The position numbers were made by a program, and so were the translations under genes. A stretch of 60,580 nt of DNA from Bacteroidia bacterium (GTDB lineage Bacteria > Bacteroidota > Bacteroidia > J057 > JAIXKT01), in NCBI GenBank assembly GCA_026932145.1, contig JAIXKT010000019.1, positions 53,723 through 114,302 of the forward strand, read 5' to 3'. Of the stretch, positions 1-60,580 are shown one piece after another. The notes under the pieces are model-generated. The model saw nothing but the letters and a program-made list of their open reading frames with translations. It did not search any database and was not told where the DNA came from. Numbering within the stretch: the stretch's first letter is position 1; each line of letters starts with the position of its first letter.

Positions 1-103
1 GACGCATACCAAATCCAGGGTATGACGCATACCCAATCCGGGGTATGACGCATACCGAAATCGGGGTATAACGCACACAAAAACCGGGGTATGACGCATA
101 CGG
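1..103. repeat. Tandem array of 23-bp units with internal dyad
   Basis: Four complete units (1-23, 24-46, 47-69, 70-92) and a partial fifth lie directly upstream of the terC-like gene. Each unit starts GACGCATAC (AACGCACAC in the fourth) and ends GGGTAT. Across unit borders this makes GTATG-ACG-CATAC, an inverted repeat that reaches a 7-bp stem (GGGTATG/CATACCC) at 18-34. The array runs into the left edge, so its full length is unknown. No spacers and no coding potential are evident. It could be a protein-binding array or a simple minisatellite. Confidence 0.9.
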
Positions 104-190
104 ATGAGATTACCCATACACCATAACTCCTTCCCCCCCGTACCGTTAAAATCCTTTAATTTGCGTAACTTTTTAAACAGCCTCGCAGGC

Positions 191-1195
191 ATGGGTATTT
201 TTGATCTTTCCGCACTCTCGACCGAAAACTGGTTGATGATTATTTTCGCCGTTCTCGTTCTGGGGTTTCTCGCCTTCGACCTGGGTATTCTCCACAACAA
301 GGCCGAAAAAACATCCACCCGGTCCGCACTGTTCCAGACCATTTTCTGGGTAGCCCTCTCCCTGAGTTTTGGCATCCTCATCTGGTTCTTTGACGGAGAT
401 ACACCGGCTATCCGTTCCAAAAACACCATAGACTATATCACCGCCTACCTCATGGAATGGGCGCTATCGGTAGATAATATTTTCATCATCCTGGTCATCC
501 TGAGATATTTTAAGGTCGATGAAAAGTACTATCACAAGATTCTGTTTTGGGGCATCCTGGGGGCACTGGTTATGCGGGGAACCTTCATTACTGTAGCCTG
601 GCAGATCGTCAGCCACTTTCACTTCATCCTGTACATCTTCGGTGCCATCCTCATTGGTACAGGCTATAAGATGCTGAATGAGAAGGAAGATAATTTTGAC
701 CCGGCAGAATCACCCGTATTACGCTTCGCCAAACGGTTTCTGCCCTTCACAGACGAAAACCGAAATGGTCAGTTTGTGATTCGCCGGAACGATGGAAAAC
801 GATTCTTCACCCCTCTCTTTCTGGTCATTCTGTTAATTGAAACCACCGACCTGATTTTTGCCCTGGACTCCATTCCTGCTGTATTTGCCATAACCCAGAA
901 CCCCTTCATTGTCTACACTTCCAATGTGTTTGCGGTAATGGGACTTAGGGCTATGTTCTTCCTGCTCGCCGATATCATGGATAAATTCCGGTACCTGCAG
1001 AGGGGCCTTTCCTTTATCCTGATGTTTATTGGATCCAAAATGGTGCTTACTCTGCTAAATGAGCCTTGGGCAAAATCCATTGTGGACATTGGGTTTGAGA
1101 TTCATATTCCGGCGTGGTTGTCTCTGGCGGTCATTCTGGTGGTGCTCTCAGGCTCCATCCTGATCTCTCTGGTCACCAAGGAATCTGAAGAATAA
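191..1195 (+). CDS. TerC/Alx-family integral membrane protein
   Basis: An inner-membrane protein of the TerC family, whose members are linked to tellurite resistance and to metal-ion (manganese) homeostasis, often during membrane protein secretion. Two family signatures are visible: the helix with MEWALSVDNIF and the helix with ETTDLIFALDSIPAVFAIT, whose acidic residues inside the membrane are typical of the family. Around seven to nine hydrophobic segments are seen over 334 residues, normal for the Alx-like branch. I chose the ATG at 191 rather than the in-frame one at 104 because the extra 29 residues are not family-like and start inside the upstream repeat region. The gene appears to stand alone, preceded by the 23-bp repeat array. 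The transported ion cannot be told from the sequence. Confidence 0.88.
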   Translation: MGIFDLSALSTENWLMIIFAVLVLGFLAFDLGILHNKAEKTSTRSALFQTIFWVALSLSFGILIWFFDGDTPAIRSKNTIDYITAYLMEWALSVDNIFIILVILRYFKVDEKYYHKILFWGILGALVMRGTFITVAWQIVSHFHFILYIFGAILIGTGYKMLNEKEDNFDPAESPVLRFAKRFLPFTDENRNGQFVIRRNDGKRFFTPLFLVILLIETTDLIFALDSIPAVFAITQNPFIVYTSNVFAVMGLRAMFFLLADIMDKFRYLQRGLSFILMFIGSKMVLTLLNEPWAKSIVDIGFEIHIPAWLSLAVILVVLSGSILISLVTKESEE

Positions 1196-1322
1196 CAAGC
1201 CCCATTCGGTAGCCAGACCGGGCTGGTGAGTAGCCCCAATCTCCCGGGTGAAAGAGTAGTCTACCTTTTTACTATCTTTATCCTGCAAAACAGGTCATGA
1301 GATTTCTTTACGCCCTACACGG

Positions 1323-2012
1323 ATGAAAATTCCTTACTCATCAGAGGAAACAACCAAATGGATAATGTTGGCCGGCATACTCGCTGTTTTTCTGATGGTT
1401 TGTTCCTGTGGCCAGAAGCCAGAGAGTTGTTTTGGGTTTACCCAGCAGGAGAGACCCGATGATTTGCCCCTGCTCTTTAATCAGCCCGTCGTATTTTCCA
1501 ACTGTTCCTCCGAAGGCGAGTCGTTTTACTGGGATTTTGGAGACGGGCATTCCAGCCGGGAGAAGAATCCCCGACACCAGTATGATGCCCCGGGAATATT
1601 CACCGTCACCCTGACCACTCGTTTCAGAGACAGGGAAGCACGCACAGCACGAACCCTTTCATTAAATCTTCCCGCTTTGGCTGACAGCCTGACGGGCAGT
1701 TGGCGGTTGTTAAAGGTGAGCGAATACCTGCTGAACAATAATTATCCGATTGACTCCATGGAGCCCTATTTCAGCGAAACCATCTGGCAGTTTTCCCTGG
1801 ACGGCACCCTTCGAATCAGCGGATTTCCCTTGTCGGCCACCGAAAACTGGTACCTGAACGGCAGGAATCTATACACAGGGCATCACATATATTCGGTAAT
1901 GGACATGACTGGTCAGCAGTTGCACCTGCGTAGTACGGATACCTTGTTTCAACCCCAGTCGCTTTTTCCCGGGATTTTGGAAAGGCATTTGTGGATGGAA
2001 TCCGTCCGATAA
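1323..2012 (+). CDS. PKD-domain lipoprotein with lipocalin-like C-terminal part
   Basis: A predicted lipoprotein: a hydrophobic stretch at residues 14-28 ends in a lipobox-like LMVCSCG, so the mature protein would start with a lipidated cysteine. Residues about 45-110 form a PKD domain, shown by FYWDFGDGHSSREKNPRHQY followed by the alternating strand pattern GIFTVTLTT; PKD domains are beta-sandwich folds common in Bacteroidota surface proteins. The remaining part begins LTGSWRLLKVSEY, resembling the start of lipocalin-like small-molecule or quality-control lipoproteins, but no function can be assigned. The gene stands between terC and the MFS gene on the same strand, with gaps that suggest a separate transcript; a near-consensus -7 box (TATCTTTA) lies around 1274. 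Confidence 0.75.
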   Translation: MKIPYSSEETTKWIMLAGILAVFLMVCSCGQKPESCFGFTQQERPDDLPLLFNQPVVFSNCSSEGESFYWDFGDGHSSREKNPRHQYDAPGIFTVTLTTRFRDREARTARTLSLNLPALADSLTGSWRLLKVSEYLLNNNYPIDSMEPYFSETIWQFSLDGTLRISGFPLSATENWYLNGRNLYTGHHIYSVMDMTGQQLHLRSTDTLFQPQSLFPGILERHLWMESVR

Positions 2013-2085
2013 TTCCCGGGACGCACCGGAGAAACTTCTGGGATGCACCGGAATCGATACCCTGCCCCGGCAAACCGGAATCCCG

Positions 2086-2093
2086 TACCTTTG
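2086..2093 (+). promoter_or_regulatory. Bacteroidota -7 promoter box (TACCTTTG)
   Basis: TACCTTTG fits the TAnnTTTG -7 consensus of the Bacteroidota primary sigma factor. It ends only four bases before the ATG of the MFS gene, so the transcript would start at or within a few bases of the start codon and could be leaderless. No convincing -33 TTG box was found at the usual distance. Confidence 0.6.
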
Positions 2094-2097
2094 CATC

Positions 2098-3411
2098 ATG
2101 AAAAATGCCGAGTTCAGCCGGAAAACAGAAAACTGGCTTTTGTTTATCCTGTTGTCTGTGCAGTTTACCCATATCGTGGATTTTGTTGTCCTGATGCCTC
2201 TGGGGCCCAAACTCATGCGGGATTTCCATATCGGCACTCAGGAATTTGGCTTTCTTGTTTCTGCCTACACCTTCAGCGCTGCCATTTCCGGTATTCTCTC
2301 TTCCTTCTTCCTCGATCGCTTTAACCGAAAACGGGCGCTGACCGGCCTCTTTCTGGGTTTTGGAATCAGCACGCTTCTATGCGCCCTGGCAGGAGGATAC
2401 TGGCCTTTTCTGACAGCGCGTATTCTGGCCGGAGCATTCGGAGGTATTCTTTCAGCACTCACCCTTTCCATCATTGGAGATTATATTCCTCTTGAGCGAA
2501 GGGGCAGAGCCACTGGCCTGGTGCTTTCCGCTTTTTCCCTTGCCTCTGTTGTAGGCGTACCTTCCGGCTTATGGATTGCAGAAAGAACCGACTGGCATGG
2601 TCCGTTTTTCCTACTCGCCATCACCTGTCTGCCAGTGCTGGGCATAGCCTGGAAAGTTTTGCCCGATATGGTAATCCATATTCAGGAAGGCAAACGCCCC
2701 CAGGCCTGGCCCAGAATTCGGGAAGTAATCCAGACCCCGGGAGCACGAATGGCCTTTCTGCTTATGATGATTATGATGCTGGCTGGATTTTCCATCATTC
2801 CTTATATCAGCCCATATCTGGTCAGCAACTGCGGTGTGCGGGAAGACCAGCTGTTTCTCATATACCTCACCGGAGGTTTATTCACCTTTGGCGCCAGCAA
2901 TCTTTCGGGACGGCTGACCGACCGGTATGGCGCATTCCGGGTGTTTGCCTGGGCAACCCCTTTATCCGTAATTCCCATTCTGATACTCACCGATCTTCAG
3001 CCCATGGCCATGGGGTGGATACTGGTCATCACCACTGTGTTTATGGCTCTATTGTCGGCAAGGCTGATTCCGGTTATTTCCATGATAACCCAGACCGTTG
3101 AACCGAGGCTGCGGGGCACATTTATGAGTCTGCTGGCCTCTCTCCAACAAAGCGCATCGGGAGCTGCTGCCTGGATAGCAGGAGCAATGATAACCGAAAC
3201 AGCAGAAGGGAAAATGGAAGATTATGCCCGGGTAGGCTGGATGGCATCGGGATTCAGCCTGCTGGCCATCTGGATTGCGTGGAAACTGATTCCTATGCTG
3301 AGAAAGGATGAGCATCCTGCTGCATCTGCCGCGACAAATCAGCGCCCAGATAACGATCTATCAGGACATGAGCCCCATATAGTACAGGAGTCAGCAACAC
3401 CGCTACCATAA
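2098..3411 (+). CDS. MFS transporter
   Basis: A major facilitator superfamily transporter of 437 residues with about twelve hydrophobic helices. The first helix segment (THIVDFVVLMPLGPKLMRDF) and the loop between helices 2 and 3 (DRFNRKRAL) match the drug/sugar-efflux branch of MFS proteins with the D-R-x-x-R-[KR] motif A. The substrate is unknown; multidrug or sugar efflux is the usual assignment for this branch. The last 35 residues, after the final helix, are polar and are encoded by DNA that also encodes, on the other strand, the C-terminus of the queuosine-precursor transporter, a 119-bp convergent overlap. The tail may therefore be a read-through extension rather than a functional domain. 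Confidence 0.85.
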   Translation: MKNAEFSRKTENWLLFILLSVQFTHIVDFVVLMPLGPKLMRDFHIGTQEFGFLVSAYTFSAAISGILSSFFLDRFNRKRALTGLFLGFGISTLLCALAGGYWPFLTARILAGAFGGILSALTLSIIGDYIPLERRGRATGLVLSAFSLASVVGVPSGLWIAERTDWHGPFFLLAITCLPVLGIAWKVLPDMVIHIQEGKRPQAWPRIREVIQTPGARMAFLLMMIMMLAGFSIIPYISPYLVSNCGVREDQLFLIYLTGGLFTFGASNLSGRLTDRYGAFRVFAWATPLSVIPILILTDLQPMAMGWILVITTVFMALLSARLIPVISMITQTVEPRLRGTFMSLLASLQQSASGAAAWIAGAMITETAEGKMEDYARVGWMASGFSLLAIWIAWKLIPMLRKDEHPAASAATNQRPDNDLSGHEPHIVQESATPLP

Positions 3412-4060
3412 ATTTATAGAGGTAATTAACCAGTCCAATTGCCAGCACCAGCGATAGTTCCCAGTCTGCTCCGAGATAAAAAGCCACAAACAAAACCACA
3501 AAGCTATCCACCAACTGGGATACCAGGGTAGAACCGGTAGCGCGCATCCAAATCCATTTATCTCCCGTCATTTTTTTGATCCGGTGAAATACCAGCACAT
3601 CGGCAATCTGACCAATCAGGAAAGCCGTGAGGGAACCGATGATTATCCAGAGCCCCTGCCCAAATATTCCGGAAAAGGCAGCCTGCATATCGGGAATACC
3701 TTTACCTGTAGCGGAACCCGACCAGAAACCAGCAGGAGTCAGATGAATGGACAGCCAGACCATTAAAAAGGAATACACAATCATTCCGGCCGCCAGCCAG
3801 GATAAAAACCGAACCCCTTTTATTCCGTAATACTCATTAATGATATCGGTCATGATAAACACCACCGGCCACAGCAGTACCCCTGCGGTCATATTGAAGG
3901 AGAGGTGATCCTTACCGAACAGGGAAAAATCAGCTTCAGGAATTCCGAGGGTCTGCTCCAGGGAAAAGATTTTTACTCCGATAAATTCTGCCAGCAGGGC
4001 ATTGGCCACAAAAATGGCACCTAAAAAAACGAAGAGAATTCTGGCCCTGGGAGTTTCCAT
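3293..4060 (-). CDS. Queuosine precursor transporter (YhhQ/VUT family)
   Basis: A 255-residue membrane protein of the queuosine-precursor transporter (QPTR/YhhQ, COG1738) family, which imports preQ0, preQ1 or related bases for making the queuosine modification of tRNA. Family signs are ANALLAEFIGVKIF near the start, FIMTDIINEYYGIKGVRFLSW, and STLVSQLVDSFVVLFVAFYLG near the C-terminus, with about six to seven membrane helices. The ATG at 4060 was chosen because it starts directly after the RNase Z stop (4062) and the upstream in-frame stretch is coding for RNase Z in another frame. It sits at the end of a minus-strand run with rnz, the STAS gene and purC, and overlaps the MFS gene convergently. 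Confidence 0.87.
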   Translation of the reverse strand: METPRARILFVFLGAIFVANALLAEFIGVKIFSLEQTLGIPEADFSLFGKDHLSFNMTAGVLLWPVVFIMTDIINEYYGIKGVRFLSWLAAGMIVYSFLMVWLSIHLTPAGFWSGSATGKGIPDMQAAFSGIFGQGLWIIIGSLTAFLIGQIADVLVFHRIKKMTGDKWIWMRATGSTLVSQLVDSFVVLFVAFYLGADWELSLVLAIGLVNYLYKFMVAVLLTPVLYGAHVLIDRYLGADLSRQMQQDAHPFSA

Positions 4061-4061
4061 A

Positions 4062-4970
4062 CTATTTGATTTTAACAGGAACACCTTCTTCGGCCAGATA
4101 AGTTTCCGGGAAAACCATCCGTGCTTCCTGAAGCAGTGGTGACAAATCAGAATATCGGGCGGAGAAATGACCAATAACCAGTTTCTGGGCCCCTGCCTTC
4201 CTGGCCACCAATGCAGCCTCATGGGCAGTGGAATGAAATGTAGATTCGGCCTTATGCTTCAAATCCTCCATAAAGGTGGCTTCGTGATACAACAAATCCA
4301 CATCCTGAACCTGTTGGGCCAGAGTATCCATATATCGCGTATCGGAGCAATAGGCATATGCGTACCTTTTGGGTGAAGCACCCAGATAGTCGGATGCATG
4401 AATCACCCTGCCATCCAGTTCAATATCATTTCCTTGTTTAAGCAGATGAAAATACTGACGGGGAATCCCATCCTCCATAGCCTGAATAGTTTCAAATTTT
4501 CCGGGTCGTTTTTTCTCCCGAAACAGAAATCCGTTGCAATAGACCCGGTGTCGCAGGGGAATAGTTTCCACCTCAAGACCATTGTTCTCAAACACGACCC
4601 GGGATTCCTTTTCCTTCAGTTCCACAAACTCGATATCAAACTTCAGGCGGGTGTCGGAATACTGAAAAATCCGGGACAACATTTCGGGCAAACCTTCCGG
4701 GCATACCAGAGTCAGAGGGCGGGTGCGCTCATGATTTCCAAGGGTACACAATAATCCGGGAAGACCAAAAATATGGTCTCCATGAAGATGAGAAATAAAG
4801 ATAGCATCAAGGCGCTGAATCCGAACCTTGTACCGCAGGAGCTGAAACTGGGTTCCCTCTCCGCAATCAATCAGAAATAAACGATCGTTGTGTGAAACCA
4901 ACTGGGCGCTAAGGTGGCGTTTAAATGCCGGCGTAGCAGAACTGCTCCCCAGAATGGTTAATTCAAACAT
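4062..4970 (-). CDS. rnz: Ribonuclease Z (tRNA 3'-end endonuclease)
   Basis: A metallo-beta-lactamase-fold nuclease that cuts tRNA precursors after the discriminator base, which fits the tRNA genes here that lack an encoded CCA. The zinc motif SHLHGDH (HxHxDH) lies near residues 60-66, with ILGSSSATPAFKRHLSA at the N-terminus, HEATF near residue 230 and GHFSARY near residue 270, all typical of RNase Z. At 302 residues it has the usual length of the short bacterial form. It is followed by the queuosine-precursor transporter one base downstream and preceded by the STAS gene 15 bp upstream, so the three are probably co-transcribed; two of them act on tRNA. Confidence 0.95.
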   Translation of the reverse strand: MFELTILGSSSATPAFKRHLSAQLVSHNDRLFLIDCGEGTQFQLLRYKVRIQRLDAIFISHLHGDHIFGLPGLLCTLGNHERTRPLTLVCPEGLPEMLSRIFQYSDTRLKFDIEFVELKEKESRVVFENNGLEVETIPLRHRVYCNGFLFREKKRPGKFETIQAMEDGIPRQYFHLLKQGNDIELDGRVIHASDYLGASPKRYAYAYCSDTRYMDTLAQQVQDVDLLYHEATFMEDLKHKAESTFHSTAHEAALVARKAGAQKLVIGHFSARYSDLSPLLQEARMVFPETYLAEEGVPVKIK

Positions 4971-4985
4971 AGCGTGCGAGGGGGA

Positions 4986-5462
4986 TTAAAATTCCTCCCG
5001 CTCATCGAATTCGGATTTATCCTCTTCCCAGTCCTCGACCTCATCCAAATCATCAATTTCTTCTTCCAGAAATTCATCATCCACGCCTTCCTCCTCATCC
5101 AGAAAATCACCTTCCAGTTCATTGAGAAAGATCGCCTCCACTGCTTCCTGCTGTGTGGGCAACACATTTAGGACTTCATCCAGGCGGGAGATGGTAATCA
5201 GTTTTTCAACCTGCTCCTGAATTCCGGTAAGAATCATGATGCCCTTGTTATTCTGACACAGGCGATGGCCAATCAGAATAGCACTGAGTCCGCTGCTGTC
5301 GGCGTATTTGACAGCATTTAAATCCAGAATAATGTTGCGTACGCCCTCGGCATTATGCACCAAAAATTCACTCTTGAGTTTGGGTGCAATCCGGGAGTCA
5401 AGTTTCTCCTCCAGTAGTGTAAGCACTACATATTTTTCCTGTAAGTCAGCCTGATATTTCAT
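4986..5462 (-). CDS. STAS-domain anti-sigma-factor-antagonist-like protein with acidic tail
   Basis: Residues 1-100 form a STAS domain like those of anti-anti-sigma factors (SpoIIAA/RsbV class): the segment LDLNAVKYADSSGLSAIL contains the D-S-S-G-L site whose serine is phosphorylated in that family. After the domain comes a tail of about 45 residues made mostly of Asp and Glu (for example DEEEGVDDEFLEEEIDDLDE). The ATG at 5462 gives a start MKYQADLQEKYVVL typical of the fold; an ATG nine codons upstream is possible. It lies between purC (30 bp upstream) and rnz. No partner kinase or phosphatase gene is nearby, so which sigma or switch pathway it serves is unknown. The acidic tail may be for electrostatic binding, which is inference. 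Confidence 0.82.
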   Translation of the reverse strand: MKYQADLQEKYVVLTLLEEKLDSRIAPKLKSEFLVHNAEGVRNIILDLNAVKYADSSGLSAILIGHRLCQNNKGIMILTGIQEQVEKLITISRLDEVLNVLPTQQEAVEAIFLNELEGDFLDEEEGVDDEFLEEEIDDLDEVEDWEEDKSEFDEREEF

Positions 5463-5492
5463 AATGTGTTTCCGGTCTAAAATTATCAAAAA

Positions 5493-6455
5493 TTATGCGG
5501 AATAGACGCCCAGTTTTTTGAGTCCCTCATTTACATTTTGCTGAATGCGACTTTCGACCTCGGCGTAATCCGCTTTTTGAAACTTCCGCCCGGTCATGGT
5601 TTCATATAGCTGAATGTAGCGGCTGCTGACTTCTTCCACAAAAGCATCCGGCATAACAGGCGGAGTTTGTCCGTCCTTACCCATAAAACCCTGCTGCATC
5701 AGCCATTCCCGGACAAACTCCTTCGACAACTGACCTACGGGACGACCTTCCGGGAAATTCAGGGAATAATTTTCCGCCACAAAATAGCGAGAAGAATCCG
5801 GTGTGTGAATTTCATCAATCAAATGAAGTTCTTCCTCGAAAATACCAAATTCATATTTGGTATCGGCCAGGAGCAACCCTCTTTCCTGAGCCATTTCCTG
5901 GCCTTTGGCAAACAAGAGCAGGGCAAAGTGGCTGGCCTGATGCCAGGTTTCTGCATCCAGCAACCCGGAACGAATAATCTCATCCGGAGAGATATCGAGA
6001 TCATGCCCGATGGCAGATTTGGTTGTGGGGGTCAGAATAGGCTCTGGCAATTGTTGATTTTCAACGAGCCCATCTGGCAGTGTAGCCCCGCATATCACAC
6101 GCTTTCCTGCCTGATATTCACGCCAGGCATGGCCGCATAAATACCCCCTCACCACAAACTCAACGGGCAAGGGTTTACAAGCCAGACAAAGACTCACATT
6201 GGGATCCGGAACAAGGAGCAGATGATTGGGCATAATACTTTCCGTCGCTTCCAGAAAATAAGCAGCAAGCTGATTTAACACCTGCCCCTTGAAGGGAATG
6301 GTATTGGGCAAAATCACATCAAATGCAGAAATCCTGTCGGTGGCCACCATAACCAGAACGGTATCTTTCAGGTTATAGACATCCCTGACTTTGCCCTGAT
6401 AACGGGTAAAATCGTGGAAAAACTGTAAATGGGTAGAAGGAATTCCTGATTTCAT
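5493..6455 (-). CDS. purC: Phosphoribosylaminoimidazole-succinocarboxamide synthase
   Basis: SAICAR synthetase of purine biosynthesis, joining CAIR and aspartate with ATP. Motifs include TRYQGKVRDVYNL near the start (nucleotide-binding), ATDRISAFDVILPNTIPFKG, and VVRGYLCGHAWREY in the middle. The 320-residue length matches the longer Bacteroidota/yeast-like form rather than the about 240-residue enterobacterial one. The ATG at 6455 starts MKSGIPSTHLQFF; the longer in-frame extension to 6560 has no family similarity. The gene leads a minus-strand run with the STAS gene, rnz and the transporter, and is insulated from the upstream surface-protein unit by the terminator at 6607-6634. Confidence 0.95.
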   Translation of the reverse strand: MKSGIPSTHLQFFHDFTRYQGKVRDVYNLKDTVLVMVATDRISAFDVILPNTIPFKGQVLNQLAAYFLEATESIMPNHLLLVPDPNVSLCLACKPLPVEFVVRGYLCGHAWREYQAGKRVICGATLPDGLVENQQLPEPILTPTTKSAIGHDLDISPDEIIRSGLLDAETWHQASHFALLLFAKGQEMAQERGLLLADTKYEFGIFEEELHLIDEIHTPDSSRYFVAENYSLNFPEGRPVGQLSKEFVREWLMQQGFMGKDGQTPPVMPDAFVEEVSSRYIQLYETMTGRKFQKADYAEVESRIQQNVNEGLKKLGVYSA

Positions 6456-6606
6456 CAAACAAAATTGGAAATAATACTGAGGAGAAACAAATGGGCACCT
6501 GCCATTTTGAATCAAAAAATGGGTATGACACGATGAAACAAAGCCAAGGTCGAAATTCAATCTGGCATAACCCTATCAGAAAGCAGCTCAGACCATATAA
6601 AAAACA

Positions 6607-6634
6607 AAAAGGCCGCTGTTTCCAGCGGCCTTTT
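6607..6634 (-). terminator. Rho-independent terminator of the 6.6-11.9 kb surface-protein unit
   Basis: A 12-bp perfect stem (AAAAGGCCGCTG / CAGCGGCCTTTT) with a 4-base loop and flanking A/T runs lies 22 bp beyond the stop of the minus-strand lipoprotein gene at 6656. The symmetry of its A and T tracts means it could work in both directions. Confidence 0.9.
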
Positions 6635-6655
6635 GTCTAGATTGATAACAATCTC

Positions 6656-7519
6656 TTAGTAGTTCAGATCTACCACTTTGGTAACATTGGAAACTACATC
6701 TACGAATTTGGAACCGTGAGAGAACACAATTCTTTCGATAGTAGTAGGACCAGTGATTACATCAGTAGCGAAATCATCACCGAATACACGGTAAGTAAGG
6801 GGTTTACCAGTAGCGGGTACAGACAGGCTGTAATCGCCAGTGTTGTTGGTATTACCAGTAGACACCATGTTTTCGTACATAACATTCAACACATTACCCG
6901 GAACATCGGGCTCATGGTTAACGAAGTTGCGCAACTGGGCACCGTCTTCCATTACAGCTGTTACCTTGATACCGGCAACAGCCTCATTTCCGGCAACCAT
7001 TTGGTTCAGATCAGCATAAGCACGACCAGAGATTGTAGCAGTACCGGCACCAGCGGTGGGGAACAGAACAACCATGGTAGAAGCGTAACGCTGACCGTTG
7101 ATGAACGGCATGTCAACGAAATCGTCGTCAGTGTTGAGGGTTACGGTGTAGGACAGGGTAGTGTGATCCTGAGCACGAACTGTAACGGTTACGTTACCGC
7201 GGCTCAGTTTGTTGAACACAGCCTGGCCATCCGGACCAGTTACAACAGTGATTTTCTTACCACTTACGGCACAGGTAACTTCAGCACCGGAGATACCGGC
7301 AACTTTGTGACCACCACCTGTAGCGTTGCCACCGGGGACAACATTAACGGTGTAGTGAACCCAATTGGTTTCGTCAATCACTTCCACGGTATCATCTACA
7401 GTGGTAGTTTGCTTGGAGATTACAACGGGAGAGAGAGCGGATTTATCCTCTTTTCTGCACCCGATGAAGGCTGTAACTGCAATTGCTGTCAGAGCCAATC
7501 TTATGAAATACTTATTCAT
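6656..7519 (-). CDS. Lipoprotein with carboxypeptidase-regulatory-like (Ig-like) domain
   Basis: A 287-residue predicted lipoprotein: signal MNKYFIRLALTAIAVTAFIGC ends in the lipobox FIGC. Residues about 60-135 resemble a carboxypeptidase regulatory-like/Ig-like domain (GISGAEVTCAVSGKKITVV, then GPDGQAVFNKLSRGNVTVTV), and a second similar module with TATISGRAYADLNQM follows. Such modules are found in Bacteroidota surface proteins and TonB-linked proteins; no enzymatic residues are seen. It is the last gene of a minus-strand unit with the T9SS surface protein (34 bp upstream) and another lipoprotein, and shares their strong codon bias. Function unknown; a role with the surface protein is suggested only by the context. 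Confidence 0.75.
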   Translation of the reverse strand: MNKYFIRLALTAIAVTAFIGCRKEDKSALSPVVISKQTTTVDDTVEVIDETNWVHYTVNVVPGGNATGGGHKVAGISGAEVTCAVSGKKITVVTGPDGQAVFNKLSRGNVTVTVRAQDHTTLSYTVTLNTDDDFVDMPFINGQRYASTMVVLFPTAGAGTATISGRAYADLNQMVAGNEAVAGIKVTAVMEDGAQLRNFVNHEPDVPGNVLNVMYENMVSTGNTNNTGDYSLSVPATGKPLTYRVFGDDFATDVITGPTTIERIVFSHGSKFVDVVSNVTKVVDLNY

Positions 7520-7552
7520 CTTCTTTACTTGTGTTTTAGATTAACCCAACAA

Positions 7553-10500
7553 TTACTGAACGATCAGTTTACGAACAACACGGCCCTGTTCAGTACTCAG
7601 GTGCAGCATGTAGATACCGGCAGCCTGGTTCTGAATATTCAGTTCCACACGACCATTACCATTTACTACGTTCTGATATACAACCTGACCCTGAATGTTT
7701 TCGATGGACACGTTTACAGACTGATCAACACCGGCAACTTCCAGATTGAACAAACCGTTGGACGGATTCGGATACACACGGATTTCAGCAGCTTCCAGAG
7801 CGTTATCTACTGCAACAGCGTTAGATACAGTCTGTGTAGCATTCTGAATGTTACACTGGTTGCTGGCAGTCAGGGTTACCTGATAGATACCGGCATTAGC
7901 GTAAGTGTGAGTAGTATCCGCAGTAGTAGTAGTGAATACTGTACCATCACCGAAGTTCCAGGTGTAGCTAGTAGCACCTACGGAAGTATTAACGAAACGG
8001 TAAGTATTGTTACCCTGAGGAATAACGTTGAAAGCAGCATTTACAGGAAGATTATTCACTGTAACGGTAGCAGTACCAGTACCAGAACCAGCTCCACACT
8101 TATTCTTAATGCTTACAATGCTGTAAGTAGTGTTAGTGGTAGGAGCTACATAGAAATGGTACGGACTGCTCATGATACCGCTGATGGTGTCCATCATACC
8201 GCCATGGTTAACAACCAGGGTAGCAGGGAAAGAACCATTAACAGCCAGAGTCAGGGTAGCAGGAGTCATAGCGCAAATAGCCTGAGTACCGCTCAATGTA
8301 GCATTGAGGGAGGTGAAAGAGGTTACAGTAGCTACAACAGGTACAGCGTTAACCAGACCGGAAGGACAAACACCGCCGGAAGAGATACCAGTGATGGTGT
8401 AAGTGGTAGTAGCGCTTGGGAACAACGGAATCAATACTGTGTCAGCACCGCTCAGGTTGGAGATGGCGAAGTTATTCGTACCATCGAACATGCTCACAGA
8501 GTAAGGAGCCTGACCACCCTGGATGTCGATTTCCAGTTTGAAAGTATCACCTGCGTTGGTGCTTGTGCAATAAGTGATAGCAGAATCACCGGACAACAGA
8601 GAAACAGTAGCAGGAGTCTGAACGTTCACAGTTACGTTACCGTTGTTTGCATACAGTTCGCTGGAACAAGTTCCGGAAGTTACGCTGGCAAACAGGGTAT
8701 TCATATCGTAAGTGATATCAGAGTAAGGAGATACAGTCAGGAAGTAAGGATTGGCAGTGATACCGTTTACAGTGATTGGGGAACCACCTGCATCGTAAGT
8801 AAGATCCCAGGGAGCATTACCTTTTTCGAAGTCAACCTGCAGCATGGTAGAAGAACCCTGGCAGATGGTAGTCTGCTGATTCGGAGCCAGGCTAAGATTG
8901 GCACGAGGACGGGCATTGATAACATCGTGGATCAAACCAGAAACATTATCAAAGAAACCACCGGTATTCTCATTCTGAATGAACAAAGGCTTGAAGGCAA
9001 CGAGGCTTTCGTTAGGATACTCATTTACGAAGTCAGCGAAATCGCTCATGTTGATGTTATTGTAGTTACCATTTTCTGACTCTTCGTAGTAAATATCGTA
9101 ATCAGAAGGATCATCAACATTGCTGATCATGGCCCATACATTTACATAGTCATTACCACCGAAGTATTCGCGGCAGATGGTAGTATCACCAAACAAAGTA
9201 GCGGAAGGAGCCTCATTCTGGTAACCGTTGCTCATGTCAACATCGTATCCACCACCGTAGCTACCAATACCGCAGGTATTGTATACATTCAGGATAGAGT
9301 AGGATTTGTCAGAAACGGAGGTAGTGTATTCTCTTACAGACATTTCGTTTGTAGTAGAATTGATGATGGAAGTACCATCAGTGTAAGAGAAGGTGAACGG
9401 AGGCAGACCATCAAAATCCCAGCCTTCGAAAACTACCTGACCGGGAACCACATTCTGGAAACCTACAGAGAAGCTGGCGTATGGGGAATAACCCAGAGCA
9501 ACATTGGTCGGGTTGGCAACGGAATAACCGGAACCGGGAAGATCCGTAGCACGAACACGGAAACGATAGTTCTTAGAAGCATTGTAGTTCAGAGAAGACA
9601 TGTTCATGGTGAAAGTACCATTGTACACGGTATTACCCAGAACGCTGTCATTCTTAGCATCAATGATATCACCTACCCAGTTTCCTTCATCATCAGAACG
9701 CTCGAGGAGGAAGAAGTTGGAAGGAGAAAGAGTTGCACCGTAGTAGGAGTAAGTGATGGTAAACTGAGTACCAGTACAAATGGACAGGCTGGAAGGATCG
9801 TTGGTTACGAACACTTCTACTGTGTCACCACAAGTAGCGGCAAAAGTAATACCGGAGTTGTTTCCTTTGTCAGAAGCAACAGGAGCATTCAGGTTATTAC
9901 CGTTAGTAGCATCGATGTCCTTGAAGGAAACGAAATCAAAGCAATGATAGCCGGAAGTAGCGTAGAAGGAAGCAGAGTTACCATCCTGAGTGGAGTGTAC
10001 GCGTACTGTGTCAGTAGCAGTACCATTCAGAATGAACCTGGAAGAACCTACAGACTCACCTGGAGCGATGAACAGGTTGGTACCGGCACCGATTGTAGTG
10101 GAGTCGCTGTTGGTTGCATCAAAGCTACCATTGTCAAAGTAAATTTTACCGGCAGTTGCGCTGATGTTGGCAGTGCTGTACACACTCCAGTCACCATCGA
10201 AATGGAGGTTATTGGAAGCATTGGCAACAGAAACATTAAAGTGACGGGCATTTGTACCTGGCCAGTCAGTGCTTACATTCATGTTACCAGTCCAGGTAGA
10301 AGCCATGTTAATGGTGAAGTTGTTGATGCTGGCACCGGGAAGGTAAACATTTACATTCTGAGCTGCATCGGCAGGAGAACCGGAAACGGTCAGGTTGTTC
10401 CACTCAGTCCAGAATGGAGCAGAAATACCAGCGCTTACAGTTACGGAAGAACCGTCCATGTACCAGGAATTAGCATTGTTGATCGTCATGGCTTCAGTAC

Positions 10501-11161
10501 ATACCAGAGTGGCGTTTCTGAAATCAACTTCAGCGTTACCATTGGCAAACAGGTTGCGGCAGGTTACTGTGATGTTGCGTGCATCAATGGAATAATTGGC
10601 ATTCAGGAACAGGTCATTACCAGCCAGATCCAGGTTACCCAGGAACTGAAGGTGATCATCACCAGTCAGAATGAGGTTGGCATTGAAAGTTACACCGTTT
10701 GTATTAATGGTACGGAAGCGCTCCTCAATGTAGGAAGGCCACATGTCGAGATCTTCGATTTGTACGGTATTAATATCAAAGGTCATACCGGATACCAGAT
10801 TCATATTACCGGTAACATACAGGAAATAACCTGCATTTACATCAGTGAATACGGGAGTGTTGGTAGCGGCAGACCAGTCCATGTTTTTACAGTGACCTGT
10901 AGAGTCAAGTGTAACGACATTGCTGGTGGAGGTAAAGCCGGAGTTGGCGTCGAAGATAACATCATCGTACTTTCCGGGGAGAGTGAGATACTGCTTGGTT
11001 CCACCTGAGGTGCTTACCCAGTGGCTAAGGTCGGTCCAGTTTCCGGAACCGCCCACCCAGTAGTACTTTGCGGCTTGCAGCGGGAGGGCTGCAGTGATTA
11101 ACAGGAGAACGGCGAAGAACTTCATCGTCCCCTTGAAATCAGGTCTAAGTCCTTTTTTCAT
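7553..11161 (-). CDS. Large T9SS-secreted surface protein, PKD domain and type-A sorting domain
   Basis: A secreted protein of about 1,200 residues. A signal peptide is visible (MKFFAVLLLITAALPLQAA), preceded by a short basic stretch; ATGs at 11161 and 11125 are both plausible starts, and one at 11191 less so. The mature N-terminus KYYWVGGSGNWTDLSHW is shared by many Bacteroidota surface proteins with pectate-lyase-like or G8-like beta-helix repeats. Several Ig/PKD-like modules follow; one clear PKD (TSYTWNFGDGTVF) lies about 150 residues from the end. The C-terminus EIRVYPNPSNGLFNLEV ... GIYMLHLSTEQGRVVRKLIVQ is a type-A T9SS sorting domain, so the protein should pass the outer membrane by T9SS. 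It is the middle gene of a three-gene unit. Over hundreds of codons UUA, CUA and UCA are avoided, suggesting high expression. Confidence 0.88.
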   Translation of the reverse strand: MKKGLRPDFKGTMKFFAVLLLITAALPLQAAKYYWVGGSGNWTDLSHWVSTSGGTKQYLTLPGKYDDVIFDANSGFTSTSNVVTLDSTGHCKNMDWSAATNTPVFTDVNAGYFLYVTGNMNLVSGMTFDINTVQIEDLDMWPSYIEERFRTINTNGVTFNANLILTGDDHLQFLGNLDLAGNDLFLNANYSIDARNITVTCRNLFANGNAEVDFRNATLVCTEAMTINNANSWYMDGSSVTVSAGISAPFWTEWNNLTVSGSPADAAQNVNVYLPGASINNFTINMASTWTGNMNVSTDWPGTNARHFNVSVANASNNLHFDGDWSVYSTANISATAGKIYFDNGSFDATNSDSTTIGAGTNLFIAPGESVGSSRFILNGTATDTVRVHSTQDGNSASFYATSGYHCFDFVSFKDIDATNGNNLNAPVASDKGNNSGITFAATCGDTVEVFVTNDPSSLSICTGTQFTITYSYYGATLSPSNFFLLERSDDEGNWVGDIIDAKNDSVLGNTVYNGTFTMNMSSLNYNASKNYRFRVRATDLPGSGYSVANPTNVALGYSPYASFSVGFQNVVPGQVVFEGWDFDGLPPFTFSYTDGTSIINSTTNEMSVREYTTSVSDKSYSILNVYNTCGIGSYGGGYDVDMSNGYQNEAPSATLFGDTTICREYFGGNDYVNVWAMISNVDDPSDYDIYYEESENGNYNNINMSDFADFVNEYPNESLVAFKPLFIQNENTGGFFDNVSGLIHDVINARPRANLSLAPNQQTTICQGSSTMLQVDFEKGNAPWDLTYDAGGSPITVNGITANPYFLTVSPYSDITYDMNTLFASVTSGTCSSELYANNGNVTVNVQTPATVSLLSGDSAITYCTSTNAGDTFKLEIDIQGGQAPYSVSMFDGTNNFAISNLSGADTVLIPLFPSATTTYTITGISSGGVCPSGLVNAVPVVATVTSFTSLNATLSGTQAICAMTPATLTLAVNGSFPATLVVNHGGMMDTISGIMSSPYHFYVAPTTNTTYSIVSIKNKCGAGSGTGTATVTVNNLPVNAAFNVIPQGNNTYRFVNTSVGATSYTWNFGDGTVFTTTTADTTHTYANAGIYQVTLTASNQCNIQNATQTVSNAVAVDNALEAAEIRVYPNPSNGLFNLEVAGVDQSVNVSIENIQGQVVYQNVVNGNGRVELNIQNQAAGIYMLHLSTEQGRVVRKLIVQ

Positions 11162-11206
11162 CGGATATTGTGGTTTCAATTGGTTTAACATGATTGAGGG
11201 TACAAA

Positions 11207-11857
11207 TTAGTCAACGAGGCTCCAGGTCCATTCTTCACGACGAGTGTCGAGGGCATCGCTGGAATCGTTGGAATATTCCAGAACGATTTCTTTGTGCTTC
11301 AACTGACGAATGTTGTAGAGAGCGCTGGGTACCGGATTGTTGTTCACAGAACCGGAACCTGCGGAGGGTACTACCGTCACTTGCTGGAGCAGAAGCTGCT
11401 CGCGCTTGCGGGTATCGTTCGCTCCACCGGTGAACGACCAGTAGCCTTTAACAACGGCACTGTTGTTCACTTCAGGAGTAGCACCGTCTGCTTTGAAAAT
11501 CTCGGTGTGGGTCATTTGATAGGTCCCATCACGGAAAATTTCAACGCTGCCTGAGAAATCTCCGGCAACCGTCCAGGTTTTGTCCCCCTGAGGAGTGGAA
11601 TAATAATTGGTCTGTTCAACCCGCTTCTCTGAATACCGTGAGGTCGCAGTGCCCACTACCTGATTTCCATTATCGGCAGTAAACGTTGCGCCACGCGATA
11701 CCATTCCACTGGTAACAGACCATTTACCGACCATCCGAGCCTTCCGGCCTCGGAATGTCAGCCAGGGGTCATCTTCCCCTTTCCGGCAGCCAACAAATAC
11801 TCCTGCAGTGAGCAAGAGTAAAATCAGCGCCTGCAGCATGGTGTGTAATTTACGCAT
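11207..11857 (-). CDS. Lipocalin-like lipoprotein, first gene of the surface-protein unit
   Basis: A 216-residue predicted lipoprotein with signal MRKLHTMLQALILLLLTAGVFVGC and lipobox FVGC; a second ATG six codons in is an alternative start. After a short linker the protein has MVGKWSVTSGMV and later VEIFRDGTYQMTHTEIF and KGYWSFTGG, a pattern of a small beta-barrel of the lipocalin-like kind seen in many Bacteroidota lipoproteins. No ligand can be named. The gene starts the minus-strand unit that continues into the large T9SS protein 45 bp downstream, with a good TAnnTTTG promoter box about 45 bp upstream of its start. It probably lies on the outer membrane or periplasmic face. Confidence 0.75.
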   Translation of the reverse strand: MRKLHTMLQALILLLLTAGVFVGCRKGEDDPWLTFRGRKARMVGKWSVTSGMVSRGATFTADNGNQVVGTATSRYSEKRVEQTNYYSTPQGDKTWTVAGDFSGSVEIFRDGTYQMTHTEIFKADGATPEVNNSAVVKGYWSFTGGANDTRKREQLLLQQVTVVPSAGSGSVNNNPVPSALYNIRQLKHKEIVLEYSNDSSDALDTRREEWTWSLVD

Positions 11858-11902
11858 AGGCTTTATGTAATTGGATTAACTGGTTACAATTCATATCAGC
11901 GA

Positions 11903-11910
11903 CAAAACTA
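11903..11910 (-). promoter_or_regulatory. -7 promoter box (TAGTTTTG) for the surface-protein unit
   Basis: On the minus strand TAGTTTTG matches TAnnTTTG. A TTTGG lies about 20 bp further upstream (around 11932-11937), near the expected -33 position. It would give a leader of about 40 bases for the lipoprotein gene starting at 11857 and would drive the whole unit down to the terminator at 6607-6634. Confidence 0.65.
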
Positions 11911-12002
11911 AATATTTTTCTCTTCATATTCACCAAAAAAATAAAAAAATCCTGTTTTTTTAGTTTCAACACGATTTTCCACACCGCTGGATTGTAAACA
12001 TT

Positions 12003-12010
12003 TATATTTG
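12003..12010 (+). promoter_or_regulatory. -7 promoter box (TATATTTG) for the XRE regulator
   Basis: TATATTTG fits the TAnnTTTG consensus and lies 92 bp before the ATG of the XRE-family gene, divergent from the lipoprotein promoter at 11903-11910. The surrounding DNA is AT-rich. No clear -33 box was seen. Confidence 0.45.
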
Positions 12011-12102
12011 CCAGAGTGATATTTTTACCATTAATTTGGCTTAAAATCACCTTAAATACCAGGCGATTCTCCGCTATTTCACTTTGCCTTCTCCCACCAA
12101 CT

Positions 12103-12528
12103 ATGCAAAATGTAATCAAAAGATTCATCACTGCCCGAAAGCACCTCCGGCTGACACAGGCAGACCTGGCCACAAGCCTGGGGTTCAAGCAGTCCTATAT
12201 TTCCAACATCGAAAAGGGACGCAATGAGGTTACTTCCAACATCATCATTGCCATGTACCGTTTGTACAACATCTCTCCGGAATGGCTCATTACCGGACAG
12301 GGAAATATCATGTCTTCGTTTGGTGATCCGAGTGGAAATAATAGCACCGCACCGGAAGGACCGCCCCTGGAGGAAGGAGCTGATCACCACGACTACTCTG
12401 ACCCCATGCTGGTAGAATCCATGCAACAAACCATCCGGTCTCAGGAAACCACCATTCAAATGCAGGAAAAAGTAATCCGGATGCTGGAAGCTGAAGTTTC
12501 CAGACTCAAATCCGAACAAAATCCCTAA
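12103..12528 (+). CDS. XRE-family helix-turn-helix regulator with C-terminal coiled coil
   Basis: A 141-residue DNA-binding protein. Residues 1-65 are a Cro/CI-type helix-turn-helix (ARKHLRLTQADLATSLGFKQ then SYISNIEKGRNEVTSNII), followed by PEWLITGQG, a common ending of this domain class. After a polar, flexible linker, residues 105-141 have regular heptads (MQQTIRSQETTIQMQEKVIRMLEAEVSRLKSE without breaks), which should form a coiled coil for oligomerisation. The ATG at 12103 was chosen because the upstream in-frame extension to 12016 is not part of the fold. It is divergent from the surface-protein unit, so it is a candidate regulator of that unit, by position only. Confidence 0.85.
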   Translation: MQNVIKRFITARKHLRLTQADLATSLGFKQSYISNIEKGRNEVTSNIIIAMYRLYNISPEWLITGQGNIMSSFGDPSGNNSTAPEGPPLEEGADHHDYSDPMLVESMQQTIRSQETTIQMQEKVIRMLEAEVSRLKSEQNP

Positions 12529-12539
12529 ATCAGAACCTA

Positions 12540-13037
12540 TTAGCGCAAACGGTCCACGGATCGAACCAGCGCTTCGTCTTTTAAAATGCTACGACGGGCA
12601 AGCCAGGCAAATACCATGGCTACCACAGGCAAAGCTGCCCCCCACTCGTAGCCGGAAATCAGGTCAGATGCCCCTGCCTCTGTCAGTTTCGCTTCCATCT
12701 GACTCACCATCCACCCGGCAGAAACCCCGGTCAGGAGTTCAATCACCATCAAAATTCCGGCTATCAAAGCCTGGCGCGGCCGGTCTTTGAACAAAAATAT
12801 CAGCACCAGGGCCAACAGGCCCGATATCGTCAGCCACAGCGTCATCATCAGTTGCATTCCATCCTCCAGTGGCCCCATAACCGTCTGAAGACCATCGGCT
12901 GTCGTTAATTCCATACTCCCCCCTGAAAGCACCACGGTGTGGGCAGCATCTGAAATTTTCCAATATGGAGCAGCCAGCATGACGAACATGCATAGTGCAG
13001 AAGTGAGTAAAAAGAGGGATTGTTTCCGTTGCAACAT
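12540..13037 (-). CDS. DUF4293-family membrane protein
   Basis: A 165-residue protein with four membrane helices: the start MLQRKQSLFLLTSALCMFVM, two helices in the middle (MTLWLTISGLLALVLIFLF and a following one) and a last helix ending in VFAWLARRSILKDEALVRSVDRLR. The initial IQR/LQRxQ-type sequence, the loop before helix 2 and the D-E-x-L-V-R-S-x-D-R-[IL]-R ending are the hallmark of DUF4293, a family almost confined to Bacteroidota with no known function. It is convergent with the XRE gene (11 bp apart) and divergent from the thiolase gene, with its own -7 box at 13065-13072. Confidence 0.85.
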   Translation of the reverse strand: MLQRKQSLFLLTSALCMFVMLAAPYWKISDAAHTVVLSGGSMELTTADGLQTVMGPLEDGMQLMMTLWLTISGLLALVLIFLFKDRPRQALIAGILMVIELLTGVSAGWMVSQMEAKLTEAGASDLISGYEWGAALPVVAMVFAWLARRSILKDEALVRSVDRLR

Positions 13038-13064
13038 AAATCAGCAATATGAGTTAATTTGCGG

Positions 13065-13072
13065 CAAAGTTA
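13065..13072 (-). promoter_or_regulatory. -7 promoter box (TAACTTTG) for the DUF4293 gene
   Basis: Minus-strand TAACTTTG matches TAnnTTTG and lies 27 bp before the start codon at 13037. It abuts the first possible ATG of the divergent thiolase gene (13073), which argues mildly for the downstream ATG at 13085 as that gene's start. Confidence 0.6.
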
Positions 13073-13084
13073 ATGGATAAGATT

Positions 13085-14290
13085 ATGAAAGCCGTTTACA
13101 TTGTGGATGCCTGCCGTACTCCGGTCGGGAAATATGCCGGAAGCCTGTCGGGAGTGCGTCCCGACGACATGCTTGCGTGGGTAATCAAAGCCATACTGGA
13201 GCGCAATCCTGGCGTACCCAAAGACAGGATTGAGGAGGTGATTGCCGGAGCAGCCAATCAATCCGGGGAAGACAACCGGAATGTAGCCCGAATGGCGGCC
13301 CTGCTTGCCGGCCTGCCTGTCACTGTGGCGGGCGTTACCGTAAACCGGTTGTGCGCATCCGGTCTTCAGGCTATTCTGGACGGTGCCCGATCCATCCAGG
13401 CCGGACAGGCTGATTTTGTACTGGCTGGCGGAGTGGAAAGTATGACCCGTGCACCCTTTGTTATGGCTAAAAGTGAGTCGGCATATGGCAGACTACCTGA
13501 GTTTTTTGACACCACATTCGGCTGGCGCTTTACCAACCCTGCCCTTTCGGCTTTGTACCATCCATATGTGATGGGAGAAACGGCAGAAAACCTGGCCGAA
13601 CGATATGCGATTTCAAGAGAAGAGCAGGATTCTTTTGCCTGGCAAACCCAGCTGAAATGGAAACAGGCACAGGAAGCCGGTAAGTTTCAGGAGGAACTAA
13701 TCCCCTACCCGCTTCCCCCCCTGAAAAAAGGCGGAGAGCCCCGTACTTTTGATACAGATGAGCATCCCCGCTTATCTACCCTGGAACAACTGGCACAATT
13801 GAAACCTGCGTTTAAAAAAGACGGGAGTGTAACGGCTGGAAATGCCTCCGGTCTCAATGATGGTGCTGCCATGACGATTCTCGCCAGTGAAGAAATGATC
13901 CGGGAATACAATCTGAAACCGATTGCACGCATAGTATCGGCAGCGGTAGCCGGTGTGGATCCGGCCATCATGGGTATCGGGCCTGTGCCTGCTACGCAAA
14001 AGGCACTGACGCGTGCCGGGCTAAAACTGTCAGACCTCGACCTGATTGAGCTCAATGAGGCTTTTGCGGCTCAGGTCATTGCCTGTCACCGGGAATTGCA
14101 ATACAATCCGGATATCCTGAATGTAAACGGAGGGGCAATTGCCATTGGCCATCCCCTGGGCTGTTCGGGTGCGAGGATTACCGCCACGCTGGTGCATGAG
14201 CTGCAAAAAAGAAACAACAGCCGTTACGGACTGGCCACCATGTGTGTGGGGGTTGGTCAGGGGGTTGCCATGATTGTAGAACGGGTGTAG
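13085..14290 (+). CDS. Acetyl-CoA acyltransferase (thiolase), 3-oxoadipyl-CoA thiolase-like
   Basis: A degradative-type thiolase of about 400 residues. The nucleophilic cysteine lies in [12 protein letters not shown] near residue 87; the other active-site elements are [10 protein letters not shown] with the catalytic His and TMCVGVGQG with the second Cys near the C-terminus. CANQ-like [17 protein letters not shown] and FDTDEHPR are features shared with PcaF/PaaJ (3-oxoadipyl-CoA thiolase), so aromatic or phenylacetate catabolism is possible, but no other gene of those pathways is present, and a beta-oxidation or acetoacetyl-CoA role is also open. The start is set at 13085 ([13 protein letters not shown]), as in the family; ATG 13073 would add four residues. 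truA follows one base after the stop. Confidence 0.88.
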
Positions 14291-14291
14291 G

Positions 14292-15044
14292 ATGCCTCGG
14301 TATTTTCTCCGAGTACAATATCTGGGAACAGCCTATCGGGGCTGGCAATCCCAGCCCAATCTACCTACTGTACAGGGAACACTCAATGATGCGCTGGAAA
14401 AAATCCTGCGCCATCCAATTTCCTCTTTAGGTTGCGGAAGAACCGATGCCGGCGTACATGGCAGGGGGCAGATTTTGCACTTTGAAACGGAAGTCGAACC
14501 AGGAGAAAATTTCCTTCAACACTTAAATCACCTGCTGCCTCCGGATATTGCCGCGAATGCGTTTATGGTATCTCCTATCCCGGGTGCCCATGTGAGGTAC
14601 AGTGCCCTCTGGAGAAAGTATCGGTATTATGTGCATTTTGGGAAAAACCCCTTTCTGCACCACACTTCCCTTCGCCTGAGATACAGGCCCAGACCGGAAA
14701 TGCTCACTGCCTGTGCGGCTGCATTACAGGGCGAAATGGATTTTGGTGCTTTTGCCATTCAACAGACCGGCCAAAAGCATACGCGATGCCGGGTACATTT
14801 TGCGCATTGGCATTTTGGAGAAGACCAGTGGTATTTTGAGATTCAGGCAGACCGATTTTTACGCGGGATGGTGCGCATGCTCACAGGCTCTATGCTGCGA
14901 ATTGCACACCGGAATGAAGACATATCCGAGTTTCTCCATTACCTTAACAATCCGGAAGGCGTTATGGCCCGGCCGATGGCGGAACCCCAGGGCCTTACTT
15001 TGTGGGACACAGGCTTTCCGGAAGGATTTTTTATTGATAAATAA
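14292..15044 (+). CDS. truA: tRNA pseudouridine(38-40) synthase TruA
   Basis: Makes pseudouridine at positions 38-40 in the anticodon arm of tRNAs. The catalytic aspartate is in GCGRTDAGVHGRGQILHF near residue 52; YRGWQSQPNLPTVQGTLNDAL at the N-terminus and FLRGMVRMLTGSML near residue 190 are other TruA motifs. The length of 250 residues is normal. The ATG lies one base after the thiolase stop, so the two are probably co-transcribed although unrelated in function. It is the third gene for tRNA maturation or modification in the core region besides rnz and mtaB. Confidence 0.95.
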   Translation: MPRYFLRVQYLGTAYRGWQSQPNLPTVQGTLNDALEKILRHPISSLGCGRTDAGVHGRGQILHFETEVEPGENFLQHLNHLLPPDIAANAFMVSPIPGAHVRYSALWRKYRYYVHFGKNPFLHHTSLRLRYRPRPEMLTACAAALQGEMDFGAFAIQQTGQKHTRCRVHFAHWHFGEDQWYFEIQADRFLRGMVRMLTGSMLRIAHRNEDISEFLHYLNNPEGVMARPMAEPQGLTLWDTGFPEGFFIDK

Positions 15045-15349
15045 ATTTATTTACAAAAACCTGAAAGACAGAATCTCTTACCAGAAATAGATTTTGCCTC
15101 TTGAATACATTTTACCAACTGATTTTCGGAAGACTATTTACATTAAATAAACTTATATATAAAATCCAGAAACAAGGAAATGACTATTTTTATTGAATTT
15201 CGGGCACATACAGTAAACTTTTATATAATTTTTTACACAATCTGCTGAATAATAATCCACTCATAGCGATTTATAAATATTTTTATAATAACGCATTAAC
15301 AGGGTATGGTTCTTCCATTCCCATTGGATAAAACAGAAGAAATATTAAC
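15045..15349. other. AT-rich intergenic spacer
   Basis: About 300 bp between the convergent ends of truA and the LOG gene are strikingly AT-rich compared with both neighbours. It has long A/T runs and short poly-T segments but no clear strong stem-loop, no coding frame and no recognisable RNA gene. It may hold terminators for both genes or be an acquired non-coding patch. Confidence 0.6.
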
Positions 15350-16099
15350 TCAGGCTTCGGCGAGAATGCGACTCCGGTTGGGCCGGGGATTATTCCGATC
15401 CAGTTCAAACTGGCTCACCGCATGCTTTTCTATGTGCGCAATGGCTTCAGAAACATCATCAGTGAGAAAAAACAATTCCAGGTCCTTTTCGGAAATTGTG
15501 CCTTCAGCCACCATTTTATACATGAAATCCACCATGGGTTGCCAGTAATCTTTTCCCATCAATACGACCGGAAAGGAGGATATCTTGCCGGTCTGGATCA
15601 GGGTAATGGTTTCAAACATTTCATCGAGGGTACCTGCACCACCGGGCATGATAACGAAGGCATAGGAATACTTAACCAACAGAACCTTGCGAACGAAGAA
15701 ATACCGGAAGTTAACGAACTTATCCAGGAATGGATTGGGCTTTTGTTCAAAAGGAAGAATAATATTGCACCCAACGGAGGGGCCATTCACCGAACGGGCG
15801 CCTTCATTGGCTGCCTGCATGATACCGGGCCCACCCCCTGTCATAATGGTAAAACCCAGGCGGGAAATACCTGCTGCGACTTCCTTCGTCAACTGGTAGT
15901 AGGGATGGTCTTCCCGGAACCTTGCCGACCCGAAAATGGTGACACATGGACCGACAAAATGCAGGGTGCGAAAGCCTTTGATAAACTCGAGCATAACCCT
16001 GAGGGTAAATACAAATTCACTCCATCTGGATCTGGGGCCTTCGAGAAAACCTTTGGAGTGTTCCAATTCTTTATGACGGGCTGTATTGAGTGCGGACAT
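15350..16099 (-). CDS. LOG-family (TIGR00730) nucleotide phosphoribohydrolase
   Basis: A Rossmann-like protein of the LOG family, whose members remove ribose 5'-monophosphate from nucleotides such as cytokinin ribotides or AMP. The two family motifs are present: GGGPGIMQAANEGA near residue 85 and PGGAGTLDEMFE near residue 155. The N-terminal 40 residues are an extension seen in the longer bacterial members, and the total of 249 residues fits these. It is the last gene of a minus-strand run with the Rieske (27 bp upstream) and PfkB genes. The natural substrate is unknown; bacterial members are often annotated only as Rossmann-fold proteins. Confidence 0.88.
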   Translation of the reverse strand: MSALNTARHKELEHSKGFLEGPRSRWSEFVFTLRVMLEFIKGFRTLHFVGPCVTIFGSARFREDHPYYQLTKEVAAGISRLGFTIMTGGGPGIMQAANEGARSVNGPSVGCNIILPFEQKPNPFLDKFVNFRYFFVRKVLLVKYSYAFVIMPGGAGTLDEMFETITLIQTGKISSFPVVLMGKDYWQPMVDFMYKMVAEGTISEKDLELFFLTDDVSEAIAHIEKHAVSQFELDRNNPRPNRSRILAEA

Positions 16100-16126
16100 A
16101 AGTTCCTGTAAGCAAAATTGAATCCA

Positions 16127-16444
16127 TTATTCCATTCCGATGAACACACCGGAATCGCGTTGTTCCACCGGGTAGAGGTATAAACGCCCCCTGCCCTGTT
16201 TTTCATATCCGGTATCCAGGGAAAAAGAATACCGGTGGAGAGGGCAGGTGATGCATCCATCCGGGTCGGGCCGTATACCTTTGAGGCTGGCCTGCTGGTG
16301 GGGGCAAACAGGCCGCCAGGCCCTCCAGTTTCCATCAGAAAGGCGGAGCAGGCATATTTCTGTGCCCCTCACCAGGGTCATAAAGGGAATTCCCCGGTCG
16401 GGCCAGGGGCCATCAGGTTCCAGAACCTTATGCCATCGGACCAT
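16127..16444 (-). CDS. Small Rieske [2Fe-2S] protein
   Basis: A 105-residue soluble Rieske domain. The cluster-binding motif is complete: C-P-H (VCPHQQASLKG) and, about 17 residues later, C-P-L-H (CITCPLHRYSFSLDTG). There is no signal peptide or membrane helix, so it belongs to the ferredoxin-like Rieske proteins (such as small subunits of nitrite reductase or dioxygenase ferredoxins) rather than the cytochrome bc class. Its start is 15 bp after the stop of the PfkB gene and it is followed by the LOG gene, so it is likely co-transcribed. No partner oxygenase is encoded nearby, so the electron acceptor is unknown. Confidence 0.88.
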   Translation of the reverse strand: MVRWHKVLEPDGPWPDRGIPFMTLVRGTEICLLRLSDGNWRAWRPVCPHQQASLKGIRPDPDGCITCPLHRYSFSLDTGYEKQGRGRLYLYPVEQRDSGVFIGME

Positions 16445-16459
16445 GGGGTGGGCGGAGGA

Positions 16460-17392
16460 TTAATCCTGAAGTTCGAGTTTCAGGTCGGTATTCACCAGCT
16501 GAATGAACTGTCTGGCGCGGTCCACGATTTCGGAACGGCTGAGGTTCAGAATTCTTTCGGTACCGAATTTCTCCACGCAGAAGCTGGCCATGGCTGAACC
16601 ATAAATCACAGCGTTTTTCATATTCTGGAAGGAGATATCACGGGTTTTGGCAAGGTAACCGATAAAGCCTCCGGCAAAAGTATCTCCGGCACCGGTGGGG
16701 TCAAACACCTCCTCGAGGGGAAGGGCCGGGGCAAAGAATACTTCTTTTCCATGGAACAACAGGGCGCCATGTTCCCCTTTTTTGATAATCAAAAATTTGG
16801 GGCCCATTTGCAGGATGGCGCGGGCAGCCTTAACGAGGGAATACTCTCCGGAAAGCTGGCGGGCTTCCTCATCATTAATGGTCAGTACATCCACGAGGCG
16901 GATGGTTTCTTTCAGGCTGTCCATGGCAATGTCCATCCAGAAATTCATGGTATCCATGACGATGAGTTTGGGCCTTTCGGTCATTTGCCCGATAACTTCC
17001 CGCTGTATATCCGGAGTCAGATTCCCCAGCATGAGGAAGGGGGATTTGGAGGCTGAGGCAGGAACAACAGGCTTGAAGGTAGCCAGCACATTGAGTTCTG
17101 TCACCAGGGTATCGCGTGAATTCAGGTCGTTGTGGTATTTACCGGACCAGAAAAAAGACTTTTCATTTTGGCGGATTTCGAGTCCATCGGTATTGATTCC
17201 CCGACGGTTCATATCCAGGATGGCTTCTGCCGGAAAATCGCCTCCGACTACAGAAACGACTGCACTTCCGGACACAAAATAGGATGCAGCTATGGAAATG
17301 TAGGTAGCAGCCCCACCGATGATTTTATCCGTTTTGCCGAATGGGGTTTCAATGGCATCGAAGGCTACGGATCCTACTGTCAGAACACTCAT
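16460..17392 (-). CDS. PfkB-family sugar/nucleoside kinase
   Basis: A ribokinase-like kinase of 310 residues. The catalytic motif DPTGAGDTFAGGFIGYL, with the base aspartate and the anion hole, lies near residue 235; an N-terminal GGAATYISIAASYF matches the substrate-binding glycine pair. The family phosphorylates sugars or nucleosides such as ribose, fructose or adenosine; the sequence resembles the adenosine-kinase-like and uncharacterised branch, but the substrate cannot be named. It leads a minus-strand operon with the Rieske and LOG genes, with its own -7 box upstream. If LOG frees a base from a nucleotide and leaves ribose phosphate, a shared nucleoside-salvage role is conceivable; this is inference. 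Confidence 0.87.
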   Translation of the reverse strand: MSVLTVGSVAFDAIETPFGKTDKIIGGAATYISIAASYFVSGSAVVSVVGGDFPAEAILDMNRRGINTDGLEIRQNEKSFFWSGKYHNDLNSRDTLVTELNVLATFKPVVPASASKSPFLMLGNLTPDIQREVIGQMTERPKLIVMDTMNFWMDIAMDSLKETIRLVDVLTINDEEARQLSGEYSLVKAARAILQMGPKFLIIKKGEHGALLFHGKEVFFAPALPLEEVFDPTGAGDTFAGGFIGYLAKTRDISFQNMKNAVIYGSAMASFCVEKFGTERILNLSRSEIVDRARQFIQLVNTDLKLELQD

Positions 17393-17420
17393 GGTAAAAG
17401 TAAATTGGTTGATTTGCCTG

Positions 17421-17428
17421 CAAAAGTA
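17421..17428 (-). promoter_or_regulatory. -7 promoter box (TACTTTTG) for the PfkB-Rieske-LOG operon
   Basis: Minus-strand TACTTTTG matches TAnnTTTG and lies 29 bp before the PfkB start codon at 17392, in the 77-bp gap after the polyprenyl synthase gene. The likely -33 region shows no good TTG. Confidence 0.55.
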
Positions 17429-17469
17429 CCAAAATCCCGGAATATGGGTCAGGTGTAACCTCCGGCAAC

Positions 17470-18447
17470 TCAGCGGTTTCGTTCAATCGTATATTGAACC
17501 AGATGGCGGAGGGACTCGCGACTGGGGCTGTCGGGAAAAGAATCCAGGATTTCAAAAGCCTCCTGGATGTAGCGTTTCATGGTTTCTTCCGCATAGGAAA
17601 TACCACCATTTCCGATAACCAGATCCATCAGCCAGCGCACTTTGGCCGGGTTACTATTGTGATTTTTGACCACATTGATAATCTGCCTTCTTTCTGCCCA
17701 GGATGCCTTGTTGAGCACATGGATAAGGGGCAGGGTCATTTTTTTCTCCTTGATGTCGATGCCCAGGGGTTTGCCCACATCGGCGGTACCGTAATCGAAG
17801 AGATCATCTTTTATCTGGAATGCGATGCCGACCTTTTCGCCAAAGAGGCGCATTTTCTCTGCAATGTCTTTGTCACTGCAGGCGCTGGCGGCCCCCACCT
17901 CACAGCAGGAAGCAATGAGCGATGCTGTTTTCTGACGAATAATATCAAAATATACCGGTTCGTCCACATTCAGGCGACGGGCCTTTTCAATCTGGAGAAG
18001 CTCGCCTTCACTCATGAGGCGTACGGCATTGGATACTATTTTGAGCAGGTTAAAATCATCATGTTCCAAGGACATAAGCAGACCCCGGGAGAGGAGAAAG
18101 TCTCCTACGAGAACGGCTATTTTATTTTTCCAGAGGGCATTAATGGAAAAGAATCCCCTGCGTTCATCGGCTTCGTCCACCACATCGTCATGAACCAGGG
18201 TGGCTGTATGGAGCAATTCCACCAGGGCGGCTCCCCGATAGGTAGCTGGCTGAATGCCCCCACATACCTGTGCTGAGAGCAATACAAACAGGGGACGCAC
18301 CTGCTTGCCTTTTCTCCGGAGTATGTAGCGCATAATGGTATCCAGCAACATTACCCGGGTTTTCATTGCCCCGCGGAAATGGTCATCAAATTGCCGGAGT
18401 TCGGCCTCAACCGGTTTCTGGATTTCCTCCAGACTGATAGATTTCAT
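17470..18447 (-). CDS. Trans-polyprenyl diphosphate synthase (octaprenyl/IspB-like)
   Basis: A long-chain E-type prenyltransferase of 325 residues that extends isoprenoid diphosphates with isopentenyl diphosphate, probably for the menaquinone side chain. Both aspartate-rich motifs are present: LVHDDVVDEADERRG (first DDxxD) near residue 85 and IKDDLFDYGTADVGKP (second) near residue 215. GKQVRPLFVLL upstream is the usual IPP-binding K/R region. The ATG at 18447 begins MKSISLEEIQKPVEAELRQF; the extension to 18540 is not family-like. It is separated from the PfkB operon by a promoter and is divergent from the SBBP gene. Confidence 0.92.
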   Translation of the reverse strand: MKSISLEEIQKPVEAELRQFDDHFRGAMKTRVMLLDTIMRYILRRKGKQVRPLFVLLSAQVCGGIQPATYRGAALVELLHTATLVHDDVVDEADERRGFFSINALWKNKIAVLVGDFLLSRGLLMSLEHDDFNLLKIVSNAVRLMSEGELLQIEKARRLNVDEPVYFDIIRQKTASLIASCCEVGAASACSDKDIAEKMRLFGEKVGIAFQIKDDLFDYGTADVGKPLGIDIKEKKMTLPLIHVLNKASWAERRQIINVVKNHNSNPAKVRWLMDLVIGNGGISYAEETMKRYIQEAFEILDSFPDSPSRESLRHLVQYTIERNR

Positions 18448-18670
18448 CGCTAATGAGAAACAAAATAACGGTAAAAAAGAATCCGATGCCGAAAAAACCT
18501 GCCTCCTCCTCTTTGGGTGGTGCATCCCTTCCTCCCGCAATTACCTTCGGTGACAGCGATTGGAATGGCAGGGGAACCATTCAACCCGGCAATTGACTAC
18601 CTGAGGTCATTGCATTAACTTTATGGGTAATTTGGGGGTTATTACGGCGTAGTATCTGTTGTTACCATCT

Positions 18671-21600
18671 ATGTTCAGATTTTTACTCTTGCGGATTCTG
18701 GTCTTACTTACGGTTTGTACCGGAGTGGCGGGAGCGCATGGGTCTGGTGGAAGCGAGGGATTTCGGGCGATTGAAAATAAAGGGCAGTGGGCGGCGCACA
18801 TCCGGTATCGGGCATCCCTGAAAGCCGGTGCTGCATTTTTTGAAAATTACGGTATTGCCTTTCAGCTGGCCCATCCGGAGGATCTCTCCCATGAGAATCA
18901 GCTACGCCGGGATGCTGCTGTACGCTGTCATGGACTACGCCTGGAATACATCAGCACCAGCCCAAACTGTGAGGCAAAGGGAGTAGGCGCAGATGCGGTT
19001 CGCTACCATTATTTCACCGGTAATGATCCAGGCCATTTTGCAACCGATGCCCAGGCTCATGCACAGATTGTCTACCCAGATATCTGGCCCGGCGTGCATT
19101 TACTCTGGGAGGAATGGGCGGGACATATGCGCTACACCTATACCTGCCAGCGTGTGTCAGATGCTGCTTCCATTGGGTTTCGATACATGGGCGCTGATTC
19201 TGTCAGGATTGACTCTGATGGGTCGCTTCGCATTTTCACTTCAGTGCGCACCCTGACTGAAACACCTCCTGTAGCCTGGATAGTACCTACTGGTCAGGAG
19301 AATGAAAAGATCCCTGTTAAGATTGGGTTTTGCCAGGAGGAGGAAGTCATTCGCTTTTGCCTGAAGGGACAGTATCCGGAAGGGAAACTGGTGATTGACC
19401 CCACGCTGATTTTCTCCAGCTATACCGGATCGGTAGCGGATAATTTCGGCTTCACAGCCACTTACGACAATGCAGGAAACCTCTATGCCGGCGGGCGTGT
19501 GTATGCCGCGGGTTATCCGGTGTTTGGGGCCTATCAGAGTTCCTTTCAGGGGATGTATGATGCTGCAATATCCAAATTCAACGCTTCGGGCACGCAGCTG
19601 ATATATTCCACCTACCTCGGTGGCTCAGCAGGAGATCAGCCCCATTCCCTTGTGGTAAACAGTCAGGATGAGCTATTGGTATTGGGCACCACGGAATCCA
19701 ACAATTTCCCTATAGTGCAGGCCACACAACCGACACCGGGAGGTGGCTATGATTTGTTTATCAGCCGTTTTAATGCAGCCGGCAACCAGTTACTTGCTTC
19801 CACCTACCTCGGGGGTGCAGGGGATGACGGATACAATGCGCTTGGACTGAATTACAATTATGGGGATGAGTATCGGGGGGAAATTTTTGTGGACTCTCTG
19901 GATCAGATTTTTGTGGCGAGCAATTCGGCCTCGGCCAATTTCCCGGTAACGGCAGGATGTTTTCAGAATGCGTTGTCGGGCACCCAGGATGGCATAGTGG
20001 GAAGTTTTTCACCCGACTTATTTTCGGTGCGATGGCTGACTTATCTGGGTGGAGCCAATCAGGATGCTGCTTATGGGGTGAAGGTAAGTGCATCGGGGAA
20101 AGTGCTGGTAACGGGAGGCACACTCAGTCCTGATTTTCCGGTAACTAGCGGGGCATTCCGGAGTACGCCCGGAGGCTCCATTGATGGATTTGCCAGTGTG
20201 TTCAGCAGCGATGGACAAAACCTGAATCATTCCACATTCATCGGCACTTCCGGGGAGGAGCAATCTTATTTTATTCAGACGGATGAAGATGGCGGAATTA
20301 ACCTGTACGGACAGAGCACAGGATCCATGCCGATTGTGGGTTTTGGCGGAGGCACCCTGTACTTCAACACCGGAGGAAAACAATTTATTATTTGCCTGGA
20401 TAGCACCCTGAGCACCAACCTGTTCAGTACTGTTTTTGGGGCAGGCAGGCAGGGTCCTGACATTTCCCCGACAGCTTTCCTGGTGGACCGTTGTGGCAAT
20501 ATTTACTGTTCGGGATGGGGGTGTCAGTTTCCGGGAACAGGAAATACCTCCAACCAGTTTCTGAATACCACAGGGCTTCCGGTAACAATGGGAGCATTGA
20601 AAGCCACTACCGACGGCACGGACTTTTACCTGATGGTATTGAAGAAGCATGCGACGGGTTTGCTGTATGGCACCTTTCTGGGTGGGAATATCAGCAAGGA
20701 ACATGTGGACGGGGGCACCTCCCGTTTTTCGCCCCAGGGTATTGTGTATCATGCAGTATGTGCAGGATGCGGGGGCAATTCGGACTTCCCCACCACCAGC
20801 GGGGTTGTATCCAACACCAACAACAGCACCAACTGCAACCTTGCTGCCTTCAAAGTTGATTTTGAGCCCACCTCTTCTGCCGATTTCATCTGGCAGACCA
20901 GCTCCCTCTGTCCTCCATACTCGGTTCAGTTTACTTATCAGGGACTGGGTGCGGATCAGTATTCCTGGGATTTTGGCATGGGGCCGGGAGACACCTCCAA
21001 TTTGCAGAATCCGGTGCAGGCATTTCCGGCCGACGGGACTTATGACATTCGCATGATTGCACGGGAATTTACCTGTATGGGGTCGGACACGGCAGTCAAA
21101 ACCATAACTCTGGAGCAGCAGCCATTTGCGAGCTGGGCTCAGGAATATACCCTGTGCAATCCTGAAGTAAAATTTAGCTACACTGGTCCAACGGCTGATT
21201 CCTTGCGATGGGAACCGGAAAGTGGAACGGGAGGAACGGGCAACCCCGAACAGGTTATTTCCTTTCCGGGTGCCGGTCAGTATGTGCTCACGCTGATTGC
21301 CTGGGCGGGGGGGTGTGCCGATACGCTGCAGGATACTTTTCGGTTTGCTTCAGCACCTCCTGCCGCCTTTACCTGGGAGACAGACACCTGCAGCCGGGAA
21401 GCACGGTTCTTTTCCGGGGTATCTGATTCTCTGGATGTGATGTGGGATTTTGGAGACGGGGAAATATCGGATGCCAACAATCCGGTTCATCAGTTCCCGA
21501 AAATTGGGCAATTCCCGGTGCGGATGTATGTTCGGAGCGACAGCTGTACCACAGTTCTGGAGAAATCGGTGGATCTGGCCATTCCCATGGAGCAATTTCG

Positions 21601-21865
21601 GTTTCTGCCCAATGTGTTCACCCCTAACGGAGATGGATTTCATGATTTTTTCAGGCCGGAGTTAAAGAAACCGGAGCGATTTGAGATCAGCATTTGGGAC
21701 CGCTGGGGTAATCTGATATGGTCTGCGAGGAATCCGGAATTATTCTGGGATGGGAAGGTGAACGGCAGGCCTGCTGAGTCCGGGGTTTATTTTTTCGTGA
21801 TCAGCAGTTTAAATTGTATCGGGGTGCAGGAAACCCGTCAGGGCAGTGTGACGCTTTTGCGGTGA
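18671..21865 (+). CDS. SBBP/PKD surface protein with type-B T9SS (gliding-motility) C-terminal domain
   Basis: A secreted protein of 1,064 residues. The signal peptide MFRFLLLRILVLLTVCTGVAGA starts at ATG 18671; a TTG four codons upstream is less likely. Residues about 30-230 (FRAIENKGQWAAHIRYRA) are the N-terminal domain found in Bacteroidota SBBP proteins (recently named DUF7948). Several SBBP beta-propeller repeats follow, seen as STYLGGSAGDQPHSL, STYLGGAGDDGY and RWLTYLGGANQDAAYG. PKD-like modules occur at QYSWDFGMGPGDTSN and VMWDFGDGEISDANN. The C-terminus NVFTPNGDGFHDFFRP ... WDGKVNGRPAESGVYFF is the type-B T9SS sorting domain (CHU_C/TIGR04131). Function is unknown; exposure on the cell surface or release is expected. 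Confidence 0.88.
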   Translation: MFRFLLLRILVLLTVCTGVAGAHGSGGSEGFRAIENKGQWAAHIRYRASLKAGAAFFENYGIAFQLAHPEDLSHENQLRRDAAVRCHGLRLEYISTSPNCEAKGVGADAVRYHYFTGNDPGHFATDAQAHAQIVYPDIWPGVHLLWEEWAGHMRYTYTCQRVSDAASIGFRYMGADSVRIDSDGSLRIFTSVRTLTETPPVAWIVPTGQENEKIPVKIGFCQEEEVIRFCLKGQYPEGKLVIDPTLIFSSYTGSVADNFGFTATYDNAGNLYAGGRVYAAGYPVFGAYQSSFQGMYDAAISKFNASGTQLIYSTYLGGSAGDQPHSLVVNSQDELLVLGTTESNNFPIVQATQPTPGGGYDLFISRFNAAGNQLLASTYLGGAGDDGYNALGLNYNYGDEYRGEIFVDSLDQIFVASNSASANFPVTAGCFQNALSGTQDGIVGSFSPDLFSVRWLTYLGGANQDAAYGVKVSASGKVLVTGGTLSPDFPVTSGAFRSTPGGSIDGFASVFSSDGQNLNHSTFIGTSGEEQSYFIQTDEDGGINLYGQSTGSMPIVGFGGGTLYFNTGGKQFIICLDSTLSTNLFSTVFGAGRQGPDISPTAFLVDRCGNIYCSGWGCQFPGTGNTSNQFLNTTGLPVTMGALKATTDGTDFYLMVLKKHATGLLYGTFLGGNISKEHVDGGTSRFSPQGIVYHAVCAGCGGNSDFPTTSGVVSNTNNSTNCNLAAFKVDFEPTSSADFIWQTSSLCPPYSVQFTYQGLGADQYSWDFGMGPGDTSNLQNPVQAFPADGTYDIRMIAREFTCMGSDTAVKTITLEQQPFASWAQEYTLCNPEVKFSYTGPTADSLRWEPESGTGGTGNPEQVISFPGAGQYVLTLIAWAGGCADTLQDTFRFASAPPAAFTWETDTCSREARFFSGVSDSLDVMWDFGDGEISDANNPVHQFPKIGQFPVRMYVRSDSCTTVLEKSVDLAIPMEQFRFLPNVFTPNGDGFHDFFRPELKKPERFEISIWDRWGNLIWSARNPELFWDGKVNGRPAESGVYFFVISSLNCIGVQETRQGSVTLLR

Positions 21866-21904
21866 AATTGAGGGCAAAAAATCGGATAAATGGAGGATTC
21901 CTGC

Positions 21905-21912
21905 TAACTTTG
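21905..21912 (+). promoter_or_regulatory. -7 promoter box (TAACTTTG) for pdhB
   Basis: TAACTTTG fits the TAnnTTTG consensus and lies 25 bp before the GTG start of pdhB and 40 bp after the stop of the preceding SBBP gene, so pdhB probably has its own transcript. Confidence 0.6.
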
Positions 21913-21937
21913 TCTTCGGTTTTTTAACAGCAAAAAA

Positions 21938-22927
21938 GTGAGCACAAGAGTAATACAGTTTCGCGAGGCCCTGAGGGAAGCCATGAGTGAAGAAATGCGT
22001 CGGGATGACCGGGTTTTTCTGATGGGAGAAGAGGTTGCTGAATATAATGGCGCCTACAAGGTAAGCGAGGGCATGCTGAAGGAATTCGGAGCCCGTCGCA
22101 TTATTGATACCCCGATTGCTGAGCTGGGATTTGCCGGAGTGGGCGTAGGGGCAGCCATGGTAGGGTTACGTCCCATTATTGAGTTTATGACTTTCAACTT
22201 CTCATTGGTAGCCATTGACCAGGTGATCAACAGTGCGGCAAAAATGATGTCCATGAGTGGCGGTCATTTTGGTGCACCGATGGTTTTCCGTGGTCCGAGT
22301 GGATCGGCAGGCCAGCTGAGTTCCCAGCACTCTCAGTGTTTTGAGAGCTGGTATGCCAACTGTCCGGGTCTGAAAGTGGTTACCCCCTCAACTCCAAGAG
22401 ATGCCAAAGGCTTATTGAAATCGGCCATTCGGGATGACAATCCGATTGTTTTCATGGAGTCTGAGCAAATGTATGGAATGAAAGGTGAGGTACCCGACAC
22501 AGAGGACTTCCTGATTCCGCTGGGCAAGGCTGATATTAAGAAAGCCGGGACAGATGTAACGGTGATTTCTTTCGGAAAAATGGTTCATGTGGCTCTGGAT
22601 GCCTGTAATGAGCTGGAAAAGGAAGGAATCAGCTGTGAAATGATTGACCTGATGTCACTTCGCCCCATTGATTACGATACACTGGTGGAATCTGTGCGGA
22701 AAACCAACCGTGCGGTTATTGTGGAAGAATCCTGGCCTTTGGCGAGCATGAGTGGTGAATTGGCGTATATGATTCAAAAAAGAGCATTCGACTACCTCGA
22801 TGCTCCGATTGTGCGGGTAAACAGCATGGATGTGCCGTTGCCCTACGCCCCTACCCTGATTCAGGCTTACCTGCCGAATAAGCAAAGAACAATAGAGGCA
22901 ATTAAGCAGGTATTATACCGGAATTAA
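21938..22927 (+). CDS. pdhB: Pyruvate dehydrogenase E1 component, beta subunit
   Basis: The beta subunit of the alpha2-beta2 E1 enzyme of the pyruvate (or branched-chain 2-oxo acid) dehydrogenase complex, which decarboxylates the oxo acid with thiamine diphosphate. Typical blocks are FREALREAMSEEMRRDDRV, LMGEEVAEYNGAYKVSEG with the glutamate that activates the cofactor, RIIDTPIAELGFAGVGVGAAM, and VVTPSTPRDAKGLL; C-terminal VEESWPLASMSGELAYMI is also characteristic. The 329-residue length is normal, and YNGAYKV favours pyruvate. It starts with GTG at 21938. The alpha and E2 genes are not in the window; in Bacteroidota these genes are often scattered. A strong terminator follows at 22945-22975. 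Confidence 0.93.
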   Translation: MSTRVIQFREALREAMSEEMRRDDRVFLMGEEVAEYNGAYKVSEGMLKEFGARRIIDTPIAELGFAGVGVGAAMVGLRPIIEFMTFNFSLVAIDQVINSAAKMMSMSGGHFGAPMVFRGPSGSAGQLSSQHSQCFESWYANCPGLKVVTPSTPRDAKGLLKSAIRDDNPIVFMESEQMYGMKGEVPDTEDFLIPLGKADIKKAGTDVTVISFGKMVHVALDACNELEKEGISCEMIDLMSLRPIDYDTLVESVRKTNRAVIVEESWPLASMSGELAYMIQKRAFDYLDAPIVRVNSMDVPLPYAPTLIQAYLPNKQRTIEAIKQVLYRN

Positions 22928-22944
22928 TTGTTGAGTTAAAGAAT

Positions 22945-22975
22945 AAAAAAAGCCCGCTCCACGCGGGCTTTTTTT
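22945..22975 (+). terminator. Terminator of pdhB
   Basis: A 13-bp perfect stem (seven A plus GCCCGC pairing with GCGGGC plus seven T) with a five-base loop lies 17 bp after the pdhB stop. It is symmetric enough to act in both directions and marks the left border of the 17-bp repeat array. Confidence 0.92.
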
Positions 22976-22990
22976 ATTGAGTTATCTCTG

Positions 22991-23192
22991 GGCTTGACCC
23001 AAGCAGGGACTTGGACCAAGCAGGGACTTGGACCAAGCGGGGACTTGGACCAAGCGGGGACTTGGACCAAGCGGGGACTTGGACCAAGCAGGGACTTGGA
23101 CCAAGCGGGGACTTGGACCAAGCGGGGACTTGGACCAAGCGGGGGCTTGGACCAAGCGGGGACTTGGACCAAGCGGGGACTTGGACCAAGCA
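22991..23192. repeat. Tandem array of 17-bp units between two terminators
   Basis: Eleven near-identical contiguous 17-bp units (GGGACTTGGACCAAGC plus A or G) run from 23006 to 23192, preceded by a degenerate 15-bp unit at 22991-23005; only single-base changes occur (one unit has GGGGCTTGG). Each contains CTTGG-A-CCAAG, an 11-bp dyad. As 17 is not a multiple of 3, no frame repeats in one unit, yet the unit lacks stops, so all frames stay open over the array; the peptides are artefacts. It fills the space between the terminators of the convergent genes pdhB and mtaB. Confidence 0.95.
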
Positions 23193-23196
23193 CAAA

Positions 23197-23221
23197 AAAA
23201 GCCTGCTCAAGGCAGGCTTTT
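23197..23221 (-). terminator. Terminator of mtaB
   Basis: A 10-bp perfect stem (AAAAGCCTGC / GCAGGCTTTT) with a five-base loop, with a run of A on the plus-strand left side that becomes a U run for minus-strand transcripts. It lies 18 bp past the mtaB stop and forms the right border of the 17-bp array. Confidence 0.9.
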
Positions 23222-23238
23222 AAACAATTTTCTTCAAA

Positions 23239-24543
23239 TTAAATAGAATCTCTCACCAACTGAATCTGCCCATCCAGATTCCCATTGGGTGCAAGGCCTT
23301 CCAGATGAACCGGAAGCAGGGAATTCACCAGGGATGCTTCCCAGGGAAGCTGCACACGCAGGTAATTATCCGTAAAGCCGGAAATCATTCCATCCTCCTG
23401 ATCTGCTTCAAACAATACCGGCCTTTTCTGACCGATAAACTGCCGATAGAAGGCCAGCTTCTTTTTTTCGGAAAGGGATATCAATCTACGCGTTCTTTCC
23501 TGCCGAACTGCAATGGGTACCGGATTGGCCATTTCTGCTGCAGGAGTATCCGCGCGTTCGGAATAAGTAAACACATGCAGGTAGGATACGGGCAAATCTT
23601 CAATAAACTGCCACGTATCGGAAAAATGAGCTTCGCTTTCGCCCGGGAATCCGGTAATGACATCCACCCCAATGGATGCATGCGGTATTTCCTGACGGAT
23701 GTATTCTACCCGGGATGCGTATAATTCTCTCCGGTAGCGCCTCCGCATAACTGCCAGCATTTCATTATTGCCACTTTGAAGGGGCAGATGAAAATGGGGC
23801 ATAAACACCCTGCTATTGGCTACAAACCGGATAATATCGTCGTGCAACAGATTCGGCTCAATGGAAGAAATGCGAATGCGGGGAACGGCTGCCTGAGCAT
23901 CCAGAGCCTGCACCAGGTCAAAGAAATCATTGTCGGTGCCTTTCCCAAAATCACCCAGGTTCACGCCTGTCAAAACAATTTCCTGTACGCCGGTAGCAGC
24001 AATAGCCTCGGCATTCCGGAGCACATTTTCTATTGTATCGCTTCGGCTTTTTCCTCTGGCCAGTGGTATGGTGCAGAAGGTGCATTTATAGTCGCATCCA
24101 TCCTGAACTTTCAGGAAAGACCGGGTTCTATCACCGGCCGACCAGGCCTGTTCAAATACATTAACTTCCCGTATGGGGGTATTACGCACCAGGGTTTCCC
24201 GGGTGGCTGTCAGTTCCTGCAGAACCTGGGGCAACCTGAATTTATCTGCAGCTCCCAAAACCGCATTCACGCCGGGAATAGCCGCAATTTCTGCTGGTTT
24301 CAATTGGGCATAGCACCCAATGATGGTAATGAGGGCATTGGGATTAATCCTTTTGGCCTGAGCGACGAGTTTGCGGCATTTTTTGTCGGCATTTTCCGTC
24401 ACAGAGCAGGTATTCACCACAAACACATCGGGAGTATCCTGGAAGGCAACAGATTGAAACCCCACTTCTTCCAGTTGGCGGTTGAGTGCCGAACTTTCGG
24501 AGAAATTGAGTTTACACCCGAGGGTATGGAATGCTACTTTCAC
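23239..24543 (-). CDS. mtaB: tRNA t6A37 methylthiotransferase MtaB
   Basis: A radical-SAM methylthiotransferase that converts t6A at position 37 of tRNA to ms2t6A. The N-terminal UPF0004 domain has its three cluster cysteines in TLGCKLNFSES, VVNTCSVTENADKKC and TIIGCYAQL; the radical-SAM motif CxxxCxxC is in VQDGCDYKCTFCTIPLARG near residue 150; a TRAM-like C-terminal segment follows. The length of about 434 residues and GCKLNFSE fit MtaB rather than MiaB or RimO. I place the start at the GTG at 24543 (MKVAFHTLGCKL); a TTG five codons upstream overlaps the promoter box and is unlikely. The transcript could be leaderless. Confidence 0.93.
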   Translation of the reverse strand: MKVAFHTLGCKLNFSESSALNRQLEEVGFQSVAFQDTPDVFVVNTCSVTENADKKCRKLVAQAKRINPNALITIIGCYAQLKPAEIAAIPGVNAVLGAADKFRLPQVLQELTATRETLVRNTPIREVNVFEQAWSAGDRTRSFLKVQDGCDYKCTFCTIPLARGKSRSDTIENVLRNAEAIAATGVQEIVLTGVNLGDFGKGTDNDFFDLVQALDAQAAVPRIRISSIEPNLLHDDIIRFVANSRVFMPHFHLPLQSGNNEMLAVMRRRYRRELYASRVEYIRQEIPHASIGVDVITGFPGESEAHFSDTWQFIEDLPVSYLHVFTYSERADTPAAEMANPVPIAVRQERTRRLISLSEKKKLAFYRQFIGQKRPVLFEADQEDGMISGFTDNYLRVQLPWEASLVNSLLPVHLEGLAPNGNLDGQIQLVRDSI

Positions 24544-24547
24544 CCTG

Positions 24548-24555
24548 CAAAGATA
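24548..24555 (-). promoter_or_regulatory. -7 promoter box (TATCTTTG) directly before mtaB
   Basis: Minus-strand TATCTTTG is a perfect TAnnTTTG match and ends four bases before the GTG start at 24543, the same spacing as at the MFS gene. The transcription start would fall on or next to the start codon. No -33 TTG is evident. Confidence 0.6.
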
Positions 24556-24584
24556 CAAAAGGATTGCGGGCAGGCAGCAGCCGA

Positions 24585-27500
24585 TTAATTCAGGCGCGCA
24601 GCGAGCACACAGGGCACCTTGTACACTTCCCGATTTCCGTTGGACGGAGCCATCAGCTCAAATATAACGAGGTATACGCCCACAGGAGCTTTGTTTCCAT
24701 TGTCGTTGGTACCATCCCAGGTAACAAACCCTTCCTCCGTTTCCAAAAGAAAATTGGGTCGTAATACCTTCACCCGATTCCCAACAGCATCATAAATGGT
24801 AATGCGTGCATTATTTCCGGTCGAGGTAAATTTGTAATTGATGGAAAGAATATCCTCAAAGCCATCTCCATCCGGAGAGAAGGTTTCCGGCAGCACAGAC
24901 ACGGTGCCATTTGACTGAGGTCTCAGCTGCTGAGAGTTTTCATATCCCGGGGTAGCATAATTGACAGTACTGGCGGCAGAGTGCCATAAATCCTTGTTCT
25001 GGGTATCGCCTTCAGAATTCAATCGTTCCAGTGACACTCCTCTTTTGGATATCAGATCCGGAAAATGATAGGAATCTTCGTAATAGAACTGATCCAGTTT
25101 AATGATAGGAGAAGTAGAGGTAACCGTGGAGAGCTGTATTTCGGAGTATATAATCACCACCTCGTCTTTTGTGCTGCTATAAGCAGGAATGGAAGCAATC
25201 TGCAGGAAGGCAGCATTATCTTTGGGCTTGTAAACATCCACCTGATCCTTGACATTCGGCGTCAGACAAATGTAAGATTTCGGCAAAAGAAGGGTTGGGG
25301 TTGAGGTCAGGTTTTTGACACTTTGAATGGAGTCAATTCCGGTCACTACTTCGGCAAGGTAGATTTTACTTAAATCCACAATTTTATCCGACCTGTTATA
25401 CAACTCCACGAACCGGTTTCTTCCGGTATAGGGGTAAAACAGGACCTCATTAATAATCACATCCTTCACACCAGGAATCAGGGGAATAGCGGCCTGAGCC
25501 ACGATACTGCCGATGGCATTTCCCGGACAATCCTTCAGATTGGTGACGGTAACGGTATAGATCACATTAGAATCCAAAGGACTCGGAGTTATCAAATAAA
25601 CCAGGTCAAACTGATAAGATATTTCTCCCGGGAAGATCACCTGAGCAGGGCTTCCAATACCATTACCGATAATATAATTGGCAGGGTCAAGTGCTGTGAG
25701 ATAATCCAATTGTTCGGAAAACTTCAGGGCAATGGTATCCCGGGCTACTGTATAGGCATTGAGCAGAATCGGGGGAATGGTATCCGAGAAAGAAGCCCTC
25801 TTGGAATTCAATCTACCCGGTGTACCGCCCGAGGAATCGGAGGAAGCAATCCAGTTCAGACTGTTGGGGCAGAAGAAATCCGGGTCAATGCGTTCTAGGC
25901 TCCAGCCTCCGGCTTTTTTGGTATTGTCCTGGTACCAGCTGTCGCTGTAGGCTACCCTGTCCAGAATAACGCCCTCAGCATCCACAAGTGCAATGTGGTC
26001 ACTGGAAATATTAAAGGACAAAGAACCCGCACCCATCACATTCGTTGCAAGGGCTTCGTAAAGGGCCATTCCGGAGGTTGGGCAAATAACCAGATACTGG
26101 CCCGGCAACAGCACCCGGGGCAGATTGAAGGTGTAAGTGGAACTGAATTCTCCGGCGGAATTTATTTTTCGAATGCTCCATCCGGTCATATCAAAGGGTT
26201 TGGAAGCCCGGTTTACAATCTCCAGAAACTTTACTGCCGGCAGTCCGACGGTGGGGGTCACATCCGTATAAATCTCGTTAATCACCACCTCATTGGGCTG
26301 CGCAATATCCCCAACTACAAATGTATCTATGAGGTTTGATGAATTCCCTTTGCAATCTTCAACTCCGGTGATGGTGAGTTCGTACGAATTGGCCAATTGC
26401 ATGAATGATCCCAGGGTTAGCTTAACCACTCCGAAATCAGGGGACAAGGCCTGTGCTTCCCTTACTGCCAGGACATTTCCAGTAGACAACTCCCGGATCT
26501 GATACAGGGAGGAATCGGAAGCCTGCACTCCATTCAGCGTTTCCGAAAAATAGACATAGACTGTATCCAGGCCTGAAACGGCAATATCCAAAATAACGGG
26601 ACCAGTGATATCCGGAGCATTATTGAATCGACTATTCTGGACACCCGGAGTACCACCAGCTGTGTCAATGGATGCCATCCAGTTGGAGAAAGTGGCACAG
26701 GTGTCATCCGGATTGATACGCTCCAGTGTCCACCCCCCGTTCTGTTTAGCTCCATCCTGATACCAGTCGCGGGTATAGCGCACCTCATCAATCACATCCT
26801 CTGCGGCAGTTTCCAGGGTCATGGTATAGGCTGACTGGGTAAAGGAGGAAAGATCGGCCACTGCATTTACCTTTCCATAAGGCACATAATCCTGCACATT
26901 ATCTGTACGGGTAATAATCATGTGCTCCCCTGGCCTGATAATGCCGTAGGTCATGGTTTTACCATTGAACTTCAGTCCAGTGACATCAAAGGCTTTGTCA
27001 GAACGGTTGTAAATCTCAGCAAACTGTGTCTGAGGCAAACCCACGGCCGGGGTAGGATCTGCAAAAATTTCGTTGATTACCAAGTCGGCACGCTGGATGG
27101 GCACATTCAGTACAAATTCCAGATTCGCGTTGGCCAGTATTGGATTTCCGCGGCAGTCCTCCACATTACTCACATTCAGCTGATACACCTGACCTGCATT
27201 CATAGGGGTAGAGAATACAATCTGCACACACTGATAAGCGGGTGAGAGTGGTGTAACGGATGCAATAATCAGGTCGTTATTGAGAATGCTGTAGTTTGCC
27301 GGATTGCCAATAAAATTGAGGGATACGGGTTCGTCGAAGCAGGCAATAATGGTATCGGTTCCAAGTGCCGTGACAGAAAGCAGTAATGGTCCCTGGGCAT
27401 CGGTAGTGACCCCGTCCACACTGTTCAGTGTACCTGGAGTTCCACCAATGGCAGCCTGACTTGCGGTCCAGTTACGGAAGGTAGAGCAGGTATCATTCCG

Positions 27501-29675
27501 GTCAATGCGTTCGAGCGTCCAGCCCCCATCATCTTTGACGGCATCGTTATACCAGGTATCCGAATAGGTAACCTGATCGATAATAGTCCCTGAACTATCG
27601 GAGAGGGTAAGCATTTCGCCACTATTGGTCAGGGAGAAGGAATTCAGACCTACTGTATTTCCAAAGGGAGCAAAATCCCAGTAATTATTGATGTGGCACA
27701 GAATGAGATAATCGCCCGGAAGCATCACGATTCCAGGCAGGTCTGTGAGGGAAGAACTACCCTCATTCAACTTCCATTTTTCAATATTGAGGGCCCGGTT
27801 GCTTCGGTTGTATATTTCAATAAACTCTGCATTGGGCAATCCAATCTGGGGAGTCTGGTCGGCAAAGATTTCATTAATAATAATTTCATTTCGACCGGGA
27901 GGAGAATTCACAATAAAAATCGACTGAAGATTTACGCCTCCGGACAAATAACAATTTTGCACCCCATTCACATTGAGTGTGTACAGGGTGTCCATGACGA
28001 TGGGGTTCAGGAAAGTAACCTGAACACAGGAATAATCTGCATTCAGCACCGTCACCTGTTGAATACCGAGGCTACCGGATACGGTGTAATTCAGGGAACT
28101 GGAAACCGAATTCGGATCCATTTTCACAGAAAAGCAAACCTGTACATTTACCGAATCCAGAATGGACAGGGAGGCAATGGTCGGGGCAACCGGATTGATG
28201 GTAGTGGACCAAATACTGTTTTTGGCTCCCGGGGTTCCCCCGGAAGGATCTACCGATGCAGACCAGTTTCCGGCCGGGGCAGCGCAGGTGTCAAGGGGAT
28301 TAATCTTTTCGATGGTCCAGCCACCATTGGCTTTAGTGGAATTATTGTACCATGAGCTGAGGTAATTCACGGTATCAATTGTATTTCCCAGGGAATCGGA
28401 AAGAGTCAGCAACCTGCCGGTAGTCGTCAGAAAATTAGTGTTGAATGCGGAAGGATTAATGACCTGTATATTCCATCCATTAAAGGAATCTTTTCCGGAA
28501 ATGGTGCACACAACAACATAAGTGTCCGGATTCAGGGTAAAGGCTGGCAGCAATAATTCTGTCGGGGAACCTGTGCCGGACTGTGAAGCAATTTTCCAGT
28601 TTTGAATATTAAAAGTTTTAGATGAGCGATTATATAATTCGATCCATTCAACCTGAGGCAGACCAACAACCGGGTTTACATCTCCAATTATTTCATTAAT
28701 CACTACATCTCCAAAAGCCGGATCATCCCCGCGCTGAAAATTAAACTGCACGGGAGCCATGATATTTCCGGCGTTATCCTTCACATTGGCGATGGTAATG
28801 GTCTGTTGGGTGGAGGGAGGGAAATTATTCTGAAAAGTAAGACGAACCGTATTGGCCGGATTTCGCACAGCGGAAACCACTGTATTTCCGGATACGAGAT
28901 AATTGGCAGCGGACTGAGAGGAAGTCAGATCCAGGGACTCGGAAAAAACCAGGTCGAGCTGATTCAGGGAGGCCACCGTCACAGAACTAACCGTGGGTGG
29001 GGTATTATCAACCGGAATAGGACTGACCATCAGAAAATCATCAAAATAAAATCGGGTAGCATTCGTAGAAGTATGCCGTGCGACTACACCGAAATAGCTG
29101 CTCAGGGTGATGGAGTTTTCAGTAAAGCTTCCCTCGGTGGCGTAGGAGGAGCCTGTACCGGTAGCATCTGTATAGAGTGTCCATGCTCCAGTGGCGGAAC
29201 GGGTCACCTTGATTTTTAAAATATTATTGGTAGCATTCAGGCTGGTGGCGCTTCCGTCAATTAACAGGGTTGACGGATTGGTTCCGTTTTTATACCACAA
29301 TTTTACATCGTCATCCGAGGATCCGATTCGAAGGTAGTACCCTTTTGACTGAGCATGGTTCACCTCAGCAGAATCGGAAATCAGATACACATCAGCATAA
29401 TTATTGGCAGAGGGGTTAAAGGACAGCCTTACCCAGAATTCCCATTGTGCATCGGTTGCGAGGGTGCTGGAAGTGGAGAGCCAGGTCGTATCAGTGGCCG
29501 CATTTCCGTTCAGGCGTAATTGCCCAGCCGAGACCTGCCATAGCGTAGTTTCCCCGCTCCAGGTTTTTAAACCCGAGGTAAAATCCCCATCTCCGAAATC
29601 ATCGGTCCAATTTTGGGCAGTCATCAGGTTTAACGAACTGAATAACACCCAAAACAGAGTCAAAACTCTTTTCAT
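24585..29675 (-). CDS. Giant multi-domain secreted protein with five lamin-tail domains
   Basis: A 1,696-residue secreted protein with signal peptide MKRVLTLFWVLFSSLNLMTAQ. Residues about 20-220 are a concanavalin/LamG-like beta-sandwich (QNWTDDFGDGDFTSGLKTWS). Then five lamin-tail (LTD) domains alternate with Ig-like SbsA/Big_5-type modules: each LTD begins VINEI or IINE[IV] and contains a core like WIELYNRSSKTFNIQNW, FIEIYNRSNRALNIEKW or FVELYNRSDKIVDL; the Ig-like ones begin with patterns such as LDLVFSESLDLTSS. The C-terminus has VSVLPETFSPDGDGFEDIL and VTWDGTNDNGNKAPVGVYLV, a FlgD-like/T9SS-type sorting domain. Bacterial LTD proteins are often cell-surface or nuclease-linked; no nuclease domain is visible. 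Function unknown. It is divergent from asd. Confidence 0.85.
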   Translation of the reverse strand: MKRVLTLFWVLFSSLNLMTAQNWTDDFGDGDFTSGLKTWSGETTLWQVSAGQLRLNGNAATDTTWLSTSSTLATDAQWEFWVRLSFNPSANNYADVYLISDSAEVNHAQSKGYYLRIGSSDDDVKLWYKNGTNPSTLLIDGSATSLNATNNILKIKVTRSATGAWTLYTDATGTGSSYATEGSFTENSITLSSYFGVVARHTSTNATRFYFDDFLMVSPIPVDNTPPTVSSVTVASLNQLDLVFSESLDLTSSQSAANYLVSGNTVVSAVRNPANTVRLTFQNNFPPSTQQTITIANVKDNAGNIMAPVQFNFQRGDDPAFGDVVINEIIGDVNPVVGLPQVEWIELYNRSSKTFNIQNWKIASQSGTGSPTELLLPAFTLNPDTYVVVCTISGKDSFNGWNIQVINPSAFNTNFLTTTGRLLTLSDSLGNTIDTVNYLSSWYNNSTKANGGWTIEKINPLDTCAAPAGNWSASVDPSGGTPGAKNSIWSTTINPVAPTIASLSILDSVNVQVCFSVKMDPNSVSSSLNYTVSGSLGIQQVTVLNADYSCVQVTFLNPIVMDTLYTLNVNGVQNCYLSGGVNLQSIFIVNSPPGRNEIIINEIFADQTPQIGLPNAEFIEIYNRSNRALNIEKWKLNEGSSSLTDLPGIVMLPGDYLILCHINNYWDFAPFGNTVGLNSFSLTNSGEMLTLSDSSGTIIDQVTYSDTWYNDAVKDDGGWTLERIDRNDTCSTFRNWTASQAAIGGTPGTLNSVDGVTTDAQGPLLLSVTALGTDTIIACFDEPVSLNFIGNPANYSILNNDLIIASVTPLSPAYQCVQIVFSTPMNAGQVYQLNVSNVEDCRGNPILANANLEFVLNVPIQRADLVINEIFADPTPAVGLPQTQFAEIYNRSDKAFDVTGLKFNGKTMTYGIIRPGEHMIITRTDNVQDYVPYGKVNAVADLSSFTQSAYTMTLETAAEDVIDEVRYTRDWYQDGAKQNGGWTLERINPDDTCATFSNWMASIDTAGGTPGVQNSRFNNAPDITGPVILDIAVSGLDTVYVYFSETLNGVQASDSSLYQIRELSTGNVLAVREAQALSPDFGVVKLTLGSFMQLANSYELTITGVEDCKGNSSNLIDTFVVGDIAQPNEVVINEIYTDVTPTVGLPAVKFLEIVNRASKPFDMTGWSIRKINSAGEFSSTYTFNLPRVLLPGQYLVICPTSGMALYEALATNVMGAGSLSFNISSDHIALVDAEGVILDRVAYSDSWYQDNTKKAGGWSLERIDPDFFCPNSLNWIASSDSSGGTPGRLNSKRASFSDTIPPILLNAYTVARDTIALKFSEQLDYLTALDPANYIIGNGIGSPAQVIFPGEISYQFDLVYLITPSPLDSNVIYTVTVTNLKDCPGNAIGSIVAQAAIPLIPGVKDVIINEVLFYPYTGRNRFVELYNRSDKIVDLSKIYLAEVVTGIDSIQSVKNLTSTPTLLLPKSYICLTPNVKDQVDVYKPKDNAAFLQIASIPAYSSTKDEVVIIYSEIQLSTVTSTSPIIKLDQFYYEDSYHFPDLISKRGVSLERLNSEGDTQNKDLWHSAASTVNYATPGYENSQQLRPQSNGTVSVLPETFSPDGDGFEDILSINYKFTSTGNNARITIYDAVGNRVKVLRPNFLLETEEGFVTWDGTNDNGNKAPVGVYLVIFELMAPSNGNREVYKVPCVLAARLN

Positions 29676-29680
29676 AATAG

Positions 29681-29688
29681 TATCTTTG
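29681..29688 (+). promoter_or_regulatory. -7 promoter box (TATCTTTG) for asd
   Basis: A perfect TAnnTTTG match 65 bp upstream of the asd ATG (29753), placed six bp beyond the start codon of the divergent lamin-tail gene. It predicts an about 58-base leader for asd. Confidence 0.6.
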
Positions 29689-29752
29689 CAATCTGAACTG
29701 CTAAAATTACGGAAAGAAGCCTAACCGGGGGTTAATAAAATTTAAATTAAAG

Positions 29753-30748
29753 ATGAAAATTGCCGTTATTGGCGCCACAGGTTTGGTAGGTCAGACCATG
29801 TTGGCGGTTTTACAGGAGCGGGGCTGGATGGAGCGGGCTGAGATTATTCCCGCAGCGAGTGCAGCATCCGCCGGAAAGCTTCTTTCATTGAACGGCATCA
29901 ACCGACCCGTATTGACACCCGAGGCGGCACTGGAAGAAGGTCCGGATTACGCCTTGTTTTCCGCAGGAGGAGGGCCCAGTGGCCACTATGCACCCCTCTT
30001 CACCCAGCGTGGCGTCACCGTAATTGATAATTCCTCCCGATGGAGGATGGAACCTCAGATACCGCTGGTGGTTCCGGAAATAAACGCACATACCATTGGT
30101 GACAGTTTGCTGATAGCGAACCCGAATTGCTCCACTATCCAGCTGGTCATGGCACTGGCCCCTTTGCACCATGCCTTTGGACTTCGACGAGTAGTAGTGA
30201 GCACATATCAGTCGGTAACGGGAACGGGAAAAAAAGCTGTAGATCAATTGATGGCAGAGCGCGGGGGCTCCCCTGCTGAGTTGGTTTATCCCTGGCCCAT
30301 TGATTTAAACTGCATTCCTCAATGTGATGTATTTACCGACAACGGGTACACGAAAGAGGAAATGAAAATCATCCTGGAATCCAGGAAAATACTGGGAGTT
30401 CCGGATTTACCCATTACCGCAACTGCAGTTCGCGTACCGGTGATCGGAGGGCATTCTGAGTCGGTCAATCTGGAGTTTTCCCAAGCCGTGCAACCTGCTG
30501 AAGTACGCGCCATTCTGTCCTCCACTCCCGGAGTGCTCGTGCAGGACAACCCGACCGAAAACCTATACCCCATGCCCATTCACAGCGCCGGAAAGGATGC
30601 CGTGCTTGTGGGCCGTATTCGCGCAGATGAAAGCATCCCCAATGGTATCCATCTTTGGGTAACGGCTGACAATCTGCGTAAGGGAGCCGCCACCAATGCC
30701 GTGCAAATCATGGAGTATCTGATTGAGTCACGCAATGGCATGGCCTGA
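29753..30748 (+). CDS. asd: Aspartate-semialdehyde dehydrogenase
   Basis: Reduces aspartyl phosphate to aspartate semialdehyde, the branch point to lysine, threonine, methionine and diaminopimelate. MKIAVIGATGLVGQTML is the NADP-binding start; the catalytic cysteine is in IANPNCSTIQLVMAL near residue 128; VSTYQSVTGTGKKAVDQL follows, and the catalytic His is in VPVIGGHSESVNLEF near residue 230. The 331 residues fit the Gram-positive/Bacteroidota type. A small cytochrome-b5-like gene overlaps its 3' end, so the two share a transcript. Confidence 0.95.
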   Translation: MKIAVIGATGLVGQTMLAVLQERGWMERAEIIPAASAASAGKLLSLNGINRPVLTPEAALEEGPDYALFSAGGGPSGHYAPLFTQRGVTVIDNSSRWRMEPQIPLVVPEINAHTIGDSLLIANPNCSTIQLVMALAPLHHAFGLRRVVVSTYQSVTGTGKKAVDQLMAERGGSPAELVYPWPIDLNCIPQCDVFTDNGYTKEEMKIILESRKILGVPDLPITATAVRVPVIGGHSESVNLEFSQAVQPAEVRAILSSTPGVLVQDNPTENLYPMPIHSAGKDAVLVGRIRADESIPNGIHLWVTADNLRKGAATNAVQIMEYLIESRNGMA

Positions 30749-30989
30749 GTACACGCGAAGCCAGCTTGCCCTGCGCAATGGCCAGGACCGTGAAGAAATC
30801 TGGATAGCCTGGGAGGGCCGTATTTACGATGTTACCCAAAGCAGACTCTGGCGAAATGGCAAACATTATGAGCATTGGGCCGGGCAGGATTTAACCGATG
30901 AATTAAAAGATGCGCCGCATACCACCAGTGTTTTCTGCCGGTTCCCGCAGGTAGGGGTTTTGAAAGCAGGAGACCTGCCCAAAACCTGA
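30735..30989 (+). CDS. Small cytochrome b5-like heme-binding domain protein
   Basis: An 84-residue protein that is almost only a cytochrome-b5-like heme/steroid-binding domain. It shows YTRSQLALRNGQDREEIWIA, then WEGRIYDVTQSRLWRNGKHY with the first candidate axial histidine, and AGQDLTDELKDAPHTTS with the second, then the ending FPQVGVLKAGDL; this matches the short bacterial proteins related to cytochrome b5 rather than the classic HPGG form. It has no membrane helix or signal peptide. ATG 30735 lies inside the end of asd, giving a 14-bp overlap; a TTG at 30723 is an alternative. The redox partner is unknown. It is convergent with the TPR gene, 15 bp away. Confidence 0.8.
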   Translation: MAWPEYTRSQLALRNGQDREEIWIAWEGRIYDVTQSRLWRNGKHYEHWAGQDLTDELKDAPHTTSVFCRFPQVGVLKAGDLPKT

Positions 30990-31004
30990 CTCTATCCCTC
31001 TCCC

Positions 31005-31655
31005 TTACCAGGATGGCTTTCCATCCCGTTCCGATTTTCCTTTTACTTTTTTGCGAAGTTGCTGGAGCAGTTGTTCCTCCTTTTTTCCCATTTCAATCAG
31101 GGCGCGTTCTGCTTCCTGCTGCGTCAGAATAGGATTCTCGCTCCTGTTACCGTTTTGCTCGGTAGGCTTTGGCTTTTGAGGATTGTTTTGCTGTTGTTTC
31201 TGCTGCCTGTTTTCCTGTTCCGGATCTGGAGGCGGTGGAGGCGGAGGGGGCAGAGGTTTACGGAGCACTTCGTAATTATACCGGGCAAGATCGTTTTCCG
31301 GAAATTCCCGCAATGCCTGCCTGAGCATGTCGAGAGCTTCCGCGATTTTATTCTGGCGTGCCAGAAATACGGCCCGGTTGGTCAGGGCCCTTGAGCGAAT
31401 TTCAGGCTCTGGTGACCGGGAAAGGTTTGCCAGCAGGGACATGGACACATCCAGACTATCGGCCTGCAACCAGGACACGGCTTCATTCCATTGAGCAGGA
31501 ATCTTCACCTCCTGCCAGTGATTGCCTGTGCCTTCATACAAACGGGCTGCCTTTCGAAATTCCTTTTGGGCATAGGCCTGCTTTGCCACCTCGGGAAGTT
31601 GCGGCTCGCTACCCGGCCAGAAGGCCAGCAACAGAATCAGCAGGGTCCATTTCAT
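31005..31655 (-). CDS. TPR protein, BatC-like
   Basis: A 216-residue exported TPR protein. The N-terminus MKWTLLILLLAFWPGSEP is a signal peptide or anchor. Residues about 20-125 hold TPR-like helices (AYAQKEFRKAARLYEGTG; RALTNRAVFLARQNKIAEALDMLRQAL; NDLARYNYEVL). Then come a proline run, a low-complexity Q/N/K-rich region, and a charged helix (LTQQEAERALIEMGKKEEQLLQQLRKKVKGKSERD). This layout is that of BatC/BatE-type proteins of the Bacteroidota aerotolerance (Bat) cluster, which work with VWA proteins in the cell envelope. It overlaps the VWA gene by 4 bp, ATGA style, and ends the five-gene operon. Confidence 0.82.
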   Translation of the reverse strand: MKWTLLILLLAFWPGSEPQLPEVAKQAYAQKEFRKAARLYEGTGNHWQEVKIPAQWNEAVSWLQADSLDVSMSLLANLSRSPEPEIRSRALTNRAVFLARQNKIAEALDMLRQALREFPENDLARYNYEVLRKPLPPPPPPPPDPEQENRQQKQQQNNPQKPKPTEQNGNRSENPILTQQEAERALIEMGKKEEQLLQQLRKKVKGKSERDGKPSW

Positions 31656-32638
31656 TTTCGCACCGGCAACAGATACATACTAATCAGGCTCAAAACAATG
31701 GCCAGCCCCAGAAACCACTGATACCGGTTGGATGCCAAGTTTTCAGTTCGCTGGTCCACGAGGGTAGCCGGAAGATTCTGCAAATGCTGCGTAAGTTTGC
31801 TCAGGCTGGCCCCGGACTGATCGAGTATAAACGCAGGCTCCCCACTCTGGGCTGCTATGGCATTTACCGTTTCGGGGTTCACCCTGCTGTATGCCGGCTT
31901 TCCTCCGGTTTCCTGAAAATACTGATCTGAACCCGAATCCAAGGGTACCGGAGCTCCCCCTGAAGTGCCGATGGCAACGGGTATCACCTTTACACCCTGA
32001 TTCTCAAGACGCAACAATACCGAAGTGTATTTATCTCCAAAGTCTTCCCCGTCGGTAATGACCACCACTGCCCGGCTTACTTTTTTCCCTTCTATTCTGG
32101 GTTCCGATGCAAATCGTTCCAGACATCGGGACAAACCGGCTCTGAGGTCAGTACCCGTATTGGAGAACTGCCGGGTTTCCACGATTTGCAGCAGGGTGGT
32201 TAACAGCTGGCTGTCGGTAGTCAACGGGCACTGAACGAATCCCTGGGAGGTGTAGACTACGAGCCCCATCTTATCTCCTTTGAGTGCCTGAATCACTTTG
32301 GCAAGTTCCTGTTTGGCCCGGGCAAGTCGGGAGGGCTTGATGTCGCGGCAATTCATGGATGCGCTCACATCGAGCAGGAAGTAAATTTCTCTTCCCATGA
32401 TATTCACTTCCCGGCTTGCATTTCCCCAGGCAGGACCCAGGATGGCAACAAATACGAGGCACAGTGCCCCTGCGGTGAGGAAATAGCGTGTAACGGGATG
32501 GTGGCGGCCATATTGATTTCGGTTAAACCAATGTTGGAAAACCTTTTCGGAACGGTATTGAATCAGGAGCAACAGGGCCAGCAAAACAGGCAGGCCTGCG
32601 AGCCACCAGATGTCTGAAAAATTAGCCCACTCAATCAC
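31652..32638 (-). CDS. VWA-domain membrane protein, BatA/BatB-like
   Basis: A 328-residue protein with two N-terminal membrane helices, a periplasmic von Willebrand A domain and a C-terminal helix, the layout of BatA/BatB. The metal-ion site (MIDAS) is complete: DVSASM near residue 87, GTD in NTGTDLRAGLSR, and TDGEDFG. The family is linked to oxygen tolerance and envelope stress; VWA proteins often act with MoxR-type AAA ATPases, none of which is in the window. The start is GTG at 32638, 33 bp after the permease gene. It overlaps the BatC-like gene by 4 bp, showing translational coupling. Only two Bat-type proteins are present, next to a peptide transporter. Confidence 0.86.
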   Translation of the reverse strand: MIEWANFSDIWWLAGLPVLLALLLLIQYRSEKVFQHWFNRNQYGRHHPVTRYFLTAGALCLVFVAILGPAWGNASREVNIMGREIYFLLDVSASMNCRDIKPSRLARAKQELAKVIQALKGDKMGLVVYTSQGFVQCPLTTDSQLLTTLLQIVETRQFSNTGTDLRAGLSRCLERFASEPRIEGKKVSRAVVVITDGEDFGDKYTSVLLRLENQGVKVIPVAIGTSGGAPVPLDSGSDQYFQETGGKPAYSRVNPETVNAIAAQSGEPAFILDQSGASLSKLTQHLQNLPATLVDQRTENLASNRYQWFLGLAIVLSLISMYLLPVRK

Positions 32639-32671
32639 ACAGGAAAATTACTGAAAAAAGGGGCGCGTGCG

Positions 32672-33880
32672 TCAGGCCCGGTATCGGGGATCGAATCTGT
32701 CCCGCAGTTTTTCCCCACAAAGATTAAGCGAAAACAAGGTAAGGAACAAGGCGAGGCCAGGCCAAACCCCGAGCCACCAGGAAGACATGTCTTTTCGGGC
32801 CGCACTCAGCAGATTTCCCCAGGAAACGATATCGGCAGGTTCCCGGATAAAGCTCAATGCCGCTTCAGCGAGTATGGCACCAGCTACCGAGAAACTCAGC
32901 AAAGCCCATACAGGGGCAAGGGCATTGGGGAGGGCGTGTAAAAACAGTAGCCGCGCACCTGAGAACCCCAGTCCCCGGGCAGCGAGAATATAAGGCTCTT
33001 CCCGAATGCGAAGCAGCTCCCCCCTAACCAAACGGGCAATGCCTGTCCAACCGGTAATCCCTATCCAGAAAGCGGTCATTCCCGCTCCGGGTTCAGTAAT
33101 GGCTGCGACAGTGATGATCAAAAACAGTGTGGGAATGGATTGCTTGATTTCGATGAGTCGGGAAAGGACGATATCGATCCAGAGGGCTACCTCGCGGCGA
33201 AACCAGGGAATGCGTTTGAGCACATGGCGCAGACTCAGCACACCAAAAAACAATCCCAGAAAAATCAGGATAGAAATCATCCCCTCCTGAGCCCAGGAAA
33301 GAGCGCTCTCCTGCAGAGCTGATTTCAATATAGGCAGGCGGTACTGAAACCCATAAAACCAGGCCACAAAACCTGCAGGGAAAGCCAGCAGTACCGATGC
33401 CCGGGATGCACGCAGTCCGGAATCGCCCCAGTAGCCGGCGACGCCACCCAGCACAAGGCCTGTCAGCAGGGAAATAAGCACAGCGCCGATACCCGTAAGG
33501 AATGCGGTGCGACACCCATGGATAATGCGGCTCAGAACATCCCGACCCAAATCATCGGCACCCAGCAGATGGCGGTTAAAATCATTTTTCCCATTGAAGT
33601 CCAGATCCCCAGGGGAAAAGGGCACCGGGGCTTTCCAGTCTCCGGGCAGGGAGCGGTTTTGCCAGTCCATCTGCTTCCATTCAGCAGGCATATCCAAATT
33701 AAGAAAATGCCGAAAAGCAGGATAGACCGTCTCTCCTTCCCAGGTGGTCTTCCAGGGAAAATGGGTAGCCAGCAGGTCTGCTGTCAGCGCGGTCATCACC
33801 CACAGACACAGCCAGCCCATCCCGGCCCAAAGGAGCCAGCGCGAGAAAGGATTGGTTACCGGCAGGTCGGGAGATTTCAT
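32672..33880 (-). CDS. Peptide ABC transporter permease, DppC/OppC-like, enlarged
   Basis: An inner-membrane permease of the binding-protein-dependent peptide/nickel importer family. The EAA loop region is visible in YILAARGLGFSGARLLFLHALPNALAPVWALLS, with G at the conserved place, and the C-terminus has SWGNLLSAARKDMSSWWLGVWPGLALFL, typical of DppC. At 402 residues it is about 100 residues longer than enterobacterial DppC: after the first helix (residues about 40-110) there is an extra periplasmic segment with HFPWKTTWEGETVYPAFRHF and FNRHLLGADDLGRDVLSRI. It overlaps the DppB-like gene by 4 bp and lies in the same operon as the binding protein. Confidence 0.9.
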   Translation of the reverse strand: MKSPDLPVTNPFSRWLLWAGMGWLCLWVMTALTADLLATHFPWKTTWEGETVYPAFRHFLNLDMPAEWKQMDWQNRSLPGDWKAPVPFSPGDLDFNGKNDFNRHLLGADDLGRDVLSRIIHGCRTAFLTGIGAVLISLLTGLVLGGVAGYWGDSGLRASRASVLLAFPAGFVAWFYGFQYRLPILKSALQESALSWAQEGMISILIFLGLFFGVLSLRHVLKRIPWFRREVALWIDIVLSRLIEIKQSIPTLFLIITVAAITEPGAGMTAFWIGITGWTGIARLVRGELLRIREEPYILAARGLGFSGARLLFLHALPNALAPVWALLSFSVAGAILAEAALSFIREPADIVSWGNLLSAARKDMSSWWLGVWPGLALFLTLFSLNLCGEKLRDRFDPRYRA

Positions 33881-35250
33881 GATTTTTCCAGACGGATTCT
33901 GGGGTCGGCGATGCGATAGAGAAAATCAGCCACCAGGACCCCGGTCAGGGTAAGCAGGCCGGAGAGCATAAACACAGCTATCAGTACGGGATAATCCCGC
34001 ATGCTCACCGCCTGCCAGGTCAGCAATCCCATTCCCGGAATGGAGAATATGGTTTCCAGGATAATGGAGCCTCCTACCAGGCCGGGTATAATTTGTGCCA
34101 CAAGTGTAATGAGGGGGAGAAGGGAATTGCGGAGGGCATGTTTCCAGATGACGATTTTCTCCGGAAGGCCTTTTGCCCGGGCGGTGCGAATAAAATCTGC
34201 CTGGATGTTTTCGAGCATGGCATTTCGCACCTGTCCGGTGAGAAAGGCAAATGCACTGTAGGCATAAGCGAAGGTAGGCAATACCAGGTGCCAGGACCAG
34301 TCGGCCAGTTTGCGGTACCAGGGCCAGTTGTCCTGACTGCGGATATCGGCAATTCCCCCGGCAGGAAACCAGTCTAGAAAAGTACCTGAGGCGAAGAAAA
34401 CCAGCAGCAGGGTGGCCAGCCAGAAAGCCGGAATGGAGTATAGAATAAACAACAGGCCATTCAACAATCGCTCACCTGAAGAGCCGTAAGCCCGGGCGGA
34501 ATAAACCCCTGCCGGAATAGACACCACAAGGGCGAGCAGCAGGGACAGGAAGTTAACCAGAAAGGTCCATAGCAGGGCCGTGGGCAAATGACTGGCCACT
34601 GGGCGACCATCCCGGTAAGACAATCCCAGATCCATTCGAACCACGCGTTTCAGCCATTCATGAAAAGCATTGTTGGAACCATACCATCGAAACCGGGGCA
34701 TCAGGGAATACCATCCGGGCTGCTCCATTCCAGCCGGTAGTGCAATCTGATTCAGGGGATAGGCCGGAAATTGCGCCTTCAGCCGAATGATTGCATCCCC
34801 TACCTGTTGGGGCGGTTCCGATCTCAGTTCCCGCAAACGGGTCAGAATCAGGGTTCGGGAAGAATCGGAGGGCATTTGAAACATCTGTCGCTCTGCCGAC
34901 AAGAGAGAAAAATAAAGAGCCTGCCAACACTCAGGATTCCCGGTGGCTGCAGACAGATCCTGCACCCATTCTTTATCCTGAGGAAAAGGAATGGCAAAAA
35001 GCGAATCTGGCTCATGGGGGGCAAACACAGCACAGTAGAAAATCGGCCGGTTCAATCCGAGTTCCTGCCATTTGCGAATATAGACTTCAGGACCACTGAG
35101 GGGGTCATTCCCCATTCGAAGACCCTCTTTGGACAATGATCTCAAAACCGGATCCCCGGGCGTATTGCGTGTCAGCCAGAAGGACAACAGGGCCAGCACC
35201 AACAGAACCGGAACAAACAGGAATAACCGTTTGAGGAAATAGTATCCCAT
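33877..35250 (-). CDS. Peptide ABC transporter permease, DppB/OppB-like, enlarged
   Basis: The partner permease. The first helix MGYYFLKRLFLFVPVLLVLALLSFWLTRNTPGDPV is standard for DppB, and the EAA loop FIRTARAKGLPEKIVIWKHALRNSLLPLIT and the ending ISMRD-like VSMRDYPVLIAVFMLSG are canonical. Between helices 1 and 2 it carries about 150 extra residues (roughly 40-205), predicted to lie in the periplasm, so the protein is 457 rather than about 310-340 residues. The insert has several Trp/Tyr and includes KWQELGLNRPIFYC, the usual ending of the first loop with an extension. It starts 32 bp after the binding-protein gene and overlaps the DppC-like gene by 4 bp. No ATPase gene (DppD/F) is in the operon. 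Confidence 0.9.
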   Translation of the reverse strand: MGYYFLKRLFLFVPVLLVLALLSFWLTRNTPGDPVLRSLSKEGLRMGNDPLSGPEVYIRKWQELGLNRPIFYCAVFAPHEPDSLFAIPFPQDKEWVQDLSAATGNPECWQALYFSLLSAERQMFQMPSDSSRTLILTRLRELRSEPPQQVGDAIIRLKAQFPAYPLNQIALPAGMEQPGWYSLMPRFRWYGSNNAFHEWLKRVVRMDLGLSYRDGRPVASHLPTALLWTFLVNFLSLLLALVVSIPAGVYSARAYGSSGERLLNGLLFILYSIPAFWLATLLLVFFASGTFLDWFPAGGIADIRSQDNWPWYRKLADWSWHLVLPTFAYAYSAFAFLTGQVRNAMLENIQADFIRTARAKGLPEKIVIWKHALRNSLLPLITLVAQIIPGLVGGSIILETIFSIPGMGLLTWQAVSMRDYPVLIAVFMLSGLLTLTGVLVADFLYRIADPRIRLEKS

Positions 35251-35282
35251 TGGCAGGTATGCGGATTAGGCGCCCGGTCCCA

Positions 35283-37085
35283 TTATTTTTCAGCGTAGCG
35301 GCTGAGGTTATGGGGAATCCACATTCTGGACATCAGGAAATTGGGACGGAGGATGGTGGTTTGTACCCCTTTCACGCGCTTGCTGACGGCAAAGAGGTTT
35401 TGGGAGGACAGCAGGAAAATACAGGGAGCTTCCTGGTATATGACTTCCTGAAAGCCTTTGACCATTTCGGCTCTTTTGCCGGGATTGGTTTCAGCAGCAA
35501 TGGCATCCAGCATACGATCTGTTTCGGTAGTGCCAAAGCCCATAAAGTTAAAACCTCCATTCAGCCAGGCATCGGTGTGAAACTGTTCCTTCAGGTCAGA
35601 AGGGCCGGGGCCCGCTGCCAGGGAATAGTACATCATATCAAAATCATGACCGGCCATTTTTTCCCGCAGTACGGCATTCTCATATCCGGTAACATTAATT
35701 TTCACTCCGGCCTTGCGGGCATCTTCGGCAAACATCAACCCGATATTTTTCCGAACCTCCACATTCTGGCCAAATGCAAATTCCACTTCAAACTCTACTT
35801 TTTTCCCATCCACCATTTTATCCAGGGTTCCGTCCCCATTCGAATCTTTCCAGCCAGCCTCGGCCAGAAGTTTGCGGGCCTCTTCCACATTCAAATCCAC
35901 CGGCTTCAGGGATTCATTGTATTCGTCTCTTTTCAGATAAGGTACAGGTCCACTGATTCTACGGGCATATCCAAAAACAAACTGCTCAATGGCCTTATTC
36001 ACATCCAGGAGTAGCTGCATGGCTTTTCGAACCCGCACATCGGTGAATAGGGGCTTGCGCTTTTTGCCAGGTTTCATGTTCATACCCACGAAAGAGTAGC
36101 TGAACATATCGGAACGCATCAGCTGGAAATTGCGGGTAACATCCGGGTTCTTCTCGAGCTCCTGAAACACATTGGGGCGAATGGCATAGCATAAATCCAG
36201 GCGCTGGGCTTTGAGTTCCAGGATGGCAGTATTCATATCGTTGATAATGCGGAACACCAGTTTCTGCGGCCAGGCCTGGAAGGCATCTCCGGATTCCCGA
36301 TCTCCCCACCAGTCTTTTTTCCGCTCCAGCACCACCTGCTGGCCTGTGGTCCATTCTGCCAGGGCATAGGGACCGGAGCCCACCACCTGGCCTTTTTCCC
36401 TCAGGTGTTTGTCATCGAGGTATTCTTTGGCAAAGGCCTGCAATTGCGGATTGTCTGTGAGGGCTGCGGCCTCTTTCTTCAGCTGGGGAAGGGTGTAGGC
36501 ATCCAGCACCCCTTTGGGGTCATAGTGATATTTGGGCAATACAGGCAGGTCGCCGATGCTCATTTCATGGTTAACCCCTGCAGTAGTAGTGGTAATGGTC
36601 AGTTTTTTAGGATTGGCAGGGTCGGCAACTGCGTCTTCAATGAAATCAATGTAGAGGGACAGGCGGGAATTTACCGGAGGGGTGCGAATAATTTTCAGGG
36701 TGCTGATTACATCTGCTGCTGTAACCGGGGTGCCATTATCCCAGGATGCGTTTTGCCGGATGGTAAAGATAAAGGACTTACCGTCTTCGGAAACCTGTGG
36801 ACGGCCTTCAGCCAGCACCGGGGAAGGTTGCAGGGTTTGTGGGTCATACTGCAGCAGGCTTTGAAAAATATTCCCAGTGCACAACATATCGGCAGAAACC
36901 GTGCTGTAGTGGGTGGGGAGCAGCATATCGGGTTCTTCCAGCTGGTGAACCACGAGCCAGTCATTCACCTCAGGCTGTGTCTGATCTGTGTAAAAGGGAT
37001 CTTCGGAGTTCTGTTTTGAATCTCCGCAGGAAACCAGAACCAGACAACAAAACAGGGATAAGGGCAGCAGGAATCGCACGAACAT
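35283..37085 (-). CDS. Peptide ABC transporter substrate-binding lipoprotein (SBP family 5)
   Basis: The extracytoplasmic solute-binding protein of the same transporter, 600 residues. The signal MFVRFLLPLSLFCCLVLVSCGD ends in a lipobox (LVSC), so it is anchored by lipid to the membrane. Family-5 features are DMLCTGNIFQSLLQYDPQTLQPSPVLAE, the strand FIFTIRQNASWDNGTPVTAADV, and VRKAMQLLLDVNKAIEQFVFGYA. Family members bind oligopeptides, dipeptides, nickel or opines; the ligand cannot be read from the sequence. As first gene of the operon it leads DppB- and DppC-like permeases and the VWA and TPR genes. The 280-bp upstream gap to the FkbM gene holds no other feature I can support. Confidence 0.92.
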   Translation of the reverse strand: MFVRFLLPLSLFCCLVLVSCGDSKQNSEDPFYTDQTQPEVNDWLVVHQLEEPDMLLPTHYSTVSADMLCTGNIFQSLLQYDPQTLQPSPVLAEGRPQVSEDGKSFIFTIRQNASWDNGTPVTAADVISTLKIIRTPPVNSRLSLYIDFIEDAVADPANPKKLTITTTTAGVNHEMSIGDLPVLPKYHYDPKGVLDAYTLPQLKKEAAALTDNPQLQAFAKEYLDDKHLREKGQVVGSGPYALAEWTTGQQVVLERKKDWWGDRESGDAFQAWPQKLVFRIINDMNTAILELKAQRLDLCYAIRPNVFQELEKNPDVTRNFQLMRSDMFSYSFVGMNMKPGKKRKPLFTDVRVRKAMQLLLDVNKAIEQFVFGYARRISGPVPYLKRDEYNESLKPVDLNVEEARKLLAEAGWKDSNGDGTLDKMVDGKKVEFEVEFAFGQNVEVRKNIGLMFAEDARKAGVKINVTGYENAVLREKMAGHDFDMMYYSLAAGPGPSDLKEQFHTDAWLNGGFNFMGFGTTETDRMLDAIAAETNPGKRAEMVKGFQEVIYQEAPCIFLLSSQNLFAVSKRVKGVQTTILRPNFLMSRMWIPHNLSRYAEK

Positions 37086-37366
37086 AGCAATCGGATTGAA
37101 AACCTGCTCAAATTAGGGATAAAAAGCATGAGGGAATACAGCCACCGTGCAAAAAAGCGTTACTGCCTATTCATCTGGTTTTTTCGGGTGGTCTGAGGAT
37201 ACAAACTGAAGAAGGAATATTCCAGCCTTTTGTTCGGGTGGGTGGAAGCAGGAGAAAACCGGGGGAATTTGTCTGATGCGTAACCCTCGCTTCAATTTGC
37301 CTATCACCTATTGATTTCTACCGAACAGCCGGCAATGCATTGCGGGGATGGCAGGAGCTGTCCTGA

Positions 37367-38161
37367 TCAGCCTTTAAACCGTGGGTTGATATACAATGCG
37401 TCGGAATAAATGGCGCGGGAATCAATAATCAGGGGGCGGGAAATATTGTGCAGGTAGAACCCAAATTCTGCACTCAGTTTTTGATGAAGGGAAATAAAAT
37501 CCGAACCACCTTCATACTGATCCATATAATTGAATTCCACCAGCAGGTAGCGGGTTCTGGATAATACGGACCTGCCTCCGTCCAATACTTCCAATTCGGC
37601 ACCCTGAACATCAATTTTGAGGAGGTCAATGGAGGGGAGTGAAGCCAATTGATGATCGAGCGTGTCTGCCTGACATTGGATTTCTTCCTGGATATCCCAG
37701 TTTCCCTGGACCAGGGTGTTCATTTCAGACTTGGGAGGCAAGAGGGAGGCGCCTGTCGTGTCACGGGTAACAAAGAAGGTGCGTTGTCCCTGAAAATTAC
37801 CCAACGCCACTGGCCGAGCCTCAGCAAAGGGATAGGCCTTTAGCATTTGCGAAAGAGCCTGGAATGCTGCTGGCACAGGTTCATAGGCAATATGCGTTTC
37901 CGGCACCACACAATTGAGAAAATGGCGGCTCCACAATCCGGTATTGGCGCCCACATCAATAACCACCTTTAAATTGGCCACTTCCCCGGCAGGAAACAAC
38001 TCCAGGCTGCAGATACGCATGCTGGTTTCGATTTTGCCATAATCCAGCACGGACCGATTGCGGGTGTCAACTCCGGCGCTTTTCAATACGCTGGCCTGCT
38101 TCAATATCTGCACCAGGCCAAAAGGAAGCAGGGATTTAAAGATTGAAAAAATAGTTGTCAA
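37367..38161 (-). CDS. FkbM-family SAM-dependent methyltransferase
   Basis: A 264-residue methyltransferase of the FkbM family, which methylates hydroxyl groups of sugars and polyketides, often in polysaccharide clusters. The SAM-binding motif I is VVIDVGANTGLWSRHFL near residue 67, with AYEPVPAAFQALSQML after it, and LLKIDVQGAELEVLDGG is the FkbM-specific motif near residue 178. The only well-placed start is a TTG at 38161, 20-odd bp after a -7 box; an ATG 48 codons in would cut the fold, so TTG is preferred, with some doubt. It stands alone with no glycosyltransferases nearby. Confidence 0.87.
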   Translation of the reverse strand: MTTIFSIFKSLLPFGLVQILKQASVLKSAGVDTRNRSVLDYGKIETSMRICSLELFPAGEVANLKVVIDVGANTGLWSRHFLNCVVPETHIAYEPVPAAFQALSQMLKAYPFAEARPVALGNFQGQRTFFVTRDTTGASLLPPKSEMNTLVQGNWDIQEEIQCQADTLDHQLASLPSIDLLKIDVQGAELEVLDGGRSVLSRTRYLLVEFNYMDQYEGGSDFISLHQKLSAEFGFYLHNISRPLIIDSRAIYSDALYINPRFKG

Positions 38162-38184
38162 GTGTAGGGGGGAAGATTAAGCCT

Positions 38185-38192
38185 CAAAAGTA
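38185..38192 (-). promoter_or_regulatory. -7 promoter box (TACTTTTG) for the FkbM gene
   Basis: Minus-strand TACTTTTG fits TAnnTTTG and lies 23 bp before the TTG start of the FkbM gene. A TTTTG is present about 8 bp upstream but at the wrong distance for a -33 box. Confidence 0.5.
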
Positions 38193-38506
38193 ACAAAATC
38201 ATGGGGAGAATGCTCATTATCAACCAACACGCCTGGTGGTGGAGGGCAAAATCATGCGTCCTGCCACGAATTTGACCCCGGCGGGGCAATACAATCCCGC
38301 CGATTTCGTCCCTGCCCTGCTGGTTATTACCTTCCAAATACAGAATTGAAAATCAACACCCTACTCTGCTCCCCGGGGGGAAGAATCTTTTGGTGAGGTT
38401 CAGCTGTAGCAGGAAGTGGGAACTCCATCCCGGTTGTCCCCTCAAATTCGGGCAAAAAGCCAATTTCTTCAGAACCTTTTCGGCAGGCATAAGACAAAAA
38501 TTGGCT

Positions 38507-38536
38507 TTTGTAGTTGGGACACTTTTGTTATCTTTG
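38507..38536 (+). promoter_or_regulatory. Full -33/-7 promoter of the tRNA cluster
   Basis: TTTG at 38507-38510 and TATCTTTG at 38529-38536 are separated by 18 bp, matching both parts of the Bacteroidota housekeeping promoter (-33 TTTG, -7 TAnnTTTG). The predicted transcription start is about 20 bp before tRNA-Ser. Confidence 0.8.
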
Positions 38537-38561
38537 CACTTCCAAAACTCATTTGGACAAC

Positions 38562-38648
<87 letters not shown>

Positions 38649-38688
38649 CACTGATTTATGAGGTGGTTCTTTTGAGAATGAATTTTTT

Positions 38689-38763
38689 CGGGGCGTAGCG
38701 TAGTCCGGTCATCGCGCCTGGTTTGGGACCAGGAGGTCGCAAGTTCGAATCTTGCCGCCCCGA
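38689..38763 (+). tRNA. tRNA-Pro (anticodon TGG)
   Basis: A 75-base tRNA. Acceptor stem CGGGGCG/CGCCCCG is perfect; the anticodon stem CCTGG/CCAGG encloses TTTGGGA, giving TGG (proline CCA and wobble). T arm GCAAG-TTCGAAT-CTTGC. Discriminator A, no encoded CCA. Confidence 0.95.
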
Positions 38764-38775
38764 CAATTACAAATT

Positions 38776-38811
38776 AACGATTTACGAATTACGGTTTGTA
38801 AATCGTTTTTA
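38776..38811 (+). terminator. Hairpin with T-run between tRNA-Pro and tRNA-Arg
   Basis: A 10-bp stem (AACGATTTAC / GTAAATCGTT) with a 12-base loop followed by a T run. It may end transcription after tRNA-Pro, or be a processing hairpin; tRNA-Arg then would depend on read-through or on its own unseen promoter. Confidence 0.5.
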
Positions 38812-38825
38812 GTTTTACAAATATT

Positions 38826-38899
38826 GGTTCCGTAGCTCAGCTGGATAGAGCAACTGCCTTCTAAGCAGTAGGTCATTGGTTCGAATCCAATCGGAATCA
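38826..38899 (+). tRNA. tRNA-Arg (anticodon TCT)
   Basis: A 74-base tRNA. Acceptor GGTTCCG/CGGAATC pairs with one G-T wobble; the anticodon stem ACTGC/GCAGT holds CTTCTAA, giving TCT (AGA/AGG). T arm ATTGG-TTCGAAT-CCAAT. Discriminator A, no encoded CCA. Its 3' end is the border between the core region and the AT-rich accessory region. Confidence 0.95.
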
Positions 38900-39032
38900 C
38901 TAGTGCCAAAATTTTGATCCTTAGGGAAGAAGAAGAAATACACAAGATTATAGCTATATTTTGTCTAATACTCTTGAAGTAGATAATGGATTACTTGGCT
39001 TAAGCTCAAGTAATACCAATTTGCCGGCATGA

Positions 39033-39233
39033 CTTTACCGTGGTTGCACAGGGCATGAAATGCTAAATGAGTTTGGCTTAGTAAATATGAATGCAAGGTT
39101 GTATGACCCTGTAGTAGGGATGATGCTCTCGCCTGATAATTATGTGCAAAATCCGAGTAATACACAAAATTTTAATAGGTATGCCTATTGTTATAATAAT
39201 CTGTTAGCCTATATTGATTCAGACGGACAGTAA
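39033..39233 (+). pseudogene. RHS-repeat core C-terminal remnant
   Basis: A 66-codon fragment in one open frame translates to the end of the RHS-associated core domain: LYRGCTGHEMLNEFGLVNM, then NARLYDPVVGMMLSPDNYV and QNFNRYAYCYNNLLAYIDSDGQ. Intact RHS proteins have this block (Y-R-G-[FY]-T-G-H-E, R-L-Y-D-P-x-x-G-R-x-x-S-P-D) just before a variable toxin. Here a stop precedes it and another directly follows D-S-D-G-Q, so neither the thousand-residue shell nor a toxin remains. It lies 133 bp after tRNA-Arg and is followed by a copy of the IS91-like end, so it is probably debris of an island. Confidence 0.85.
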
Positions 39234-39254
39234 GCTTCCCTTTTTTTGAGGCCA

Positions 39255-39511
39255 ATCAAAAATAAAACTAAAAACAAAGAAAACAAGATAAGAAACAAGA
39301 AAAAAACGAACATAACCACAACACAAACTCCATAAAACACCCCTCAAAGGGTACTAAAAAGTACACTTGTTTATTGTTTTATAGCACAACTAATTTTTTA
39401 AAACCCCATAATATATTTTACTTGCAACTGAGCTCCGGAAGCTTTATTCAACCTGCCAAAGGCAGTCAGGCACAGGGTTAAATCAGACAGAGATTTGTTT
39501 AAACCCTATAT
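39255..39511 (+). repeat. Direct-repeat copy 1: 3' end of the IS91-like element
   Basis: This 257-bp stretch is closely similar to 49101-49339, which follows the IS91-like transposase, including AACACAAACTCCATAAAACA and CTCAAAGGGTACTAAAAAGT. It ends in an imperfect hairpin (GGGTTAAA ... TTTAAACCC) followed by TATAT and then GTTA at 39512. It has an extra CTGCC-AAA-GGCAG hairpin compared with the other copies. The transposase genes are absent, so it is a solo end. Confidence 0.85.
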
Positions 39512-39532
39512 GTTACCGGCTGGTGTCTGTTG

Positions 39533-40972
39533 TCACGAGTTGCGTTTTTGTTTTTGTAAAATTGTGTTCTTACCGACTGAATAAGCATAAACTGATGCAG
39601 GAATATATTTTAATTTTAAATTGTCTATATCTTTAGTTCCTTCTTTGTCAATGGTTGTGACTAATGCAGTTTGCAAGTTATTGTCCTTTAAAAATTGTAA
39701 TAAGGGCTTCAGGTCTCCGGGTTTTTCATAAAACTGATTGCTCCACTTTATTTCCACAGCCCATTGAGGTTTGAAGTTTTTGTCATCTAGTTTAACCATA
39801 TCTACCTCTCCCTTCTGCCATCTTGCATAGTAAGGAGTAAACCAATCTCTGTGAAGCCATTGAGCATAAATTGCCGTCTCAACCATATTGCCGATAAAAG
39901 GGTCTGTTGGTTGTAATGGAGAAAACAAGGCACTTCGCAATGAAGGATTAGTCAGATAAATCTTGAATTGTGTTGCTCTTTGAAACTGTTTGGGTTTGTT
40001 GGATATTTTATGAACCACCTTAATTAAAAATGCAGCTTCTAAATACTCAATGTAGCGTTTTATGGTATTCTTTTGAACTCCTGAGTTTTTACTTAATTCT
40101 TCAAGACTTACTTCTCCTGCGCTATTATATGCAATAGCAGTAAATAACGAATTAAGCTCTTGCACGTCTCTTATTCCATAAAGACTTGGCAAATCTCTCA
40201 ATAATACTTTGTCAATAATATCGCTTCTAATATATCGTCCGGGATTACTCTGAATTTTTTCAGAAAAAATTACTTCCGGGTAACCACCATAATTGATATA
40301 GTCCAAAAAATGCTTATTAAGTTCGTTGATATTATTGGTACTGTAAAATTTTGTCAAACTGCCTTGCCAGTCTAAATTTGTCTCTGTGATGAGTCTGTTT
40401 AATTGTTTCAAATGAAGAAACTCATTAAAGGTCAACGGAGGCAGCATGAAATCTGTGAAGCGTCCTGCTCCACTCTCATTACTTTTAAGTCTTAATGCAG
40501 CAGCAGCAGAACCCGAAACTACGAAGCGAGTATGAGGATAACTGTCAACTAAAGACTTAAGATGCACTTCCCAATCTTTTAAATATTGTATCTCATCAAA
40601 GAAGATATACCAACCTTTGAGACTTTCCTGTTTTGTTGCCTTTCGGCAGAAACTAAAAAGTTGCTCTAAGCTGATATTGTTGTAAATAGGCGTTTCAATT
40701 GAAATGAAAGCAACTTTCAAAGGGTCAATTTCATTCTCAAGCAGATTTTGAACAGCATGATACATCATTACAGTTTTACCAACTCTTCGTGGTCCCATTA
40801 GAACAACTGCTCTTCTAACACCGGTCTCTGTTACAAGAGGCATAAACAAGTCAAAATACAATCTCCTTTGCATGGAGGTGTAATACTCTTCTACTGCTCC
40901 AGTCACCCACCAAGGATTTTCAAATCTTAGTCGGTCAAGAACCTGTTCTTCGGAATATGGTAATAAAGCCAT
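39533..40972 (-). CDS. ATP-binding protein of the AAA_14/DUF4143 family
   Basis: A 479-residue ATPase. The Walker A motif is MGPRRVGKTVMMYHAV near residue 60, Walker B is WYIFFDEIQYLKDWEVHL near residue 125, and FVVSGSAAAALRLKS is the sensor region; the second half (RATQFKIYLTNPSLRSAL ... AIYAQWLHRDW ... GEVDMV) is a DUF4143 domain, which has a nuclease-like fold with E-V-D. Members are very common in Bacteroidota accessory DNA; their function is unproven. ATG 40972 was chosen because the family start is soon followed by LLPYSEEQVLDRL; the extension to 41023 is AT-rich leader. It lies alone between an attC-like site on its 5' side and the IS91-like end on its 3' side, as a cassette gene would. 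Confidence 0.88.
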   Translation of the reverse strand: MALLPYSEEQVLDRLRFENPWWVTGAVEEYYTSMQRRLYFDLFMPLVTETGVRRAVVLMGPRRVGKTVMMYHAVQNLLENEIDPLKVAFISIETPIYNNISLEQLFSFCRKATKQESLKGWYIFFDEIQYLKDWEVHLKSLVDSYPHTRFVVSGSAAAALRLKSNESGAGRFTDFMLPPLTFNEFLHLKQLNRLITETNLDWQGSLTKFYSTNNINELNKHFLDYINYGGYPEVIFSEKIQSNPGRYIRSDIIDKVLLRDLPSLYGIRDVQELNSLFTAIAYNSAGEVSLEELSKNSGVQKNTIKRYIEYLEAAFLIKVVHKISNKPKQFQRATQFKIYLTNPSLRSALFSPLQPTDPFIGNMVETAIYAQWLHRDWFTPYYARWQKGEVDMVKLDDKNFKPQWAVEIKWSNQFYEKPGDLKPLLQFLKDNNLQTALVTTIDKEGTKDIDNLKLKYIPASVYAYSVGKNTILQKQKRNS

Positions 40973-41114
40973 TTTAATAGGTTTTAATAGTGCAAAATTA
41001 CAAAAAATAAGATTATTATACAACTCTTATTTTTCAACATTGGTCACTTATAAGAAAAAATGAAGTCGAAATGGCTCTTAATTATCAAGATTAGGTGTCG
41101 CTAAAATACGCTTG

Positions 41115-41166
41115 CCATAACGGCAGCCTGTAAAAAACTCGTAGTAATTAAAACAAGCTGTTAATT
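41115..41166 (-). other. Short attC-like site G
   Basis: Read on the minus strand it is AATTAAC, a stem AGCTTGT/ACAGGCT with CTGCC, and then GTTATGG. The CTGCC-GTTAT end is shared with the better-supported sites at 57,880 and 58,836. It lies 140 bp before the ATPase start codon, as the border of a cassette would. The cassette's far end does not carry the matching CCATAAC, so support is weaker. Confidence 0.45.
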
Positions 41167-41220
41167 TTTTTGAAATAAAAATACAAATAAAAACTGATAA
41201 ACATCTAAAGCCGTTTAATC

Positions 41221-41284
41221 GAGCTCCGGAAGCTTTATTCAACACGGGATTAAATCAAAGCAGAGCTTCGTTTAATCCCTATAT
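41221..41284 (+). repeat. Direct-repeat copy 2: terminal hairpin only
   Basis: This 64-bp copy starts GAGCTCCGGAAGC, as in the other two, and ends with the hairpin GGGATTAAA ... TTTAATCCC plus TATAT, next to GTTA at 41285. It sits inside a T9SS-type cargo gene and supplies its stop codon (41279-41281). Confidence 0.85.
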
Positions 41285-41920
41285 GTTACCACTTGTGCCA
41301 TGTGTAATTTCTAACTTATTGGCAGGGCTTGCATTATTAATACCAACATTACCATTTCCTAAAATGCGCATTCGTTCAGTAGCATTCGTATTAAACAACA
41401 TAGGTAAATTCTCTTGCTGGTTAAAGATTGCATGACCGTTGCTCCCGCCTCCTAAAATACCAATTTGAAAACCATCGCTTGAGGTAGTGCCTGTGCCACT
41501 GTTGGTATATTGCATTCTTACTGCATTTGAACTACCATCGCTAATGTGTAATTTTTGTTGCCCAACTTGTGTTCCAATCGTAACTTGAATATTATCGAAG
41601 GTAGTTACAGAAGGTTCTCCGCCAAAAGAAATTAAGCCGTTGGTTGATGTAATATCGTCAGAGCCACTACCTGGGTTTCCACCCAACCACAAAGAGCTTG
41701 GTCCGACATGAATTCTTCCAAAAACTCTTAAACTATCAGTTGTTATTTGACCTTTTACATGTAAAGGAACTGTAGGATTATTTAAGCCTATCCCCACCTT
41801 TCTGAAAGTGTAATTTGTACTATCATCTGTAGAATGCCACTGAATAGTATCTTCTTGAGCTGAAACTTTTAATACTAGTATAACTAATATTGAAAAAAGA
41901 AATGTTGTTTTGTTTTTCAT
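41279..41920 (-). pseudogene. Truncated secreted tail-fibre-like protein
   Basis: A signal peptide (MKNKTTFLFSILVILVLKVSAQ) is followed by repeats of the form VGIGLNNPTVPLHVKG and VGINNASPANKLEI, which are typical of Bacteroidota secreted proteins resembling phage tail fibres (usually 400-1,000 residues, often ending in a chaperone-like or sorting domain). Here the protein stops after 213 residues at THGTSGNI, because the sequence runs into the 64-bp hairpin repeat, whose first bases supply a TAG. No C-terminal sorting domain is left, so secretion by T9SS should fail. Confidence 0.75.
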
Positions 41921-41932
41921 TGGATTTTGGGG

Positions 41933-42919
41933 TTAATTGGTTTTTAAAACAATATGATTCGACTCATTGAATGTTTTGGTATCAAAAATTCGAAGAATAT
42001 AAACACCAGGTGTTAAATTTTCCGTATATAAAGTAAATTCGTTTTCACTGAATTCTTCACGAATTATTGGCTTCCCTATGATGTCAAAAACTGTAATTTT
42101 TTTTAGACTCAAATTATTTAAAAATAATTTAATTGAATTAGAAAATGGATTAGGATAGAATTCAAATTTCTCAACTGAACTGTTATTTAAATTTGTTATT
42201 GTACAATTTTGTGAGTAATTGTTACAAAATAAAGAGTCAATAGATACACAAACATCATCAATATAATAATAAGAACCAGATGTTGCAATTGATGTAGTTA
42301 AATGACTGGTATCAACGTTTGACTGGTTGTAAAAATTACCAATTGTTAAATAACTGTATGAAGAATCTGCAATAAATGATCCATTAACTTGAACCCAATT
42401 ATTTTTATCAGAAATTATACTATCACTTACAATATGTGAAAAATTCCCGATAGGATACATTAGTGTTGTATCAGTATAATTCCAAGTTGTAAAAAGTATA
42501 CCTAATTTGTTTGTTGCTAGGGTAACAGTGTCAGCTAGAGATACTTTAAATGAAACAAAATACTTTGTGCCTATAACTAATTGGTTGATCAATTTGGCTG
42601 AAATAAATTCTCTTACACCGCCAAACGACAAATATGGAATTATTCCAACATACGCCTCACAATCAGGATTTGCTGTATTTTGATTACCAAATAAATTGTT
42701 AGGTATTGAAACGTTGCTATTTATAGGTGATAAACGGTGAAAATAATCTGGTGTACCATAGCCCGACCTCTGCCAATATTTAGCTCTTTTAATTTGGAAA
42801 GTATATGAAGGAAATGTTACTAAAGTATCCTCAAAACTTGGATTAGGCACTAAATTAACTTGTGCTTTTGCAATAAATACAGTAAAAAATAAACATAAAA
42901 TAAGGAGGTAGTTTTTCAT
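41933..42919 (-). CDS. T9SS type-A sorting-domain protein
   Basis: A 328-residue secreted protein with signal MKNYLLILCLFFTVFIAKAQ. The mature start VNLVPNPSFEDTLVTFPSY and the internal WQRSGYGTPDYFH are common in Bacteroidota proteins with a carbohydrate-binding-like/galactose-binding-like N-terminal domain. The C-terminus (KFEFYPNPFSNSIKLFL ... GVYILRIFDTKTFNESNHIV) is a complete type-A T9SS sorting domain. It lies 13 bp upstream of the truncated gene and one base after the 66-codon fragment, all on the minus strand, probably in one transcript. Specific function is unknown. Confidence 0.82.
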   Translation of the reverse strand: MKNYLLILCLFFTVFIAKAQVNLVPNPSFEDTLVTFPSYTFQIKRAKYWQRSGYGTPDYFHRLSPINSNVSIPNNLFGNQNTANPDCEAYVGIIPYLSFGGVREFISAKLINQLVIGTKYFVSFKVSLADTVTLATNKLGILFTTWNYTDTTLMYPIGNFSHIVSDSIISDKNNWVQVNGSFIADSSYSYLTIGNFYNQSNVDTSHLTTSIATSGSYYYIDDVCVSIDSLFCNNYSQNCTITNLNNSSVEKFEFYPNPFSNSIKLFLNNLSLKKITVFDIIGKPIIREEFSENEFTLYTENLTPGVYILRIFDTKTFNESNHIVLKTN

Positions 42920-42920
42920 G

Positions 42921-43121
42921 TTAATTTGATTTAGGGTTGATAATAAATTTATATGGCTTTATTGATGAATTATCTGTTTTAAAAATTAAAGGTTGATAGT
43001 TGCTTGTACCAAGCCAATCACCTGTTGTTGCTGCATTGCCCCTCAATTCCCAATAGGTCTGGGCATTAGCAGCATTAAAAATTAATGCAAACATTACAGG
43101 TAATAAAATTTTAGATTTCAT
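42921..43121 (-). pseudogene. N-terminal fragment of a secreted tail-fibre-like protein
   Basis: A 66-residue frame with a signal peptide (MKSKILLPVMFALIFNAANAQ) and the sequence YWELRGNAATTGDWLGTSNY followed by QPLIFKTDN. This block (W-x-L-x-G-N-x-x-T, F/W-L-G-T, PL-x-F-K/R-T) is the usual start of the same secreted family as the truncated gene at 41279. The protein ends 20 residues later, so it is most likely a broken copy. Together with 41279-41920 it may be parts of one ancestral gene split by rearrangement; the gene between them argues against a simple frameshift. Confidence 0.6.
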
Positions 43122-43133
43122 ACTGTTTTGGTT

Positions 43134-44585
43134 TTAGTGATTAATAATAATTTTTTTCGAAATTGATTTACTATTTGAAGTTATTTGAAGAAAATAAATA
43201 CCATTAGGTAATTGACTGGTGCTTATATTTTGAATTAATTGATTCCCGCTAAAAAATAAAACTAATTGTCCTTCATAATCATAAAATAAGTAATGATGAT
43301 TTTCTGTAAATTTGTGATTTATTGTAATATAATCATTTGCTGGATTTGGGTAAATTGAAATTAAATTGTCAGAAAGATTCAATGAATTGTTAGAAGTGAC
43401 AATGTTATTAAAATAATAGTTGGGATAAATAGGCATACTAAAATTACAGGGTCTTTGCAGTGCCATTGCATTATATTCAAAAGTGCAACCTGCACCTAAT
43501 ATGTTTGGCTGGTGAATGATATGTATACTATCTGTAAATCCTCCAGTTTTTGATACATATATTTTACCATCTGGGCCTAATTGCATGTGTCCTAAACCCT
43601 GCAATACCGGGGGGCCATAATAGATTTGCCAGGAGTAAATCGAATTTGATATTGCGGCAGAGTCATAAATAGAAACGTCTATTTGTTGAATACAGTTGTT
43701 GCCTAAACCTGTTACTAGGCATAAATATAAAATTTTACTATTTGGAGAAAATTCAAAACCATAAGTAAAATAATTGCTTCCAGGTCCAATGCTATCGTTA
43801 TTAGGAATAATTTGATTTGAAAATTGACCTGTCATTTTATCGAATTGATAAAATGCATAGCTATCCTTTACAAAGATTGATCCGTCTGGAGAAAATCGGC
43901 CGCTACCATTCATTCCTCCTTCTCCAAAATTGGCTACGACAATATTTGATGTATCAGGTCCAATATTTGTAATTGGTATAACAATCAATTCTCTTGTGTT
44001 TTGTGGAGGAGGAAAGTATTTTGAATAAGCTAACCAGTAATCCACATTATTCCCATGCTTGGTAACTGCCATACCCTGATAAGTATCAGTCATAACTAAA
44101 ATGTTTTTCTGCCCAGCTACCACTCCACCTTTTCCATTATCCAATGTCATATCCACTAATGAATAACGTAAACCATTTATACACTGGTCGGCTACGCAGC
44201 CATTAACAAATACAAAAAATTGTGTACTACTACCAGGTCTAGGAATTATTTGTGAGGATACTTTTGCATTTTTATCACACAACAAACCTGCCCCATTCAG
44301 CATAGGTTGGTGCAGGGCATTCCACAAGGTATCACCATTGCAATAAAACAATAGATTACCATCCGTATCGCTCATGCAGGAGTTTCCTTCAAAGGTAATT
44401 CCGCTACTTCCTGTAAACACACTAGCTTGATAATTATTGTTTTTGTCAAAATTTATGCCAGCAGCATGTCCAAAACGCCAATTTATGGTTCTATTTAACT
44501 CAAAACCTTGTGAAAAACAGTCCAAATTGTATATACACAAATTAATTATTGTCAATAAAATTGATTGTAATGTATTTTTTTTCAT
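43134..44585 (-). CDS. T9SS type-A sorting-domain protein with beta-propeller-like repeats
   Basis: A 483-residue secreted protein with signal MKKNTLQSILLTIINLCIYNLDCFSQ. The mature part (WRFGHAAGINFDKNN; TDGNLLFYCNGDTLWNALHQ; FSPDGSIFVKDSYAFYQFD; FSPNSKILYLCLVTGLGNN; LGPDGKIYVSKTGG) has the FSPDG/LGPDGKIY pattern of WD40-like beta-propellers. The C-terminus (ISIYPNPANDYITINH ... GIYFLQITSNSKSISKKI) is a type-A sorting domain. It is the first gene after the conserved 180-bp leader that also precedes the T9SS pair at 55 kb. Strongly AT-rich codons separate it from the core T9SS genes of the same window. Confidence 0.85.
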   Translation of the reverse strand: MKKNTLQSILLTIINLCIYNLDCFSQGFELNRTINWRFGHAAGINFDKNNNYQASVFTGSSGITFEGNSCMSDTDGNLLFYCNGDTLWNALHQPMLNGAGLLCDKNAKVSSQIIPRPGSSTQFFVFVNGCVADQCINGLRYSLVDMTLDNGKGGVVAGQKNILVMTDTYQGMAVTKHGNNVDYWLAYSKYFPPPQNTRELIVIPITNIGPDTSNIVVANFGEGGMNGSGRFSPDGSIFVKDSYAFYQFDKMTGQFSNQIIPNNDSIGPGSNYFTYGFEFSPNSKILYLCLVTGLGNNCIQQIDVSIYDSAAISNSIYSWQIYYGPPVLQGLGHMQLGPDGKIYVSKTGGFTDSIHIIHQPNILGAGCTFEYNAMALQRPCNFSMPIYPNYYFNNIVTSNNSLNLSDNLISIYPNPANDYITINHKFTENHHYLFYDYEGQLVLFFSGNQLIQNISTSQLPNGIYFLQITSNSKSISKKIIINH

Positions 44586-44786
44586 TCGCGAAAATTTTAT
44601 TGGTATAAATTTACATTATTTATGATAAAAAAACTAAACATTAAAAATTTAACAATTAAGTAATAATATCCTTCGACTAAATCAATATAAGTAATGCAAA
44701 TGAATACTTTTTATCTTCATATGAGTTATCCCATAAAGCTTTTAAATGATTTGCATGTTTTAACCTAAAAGTCCGATTAACTCATA

Positions 44787-44967
44787 ACTTTGGGGTTGGT
44801 GTGCGGTTGATAAATTTTGGCTCTTTTACATTTTTATTGCGCTGGCTTATTGTGGTTGGAAAAATGGGAAAGTGCCAAAATGTGCGGCTGGGTGCGCGGG
44901 GTTAGCTGTCCTTTTATGTATACACTGTCTGTCTATAGTTGCACGTTGCCAAAGGGTTTCTTATAAC
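44787..44967 (-). repeat. Conserved cassette leader, copy 1
   Basis: Clearly similar to 55233-55410 on the same strand. Read on the minus strand, both begin with GTTATAAG and lead, after about 200-400 bp, into a T9SS cargo gene. Shared patches include AAAAATGTAAAAGAGCC and AACCGCAC. In one copy the patch holds an open frame (55186-55380) but the same frame is broken by a stop here, so coding is uncertain. A 116-bp part is repeated exactly at 46656-46771. Confidence 0.75.
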
Positions 44968-45049
44968 GTTTTCGGGCTTAGCGTGGAAGGCGATGTTGAT
45001 GCGTTTCACTGTCAGCCTACAACAAAGATATGAAAAAGCATTGAACTTT
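44961..45049 (-). other. Truncated attC-like site F
   Basis: Minus-strand reading gives the right half of an attC-like palindrome: GCCTTCCACGCTAAGCCCGAAAAC then GTTATAA. The matching left half is missing; the IS1634-like element begins at 45050 instead. A TATCTTTG box (45030-45023, minus strand) lies in the segment next to the IS. Confidence 0.5.
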
Positions 45050-46655
45050 CCTGACTTGTCCACTTTAGTGCAACAAATCAATTTTAGCTAATAACTCTTC
45101 CAATTCTTTAGTGACTTTTCCCTTAACGATAACTTCTTTTTGAGTTAGTTTGTTTTGCATTTTGGCATCTGTAACTTTTTTGGTTTCTGTTATAAAACGT
45201 CTTATTGACAAGCCCGTTTTGATTTCAATATGTTTTGATATTGTTAGCGCTAAAAAGCAAATGAGTATATGAAGTTTTACAGGTTCATCTTTAAAATGAA
45301 ATATAGGTCGAGTCTCTAGGTCGGACTTTGCCACCCTAAATGCTTGTTCCACTTTGTAAAGCTGATGATACCTTTCAATAACCATATTAGTGGGCAAGTC
45401 TTGCTCTTCTAAGTCAGTGTAGTAGCCTTTAATACCCAAGAGTTTTGTACTCTTCTTGATGAGTTCCTCATTAAGCCCAAGTTTTTCATTGTGTGTCTTA
45501 ACGAACTTTGCTTTTGTGTTTTTTGATGGTGATTTTAAGATGTTTTTGGCTTTTAAAATCTGCTTTTCCATTTCATACTTATCCTTTCTGTATCGCGCAC
45601 TTGAGAAACTGCAAATAAGATGTCCCTTGTCAGTATGGAGCCTGACAGCTTTGCCTTCTTCTCGCTTAATTTTAGCATCTAGCTCATCAAAGATAGCTTG
45701 CGGTAAATTACCTAATCTAGCACCTACAATGTAATGAATTCCGTGCGATTTTAACTCTCTAATATTATCGTTGCTTATCATGGCTGCATCAGCAACCACT
45801 GTAAAGGAGCTAACTTTATTTTTTACAATAAACGTTTTTACTACCGGCAAAATGGTATGTCCTTCGAAGGTATTACCAGGGAAAATATCAAAGGCAATAG
45901 GGAACCCATCCTTACTTACCATTAGCCCAACGACTATCTGAGGTTGCTGAGATTTACTGTCTTTTGAAAAACCTGTTTTGCGCAATTCATCATCTTCAAA
46001 ACTCTCAAAGTATAGGGTTGTAACATCATAAAAAAGAAGAGAATAATCAAAACCATATTCTCTTTTTGCAAAGTCATTAACTTTTGCAATGGCAAGGTCT
46101 TTCAAAGAGTTCCATTTGGGAGCTTCCTTATAGTAGTTTTGCCTTCGATGTTTTATGCCAAAGTACGTTTCAATAAGCTCTATGGAACGTAGCTTAGAAG
46201 CAGGTTCAAGTATTCTGATGGTTATTAAATCTTTGAATAAACAAGAAGTAAGTTCTTCAATGCCAAGTTGAGTAATTAATCGCTGAATAGTATCGTAATA
46301 AAAACGATAGTAAAAACCCACGCATTCATATTGTTCGAGATAAGAATATGCTCCAGACTTCGAAGACGGAAACAAAGATGCTTGATTGGAATAATCCACA
46401 ATAGACTGCTCTGCCAGATGTTTTAAATGATTAAGTTCGTCCGGAGTGGATGCTGAGCCCAAATGTTTTACGATAACTCGCTTTCGATTATGCAGGTAAT
46501 AAACTTGAATGGCAATCTTTCCAGAACTTGTTTTGACACTTCTGTATTTTAGCATGTTGAAGACCTTAGTGCAACAAATGTAGCACTAAAATAGTTTTAA
46601 TACACTGAATTGCAATGTGTTGTAAATTTTACAAAAACAGGGTGGACAAGTCAGG
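45050..46655. mobile_element. IS1634-family insertion sequence (IS4 superfamily)
   Basis: A complete 1,606-bp element bounded by perfect 14-bp inverted ends CCTGACTTGTCCAC (45050) and GTGGACAAGTCAGG (ending 46655), with one transposase gene filling it. No target-site duplication is seen directly at the borders. Instead a 116-bp segment to its right (46656-46771) is repeated exactly at 44853-44968 on its left. Confidence 0.92.
45065..46555 (-). CDS. IS1634-family transposase
   Basis: A 496-residue DDE transposase. The N-terminus (KTSSGKIAIQVYYLHNRKRVIVKHLGSA) and the core with FYDVTTLYFESFEDDELRKTGFSKD (first Asp), FTVVADAAMISNDNIRELK (second Asp) and YYTDLEEQDLPTNMVIERYHQLYKVEQAFR (the Y-x2-R-x3-E-x6-K-like signature) are those of IS1634 in the IS4 superfamily. 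The reading frame is intact, so the element may be active. It covers the element from 15 bp inside the left end to 100 bp inside the right end. Confidence 0.94.
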   Translation of the reverse strand: MLKYRSVKTSSGKIAIQVYYLHNRKRVIVKHLGSASTPDELNHLKHLAEQSIVDYSNQASLFPSSKSGAYSYLEQYECVGFYYRFYYDTIQRLITQLGIEELTSCLFKDLITIRILEPASKLRSIELIETYFGIKHRRQNYYKEAPKWNSLKDLAIAKVNDFAKREYGFDYSLLFYDVTTLYFESFEDDELRKTGFSKDSKSQQPQIVVGLMVSKDGFPIAFDIFPGNTFEGHTILPVVKTFIVKNKVSSFTVVADAAMISNDNIRELKSHGIHYIVGARLGNLPQAIFDELDAKIKREEGKAVRLHTDKGHLICSFSSARYRKDKYEMEKQILKAKNILKSPSKNTKAKFVKTHNEKLGLNEELIKKSTKLLGIKGYYTDLEEQDLPTNMVIERYHQLYKVEQAFRVAKSDLETRPIFHFKDEPVKLHILICFLALTISKHIEIKTGLSIRRFITETKKVTDAKMQNKLTQKEVIVKGKVTKELEELLAKIDLLH

Positions 46656-46771
46656 TGGTTGGAAAAATGGGAAAGTGCCAAAATGTGCGGCTGGGTGCGC
46701 GGGGTTAGCTGTCCTTTTATGTATACACTGTCTGTCTATAGTTGCACGTTGCCAAAGGGTTTCTTATAACG
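46656..46771 (-). repeat. 116-bp exact direct repeat flanking the IS1634-like element
   Basis: This segment is identical to 44853-44968. It starts exactly at the right end of the IS and ends in the TTATAAC of attC-like site E. It is the distal part of the conserved cassette leader, cut by the IS. Confidence 0.9.
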
Positions 46772-46895
46772 GGTTGCAGATTTGCGATGGGCGGGCTTTT
46801 CACCACAAATGTTGATGCGAAGCACAAAACTTTCGGCTACCACTAAACTGTCTGCGGAGCACGAAACCCCGCCTATTGCAAATGTGCTGTTGAAC
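46764..46895 (-). other. attC-like site E
   Basis: A 132-bp imperfect palindrome. On the plus strand it starts TTATAAC and ends GTTGAAC; the inner arms GCAGATTTGCGATGGGCGGG and CCCGCCTATTGCAAATGTGC pair with three to four mismatches. Size and layout fit an integron attC. The cassette lying to its right would have to end in GTTGAAT at 49,292-49,298, which differs by one base. Confidence 0.7.
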
Positions 46896-46974
46896 TAAAC
46901 CTTCGGTAGCCACAAACAAAACAAAAATACACATATATCTCGTATAAACAAACTCACTTTAAATAAAAAATATT

Positions 46975-47883
46975 ATGAGTTTACAAAAAAAGCGATACAA
47001 TACCATTGTATCACAAGCCAAACAAAACGTGATAGGCTTTTCATCGGCCTATCAAAAATTTTTAGAACGTGTAAGTATTGATCAAAACAGCAAGAGCCTG
47101 ATTACGAACTACAGTCGTAGCATAGCAGCTATTGCCTTACACTTTAACCGTGTGCCTCATCAAGTAGGTGTAGATGAAATCAACGGATATTTGTATCGAA
47201 TGATTCACCAGGAAAAGCAATCCATCAGTTATTTTAAACAAGCGGTGTATGGTTTACGGCATTGGTTTAGATTGTTTGGTATGGAAGAAAAAGCTATTCA
47301 AATGCCAAGCATTAAGAAAGAACAAAAACTGCCGGTAGTTTTATCAAAAGAAGAGTGTAAAGAACTATTTAAAACACCACGCCTCTTAAAGCACCGATAC
47401 CTGCTTGCCTTTGCTTATGGCTGTGGTATGCGGATGAACGAACTGCGTATGCTTAAAATAGCCGATGTTGATTTACAACGCAAACTCGTTCATATCAAAA
47501 ACGGTAAAGGTAAAAAACAACGCTATGTTGTTTTATCTCAACTACTCGCACAAAAATTTGAAATGTATCTCAAAGAAGTAAAACCCAAAGTATATTTATT
47601 TGAAGGACAAACCCCTAGTGAACCCATGGGCGAACGAAGCATACAATATGTAATTAACGAAGCCCTGCAAAAAACAAATATTAAAAAACAAGTAAGTATG
47701 CACACTCTCCGCCACAGCTTTGCCACACATTTGCTCGAAGATGGCATTGATGTACATTCCATTCAGCGTTTACTAGGACATAGTGATTTACGAACAACGA
47801 TGGTTTATTTACATGTAGCTCAAATGAAACTTCGCCCTGTTCACAGTCCATTGGATAGTTTATATAACTTACCACTTGAGTAA
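46975..47883 (+). CDS. Tyrosine recombinase of the IS91-like element
   Basis: A 302-residue tyrosine recombinase. The N-terminal SAM-like domain (residues 15-105) is followed by the catalytic domain with the Arg in AYGCGMRMNELRMLKIAD, Lys in IKNGKGKKQRYVVL, H-x-x-R in MHTLRHSFATHLLEDG, His in RLLGHSDLRTTMVYLHV, and Tyr in the latter. All catalytic residues are present. The extra helix between patches II and III that marks integron integrases is lacking: only about 50 ordinary residues lie there, as in XerC/D. The gene overlaps the transposase gene by 8 bp, the arrangement known from IS91-family elements of Bacteroidota, so it belongs to the element. Confidence 0.9.
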   Translation: MSLQKKRYNTIVSQAKQNVIGFSSAYQKFLERVSIDQNSKSLITNYSRSIAAIALHFNRVPHQVGVDEINGYLYRMIHQEKQSISYFKQAVYGLRHWFRLFGMEEKAIQMPSIKKEQKLPVVLSKEECKELFKTPRLLKHRYLLAFAYGCGMRMNELRMLKIADVDLQRKLVHIKNGKGKKQRYVVLSQLLAQKFEMYLKEVKPKVYLFEGQTPSEPMGERSIQYVINEALQKTNIKKQVSMHTLRHSFATHLLEDGIDVHSIQRLLGHSDLRTTMVYLHVAQMKLRPVHSPLDSLYNLPLE

Positions 47884-49042
47884 ACCAACTTATGAGTTGG
47901 CAACTATCATTGCAGAGTACAAAACTACATTTACACAAAAACATCAGCCCTTAAAATACCATTTAAAAGTACTCAATGCCATTGAGCATTGCCGTACTGC
48001 TTATTTTGGAGGTCATGTAGATAAATGTAATTCATGTAATCATATACGCATTAGCTACAACTCTTGCCGTAACAGGCATTGCCCTAAGTGCCAAAACACC
48101 AACAAAGAACGTTGGATAGAAGCACGCGAAAGAGATTTATTATCTACAACTTATTTTCATGTGGTGTTTACCCTGCCACAGGAACTAAACACGTATTGCC
48201 TTAAGTACCCTAAAGACTTGTACGATATTTTATTTGCTTCAAGTAAAGAAACCATTGAAACATTTGCAAATGACCCTAAGCACTTGGGCGCACAAACAGG
48301 GATGGTAAGCGTACTTCACACATGGGGGCAAAACTTATCACTGCATCCGCATGTGCACATGATTGTTCCCGGAGGAGGAATAACACCGGCAGGTTATTGG
48401 AAAACGGCAAAGAGCAAAGGAGAATTTTTGTTTCCTGTAGATTCAATGAGCATAGTTTACAAAAACAAGTTTATGGAAAAGTTGATACTGTTTTTGAAGA
48501 AAGAAAAGATATATCTCGATGTTCAGCTAAGAAGAAAACTCTACCAACAAGAATGGGTAGTATATGCCAAACAACCCTTTGGTGAACCAAAACAGGTAAT
48601 TGAATATTTGGGTAGGTATTCTCACAAGATTGCGATTAGTAATTACCGCATAAAAAATGTGAGCAATGGTAAAGTAAGTTTTACTTACAAAGATTACGCA
48701 CATGGAAATGTACAAAAACTCATGACTTTAGATGCAGAAGAATTTTTGCGTAGGTTTTGTTTACACATCCTTCCGCCAAAGTTTATGAAAATACGTCATT
48801 ACGGCATTTTGGCAAGTCGTTGCAAACCCATGCTTCGCAAGCATCAATTTACACAGGGAATAATCATGCCAACCATAGAAAAGAAAACATGGAAAGAGAT
48901 TGCTAAAACAAAACTGAATTTTGATGCAGATAGCTGCCCACATTGCAAAACAGGAAAGATGATTAGGGTGTTTAGTTTTGATACCAATGCGCCACCGGAA
49001 ATTCTTCAACTCATTCAACATCAAAAAAAGATGAAAAAATAA
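47876..49042 (+). CDS. IS91-family transposase (HUH, Y2 type)
   Basis: A 388-residue rolling-circle transposase. The N-terminal zinc-binding domain has CNSCNHIRISYNSCRNRHCPKCQ split as C-x2-C ... C-x3-H-C-x2-C near residues 48-75; the HUH motif is in LHPHVHMIVPGGG near residue 155; the catalytic tyrosine region is VIEYLGRYSHKIAISNYRI near residue 240; and a C-terminal C-x2-C (CPHCKTGKM) follows. It starts at a TTG that overlaps the recombinase stop, so translation is coupled. The frame is intact, so the element may be functional. Confidence 0.93.
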   Translation: MSKPTYELATIIAEYKTTFTQKHQPLKYHLKVLNAIEHCRTAYFGGHVDKCNSCNHIRISYNSCRNRHCPKCQNTNKERWIEARERDLLSTTYFHVVFTLPQELNTYCLKYPKDLYDILFASSKETIETFANDPKHLGAQTGMVSVLHTWGQNLSLHPHVHMIVPGGGITPAGYWKTAKSKGEFLFPVDSMSIVYKNKFMEKLILFLKKEKIYLDVQLRRKLYQQEWVVYAKQPFGEPKQVIEYLGRYSHKIAISNYRIKNVSNGKVSFTYKDYAHGNVQKLMTLDAEEFLRRFCLHILPPKFMKIRHYGILASRCKPMLRKHQFTQGIIMPTIEKKTWKEIAKTKLNFDADSCPHCKTGKMIRVFSFDTNAPPEILQLIQHQKKMKK

Positions 49043-49100
49043 TTTAGGAACATCACCGTATTTGCTTGCAAAAAGCGAACAGGCATTGTATTGAACAAAC

Positions 49101-49339
49101 ATCAAAAATAAAACTAAAAATAACTAAAACACGATAAGAAATAAGAAAAAAACAACCATAAACACAACACAAACTCCATAAAACACCCCTCAAAGGGTAC
49201 TAAAAAGTACACTTGCTTATTGTTTAAAGGCACAACTAATTTTTTAAAACCCCATAATATATTTTACTTGCAACTGAGCTCCGGAAGCTTTATTCAACAC
49301 AGGATTAAATCAAAGCATAGCTTCGTTTAATCCCTATAT
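49101..49339 (+). repeat. Direct-repeat copy 3: 3' terminal region of the IS91-like element
   Basis: Starts 58 bp after the transposase stop. It is nearly identical over most of its length to 39255-39511. It ends in the hairpin GGATTAAA ... TTTAATCC with the inner arms AAAGC/GCTT, then TATAT, directly before GTTATAA at 49340. Confidence 0.88.
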
Positions 49340-49420
49340 GTTATAAGCTGCCAATTACGCCACAATGCTTTCAAAGGTCAAAATAAAGCACTTACTCTGC
49401 GCTGAACCTGTGCGGTTGGA

Positions 49421-49487
49421 TTGCAAGCTCCTTTTATTTTTATTGCGATGGCATTTTGCATTTGCTAAAAATAAAATGTGCTTGCAA
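49421..49487. repeat. 67-bp imperfect palindrome
   Basis: Outer arms TTGCAAGC (49421-49428) and GCTTGCAA (49480-49487) and inner arms TTTTATTTTTA and TAAAAATAAAA are exactly complementary, separated by small bulges, with a GC-richer centre. It lies between the GTTATAA at 49340 and the T9SS pair. It lacks GTT-type ends, so it is not counted as attC; a relict site or terminator is possible. Confidence 0.75.
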
Positions 49488-49544
49488 TTAAGGTGGTATG
49501 TTTTATTCTAACTTTTAATTATGATACCACTTTAATTCTCTAAG

Positions 49545-49800
49545 GTCGTCTGGATCTTTTAGTTTTTGATATTGTCATTTTAGAATTCGGTTTAGATATT
49601 TTAGATACCAATTTCGAGCTTTCAGATATTGTCTTGGAGATTCTTAGATATTAATTCGGAGGTTTTAGATTCGTCTTTGGAGGTTTCATATGTCGGTTTC
49701 GAGTCTTTAGATAACGATTTGGAGCTTTCAGATGGAAATTCCGTCATGATAGATGTCGTTTTCAGGTCTTTAGTTTTCAAGCTGTCAGTTTTTAGTTTGC
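49545..49800. repeat. Degenerate tandem repeat, about 21 bp period
   Basis: A run of decayed units of the form ATCTAAAA-nnTCC-AA (minus strand), spaced about 20-23 bp. The open minus-strand frame 49622-49840 yields only a repetitive Ser/Lys/Thr peptide with no start context or homology, so I regard it as non-coding. The 400 bp between the palindrome and the next gene contain nothing else I can support. Confidence 0.55.
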
Positions 49801-49920
49801 CCAAAATTATGAATGAAAAGTAACAATTTGGAGCTGTCAAGAATTAGTATTCAAAATACCCTTTAGGACAAGTTTTGCGCTCAAATGATTTTGCAGTGAA
49901 AATAGTTGAATAGAATTTGA

Positions 49921-49955
49921 AATAAATGAGCCTCAAAATTTGAGGCTCATTTATT
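49921..49955 (-). terminator. Terminator overlapping the stop of the T9SS gene
   Basis: A near-perfect 17-bp palindrome (AATAAATGAGCCTCAAA / TTTGAGGCTCATTTATT) overlaps the stop codon of the minus-strand gene at 49954. The U-rich end favours termination of the T9SS pair. Confidence 0.7.
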
Positions 49956-51306
49956 ATTGCTTTAACAATTTTAAAGTTTGTACATTCTTTGATGATTGCA
50001 CCCTGATGAAATAAATACCACTTGACAAATTACTAATATCTAATTTCTGATTTGAGCCTAAATTAGTTTTTATTATCAATTGTCCGGCCATATCTGTTAC
50101 TATAATAGTTGAATTAGATTCGAAATGCAAAAAATTGAGATATTCGTTTGCAGGATTGGGATAAACTACCATACCTTCAGCTTCATTATTCTGCTTCTCA
50201 TCAATTCCTGTTACTCTGCAACCCAAAGGTTGAAGGCTGAGCATTTTTGCTAAATAGTTTATAGTATCGCTATTTAGCGTATCATAACCGCAGCCTGTAA
50301 AAATGGTATCGTGGTAAATATCCACTACTAAATTAGTTGCAATAAAATCCTGTGTAGGAAAATTACACCATTTTTCACCATCCCATTTGGCCAAATGTTT
50401 AGCATAAAGACTGTCTGCATAATCAAAAACCCCGGCAACATACAATTCATTGTTGTGTATTTTCATATCATGCACATGAGGTGCGCTGTTATTAGGATTT
50501 GTGCCGGTTCTAAGTCCCATACCCAAATCAGACCATGAACTGCCGTTCCATTTTTGTATGCCATCACCAGTATTACTTGCTGAACGCCATATTATACCGG
50601 CAATAATTAATTCATTTTTATATGCAAGTAGTTTATCTACAAATGAAGTTCCACCAAGGATGCCATTTCCTACCATTTGCCATGCTCCATTTTTGTAAAC
50701 AACAATGTCATTATAATCTGTTGTTCCAATATAAAAGCTGTTCCCACCCAAATATAAATCTCCTTGATATATTTCTGCATCGTAAACATAAGCACCTACA
50801 TAAGGGAAACTAAAAACCGGTTTCCATGATGAGCCTGTCCACTTAGCAATACCGTTACAAAGCAGGCTGTCCACCATAGAAAAAGCACCCATAGCATATA
50901 AAGTATCATTAAGCACTTTTACATTCCAAACGAAGCCATTGAAATTTCCGAATGAATACCAGTTAGTTCCGTCATACCTTGCAATATTATTTACATCAAC
51001 GCCATTAATTTTTGAAAAAAAACCAGATACAATAATATCGTTGTTAAATCTTGTAATTCCACGTGTCTGATTATCAGCGTTACCAATATTATTCCATGTG
51101 ACACCGTCATAATATAATATTGCTAACTTACTGAATGACGGATTTAATACTTGACCCGCTGCATAAAGCCTGTCCGAAATGGTGTCATTAAAGAGACAGT
51201 TGATTTGAAGTGTAGTGTATGGGGTTCCTGCGCTTATCCATCCATTTTGAGCAAAAGCCATTTTTGCCGTTAAGGCAAAAATGGCTATGGAAGTCTTCAA
51301 TTTCAT
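49954..51306 (-). CDS. T9SS type-A sorting-domain protein with beta-propeller-like repeats
   Basis: A 450-residue secreted protein, signal MKLKTSIAIFALTAKMAFAQ. The mature part is made of repeats containing LYAAGQVLN, NIARYDGTNWYSFGNF, GIAKWTGSSWKPVF, IQKWNGSSWSDLGMG and LAKWDGEKWCNF, a W-x-G-x-x-W pattern that forms a beta-propeller (the so-called Galactose-oxidase/kelch-like arrays of Bacteroidota). The C-terminus (GMVVYPNPANEYLNFLH ... SGIYFIRVQSSKNVQTLKLL) is a type-A sorting domain. It overlaps the preceding 1,273-residue gene by 4 bp, so the two are one operon and one predicted integron cassette. Confidence 0.87.
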   Translation of the reverse strand: MKLKTSIAIFALTAKMAFAQNGWISAGTPYTTLQINCLFNDTISDRLYAAGQVLNPSFSKLAILYYDGVTWNNIGNADNQTRGITRFNNDIIVSGFFSKINGVDVNNIARYDGTNWYSFGNFNGFVWNVKVLNDTLYAMGAFSMVDSLLCNGIAKWTGSSWKPVFSFPYVGAYVYDAEIYQGDLYLGGNSFYIGTTDYNDIVVYKNGAWQMVGNGILGGTSFVDKLLAYKNELIIAGIIWRSASNTGDGIQKWNGSSWSDLGMGLRTGTNPNNSAPHVHDMKIHNNELYVAGVFDYADSLYAKHLAKWDGEKWCNFPTQDFIATNLVVDIYHDTIFTGCGYDTLNSDTINYLAKMLSLQPLGCRVTGIDEKQNNEAEGMVVYPNPANEYLNFLHFESNSTIIVTDMAGQLIIKTNLGSNQKLDISNLSSGIYFIRVQSSKNVQTLKLLKQ

Positions 51307-54300
51307 TGCTTGATAAATTTAGAGCTGATTACTTTATTGGTATAATTCGCCTTTATTAAATAGATACCGGCAGGAATGTTTTCAATATTCACAGCAGCTG
51401 AATTTCCTGAAACATTGTTTTTTGAAATCTGCGTGATTATCTGCCCGTTTACATTCAATAAATCCAGTGTAATTAAGGTTTCTGAATAAGGTACTTTAAT
51501 ATTCAGCCTGTTATTGGAAGGGTTGGGATAAATTAAAATGCCATTGTTCGTTATATCCTTATATTCTTCGTCAATGCCGTCAATTAAATCAGTACAGATT
51601 AAAGAAATGAAAGCATCAGAATTACCTCCCATAAAGTATTCTTCGTAATATGCACCATTACCTGAATCATAAGTAGGAAAGGTAACTGTTGAATCATCAG
51701 CGTTTGTTTTGCCTACCATGTATAGCTGGTTGCCCGCAGCTGCAAGGTCATAAATTAATTCATAATCTGTTACAAACGGTTGAGAGGTTTTTCCGCCAAT
51801 ATAGGTGGAGTAAATTATATCTTCGTTTTCATTAAATACATTAAGTATTCCATCGGTATATGGATAAACATAGACATTACCATTAACTGAGCTTTGCGTA
51901 TAAGCGCTTTGCTGCGGCACAATATTCAAATCAAAATCGTTTGTTCCACCTGCTATATACTTGCGGTTTTCATTGTCAACAGCAATGGAGGTAAAGGCTG
52001 TTTTACCCGTTTCGCTGTAATAAGTACTCCATAAGGTATCGCAGTTTGCAGCAGAAAACTTCATAATATAACCGTCTGTGGAAGAAAAAGTATGGTCGTT
52101 AAAACCTGTTGAGCTGTACAAAGGAAAATCGCTGCTGTAAGTAGATCCGACAAGGTAAATATTATTATTATCATCAGCAGCAATTTTTGTACCTGCGGTA
52201 CCGAATATAGAATATTCATCGCCCGAACCACCTATATAAGCTGACCAAATTAAACTGTTTGCTGGCGAAAACTTACAGATAAAATCATCCGTAGTGCCTC
52301 CTCTTAAACTGTCCTTATATGAGCCCGGTGGACTTAATGTTGGAAAATTTGAGCTATAGGTATTGCCCGAAACTATTACATTATTATTTCCGTCAGTTAT
52401 TACAGATGAAACAAATTCAGCAGCACTTCCACCAATGAACGAGCAGTAAAGCAATGAATCATTTTGGTCAAATCTTGCAATAAAGCCATCGCTGCTGCCT
52501 GCATTGGTTTGATAATAGGCGCTGCCCCAGGTTTTCAGAGGAAAATTACCCGTTTCTCCTTTACCGCACAGCAATAAATTATTGTTCTGGTCAAAAGCAA
52601 GTGAATAGCCATAGTCGCTGCCTGTGCCTCCAAAGTGCGTTGCCCACCTGATAGTACCTATTGGATCAAACCTGACTACAAAGGCATCAGTAGGTCCATT
52701 TATAATACTATCGAGATAAGCATTCCCATTTGGTACCCAGTTAAATAAGGCAGATTTGGTATAGCCTGTGGTGTAAACACTGCCATTGCTTTTAACTTTT
52801 ACATCGTAAACAGACTGTTCGTTTGAACCACTGTAAAAGGTACTCCATTCTCTTTTGTGGTCAGAATCAAATTTAGTTGTTACCATATTTGTGTTCCAAC
52901 TACCAAAATTTTGTCCAAGTGTATTTGGAAAACCATGACTACTCGTTAACCCACCGGTGTAAGCATTACCTGAGGCATCGGCATCTACAGCATAAATTTC
53001 ATCAAAACCTTCTCTCCCAAAATAAGAGCTCCAGCATAAGCCTGTTGCCTGGCTGGCCGCCTGCCTTTCCTTCTGCTTCGCCATAATCACCAACGTATTG
53101 CTTGTATTGTAGGTAAAAGGTACAAAATGCCAGTGCCCGTTAACCGTATCTTTATAAATATTAAGCGGCTGCATGGTGTTGGGGATTACTGCTCCTGAAG
53201 CATCTACCTCGTAAGCCACAAGCGTATCGTATTTTAAAGTGCCGATGCCTGTGTGTATGCTGTAGGTGCCGGGGCTGTGGGTAATGCTGTCGGCTCCTGC
53301 AAGCCGCATCACTATATCTGTGTAATCTGCTCCTCTGTTAATTACAAAGTAATGTTTGGCTCCTGTCTTATTGCTTGTAAAATAAACATTAATGCCTTTG
53401 TATAGCTTTTCTATAAAAAGACCTTTGTAGCCGTGTACATCTACTACTCCGCTTGCGCAATGTGGCAAATAAAAGTTGTGGTAATGGCTGCTTTCTTTTC
53501 CTTTAGGATATACTTCGTTTGGTAAAATTGCTGCACTGCCTACCGGTATAGCTCCCGGAACAGGTACAGGAGGTGCATCTGTTATAAAGTTCATAGCCAC
53601 TTTATAAAGTGTATCGGTTGTGGCCGTATCGTTGTCTATTTTACTAAATACGTAATTTACCCCATAGTTATCAAAATACATGGCGGGGCTTTGGTTTTGG
53701 GTATAGTATGCTACCTCTGTTGCCACGCCTCCCGTATCATTCGCTAACTGCCCATTGTTTGGGTAATACCACATATTACCCGGCTCTTCGTTAAAGGCAT
53801 CGGGTATTTCTTCATACGTGGCTTCGCCATAGGCTATGGTTACATACTGCCAGGTCGTGGCGCTTATTTTACTTTGCCCGCTCACATAAACCAGTCCGTC
53901 ATGTTTTTCAATTCCTGTGGCTATATCATCGCTGTTATATGCTCCGTTAAATCTTATGGTCCATAAGGTGTCTCCGTTTTCTTTGTAGCCTATGGTGGCA
54001 AAATCTTTATTGCTGCCGTTGCTGCTTTCGCCTGTAATGTAAACATTATTATCATCACCCACAATCAGCCTGTTGGCTTTGTCCTCATGGTTGTAATTGT
54101 AATATCTTACCCACTGCTGTGTTCCTGTACTGTCGTATTTTATGGTGCAGTAATCATCATTGCCGCTGCTGTTTTTTGTTTGGCCTGTTACATATACATT
54201 GCCATAGTAATCTACTCCTAAAGAGTTGGCTATATCATCCTGGTGTGAGGTGTGATCGAATGTTCTTGTCCATTTTACATTTCCCTGGTAATCGAATTTT

Positions 54301-55124
54301 ATTGTTTTATAATCTAACCCGTTTGATAGTGTTGCTTCTGCTCCTGTAACATATACATTTCCGTTTACATCTGTTACTGCCTGTGTTAATTTATCAAAGC
54401 TGACTCCTGCTGATCGCAGTGTATCAACCGTGGTTCCTGCCGGTGTATATTGCAGCCTTGCATAATCATAGGTGGTAATGGTGCTTTGGCTGCCTCCATT
54501 TACAAATATGTTATTGTCGGCTATTTCTACGTTAAATGGAATATCATTCCCTAAGTAGTTGTATGTTTTTATCCATTGCTGACTTCCGCTGCTGTTTAAT
54601 TTTATAGTTGCATAATCAAATAAGGTCAGATACCCCATGCTTGCTCCGGTAACATAAATATTAGTGGTGTCAACAATAATGGCACTCACTATATCTGCCG
54701 CACTTCCAACTCCATTGTAGGTGTACGTCCAGAGCAAGGTGCCTGTGCTGTCGTATTTGAGCACTAAAAAATCGTAGTTATTGGTTGCATTTATATAGCT
54801 AAATCCGGCTACTATTAAATTCTGATTGCTGTCTATGGCAAGTGCTGTGGCCTGATCTCTGTAGTTTCCACTTCCCGTGTAGCTTATTGTAAATAGTGTT
54901 GCTCCATACTGGTCGTACTTTTTTATTTCAATATCTGGTCCTGTTAAGCTGTTAATTGAAGAGCCGGCTACATAAAGATTTCCGTTACCGTCTATAACAG
55001 TTGGTATTTTAAGCACCGTGTCCTGTAAGCCGAAAGTATCTGTCCAGATGGTTGTGGCCGTGTTTTGTGCTTTCAAGGTTATGGAAAAGGTCAAAGAAAT
55101 AATAATTATTATATATTTTTTCAT
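51303..55124 (-). CDS. Large SBBP-repeat T9SS surface protein
   Basis: A 1,273-residue secreted protein, signal MKKYIIIIISLTFSITLKAQ. Two groups of SBBP beta-propeller repeats are visible: an N-terminal group with NLYVAGSSIN, NIYVTGASMGY, NVYVTGAEATL, NVYVTGQTKNSSGNDDY and NVYITGESSNGSN, and a C-terminal group with WSSYFGREGFDEIYAVDADA, WATHFGGTGSDYGYSLAFD and WSAYIGGSGDEYSIFGTAG. Between them, residues about 440-690 lack the pattern. The C-terminus (ILIYPNPSNNRLNIKVP ... GIYLIKANYTNKVISSKFIKQ) is a type-A sorting domain. It resembles the core gene at 18671 in its SBBP repeats but has a different sorting domain and AT-rich codons. The upstream 280 bp contain the conserved leader. Confidence 0.88.
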   Translation of the reverse strand: MKKYIIIIISLTFSITLKAQNTATTIWTDTFGLQDTVLKIPTVIDGNGNLYVAGSSINSLTGPDIEIKKYDQYGATLFTISYTGSGNYRDQATALAIDSNQNLIVAGFSYINATNNYDFLVLKYDSTGTLLWTYTYNGVGSAADIVSAIIVDTTNIYVTGASMGYLTLFDYATIKLNSSGSQQWIKTYNYLGNDIPFNVEIADNNIFVNGGSQSTITTYDYARLQYTPAGTTVDTLRSAGVSFDKLTQAVTDVNGNVYVTGAEATLSNGLDYKTIKFDYQGNVKWTRTFDHTSHQDDIANSLGVDYYGNVYVTGQTKNSSGNDDYCTIKYDSTGTQQWVRYYNYNHEDKANRLIVGDDNNVYITGESSNGSNKDFATIGYKENGDTLWTIRFNGAYNSDDIATGIEKHDGLVYVSGQSKISATTWQYVTIAYGEATYEEIPDAFNEEPGNMWYYPNNGQLANDTGGVATEVAYYTQNQSPAMYFDNYGVNYVFSKIDNDTATTDTLYKVAMNFITDAPPVPVPGAIPVGSAAILPNEVYPKGKESSHYHNFYLPHCASGVVDVHGYKGLFIEKLYKGINVYFTSNKTGAKHYFVINRGADYTDIVMRLAGADSITHSPGTYSIHTGIGTLKYDTLVAYEVDASGAVIPNTMQPLNIYKDTVNGHWHFVPFTYNTSNTLVIMAKQKERQAASQATGLCWSSYFGREGFDEIYAVDADASGNAYTGGLTSSHGFPNTLGQNFGSWNTNMVTTKFDSDHKREWSTFYSGSNEQSVYDVKVKSNGSVYTTGYTKSALFNWVPNGNAYLDSIINGPTDAFVVRFDPIGTIRWATHFGGTGSDYGYSLAFDQNNNLLLCGKGETGNFPLKTWGSAYYQTNAGSSDGFIARFDQNDSLLYCSFIGGSAAEFVSSVITDGNNNVIVSGNTYSSNFPTLSPPGSYKDSLRGGTTDDFICKFSPANSLIWSAYIGGSGDEYSIFGTAGTKIAADDNNNIYLVGSTYSSDFPLYSSTGFNDHTFSSTDGYIMKFSAANCDTLWSTYYSETGKTAFTSIAVDNENRKYIAGGTNDFDLNIVPQQSAYTQSSVNGNVYVYPYTDGILNVFNENEDIIYSTYIGGKTSQPFVTDYELIYDLAAAGNQLYMVGKTNADDSTVTFPTYDSGNGAYYEEYFMGGNSDAFISLICTDLIDGIDEEYKDITNNGILIYPNPSNNRLNIKVPYSETLITLDLLNVNGQIITQISKNNVSGNSAAVNIENIPAGIYLIKANYTNKVISSKFIKQ

Positions 55125-55232
55125 GTGATTAAAATTAAGGATTTAATTTAAATTATTGATTTTTATTTTCTGTAAACAGAAATGTTCAAGGTGGTTTGAA
55201 TGATTGAAAATATAAGTCGAAATATAATCTAT

Positions 55233-55410
55233 ACTTTGGGGCTGGCGTGCGGTTGGTGAATTTGGGCTCTTTTACATTTTTATGTGCCGTTGCCTGTTGT
55301 GGTTGTGAAAATGGAAATGTGCCTAAATGTGCGGTTGCGCGCGTGGGCTTTTTTGGTTGAAGGTTGCTCCTGTCCGTCATGTTCGCAATGTCCTATTGGT
55401 TGCTTATAAC
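55233..55410 (-). repeat. Conserved cassette leader, copy 2
   Basis: Homologous to 44787-44967 (same strand, same position after GTTATAAG and before a T9SS gene). Here a 64-codon frame (55186-55380, minus strand; HLGTFPFSQPQQATAHKNV and KEPKFTNRTPAPKYR) is open; in copy 1 the matching frame reads HFGTFPFFQPQ, stop, then KNVKEPKFINRTPTPK. Either a small protein or a conserved RNA/DNA element. The function is unknown. Confidence 0.7.
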
Positions 55411-55535
55411 GTTTGGCAGCTTGGCGAAGTGGCGGATTTTGAAGCACTTACTTTCATTTTAGCACTAATGCTTATTTGAAAACCAAATGTTCAATTTAGC
55501 ACCGAACCCGCCATTTTGCCAAACTGCTGTTGTGC
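55404..55535 (-). other. attC-like site A
   Basis: Plus strand: TTATAAC, then arms CAGCTTGGCGAAGTGGCGG and CCGCCATTTTGCCAAACTG pairing with few mismatches, then GTTGTGC. Length 132 bp. On the minus strand its GCACAAC is the exact complement of the GTTGTGC that opens the cassette at 56803, and its GTTATAA is matched by TTATAAC at 49346-49340. Confidence 0.85.
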
Positions 55536-55546
55536 GTTCGGCATAA

Positions 55547-55999
55547 TTAATTCAAAAGTTCCCATTTTTCTTTATAAATATCAACGTTATCTCTGAAAGA
55601 CCTCATATCATTGTCATTGTGTTTTTGACCATTTCTTCCCGGTGTGTCTAACCAAGTTTGATGATTGTTTCTAACATTTTCAGCTAATTCAATACTAGGT
55701 ACAATATAAAAATCTGGTCTTTCAAATTCATCTTTAAGCATAACAAAAATATAAAAAAGGTCTTTACTCTTTATGTTTTCAGCCTTTTTATTTAATGGCC
55801 ATTTTTTTGATTTATTTTGAATTGTTTTTACTTGTATTGCAAATGTTTTAAATCCATTTGGTTCACAAGCTAATATGTCTACGCTATCATTATTTCGTAG
55901 TGTAATAGACGCCATAAAACCACGTCTTGATAATTCAGCTGCTACATAATATTCACCTGCAATTCCTGTAATTCCTTTGGAAAGTCTATTTGATATCAT
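55547..55999 (-). CDS. Putative PD-(D/E)XK nuclease
   Basis: A 150-residue protein with the core of the PD-(D/E)XK fold: the helix GITGIAGEYYVAAELSRRGF with Glu, the strand SVDILACEPNG with Asp, and FAIQVKTIQNKSKKWPLN with Q-x-K, in the order E-D-QxK near residues 15, 38 and 55. Similar small proteins are common in accessory DNA of Bacteroidota, sometimes as DUF4365-like or restriction-like nucleases. ATG 55999 overlaps the stop of the upstream gene in an ATGA, showing coupling; the in-frame ATG-less extension to 56023 is not needed. It ends 12 bp before attC-like site A. A defence role is possible but unproven. Confidence 0.7.
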   Translation of the reverse strand: MISNRLSKGITGIAGEYYVAAELSRRGFMASITLRNNDSVDILACEPNGFKTFAIQVKTIQNKSKKWPLNKKAENIKSKDLFYIFVMLKDEFERPDFYIVPSIELAENVRNNHQTWLDTPGRNGQKHNDNDMRSFRDNVDIYKEKWELLN

Positions 56000-56700
56000 A
56001 AATGTATATTCTTGTAAAACCAACCTATTGATTGACTTAAAATTGGTTTTGTTGAAACAGTAAATTTGTCTGATGGAAATGTATAGTCAATTTGCCCAAA
56101 CTCATTTTTTATAACAATTGCGTTTCCTATTATTTCAAGTTTGCCAACAGTTTCAAAATTGTTTGACGCTCTTAATACTTCCATATTTTCAGGATTATAT
56201 GTTTGTTCATCTGTCCACATTTCATACTTTCCCTTAATTCTATCTTGTTTACCACTTTCTTCTGTGTAATTTTGATAATCGTATTCAGTAAGTTTAATTA
56301 GGTTGCATATTTTAATAATTTGCAAACCGTTTGTAACTGGCGGATTTCCGAATTCAAGTTTAGCGTTTAATGATTTTTCTAAATCTTGTTTTGAATAACG
56401 AAGTTCGTCTGGTGTTACGCCTTGTTTGTTCAATGCGATGATGAGTTCATACAAAACATAATCTCTAAAATCTTCGTGAAGAGTTGTAAGATGAAGTCTA
56501 AACCAAGGATATTTAGAATTGATTAATTGAAAAGGTTGGTCGAAATTTTCGTATTCGCCTTTTTCGTTCACTTCTAATCCTTCGTCTGTCAAATCCATTT
56601 CGTTGTGATGATAAATGAATTTTTCTCCGTTTCGGTTTCGTTTGCGTTCAATTGTTAAGCTTCCGCCTTCTGCTAAAATTTCAAAAACTGTTTCTGTCAT
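55996..56700 (-). CDS. Hypothetical protein, partner of the nuclease
   Basis: A 234-residue protein without signal peptide or membrane helix. The start MTETVFEILAEGGSLTIERKRNRNGEKF resembles the small Bacteroidota proteins found in mobile DNA, and the region with FRLHLTTLHEDFRDYVLYELIIALNKQGV looks like a helical segment. No catalytic motif could be recognised. It is the first gene of its cassette, about 100 bp after attC-like site B, and overlaps the nuclease gene by 4 bp, so they probably act together. I do not assign a function. Confidence 0.7.
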   Translation of the reverse strand: MTETVFEILAEGGSLTIERKRNRNGEKFIYHHNEMDLTDEGLEVNEKGEYENFDQPFQLINSKYPWFRLHLTTLHEDFRDYVLYELIIALNKQGVTPDELRYSKQDLEKSLNAKLEFGNPPVTNGLQIIKICNLIKLTEYDYQNYTEESGKQDRIKGKYEMWTDEQTYNPENMEVLRASNNFETVGKLEIIGNAIVIKNEFGQIDYTFPSDKFTVSTKPILSQSIGWFYKNIHL

Positions 56701-56796
56701 ATTTTATTTTTCATCAAAGTTAGTTTGTCTTTACGTCAAAATGTGTCGTCCTATTTGTCAATGTTGAGTTTTGTGCGACTGCTCGGAAATACTGAC

Positions 56797-56928
56797 GCAC
56801 AACGGTTCGCGTGTATGTGCAGTAGCGGATTAGAAACACGTTCCTGTCCGATTAGCACAAGGTTTCTTAGAGGCACAGACCTTCGATTTACCACTTCACC
56901 CGCTATTGCTACATACACGCTGTTATGC
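56797..56928 (-). other. attC-like site B
   Basis: The strongest palindrome of the set: GCACAAC, arms GTGTATGTGCAGTAGCGG and CCGCTATTGCTACATACAC (one extra base and one mismatch), then GTTATGC; 132 bp overall. On the minus strand its GCATAAC is the exact complement of GTTATGC at 57886-57880, and its GTTGTGC is matched at 55535-55529. Confidence 0.9.
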
Positions 56929-56977
56929 CTTCGTTGTTCTTTTCTGTCAATTAATTTACTCGACATTTGTGATAGTT

Positions 56978-57853
56978 TTATTTCTTTTTTTCCTTAGTCC
57001 ATTGCCAATAGAAATAAGGAAAAATCGGTAAAGGAAATACTTGTTGAGCGTCAATGTCAGGGAAGAAACCATTAATGGCTAATATTTCAATTCTCATATT
57101 TCTTAAAACACCAAATCGGTTCTTATAAAATGGTGCAACTCTAAATCCATAAGTCAATTGATGTTTTCGAGGGACATTTTCTAAAAATGTCAAGGTTGAA
57201 CCATAAGTATATGCTAAATGATAGCTAATCCATTTTGATGGTCTGTAATCGAACCCTATTGAAAAATTTGGATTCCAACTTTTTTGAAATGTTTTGGATT
57301 GAAAATTCAACGAATCGTTGTTTCGCAAAATAAGTTCTCCAATATAATCTAGTCCAGCTGATAGATTAATGTAATATTTGTCTTTGAAATTATATCCCAA
57401 TGATGGTTTCAGATGAAAGTAAGAGCCGTTTTCCCAAACAGTCAGAGTGGGGGTTTCAAATCTTTGGAGTGTGTCCCAAAAATGCACAAACATTGCTTCA
57501 ATGCCAATTGTTGGTATAATCCCTTGTTGTTCATTAAATCTATACCTTAAGTTCAAACTTGGGATTGGTTTTTTTAAGTCAGAAAATGCACCGTAAAGCC
57601 ACGGTAACAAATCTATCTGTGCAGTCAATCTATCAGTTATACCATAAAATGCCCAACTAGGGAACGGTAGTGTTTGAATAGATTGTGCATAAATCCATTC
57701 TCCTTTTTTTAGGGTGTAGGGTGTAATTGCGTCTATGGGGTGAAGATACGAGTCGTCATTTAATGGGTTTTCCTTCTTAGTCAAACCAACTTGAGCTATG
57801 GCGTTGTTCGTCAGAAAAACTAAGAGTAATATAATTGTCAGAGATGTTTTCAT
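56978..57853 (-). CDS. Outer-membrane beta-barrel-like protein
   Basis: A 291-residue exported protein. The signal peptide is MKTSLTIILLLVFLTNNAIAQ; the ATG at 57853 was chosen over a GTG seven codons upstream because the signal starts there. The mature protein has alternating strands typical of an outer-membrane barrel (ITPYTLKKGEWIYAQSIQTL; GIIPTIGIEAMFVHF; KDKYYINLSAGLDYIGEL; WISYHLAYTYGSTLTFLENV) and ends in FPYFYWQWTKEKKK rather than a T9SS sorting domain. It has no recognisable family. It is the sole gene in its cassette, starting 27 bp after attC-like site C and ending 50 bp before site B. Confidence 0.75.
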   Translation of the reverse strand: MKTSLTIILLLVFLTNNAIAQVGLTKKENPLNDDSYLHPIDAITPYTLKKGEWIYAQSIQTLPFPSWAFYGITDRLTAQIDLLPWLYGAFSDLKKPIPSLNLRYRFNEQQGIIPTIGIEAMFVHFWDTLQRFETPTLTVWENGSYFHLKPSLGYNFKDKYYINLSAGLDYIGELILRNNDSLNFQSKTFQKSWNPNFSIGFDYRPSKWISYHLAYTYGSTLTFLENVPRKHQLTYGFRVAPFYKNRFGVLRNMRIEILAINGFFPDIDAQQVFPLPIFPYFYWQWTKEKKK

Positions 57854-57879
57854 ATTTCTGGTTTGTCCTTTCACAATGA

Positions 57880-58077
57880 GGCATAACGGTCCGGCAGCTT
57901 GGCGAAGGAGCGGACTAACGAAGCCGAAATTTTCAATATAGCACTACCGTAAGCAAAACCGCTTGGTGTTGCGAACTTACAATTTTTATCGCAAAAACCA
58001 AGCGGTTTTTGCGACAATCGAAGACGAAACGTTCAACTTAGACGGAACTCCGCTCTTTTGCCAAACTGCTTGTTATA
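57880..58077 (-). other. attC-like site C with internal hairpin
   Basis: Plus strand: GCATAAC, arms CAGCTTGGCGAAGGAGCGG and CCGCTCTTTTGCCAAACTG, then GTTATAG. At 198 bp it is longer than the others because the centre holds a second hairpin (AAACCGCTTGG/CCAAGCGGTTT, about 57954-58006). On the minus strand its CTATAAC matches GTTATAG at 58842-58836. Confidence 0.85.
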
Positions 58078-58120
58078 GGCTGTGGTTCTGGTCATTGCAT
58101 TGTTTTTTAACATTTGCTAA

Positions 58121-58765
58121 TTAATCATCAACACGTTTAATATCGTTGTAATATTCTTCTTTCAAATCTTCAATCTTGTCTTTCAATTCTTTTCTCAATT
58201 TTCCAGGAAGTGTTTTCAGCTTTTTCAATTGGAAAGCCAGTACAATAGCTGAAATACCCACACAGATAAACGATAAAGCCGTCATCACGACTAATGATAT
58301 TCCTGTGAAAATCGGATTTGCGATAAGTAAGAATGAAAATATAATCCCCAAAATACTCAAGATTGCTAGATTACCCCATTTTATCACACCGTAATTTTTC
58401 AGTTCAAAGGAAAATCCCAATCCTTGAAAAGAACGGAACAGTAAACTAAATCCTATGAAAAATGGCAATGTAGTTGCTGCAACGTCAGGTTTTGATACTA
58501 AAACGATACCGATAAGTAAACTAAAAATTCCACTTGTAAGATACCAACCCCAACCCTCGAGTTCATCTTTATTCTGAACGGAAAACACTATTTCCAAAAT
58601 TCCTGAAAATAGGAAAGTCAGACTAAAAAAAATGGTCAGCGTTAAATAAGTCGCAACAGGAACGCTAAATAAATAGCCCCCAAGTAGGATAAATAATACA
58701 CCAATGATTGCTGGAATATACCAGTTTTTTACGGTGTTTCGAACTGTTTTAAGAAATGTTGCCAT
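58121..58765 (-). CDS. HdeD-family (DUF308) membrane protein
   Basis: A 214-residue protein with six hydrophobic helices in DUF308/HdeD style: WYIPAIIGVLFILLGGYLF, then TLTIFFSLTFLFSGILEIVFSV, GWYLTSGIFSLLIGIVLV, FFIGFSLLFRSFQGLGF, GNLAILSILGIIFSFLLIANP, and a last one ending in ALSFICVGISAIVLAFQL. HdeD-type proteins are known for acid-stress islands but most members are uncharacterised. The C-terminal 35 residues are highly charged (LKKLKTLPGKLRKELKDKIEDLKEE broken here for length) and probably cytoplasmic. It has its own -7 box and is the only gene of its cassette. Confidence 0.85.
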   Translation of the reverse strand: MATFLKTVRNTVKNWYIPAIIGVLFILLGGYLFSVPVATYLTLTIFFSLTFLFSGILEIVFSVQNKDELEGWGWYLTSGIFSLLIGIVLVSKPDVAATTLPFFIGFSLLFRSFQGLGFSFELKNYGVIKWGNLAILSILGIIFSFLLIANPIFTGISLVVMTALSFICVGISAIVLAFQLKKLKTLPGKLRKELKDKIEDLKEEYYNDIKRVDD

Positions 58766-58789
58766 ACGATTTGATTAATTTAATTGTTA

Positions 58790-58797
58790 CAAAATTA
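58790..58797 (-). promoter_or_regulatory. -7 promoter box (TAATTTTG) inside the HdeD cassette
   Basis: Minus-strand TAATTTTG fits TAnnTTTG, 25 bp before the HdeD start codon (58765) and within the cassette, so this gene need not rely on a promoter of the integron. Confidence 0.55.
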
Positions 58798-58835
58798 TAT
58801 TTATTTACTATTCACGGCTTTTTTTATACCATAGC

Positions 58836-58848
58836 CTATAACGGCAGT
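58836..58848 (-). other. Partial attC-like site D, cut by IS1182
   Basis: Plus strand CTATAAC then GGCAGT. Minus strand ACTGCC-GTTATAG, the same CTGCC-GTTAT end as in sites A and C. The rest is replaced by the inserted IS1182-like element; the other half would lie beyond 60573. Confidence 0.65.
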
Positions 58849-60573
58849 CTGTCTAATAACTTCCTTTCTCCGTTAATTTCTTTCACTAATCTACACATTA
58901 ATTTCAATTTTAAGCAACTTTAAAAAGTCTTTTTTCAAAATAGATTTCTCTAAAATGAAAAATAAAGTGCTGTGAAAACGGCTTAAATTTGCTTGTGGAG
59001 AGCGAAAAATAAAAGCCAAGTTCTCTTAGGAACTTTTTGAGCAGGTTTGGGTCTAAAATATTGAAGATTCTACGGAGGTTGAATGCGGTAAAAATCAATC
59101 CAACATCTGCCGAAGCTCTATTGATACCTTGTTTTGTCATGATGTAAGAATAATCCCATTGTCTTTTGATGATTCCAAATGGGTGTTCTACAATCGCTTG
59201 CCGTTTTTGATATTGTTCGTATCGCTCTTGGATGCGTTGTTTGTTTTCCTCGAGTAAATGTGCATAAGCCGTGCGTTCAATGATTCTTCCTCTATTTCTG
59301 GAGGTTTTGGTGCAACGCTCGTAAACAGGACAAGTTTTGCAGGCGGTAGTTTTGTATTGTTGCATTGCCACAGACTCCTGCTTTTTTCGCCCTTGGTGAT
59401 TTCTGCTTTTTTGATACCAATTTCCGTTGCTAGAAAGCGTTTCTCCTTGCGGACAAGTATAAGTGTTGTTTTCGCTATTGTAAATAAAGTTGGAAACATT
59501 GTAGGAAGGATCGGGAGCCATGGAAGAAGATGAGATGTCGGGAACGGCCACCAAGACTTCTACACCCAATTCGTCTGCTTTCACAAATTCTGAACCTGTG
59601 TGATAGCCCTTGTCAAACAGGGCTGTAAAATCATTGTGCTCGAGTACTTCTACTGCCTGCTCCAACATACTTCCCATAGCTTTGGAATCGTTTTCATTGG
59701 TAACTTCAAAATTGATGGGAATGTTATGTTTAGCATCAACGGTTGATTGCACATTGTATGCAACTTCAGTAATGTAATTGCGAATAATGAGCTGTCTGCT
59801 ATCCGGGTCTGAGGTGGATATTTGGACTTCACCCGATTCTTCGAGCTGTTTTTCTAAGTCGTGGTATTTTTGCTTGTGAAAGAGGTGTTCTTCGATTTTC
59901 TTTTGTGCTTTTGCCTTTTGTTCGCTATCACCATCTTCTTGCGCAAGAACAGCGTTATATTCTTCCAGCTTTGCTTCAATGTAAGCCAAATGACGGTCGA
60001 TTTTCTTTTGATTAAAGTTGTTCTTTTTTGAATTCTGTGCTCGCAATTTTGTGCCATCACCTGCCAAGAGTTTACCGCCAATCAACTCAAAGTTTTTGGC
60101 AAGTTCTACCGTTGCCCGAAACACTTTCTTAATAGCCTTTGGATTATCTTTTCTAAAGTTGGAGATCGTGTTGTGGTCAGGTACTAAATTCCGCATCAAC
60201 CATTTTACTTCCATATTGCGCACACATTCTTTTTCTAATTGTCGAGAAGAGCGAATGCGGTTCAAATAACCGTAGATAAACAACTTCAACAAATCCGAAG
60301 GATGATAAGAAGGTCTTCCGCCTTGCTCGTTTTGTTTTGATTCCGAAAACCCAAATTCACCCAAAGGCAAACTATCCACAAACAAATCAATCAACCGAAC
60401 TTCGTTATCTTGCTCAATGAGTTCTTCCAAACTGTAAAACTCCACTTGATTTCTATTTTTACCAATGATATATTTCATAAGGCAAATATACTGAAAATCA
60501 AACGGATAAGCTAATTATTTAGAGATAAGTTATTAACAATCAATGAGTTAATAAAGAAGAGGTTTTTAGACAG
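58849..60573. mobile_element. IS1182-family insertion sequence
   Basis: The element is bounded by imperfect inverted ends beginning CTGTCTAA-(T/A)-AAC-(T/C)-TC: CTGTCTAATAACTTC at 58849 and its complement ending at 60573 (GAGGTTTTTAGACAG). One transposase gene fills it. The outer few bases differ between the ends, so the border is accurate only to a few bases; the right flank has just seven bases in the window, so no target duplication can be checked. Confidence 0.85.
58910..60478 (-). CDS. IS1182-family transposase
   Basis: A 522-residue DDE transposase. The DUF772 N-terminal domain has GGRPSYHPSDLLKLFIYGYL and MRNLVPDHNTISNFRKDN; the catalytic core has LAGDGTKLRAQNSKKN (first Asp), VDAKHNIPINFEVTNENDSK, FDKGYHTGSEFVKADELGVE (second Asp), and VEHPFGIIKRQWDYSYIMTK (E region), with a cysteine-rich TCPQGE ... 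CKTCPVYERCTK insert typical of IS1182. The reading frame is intact. It starts 95 bp inside the right end of the element. Confidence 0.95.
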   Translation of the reverse strand: MKYIIGKNRNQVEFYSLEELIEQDNEVRLIDLFVDSLPLGEFGFSESKQNEQGGRPSYHPSDLLKLFIYGYLNRIRSSRQLEKECVRNMEVKWLMRNLVPDHNTISNFRKDNPKAIKKVFRATVELAKNFELIGGKLLAGDGTKLRAQNSKKNNFNQKKIDRHLAYIEAKLEEYNAVLAQEDGDSEQKAKAQKKIEEHLFHKQKYHDLEKQLEESGEVQISTSDPDSRQLIIRNYITEVAYNVQSTVDAKHNIPINFEVTNENDSKAMGSMLEQAVEVLEHNDFTALFDKGYHTGSEFVKADELGVEVLVAVPDISSSSMAPDPSYNVSNFIYNSENNTYTCPQGETLSSNGNWYQKSRNHQGRKKQESVAMQQYKTTACKTCPVYERCTKTSRNRGRIIERTAYAHLLEENKQRIQERYEQYQKRQAIVEHPFGIIKRQWDYSYIMTKQGINRASADVGLIFTAFNLRRIFNILDPNLLKKFLRELGFYFSLSTSKFKPFSQHFIFHFREIYFEKRLFKVA

Positions 60574-60580
60574 TTTGACG

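Follow-up and report, generated by a model that had tools for sequence, protein, structure and literature searches.

Elements of the IS91 family insert directly 5′ of an intact tetranucleotide, GTTC or CTTG, and are not known to have terminal inverted repeats. They are usually described apart from integron cassettes, for which an insertion specific to the integrase IntI is called essential for integron function in the available portion of one source (PMC8138268). Of two other papers, both through their accessible sections, one places an attC directly after ISCR28 (PMC12772301), and the other reports that in Riemerella anatipestifer the resistance gene aph(3')-IVb, which has a 140-bp attC-like 3′ stem-loop, integrates without needing homology, no recombinase being identified (PMC13148043). 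In the window analysed here, a 60,580-nucleotide stretch of a Bacteroidia contig, hairpin repeats are probably, judging from sequence, the right end of a two-enzyme Bacteroidota mobile element, integron-cassette-like in its ends and inserting at attC-like sites; no description of this element was found in the literature searched, which covered few subscription papers and no preprints. It resembles the IS91 family and ISCR elements in its transposase family and in a hairpin lying 3′ of the gene for that enzyme, and ISCR28 in the attC beside a gene end (PMC12772301, accessible sections), while departing from IS91 relatives in adding a tyrosine recombinase gene, complementary end boxes and insertion into attC-like sites.

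Hairpin copies occupy positions 39255-39515, 41221-41288 and 49101-49343 of the window, each ending CCCTATAT-GTTA, with a second full element at C19:120525, both of whose proteins are 100% identical to those of the window element, and a fifth hairpin copy at a contig edge (C17:1-47). The genome-wide collection bears out the original prediction that the repeats are real and that a mobile end is common to them and to an IS91-type element: all five copies end TATAT-GTTA, and the sequence beyond is different in each (CCGGCTG, CCACTTG, TAAGCTG, CAGGCAG and TAGCCAG). Segmental duplication or an assembly artefact, with the copies lying within a duplicated region, might be suspected from the presence of four of the five copies on contig C19 and the coincidence of two ends with contig ends, yet is hardly credible, as flanks switch exactly at the junctions and other genomes supply precise examples of a site both empty and occupied. 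The complete element spans 46890..49340 on the plus strand (2451 bp, TTGAAC ... TATATG), as delimited by a G|TT crossover transferred from a relative's empty aadS site; identity between the two complete copies breaks off at GTTGAAC on the left and TATAT-GTTA on the right. Its left end, GTTGAACTAAACC (46889..46901, plus strand), is an attC R'-type half-site that forms an imperfect inverted repeat with the right end, and is identical at three left ends on C19. The right end is an attC-like hairpin (49292..49340, plus strand) with an ATTCAAC box, stem-loop, spacer and final G, recognised by DNA fold z and covariation. The two termini, G|TTGAAC and ATTCAAC-hairpin-G, are the half-sites of an integron-like attC.

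The element and its second complete copy each adjoin attC-like sites that belong to a gene-cassette array. The site entered in the window (46762..46895, plus strand) stops at the element's left end; it scores 112.5 bits with R1, the model of attC-like sites built for this report (not that of IntegronFinder), in whose training set it is a member, and it is also recovered by an independent arm scan. The right half of the target, TTATAAGCTGC (49341..49351, plus strand), pairs with the left site's CTTATAAC box and fits the right-flank consensus R-TTR-G(11). The original prediction mentioned neither this attC-like site nor the recombinase gene that precedes the transposase gene.

Two enzymes are encoded on the plus strand. 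The transposase, of 388 aa (47876..49042), is of the IS91-family HUH/Y2 type (NF033538, 2.3e-129, 431 bits against a cut-off of 125; Pfam Y2_Tnp and Zn_Tnp_IS91), with HUH and YxxxY residues invariant across 12 relatives and the hairpin end 3′ of its gene. The upstream gene (46975..47883) encodes a 302-aa XerA/IntI-like tyrosine recombinase (Pfam Phage_integrase, 1e-38) in which the catalytic residues R, K, H, R, H and Y are invariant; against NCBIfam models it reaches 1.2e-54 with XerA and 1e-52 with integron integrase, in each case under the curated cut-off. Its nearest solved relatives are archaeal XerA and IntI4 (4a8e, 5hxy, 2a3v), with which it shares core-binding and catalytic domains and the catalytic residues; unlike them, it is linked to an IS91 transposase, and it has ~42 residues fewer than IntI4 between aligned blocks. 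The IntI-specific catalytic-domain insertion is absent, with profile matches interrupted at 182-236. The two-gene plan recurs in 78 of 80 loci found through the transposase. The sole candidate for a recombinase-only element (L127) is ended by a contig edge, and a search of viral contigs with the recombinase gave four stretches fitting a pattern, none confirmed.

As single-stranded DNA the copy at 49292 folds well on either strand (z -4.0 plus, -4.7 minus). In alignment A4, which holds 40 relatives from 49 prepared right ends (60 were located), standard pairs fill 93.8% of 673 pair cells where shuffles give 68.9%, and covariation scores 0.589, a value reached by 0 of 500 shuffles, compared with 0.127 for shuffles. 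The compensatory arm change that had been predicted is present in the 39255 copy (GGGTTAAA/TTTAAACCC), and the proposed likeness to attC is correct, the minus strand reading as an attC-like site: in native sites and element end alike, AAC and GTT boxes flank imperfectly paired arms with compensatory changes. The element's stem shows a conserved A.C mismatch and a bulge of two bases, candidates for extrahelical bases governing strand choice. Known RNA families do not supply an identity, only three tRNAs in the window lying above threshold.

Among Bacteroidota relatives the ends are complementary half-sites, GTTGxAC on the left and x'CAAC plus the hairpin on the right. The variable base is complementary in 38 of the 41 loci with both ends located (after removal of L024, L028, L029, L035, the second own copy and L096), against a permutation mean of 19.9 and a maximum of 30 in 10,000; the constant left G is partly built in, because the left-end search pattern demands GTTG. 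End boxes of this kind are at odds with the absence of terminal inverted repeats in IS91. They are also unpredicted by a reading, on balance unlikely, in which an IS91-type element is moved by the HUH transposase alone, the hairpin being oriIS, the target a short TTR motif often found in attC boxes, and the recombinase in an accessory role, resolving cointegrates or circles for example, although the clear IS91-family transposase with intact motifs and the hairpin at the 3′ end of its gene are what that reading expects. Right ends of non-Bacteroidota relatives are different, often CTATTCAT, with flanks that by eye show no clear motif; this counts against the reading favoured here, as does a copy (41221) inside a gene.

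The position of the crossover is fixed by the aadS cassette. One genome and four plasmid records have its attC uninterrupted; on two Myroides plasmids the element splits it, at three places in all. Comparison of occupied with empty sites places the insert exactly between G and TT, the crossover of integrons, with the last base supplied by the element. The prediction of an oriIS inserting before an intact GTTA tetranucleotide therefore fails, as does insertion 5′ of an intact tetranucleotide as in IS91 or before GTTR by the HUH enzyme, on a comparison made in relatives of the window copy. The element-borne last base is A at the aadS sites and G in the window copies; as it is G in all five own-genome copies, 'GTTA' there is the element's G followed by target TTA. 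Of 57 right junctions in relatives, 26 have A as this base, and none of 34 intact attC-like sites starts with A (30 GTT, 3 GTG, 1 GTC and 0 ATT, read from the list); the Fisher test of junction base (p 1e-6) used 31 intact sites where the list reading gives 34, and site typing covered 56 of 57 R1 matches, L066 being omitted. An HUH cut at R|TTR would yield identical junctions, so that taken alone they are compatible with an HUH enzyme recognising TTR as well as with the element's own recombinase.

An attC-like hairpin adjoins 23 of 51 left ends compared with 1.8% of 1273 other GTT positions; the other 28 left ends fall under the hairpin threshold, a point against the favoured reading; the 51 exclude duplicates (L024, L028, L029), false left ends (L092, L117, L120), a misplaced left end (L053) and ends with <165 nt of flank. 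Of the 19 sites that trained R1, 18 are left flanks of elements, which makes its left-end matches partly circular; those away from elements are free of this. Complete copies sit between the hairpin of a native attC-like site and its gene-end box; R1 matches in sequences that bear the element number 55, every one on the element's strand, and 35 of 49 right flanks have a minus-strand frame that terminates at the junction. Neither the hairpin preference nor the fixed orientation is predicted by transposition through the HUH enzyme alone.

The arrays themselves resemble integron cassettes and CALIN in having one site after each gene, AAC...GTT boxes, a covarying stem, complementary cassette ends and the G|TT crossover. 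Two native-array sites with no element lie in the window on the plus strand, at 55402..55535 (R1 101.7 bits, E 1.8e-22) and 56795..56928 (87.8 bits; an R1 training member, found by the arm scan too). With 150 of the 1482 candidates scored, R1 gives 54 matches at E<=0.1, and no IntI lies above the profile cut-off in the genome; the arrays are CALIN-like (at least two attC sites, no IntI) and do not form a complete integron. Across Bacteroidota, attC-like sites occur in 100 of 149 genomes; as a further point against the favoured reading, 4 of 13 transposase-bearing relatives have no R1 site at E<=1e-6. Unlike integron cassettes, the element carries its own recombinase and HUH transposase, enters the gene-end box and is inverted in the array, its genes opposite to those of the array. 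A resident array recombinase could act in its place, moving it in trans as a passive cassette whose own enzymes are cargo or serve other steps. A 384-aa recombinase is divergent from cassettes with attC-like sites on contig C15, in 5 of the 8 regions retrieved to examine this, proteins similar to this 360-400 aa type lie no more than ~10 kb from R1 sites, and a comparable passive reading is raised for ISCR28 in the accessible sections of PMC12772301. Such passive movement is nonetheless improbable, since one enzyme serving both would be expected to leave both in one orientation, whereas the element is always inverted and native cassettes join at the other box; the recombinase gene is, moreover, kept in 78 of 80 loci.

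Insertion by the element's own recombinase is the most likely reading, even with the lack of the IntI insertion and the entry into the opposite box, inverted relative to native cassettes, weighing against it. The tyrosine recombinase would join the folded single-stranded right-end attC to the target; the HUH transposase might use the same hairpin to copy out a single-stranded form of the element, which could supply the folded substrate. In its fullest form, offered tentatively, the proposal is of a self-propelled integron cassette, its strand copied out by the HUH enzyme and pasted into attC by a recombinase without the IntI insertion, each insertion adding a new hairpin and so building and mobilising IntI-free arrays, resistance arrays included, across Bacteroidota.

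The solo hairpins on the plus strand, which the original prediction assigned to one-ended transposition, are most likely what is left of older insertions and may be truncated: that at 39255..39515 (~260 bp; 85% identity over 262 bp) is older and diverged with a compensated stem, and that at 41221..41288 (68 bp) retains 97% identity. The latter lies at GTTA within a gene, a position consistent with movement by the HUH transposase alone; it shortens reading frame 41279-41920, whose end lies inside the hairpin, and is therefore not at a natural gene end. It is plausible that, as originally suggested, the element end seeds attC-like sites at gene ends, the hairpin staying with the neighbouring gene as a putative recombination site.

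One hairpin would unite IS91 elements and integron cassettes, and the recombinase is a candidate for the enzyme that moves cassettes in Bacteroidota. It may also be relevant to aph(3')-IVb, a Bacteroidota resistance gene whose 3′ stem-loop is likewise attC-like and whose integration is reported as homology-free, with no recombinase known (PMC13148043, accessible sections). The precise aadS empty site makes the mechanism directly testable. Drug-resistance cassettes are among the Bacteroidota gene cassettes bounded by the hairpin sites at which the element inserts, and one Myroides plasmid carries four element copies among tet(X2), catB, aadS, blaMYO-1 and blaOXA.

The three hairpin repeats of the original prediction (39255, 41221 and 49101) are present as it described them, and the copy at 49101 forms the 3' end of a two-gene element of 2.45 kb (46890-49340), encoding a tyrosine recombinase (46975-47883, 302 aa) and an IS91-family transposase with intact HUH motifs (47876-49042, 388 aa). 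In the literature, IS91 and ISCR are described as elements of the rolling-circle type, bounded by oriIS and terIS. A second copy of the element on contig C19 of the same genome (118139-120589) encodes identical versions of both proteins, and a third left end is located at the end of that contig. Besides the three of the window, a whole-genome search identified hairpin copies at C19:120525 and at the edge of contig C17, five in all, together with a weak sixth match of 19 bp (E 0.115). Every hairpin copy in the genome ends in CCCTATAT-GTTA, and the DNA past GTTA differs among them, the flank variation that the prediction had singled out for checking. The fold of a single copy exceeds chance on both strands (z -4.0 and -4.7) and is supported by covariation across 40 relatives. 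The solo copy at 41221 truncates a reading frame; between the solo copy at 39255 and a tRNA cluster (Ser, Pro, Arg) lies, by inspection, the 3' end of an apparent RHS-type gene (38900-39232).

Comparison of the copies places the left boundary of the element at GTTGAACTAAACC (position 46889), a sequence shared by the three left ends; the hairpin site directly to the left, built as TAACG-arm-loop-arm-GTT, differs from one left end to the next. These sites are attC-like; across 19 aligned sites, a stem of 22 pairs is predicted, 16 of which show compensatory double changes, with almost invariant AAC and GTT boxes beside it. A covariance model built from these 19 sites (R1) matched 54 places in the genome at E<=0.1 (150 of 1482 candidates scored), and sites at E<=1e-6 in 100 of the 149 genomes in the set of relatives, which includes this genome. 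This class-wide spread contrasts with the available text of the IntegronFinder 2.0 report, in which hardly any integrons are recorded in Bacteroidetes (PMC9024848). The R1 search of the window found no site adjoining either solo copy.

Insertion in front of an intact GTTA target, as first proposed, is contradicted by the junction bases and by an empty aadS site. An intact GTTA target would itself supply the base that precedes TT at the right junction; among 57 junctions this base is A 26 times and G 31 times, yet none of the 34 intact attC-like sites listed starts with A. The attC-like site of an aadS cassette is uninterrupted in the related genome G060 (L121; GATG-TTGTACG), whereas it is split twice on Myroides odoratimimus plasmid p63039 and once on Myroides albus pMA84474, the occupied sites reading GATG-TTGAAC...TTAGTTA-TTGTACG; identity between G060 and p63039 is 98.4% over 128 bp of left flank and 99.9% over 910 bp of right flank. 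Six plasmid records carry the aadS site, four of them unbroken across the insertion point (Bacteroides twice, Empedobacter and Riemerella), one at 100% identity, and two, both Myroides, occupied; in the unbroken records the similarity starts from the opposite box, where a native cassette boundary would be expected. As read from the empty and occupied aadS sequences, the element inserts between G and TT and supplies the last base, with 0 bases duplicated or lost, a test made on relatives' sites and not directly applicable to the window copies, since these end in G.

The transposase was found in 13 of the 149 genomes (E<=1e-60), and nine of these 13 bear R1 sites at the E<=1e-6 level. At least 80 transposase loci were recovered from named genomes, with a recombinase gene directly upstream in 78 of the 80 listed; of the others, L057 has, by reading, a probable recombinase remnant and L090 begins inside the transposase. 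Bacteroidota-type elements read GTTGxAC(T)AAACC at the left end and x'CAAC-hairpin-TTAGTT-R at the right, followed across the junction by TTR; the bases x and x' are complementary in 38 of the 41 loci with both ends located (permuted pairings: mean 19.9, maximum 30 in 10,000). Of 51 left ends, 23 adjoin a hairpin site, at a threshold that 1.8% of the remaining GTT positions within these loci (n = 1273) also reach, as do 0.5% of shuffled flanks (n = 1275); some of the 28 left ends below it fall there because loops exceed the limit of the scan, and longer sites at L053, L077, L091 and L093 were recovered by R1. Of 52 right flanks, 44 combine RTTR with a G at position 11, and 35 of 49 have a minus-strand frame terminating no more than 160 nt from the right junction, mostly within 30 nt (longer plus-strand frame, 8/49; neither, 6/49). 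In the own genome and Bacteroidota-type loci, R1 gave 57 matches in 56 sequences, 55 on the element's strand and the remaining two on the minus strand of L020, an own-genome locus (contig C15) with no element. Given this strand agreement and the minus-strand frames ending at right junctions, the element lies in reverse orientation to native cassettes, with the gene-end box as its point of entry. The gene pair also occurs outside Bacteroidota (L081, L089, L110, L111, L112, L117, L118 and other loci), where its right end differs (often CTATTCAT) and an attC-like site is absent; 20 such loci gave three weak R1 matches.

The attC-like sites of the window bound ordinary minus-strand cassettes, as for the reading frames at 55547-56700 (minus strand), between sites 55402-55535 and 56795-56928, whose boxes (GTTGTGCG and CGCACAAC) are complementary at 8/8 positions; the window thus contains an integron-type cassette array. 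Two copies of a 117-bp cassette tail, 100% identical (44852-44968 and 46655-46771), diverge directly after CTTATAACG, which fits a cassette boundary; an IS1634-family element lies between them (transposase 45065-46555). No protein of the genome scored above the cut-off against an IntI profile, and matches break at positions about 182-236, the location of the IntI insertion. At L020, a 384-aa tyrosine recombinase (5437-6591) is divergent from cassettes followed by attC-like sites (8410-8541 and 9521-9656); similar proteins measure 360-400 aa, and this enzyme may serve an IntI-free type of integron as its resident integrase.

Sequence comparison shows the crossover position, complementary end boxes, attC-like site preference and fixed orientation. 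Exchange with the folded element end would most likely be performed by the element's tyrosine recombinase, whose closest solved structures are archaeal XerA and IntI4 and whose catalytic residues do not vary in the alignment. Taken alone, the junctions are also compatible with an HUH enzyme recognising TTR, and the want of an IntI insertion in the recombinase counts against its being the actor; it is about 42 residues shorter than IntI4 (2a3v) between two aligned blocks. The resident 384-aa recombinase, which adjoins the C15 cassettes, could also be the acting enzyme; of eight regions retrieved to examine this, five have a similar protein no further than about 10 kb from R1 sites. The relatives outside Bacteroidota, with their other right ends and near absence of R1 sites, likewise count against this reading of the element. 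The HUH transposase might use the same hairpin to produce single-stranded copies. Once the element has inserted, the adjoining gene would retain an attC-like site, now made of the element's hairpin, which makes the earlier idea of an element end seeding attC-like sites plausible.

No published description of the element was found in the literature searched, whose coverage is incomplete. The available text of a 2025 report locates attC sites at ISCR28 genes or immediately behind them and raises cassette shuffling as a question (PMC12772301), and that of a 2026 report describes a resistance gene, attC-like at its 3' end, that undergoes homology-free integration in Riemerella by an unexplained mechanism (PMC13148043). 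A Myroides plasmid (NZ_CP013691.1, 43979-60286; L162, L163) carries four copies of the two-gene element among tet(X2), catB, aadS (twice), blaMYO-1 and blaOXA, with most of the resistance genes opposite in direction to the elements. On contig C25 of relative G118 (L154/L127), a resident-type recombinase gene lies upstream of a perfect palindrome, after which comes an element left end where the contig stops; this could mark an attI-like site.

Follow-up and report, generated by a model that had tools for sequence, protein, structure and literature searches.

The sedentary chromosomal integrons built around a canonical integrase, IntI, as in Vibrio cholerae and, within Bacteroidetes, Salinibacter ruber (PMC9024848), are the closest described relatives of the system reported here; both have an integrase gene adjoining its attI site and scores of cassettes, set in tandem in one orientation and separated by R''/R' attC hairpins of a species-typical length, with the crossover at G/TTRRRY. 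In the canonical enzyme the I2 helix docks extrahelical bases of attC, and its deletion abolishes IntI1 activity; this helix is said to have let integrases go from double- to single-strand recombination, but direct proof is lacking precisely because the deletion kills IntI1 (PMC7790495). The extrahelical bases matter for recognition by IntI (PMC3053210), and the insertion, “not fully conserved” in a subgroup of integron-like recombinases, is nevertheless held to be essential for integron function (PMC8138268). Integron surveys demand an IntI-specific profile (PMC9668308), and complete integrons have been regarded as nearly absent from Bacteroidota (PMC9024848).

The window, i.e. the whole stretch of 60,580 nucleotides analysed here, very probably carries the distal portion of a large chromosomal integron of the sedentary type, which belongs to a distinct Bacteroidota lineage and is served by an integrase that lacks the IntI-specific domain—hereafter patch-less—and whose gene lies on another contig of the same genome, C15; that it recombines the cassettes is inferred, without any experiment.

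The cassette array

The sequence-only reading had recognised an integron array by four pairs of complementary R'/R'' heptamers on the minus strand. All four pairs are present where it placed them, and three complete attCs lie in the window (57881-58078, 56797-56928 and 55404-55535). The features are as follows, E values of attCs being those of the own-genome model described below.

58843 to 60580, extending beyond the window, minus strand: IS1182-like insertion sequence, transposase at 58910-60478 (DUF772/DDE_Tnp_1_6)
58836 to 58842, minus strand: R' GTTATAG (58842-58836) of the attC split by the IS1182-like element, start of the HdeD-like cassette, complementary to the R'' CTATAAC at 58072-58078
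58079 to 58842, minus strand: cassette 1, with a DUF308 (HdeD-like) ORF at 58121-58765 (PF03729, E 8.7e-23)
57881 to 58078, minus strand: attC of cassette 1, 198 nt, R'' CTATAAC (58078-58072), R' GTTATGC (57887-57881), E 1.2e-7
56929 to 57887, minus strand: cassette 2, with a 298-aa ORF at 56978-57874; own start and R'' match at 4/4 variable bases
56797 to 56928, minus strand: attC of cassette 2, 132 nt, R'' GCATAAC (56928-56922), R' GTTGTGC (56803-56797), E 6.3e-18
55536 to 56803, minus strand: cassette 3, with ORFs at 55996-56700 (234 aa) and 55547-56023 (158 aa); own start and R'' match at 4/4 variable bases
55404 to 55535, minus strand: attC of cassette 3, 132 nt, R'' GCACAAC (55535-55529), R' GTTATAA (55410-55404), E 5.2e-24
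49338 to 55410, minus strand: cassette 4, about 6 kb, whose start GTTATAA is complementary to the R'' TTATAAC (49344-49338) at its end
46888 to 49343, plus strand: IS91-type element, 2456 bp (Y2_Tnp, Zn_Tnp_IS91), boundaries drawn by comparing two identical copies
46764 to 46887, minus strand: what is left of the attC that closed cassette 4, R' GTTATAA (46764-46770), E 9.1e-17, fold z -2.3 and -2.4

Two insertion sequences interrupt this order. The IS1182-like element sits in the right arm of an attC and splits it, the left half lying outside the window on the same contig, C19 (L015 395-520), and the right half being the R' at 58842. From this R' on, the start of the HdeD-like cassette matches its own R'' at 14 of 15 bases, flanks included; the attC that ends this cassette has a long terminal loop containing a nested palindrome (z -5.6 for the bottom strand, -4.7 for the top strand). 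The IS91-type element, which carries a tyrosine recombinase (46975-47883) and a Y2 transposase (47876-49042), is inserted at the GTT core of the R'' box in the attC of cassette 4, and this is why the fourth R'' (49338-49344) has no stem beside it. Joining the flanks of the element restores a normal attC, TTATAACAGCACATTTGCAATAGGCGGG...GCCCGCCCATCGCAAATCTGCAACCCGTTATAA. That the fourth heptamer (49340) was a mere chance match had been considered, and was dropped once the boundaries of the element were mapped. An identical second copy occupies C19:118137-120592, and the end of a third lies at a contig edge. As to the cargo, cassette 4 encodes T9SS-sorted products (51303-55124, 1273 aa with SBBP repeats, and 49954-51306, 450 aa); no match was found by Pfam search for the ORF of cassette 2, nor by Pfam and PADLOC searches for the two of cassette 3.

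The array is not confined to the window: it runs on to the end of C19 at 122525. Since most sites escape a search for strict R''/R' complementarity, a scan tolerant to gaps and wobbles was used, then a covariance model built from 35 sites of the source genome, which stands in for the published attC models. With this model some 20 of the 66 contigs gave matches at E < 1e-4, about 58 in all, mostly 131-134 nt long and in one orientation within each contig. Folds of attCs of the window have z values from -2.3 to -5.6, and over 35 sites compensatory changes occur at 16 of the 19 stem pairs; it is therefore the structure, not the sequence, that is conserved. A first hallmark of integrons is thus present: cassettes in tandem, with attC hairpins between them that carry R''/R' and L''/L' boxes.

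In integron cassettes the R'' is expected to be complementary to the start of its own cassette. Among the 19 cassettes of the sampled contigs that are ungapped and not “empty” (see below), 13 obey this rule at 4/4 variable bases while none matches the start of the next cassette; with shuffled starts the mean is 1.0 and the maximum 6 in 20,000, so that the complementarity is far beyond chance. The exceptions include sites disrupted by IS91-type elements and, probably, missed sites. The rule extends to other genomes, where 43 of 50 cassettes obey it; the next start is matched in only 2 of 50, and shuffling reaches at most 12. It holds for 11 of 11 cassettes of Flavobacterium difficile. Besides, a 278-bp cassette without ORF, GTTGAGCGACATT...AATGTCGCTCAAC plus a long palindromic attC, occurs in about 20 near-identical copies (97-100%), each placed after one of many different attCs. 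The R' that follows differs from copy to copy, which places the crossover at the G/TT of R'.

Stem-loops and insertion sequences are common in this genome, and one could imagine that the sites are only dispersed palindromes (terminators, REP-like repeats, IS remnants) and no integron at all. This is hardly conceivable: own-start complementarity, covariation of the stems, the uniform length of about 132 nt and orientation, and the cassette-exact identity between species reported below all contradict it. The earlier reading as a chromosomal integron cassette array in Bacteroidota is hence supported by the own-start rule, the folds and the covariation of the stems. It missed that the array extends far beyond the window, that its fourth attC is split by an IS91-type element and, above all, that the integrase is not canonical, which is the real novelty.

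A recombinase without the IntI-specific domain

No protein of the source genome reaches the cut-off of the IntI family TIGR02249 (best match 102 bits, against 265). The absence of intI from the whole genome had been named in advance as one element of a refutation of the integron reading; taken literally, this is met for the canonical enzyme. The reading is nevertheless not overturned, since a patch-less integrase with its own attI is found on C15. There the order is a tyrosine recombinase, an attI in divergent position, then attC cassettes:

L080 5437 to 6591, minus strand: patch-less recombinase P0001, divergent from two cassettes whose attCs lie at 8410-8539 and 9522-9654
L080 6663 to 6679: attI of C15, adjacent to the integrase gene, as at 13 other loci

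The R'' of the first cassette finds its complement in the GTTAGCC at L080 6679.

The patch-less integrase aligns with TIGR02249 in two stretches (188 bits, below the cut-off) that flank a gap at positions 180-240, and it scores 217 bits with the XerA-type family NF040815, just under its cut-off of 220. In pairwise comparison, P0001 and IntI4 share two blocks, separated by 24 residues in the former and 67 in the latter, whereas the match with XerA is ungapped. Across the patch-less clade described below, the catalytic lysine motif and the HxLRH motif are 58-62 residues apart, against 100 in IntI; this segment was readable by pattern in 30 of 33 clade members, and the value of 100 was found in 9 of the 10 readable canonical IntI of the same phylum. 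The enzyme of F. difficile, modelled with AlphaFold (mean pLDDT 83.5), shows no helix from residue 259 to residue 276, the expected place of I2; its nearest solved folds are XerA and IntI4. The usual requirement for an integron of an IntI with the integron-specific (I2) domain is therefore not met. The protein also bears an extra N-terminal domain of about 65 residues, absent from canonical IntI. Its best matches, DUF5710 (1.1e-5; 25.5 of the 26.5 bits required) and HARP (0.024), remain below the Pfam cut-offs; HARP was thus not accepted as the identity of this domain and is kept as a lead only.

Xer enzymes act on double-stranded dif sites. The patch-less integrase resembles the XerA/XerC-like tyrosine recombinases (4a8e, 5hxy) by a continuous similarity over the full-length core and by its fold; these have, however, neither attI nor attC array, nor the SPLD C-terminus that the patch-less integrase shares with IntI.

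The genome has only five tyrosine recombinases, two of them IS91-linked, and IS91 elements are inserted exactly at the R'' core of attCs. We therefore considered that another recombinase of the host, XerCD or the IS91-linked integrase, moves the cassettes, the C15-type protein only resolving or regulating. We regard this as very improbable, given that attI and the first cassettes adjoin the C15-type gene and not the others, and that the IS91-linked integrase falls in a separate clade in the tree of 112 proteins presented below. The C15-type enzyme remains the preferred integrase.

Its attI is recognisable by a motif of its own, distinct from those of canonical integrons: TTGCGTATAT-N5-A|GTTRRRY, or a close variant, stands ahead of the first cassette, 60-160 bp away from the integrase gene and on the same side of it as the array. 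It is found in both layouts, i.e. divergent, or downstream of and parallel to the integrase. In most cases 13-14 of 15 positions agree when the GTT and the bases after it are compared with the R'' of the first cassette. The strict form, TTGCGYNTA(T/A)-N5-AGTTR, gave 14 hits, each with an integrase less than 350 bp away, and the rest of the 2.0 Mb had none; the motif was not found at the clade members L113, L139, L142 and L143.

The patch-less clade and its attC sites

Homologues are present in 167 of 345 Bacteroidia genomes, and those of at least 50% identity make up a close group. Close homologues adjoin attC arrays, among them those of F. difficile, F. enshiense, F. cellulosilyticum, Kaistella palustris and Parapedobacter soli. 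In the tree of 112 proteins the patch-less enzymes form a clade of 33 (SH-aLRT 98), 23 of which are linked to an array, and canonical IntI a separate one (support 100). Several members without a visible attC stop at a contig edge on the side where the array would lie (e.g. L121, L122, L123, L124 and L138); for others (L112, L146) no attC was found within reach. At about half of the patch-less loci the array lies downstream of and parallel to the integrase, as in the “reverse” integrons of spirochaetes (PMC9668308). In spirochaetes the enzyme is described as an IntI, which implies the specific domain, whereas the patch-less clade has both layouts without it.

The attCs of this clade differ from those of canonical integrons by the lack of extra L'' bases. 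Two or more such bases occur in no patch-less attC out of 115, but in 44 of 46 attCs found at loci with a canonical IntI in this phylum, whose L'' arm carries two to four; 87 of the 115 have no extra base on either side. The attCs of other genomes were found with the model built on the source genome, which favours similar sites, but the gap-tolerant scan gave the same kind. In genomes with both kinds of integrase (G548, G602 and G357) the attCs beside the patch-less gene are devoid of extrahelical bases. Such attCs also occur near the canonical IntI of G357, a genome that has a patch-less homologue too. The spacers, on the other hand, have the canonical lengths of 1 and 5 nt. In folding predictions the bottom strand is the more stable at 33 of 40 and at 59 of 75 sites; two conserved G.T wobbles, which turn into A.C mismatches in the top strand, contribute to this.

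Under the published definition (PF00589 plus the IntI-specific profile, PMC9668308) the array of the window would score as CALIN, the IntegronFinder class for clusters of two or more attCs within reach of each other that lack an integron integrase. However, the source genome does hold a platform of attI and recombinase, on C15, and only the diagnostic domain is absent. One might still argue for an ordinary CALIN, the cassettes having been brought by a canonical IntI since lost or unassembled, and the patch-less recombinase being nearby by chance or serving another element. The assembly is indeed broken at repeats, in 66 contigs, and canonical IntI exists in 105 of the 395 genomes sampled across the phylum. 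Nevertheless none of the 19 array-bearing Bacteroidia genomes tested has an IntI above the cut-off, the conserved attI motif stands beside the patch-less gene only, the linkage of integrase and array recurs across the patch-less clade, and the attCs are structurally unlike those at canonical loci; this alternative appears to us unlikely. For an integron with a patch-less integrase, one link remains inferred: the draft assembly leaves C15 and C19 unjoined, so that the physical connection of the platform to the array is not demonstrated.

As surveys recognise IntI by its extra domain, patch-less integrons will have been counted as integrase-less clusters or missed. We found no description of them in the open PMC literature (preprints and closed journals were outside this scope), and such integrons seem to have escaped notice as an entire group.

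Proposed route and exchange of the cassettes

Starting from what is observed in the DNA—the anatomy of the loci, the own-start rule, the covariation, attI, the linkage of gene and array, the absence of I2 and of extra bases, the repeated and shared cassettes—the following route can be put forward. Cassettes of the form TTRRRY-gene-attC(R''...) would be cut out and inserted at the G/TT of R', and those excised would be collected at the attI beside the C15 integrase, the presumed catalyst of the exchange. Its putative substrate is the folded single bottom strand of attC; the attCs themselves keep the R''/L''...L'/R' hairpin plan without the extrahelical bases docked by I2 elsewhere. The choice of the strand might rest on the conserved G.T wobbles of the bottom strand and on the asymmetry of the 1- and 5-nt spacers. 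The N-terminal domain, DUF5710-like below threshold, may help to recognise the hairpin; it may even, with its weak likeness to DUF5710 and HARP, take over this function.

We hold it for somewhat more probable than not that Bacteroidota have a separate integron lineage in which folded attC hairpins are recombined without an I2 helix and without extrahelical bases, I2, by which integron integrases are taken to be defined, thus being unneeded for single-strand recombination of cassettes. With a natural enzyme without I2, and attCs without the bases that I2 docks, the question of its role becomes directly testable; cultured hosts exist, F. difficile and F. enshiense.

One cassette with its attC is shared, at 98-99% DNA identity, by the source genome (C26:9650-10603), F. 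enshiense and a third genome, G100, which belong to three families. Between F. enshiense and G100 the identity spans exactly from cassette end to cassette end, while the integrases of the hosts are only 55-57% identical in protein. Judged from these comparisons, this speaks for a recent transfer of single cassettes; such identities between families show an active route of gene exchange.

An IS91-type element within attC sites

An IS91-type element has inserted three times, at the identical point each time, namely the GTT core of the R'' box of attC, the cassette hairpin site:

46888-49343, copy of the element
L015 4138-6593, copy of the element (L015 is the stretch of contig C19 past the window end, where the array continues)
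L015 8475-8526, end of a third copy, at the C19 contig end

This element encodes its own tyrosine recombinase, and attC may be a target that it uses.

Palindromes and cassette contents

A 278-bp cassette devoid of ORF recurs through the arrays, in places in tandem; its attC is unusual, being long (about 206 nt) and palindromic:

L016 7789-8348, ORF-less cassette, with about 20 other places on contigs C20, C26, C53, C59, C60, C14 and C24

The terminal loop of another attC, of 198 nt, encloses a second long palindrome (57953-58011).

The cassette at 49338-55410, of about 6 kb, is far above the usual size, and encodes T9SS-sorted proteins of 1273 aa and 450 aa. Defence-like genes also occur among the cassettes, i.e. 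a PvuRts1I-like modification-dependent nuclease, a YhcG-type nuclease (PDC-S02) and an AriA/OLD-like ATPase:

L016 16549-17397, defence-like cassette gene
L016 17452-18564, defence-like cassette gene
L016 8377-9336, defence-like cassette gene

A DUF4143-like AAA ATPase matching the PADLOC candidate PDC-S01 is located outside the array, at 41023-39533.

Matches in other genomes

Genome G602, of the same phylum but of a different group, holds both kinds of integron, with canonical IntI and with patch-less integrase (lacking the I2 domain). A 4.5-kb stretch of the source genome (C24:1277-5737) shares 88% identity with its locus L263 (4511-8969). The closest homologue of the patch-less C15 integrase, at 66%, belongs to genome G282 (L111 3594-4712) and is interrupted by stops; the attI, the insertion site beside the integrase, and one attC nevertheless persist there.
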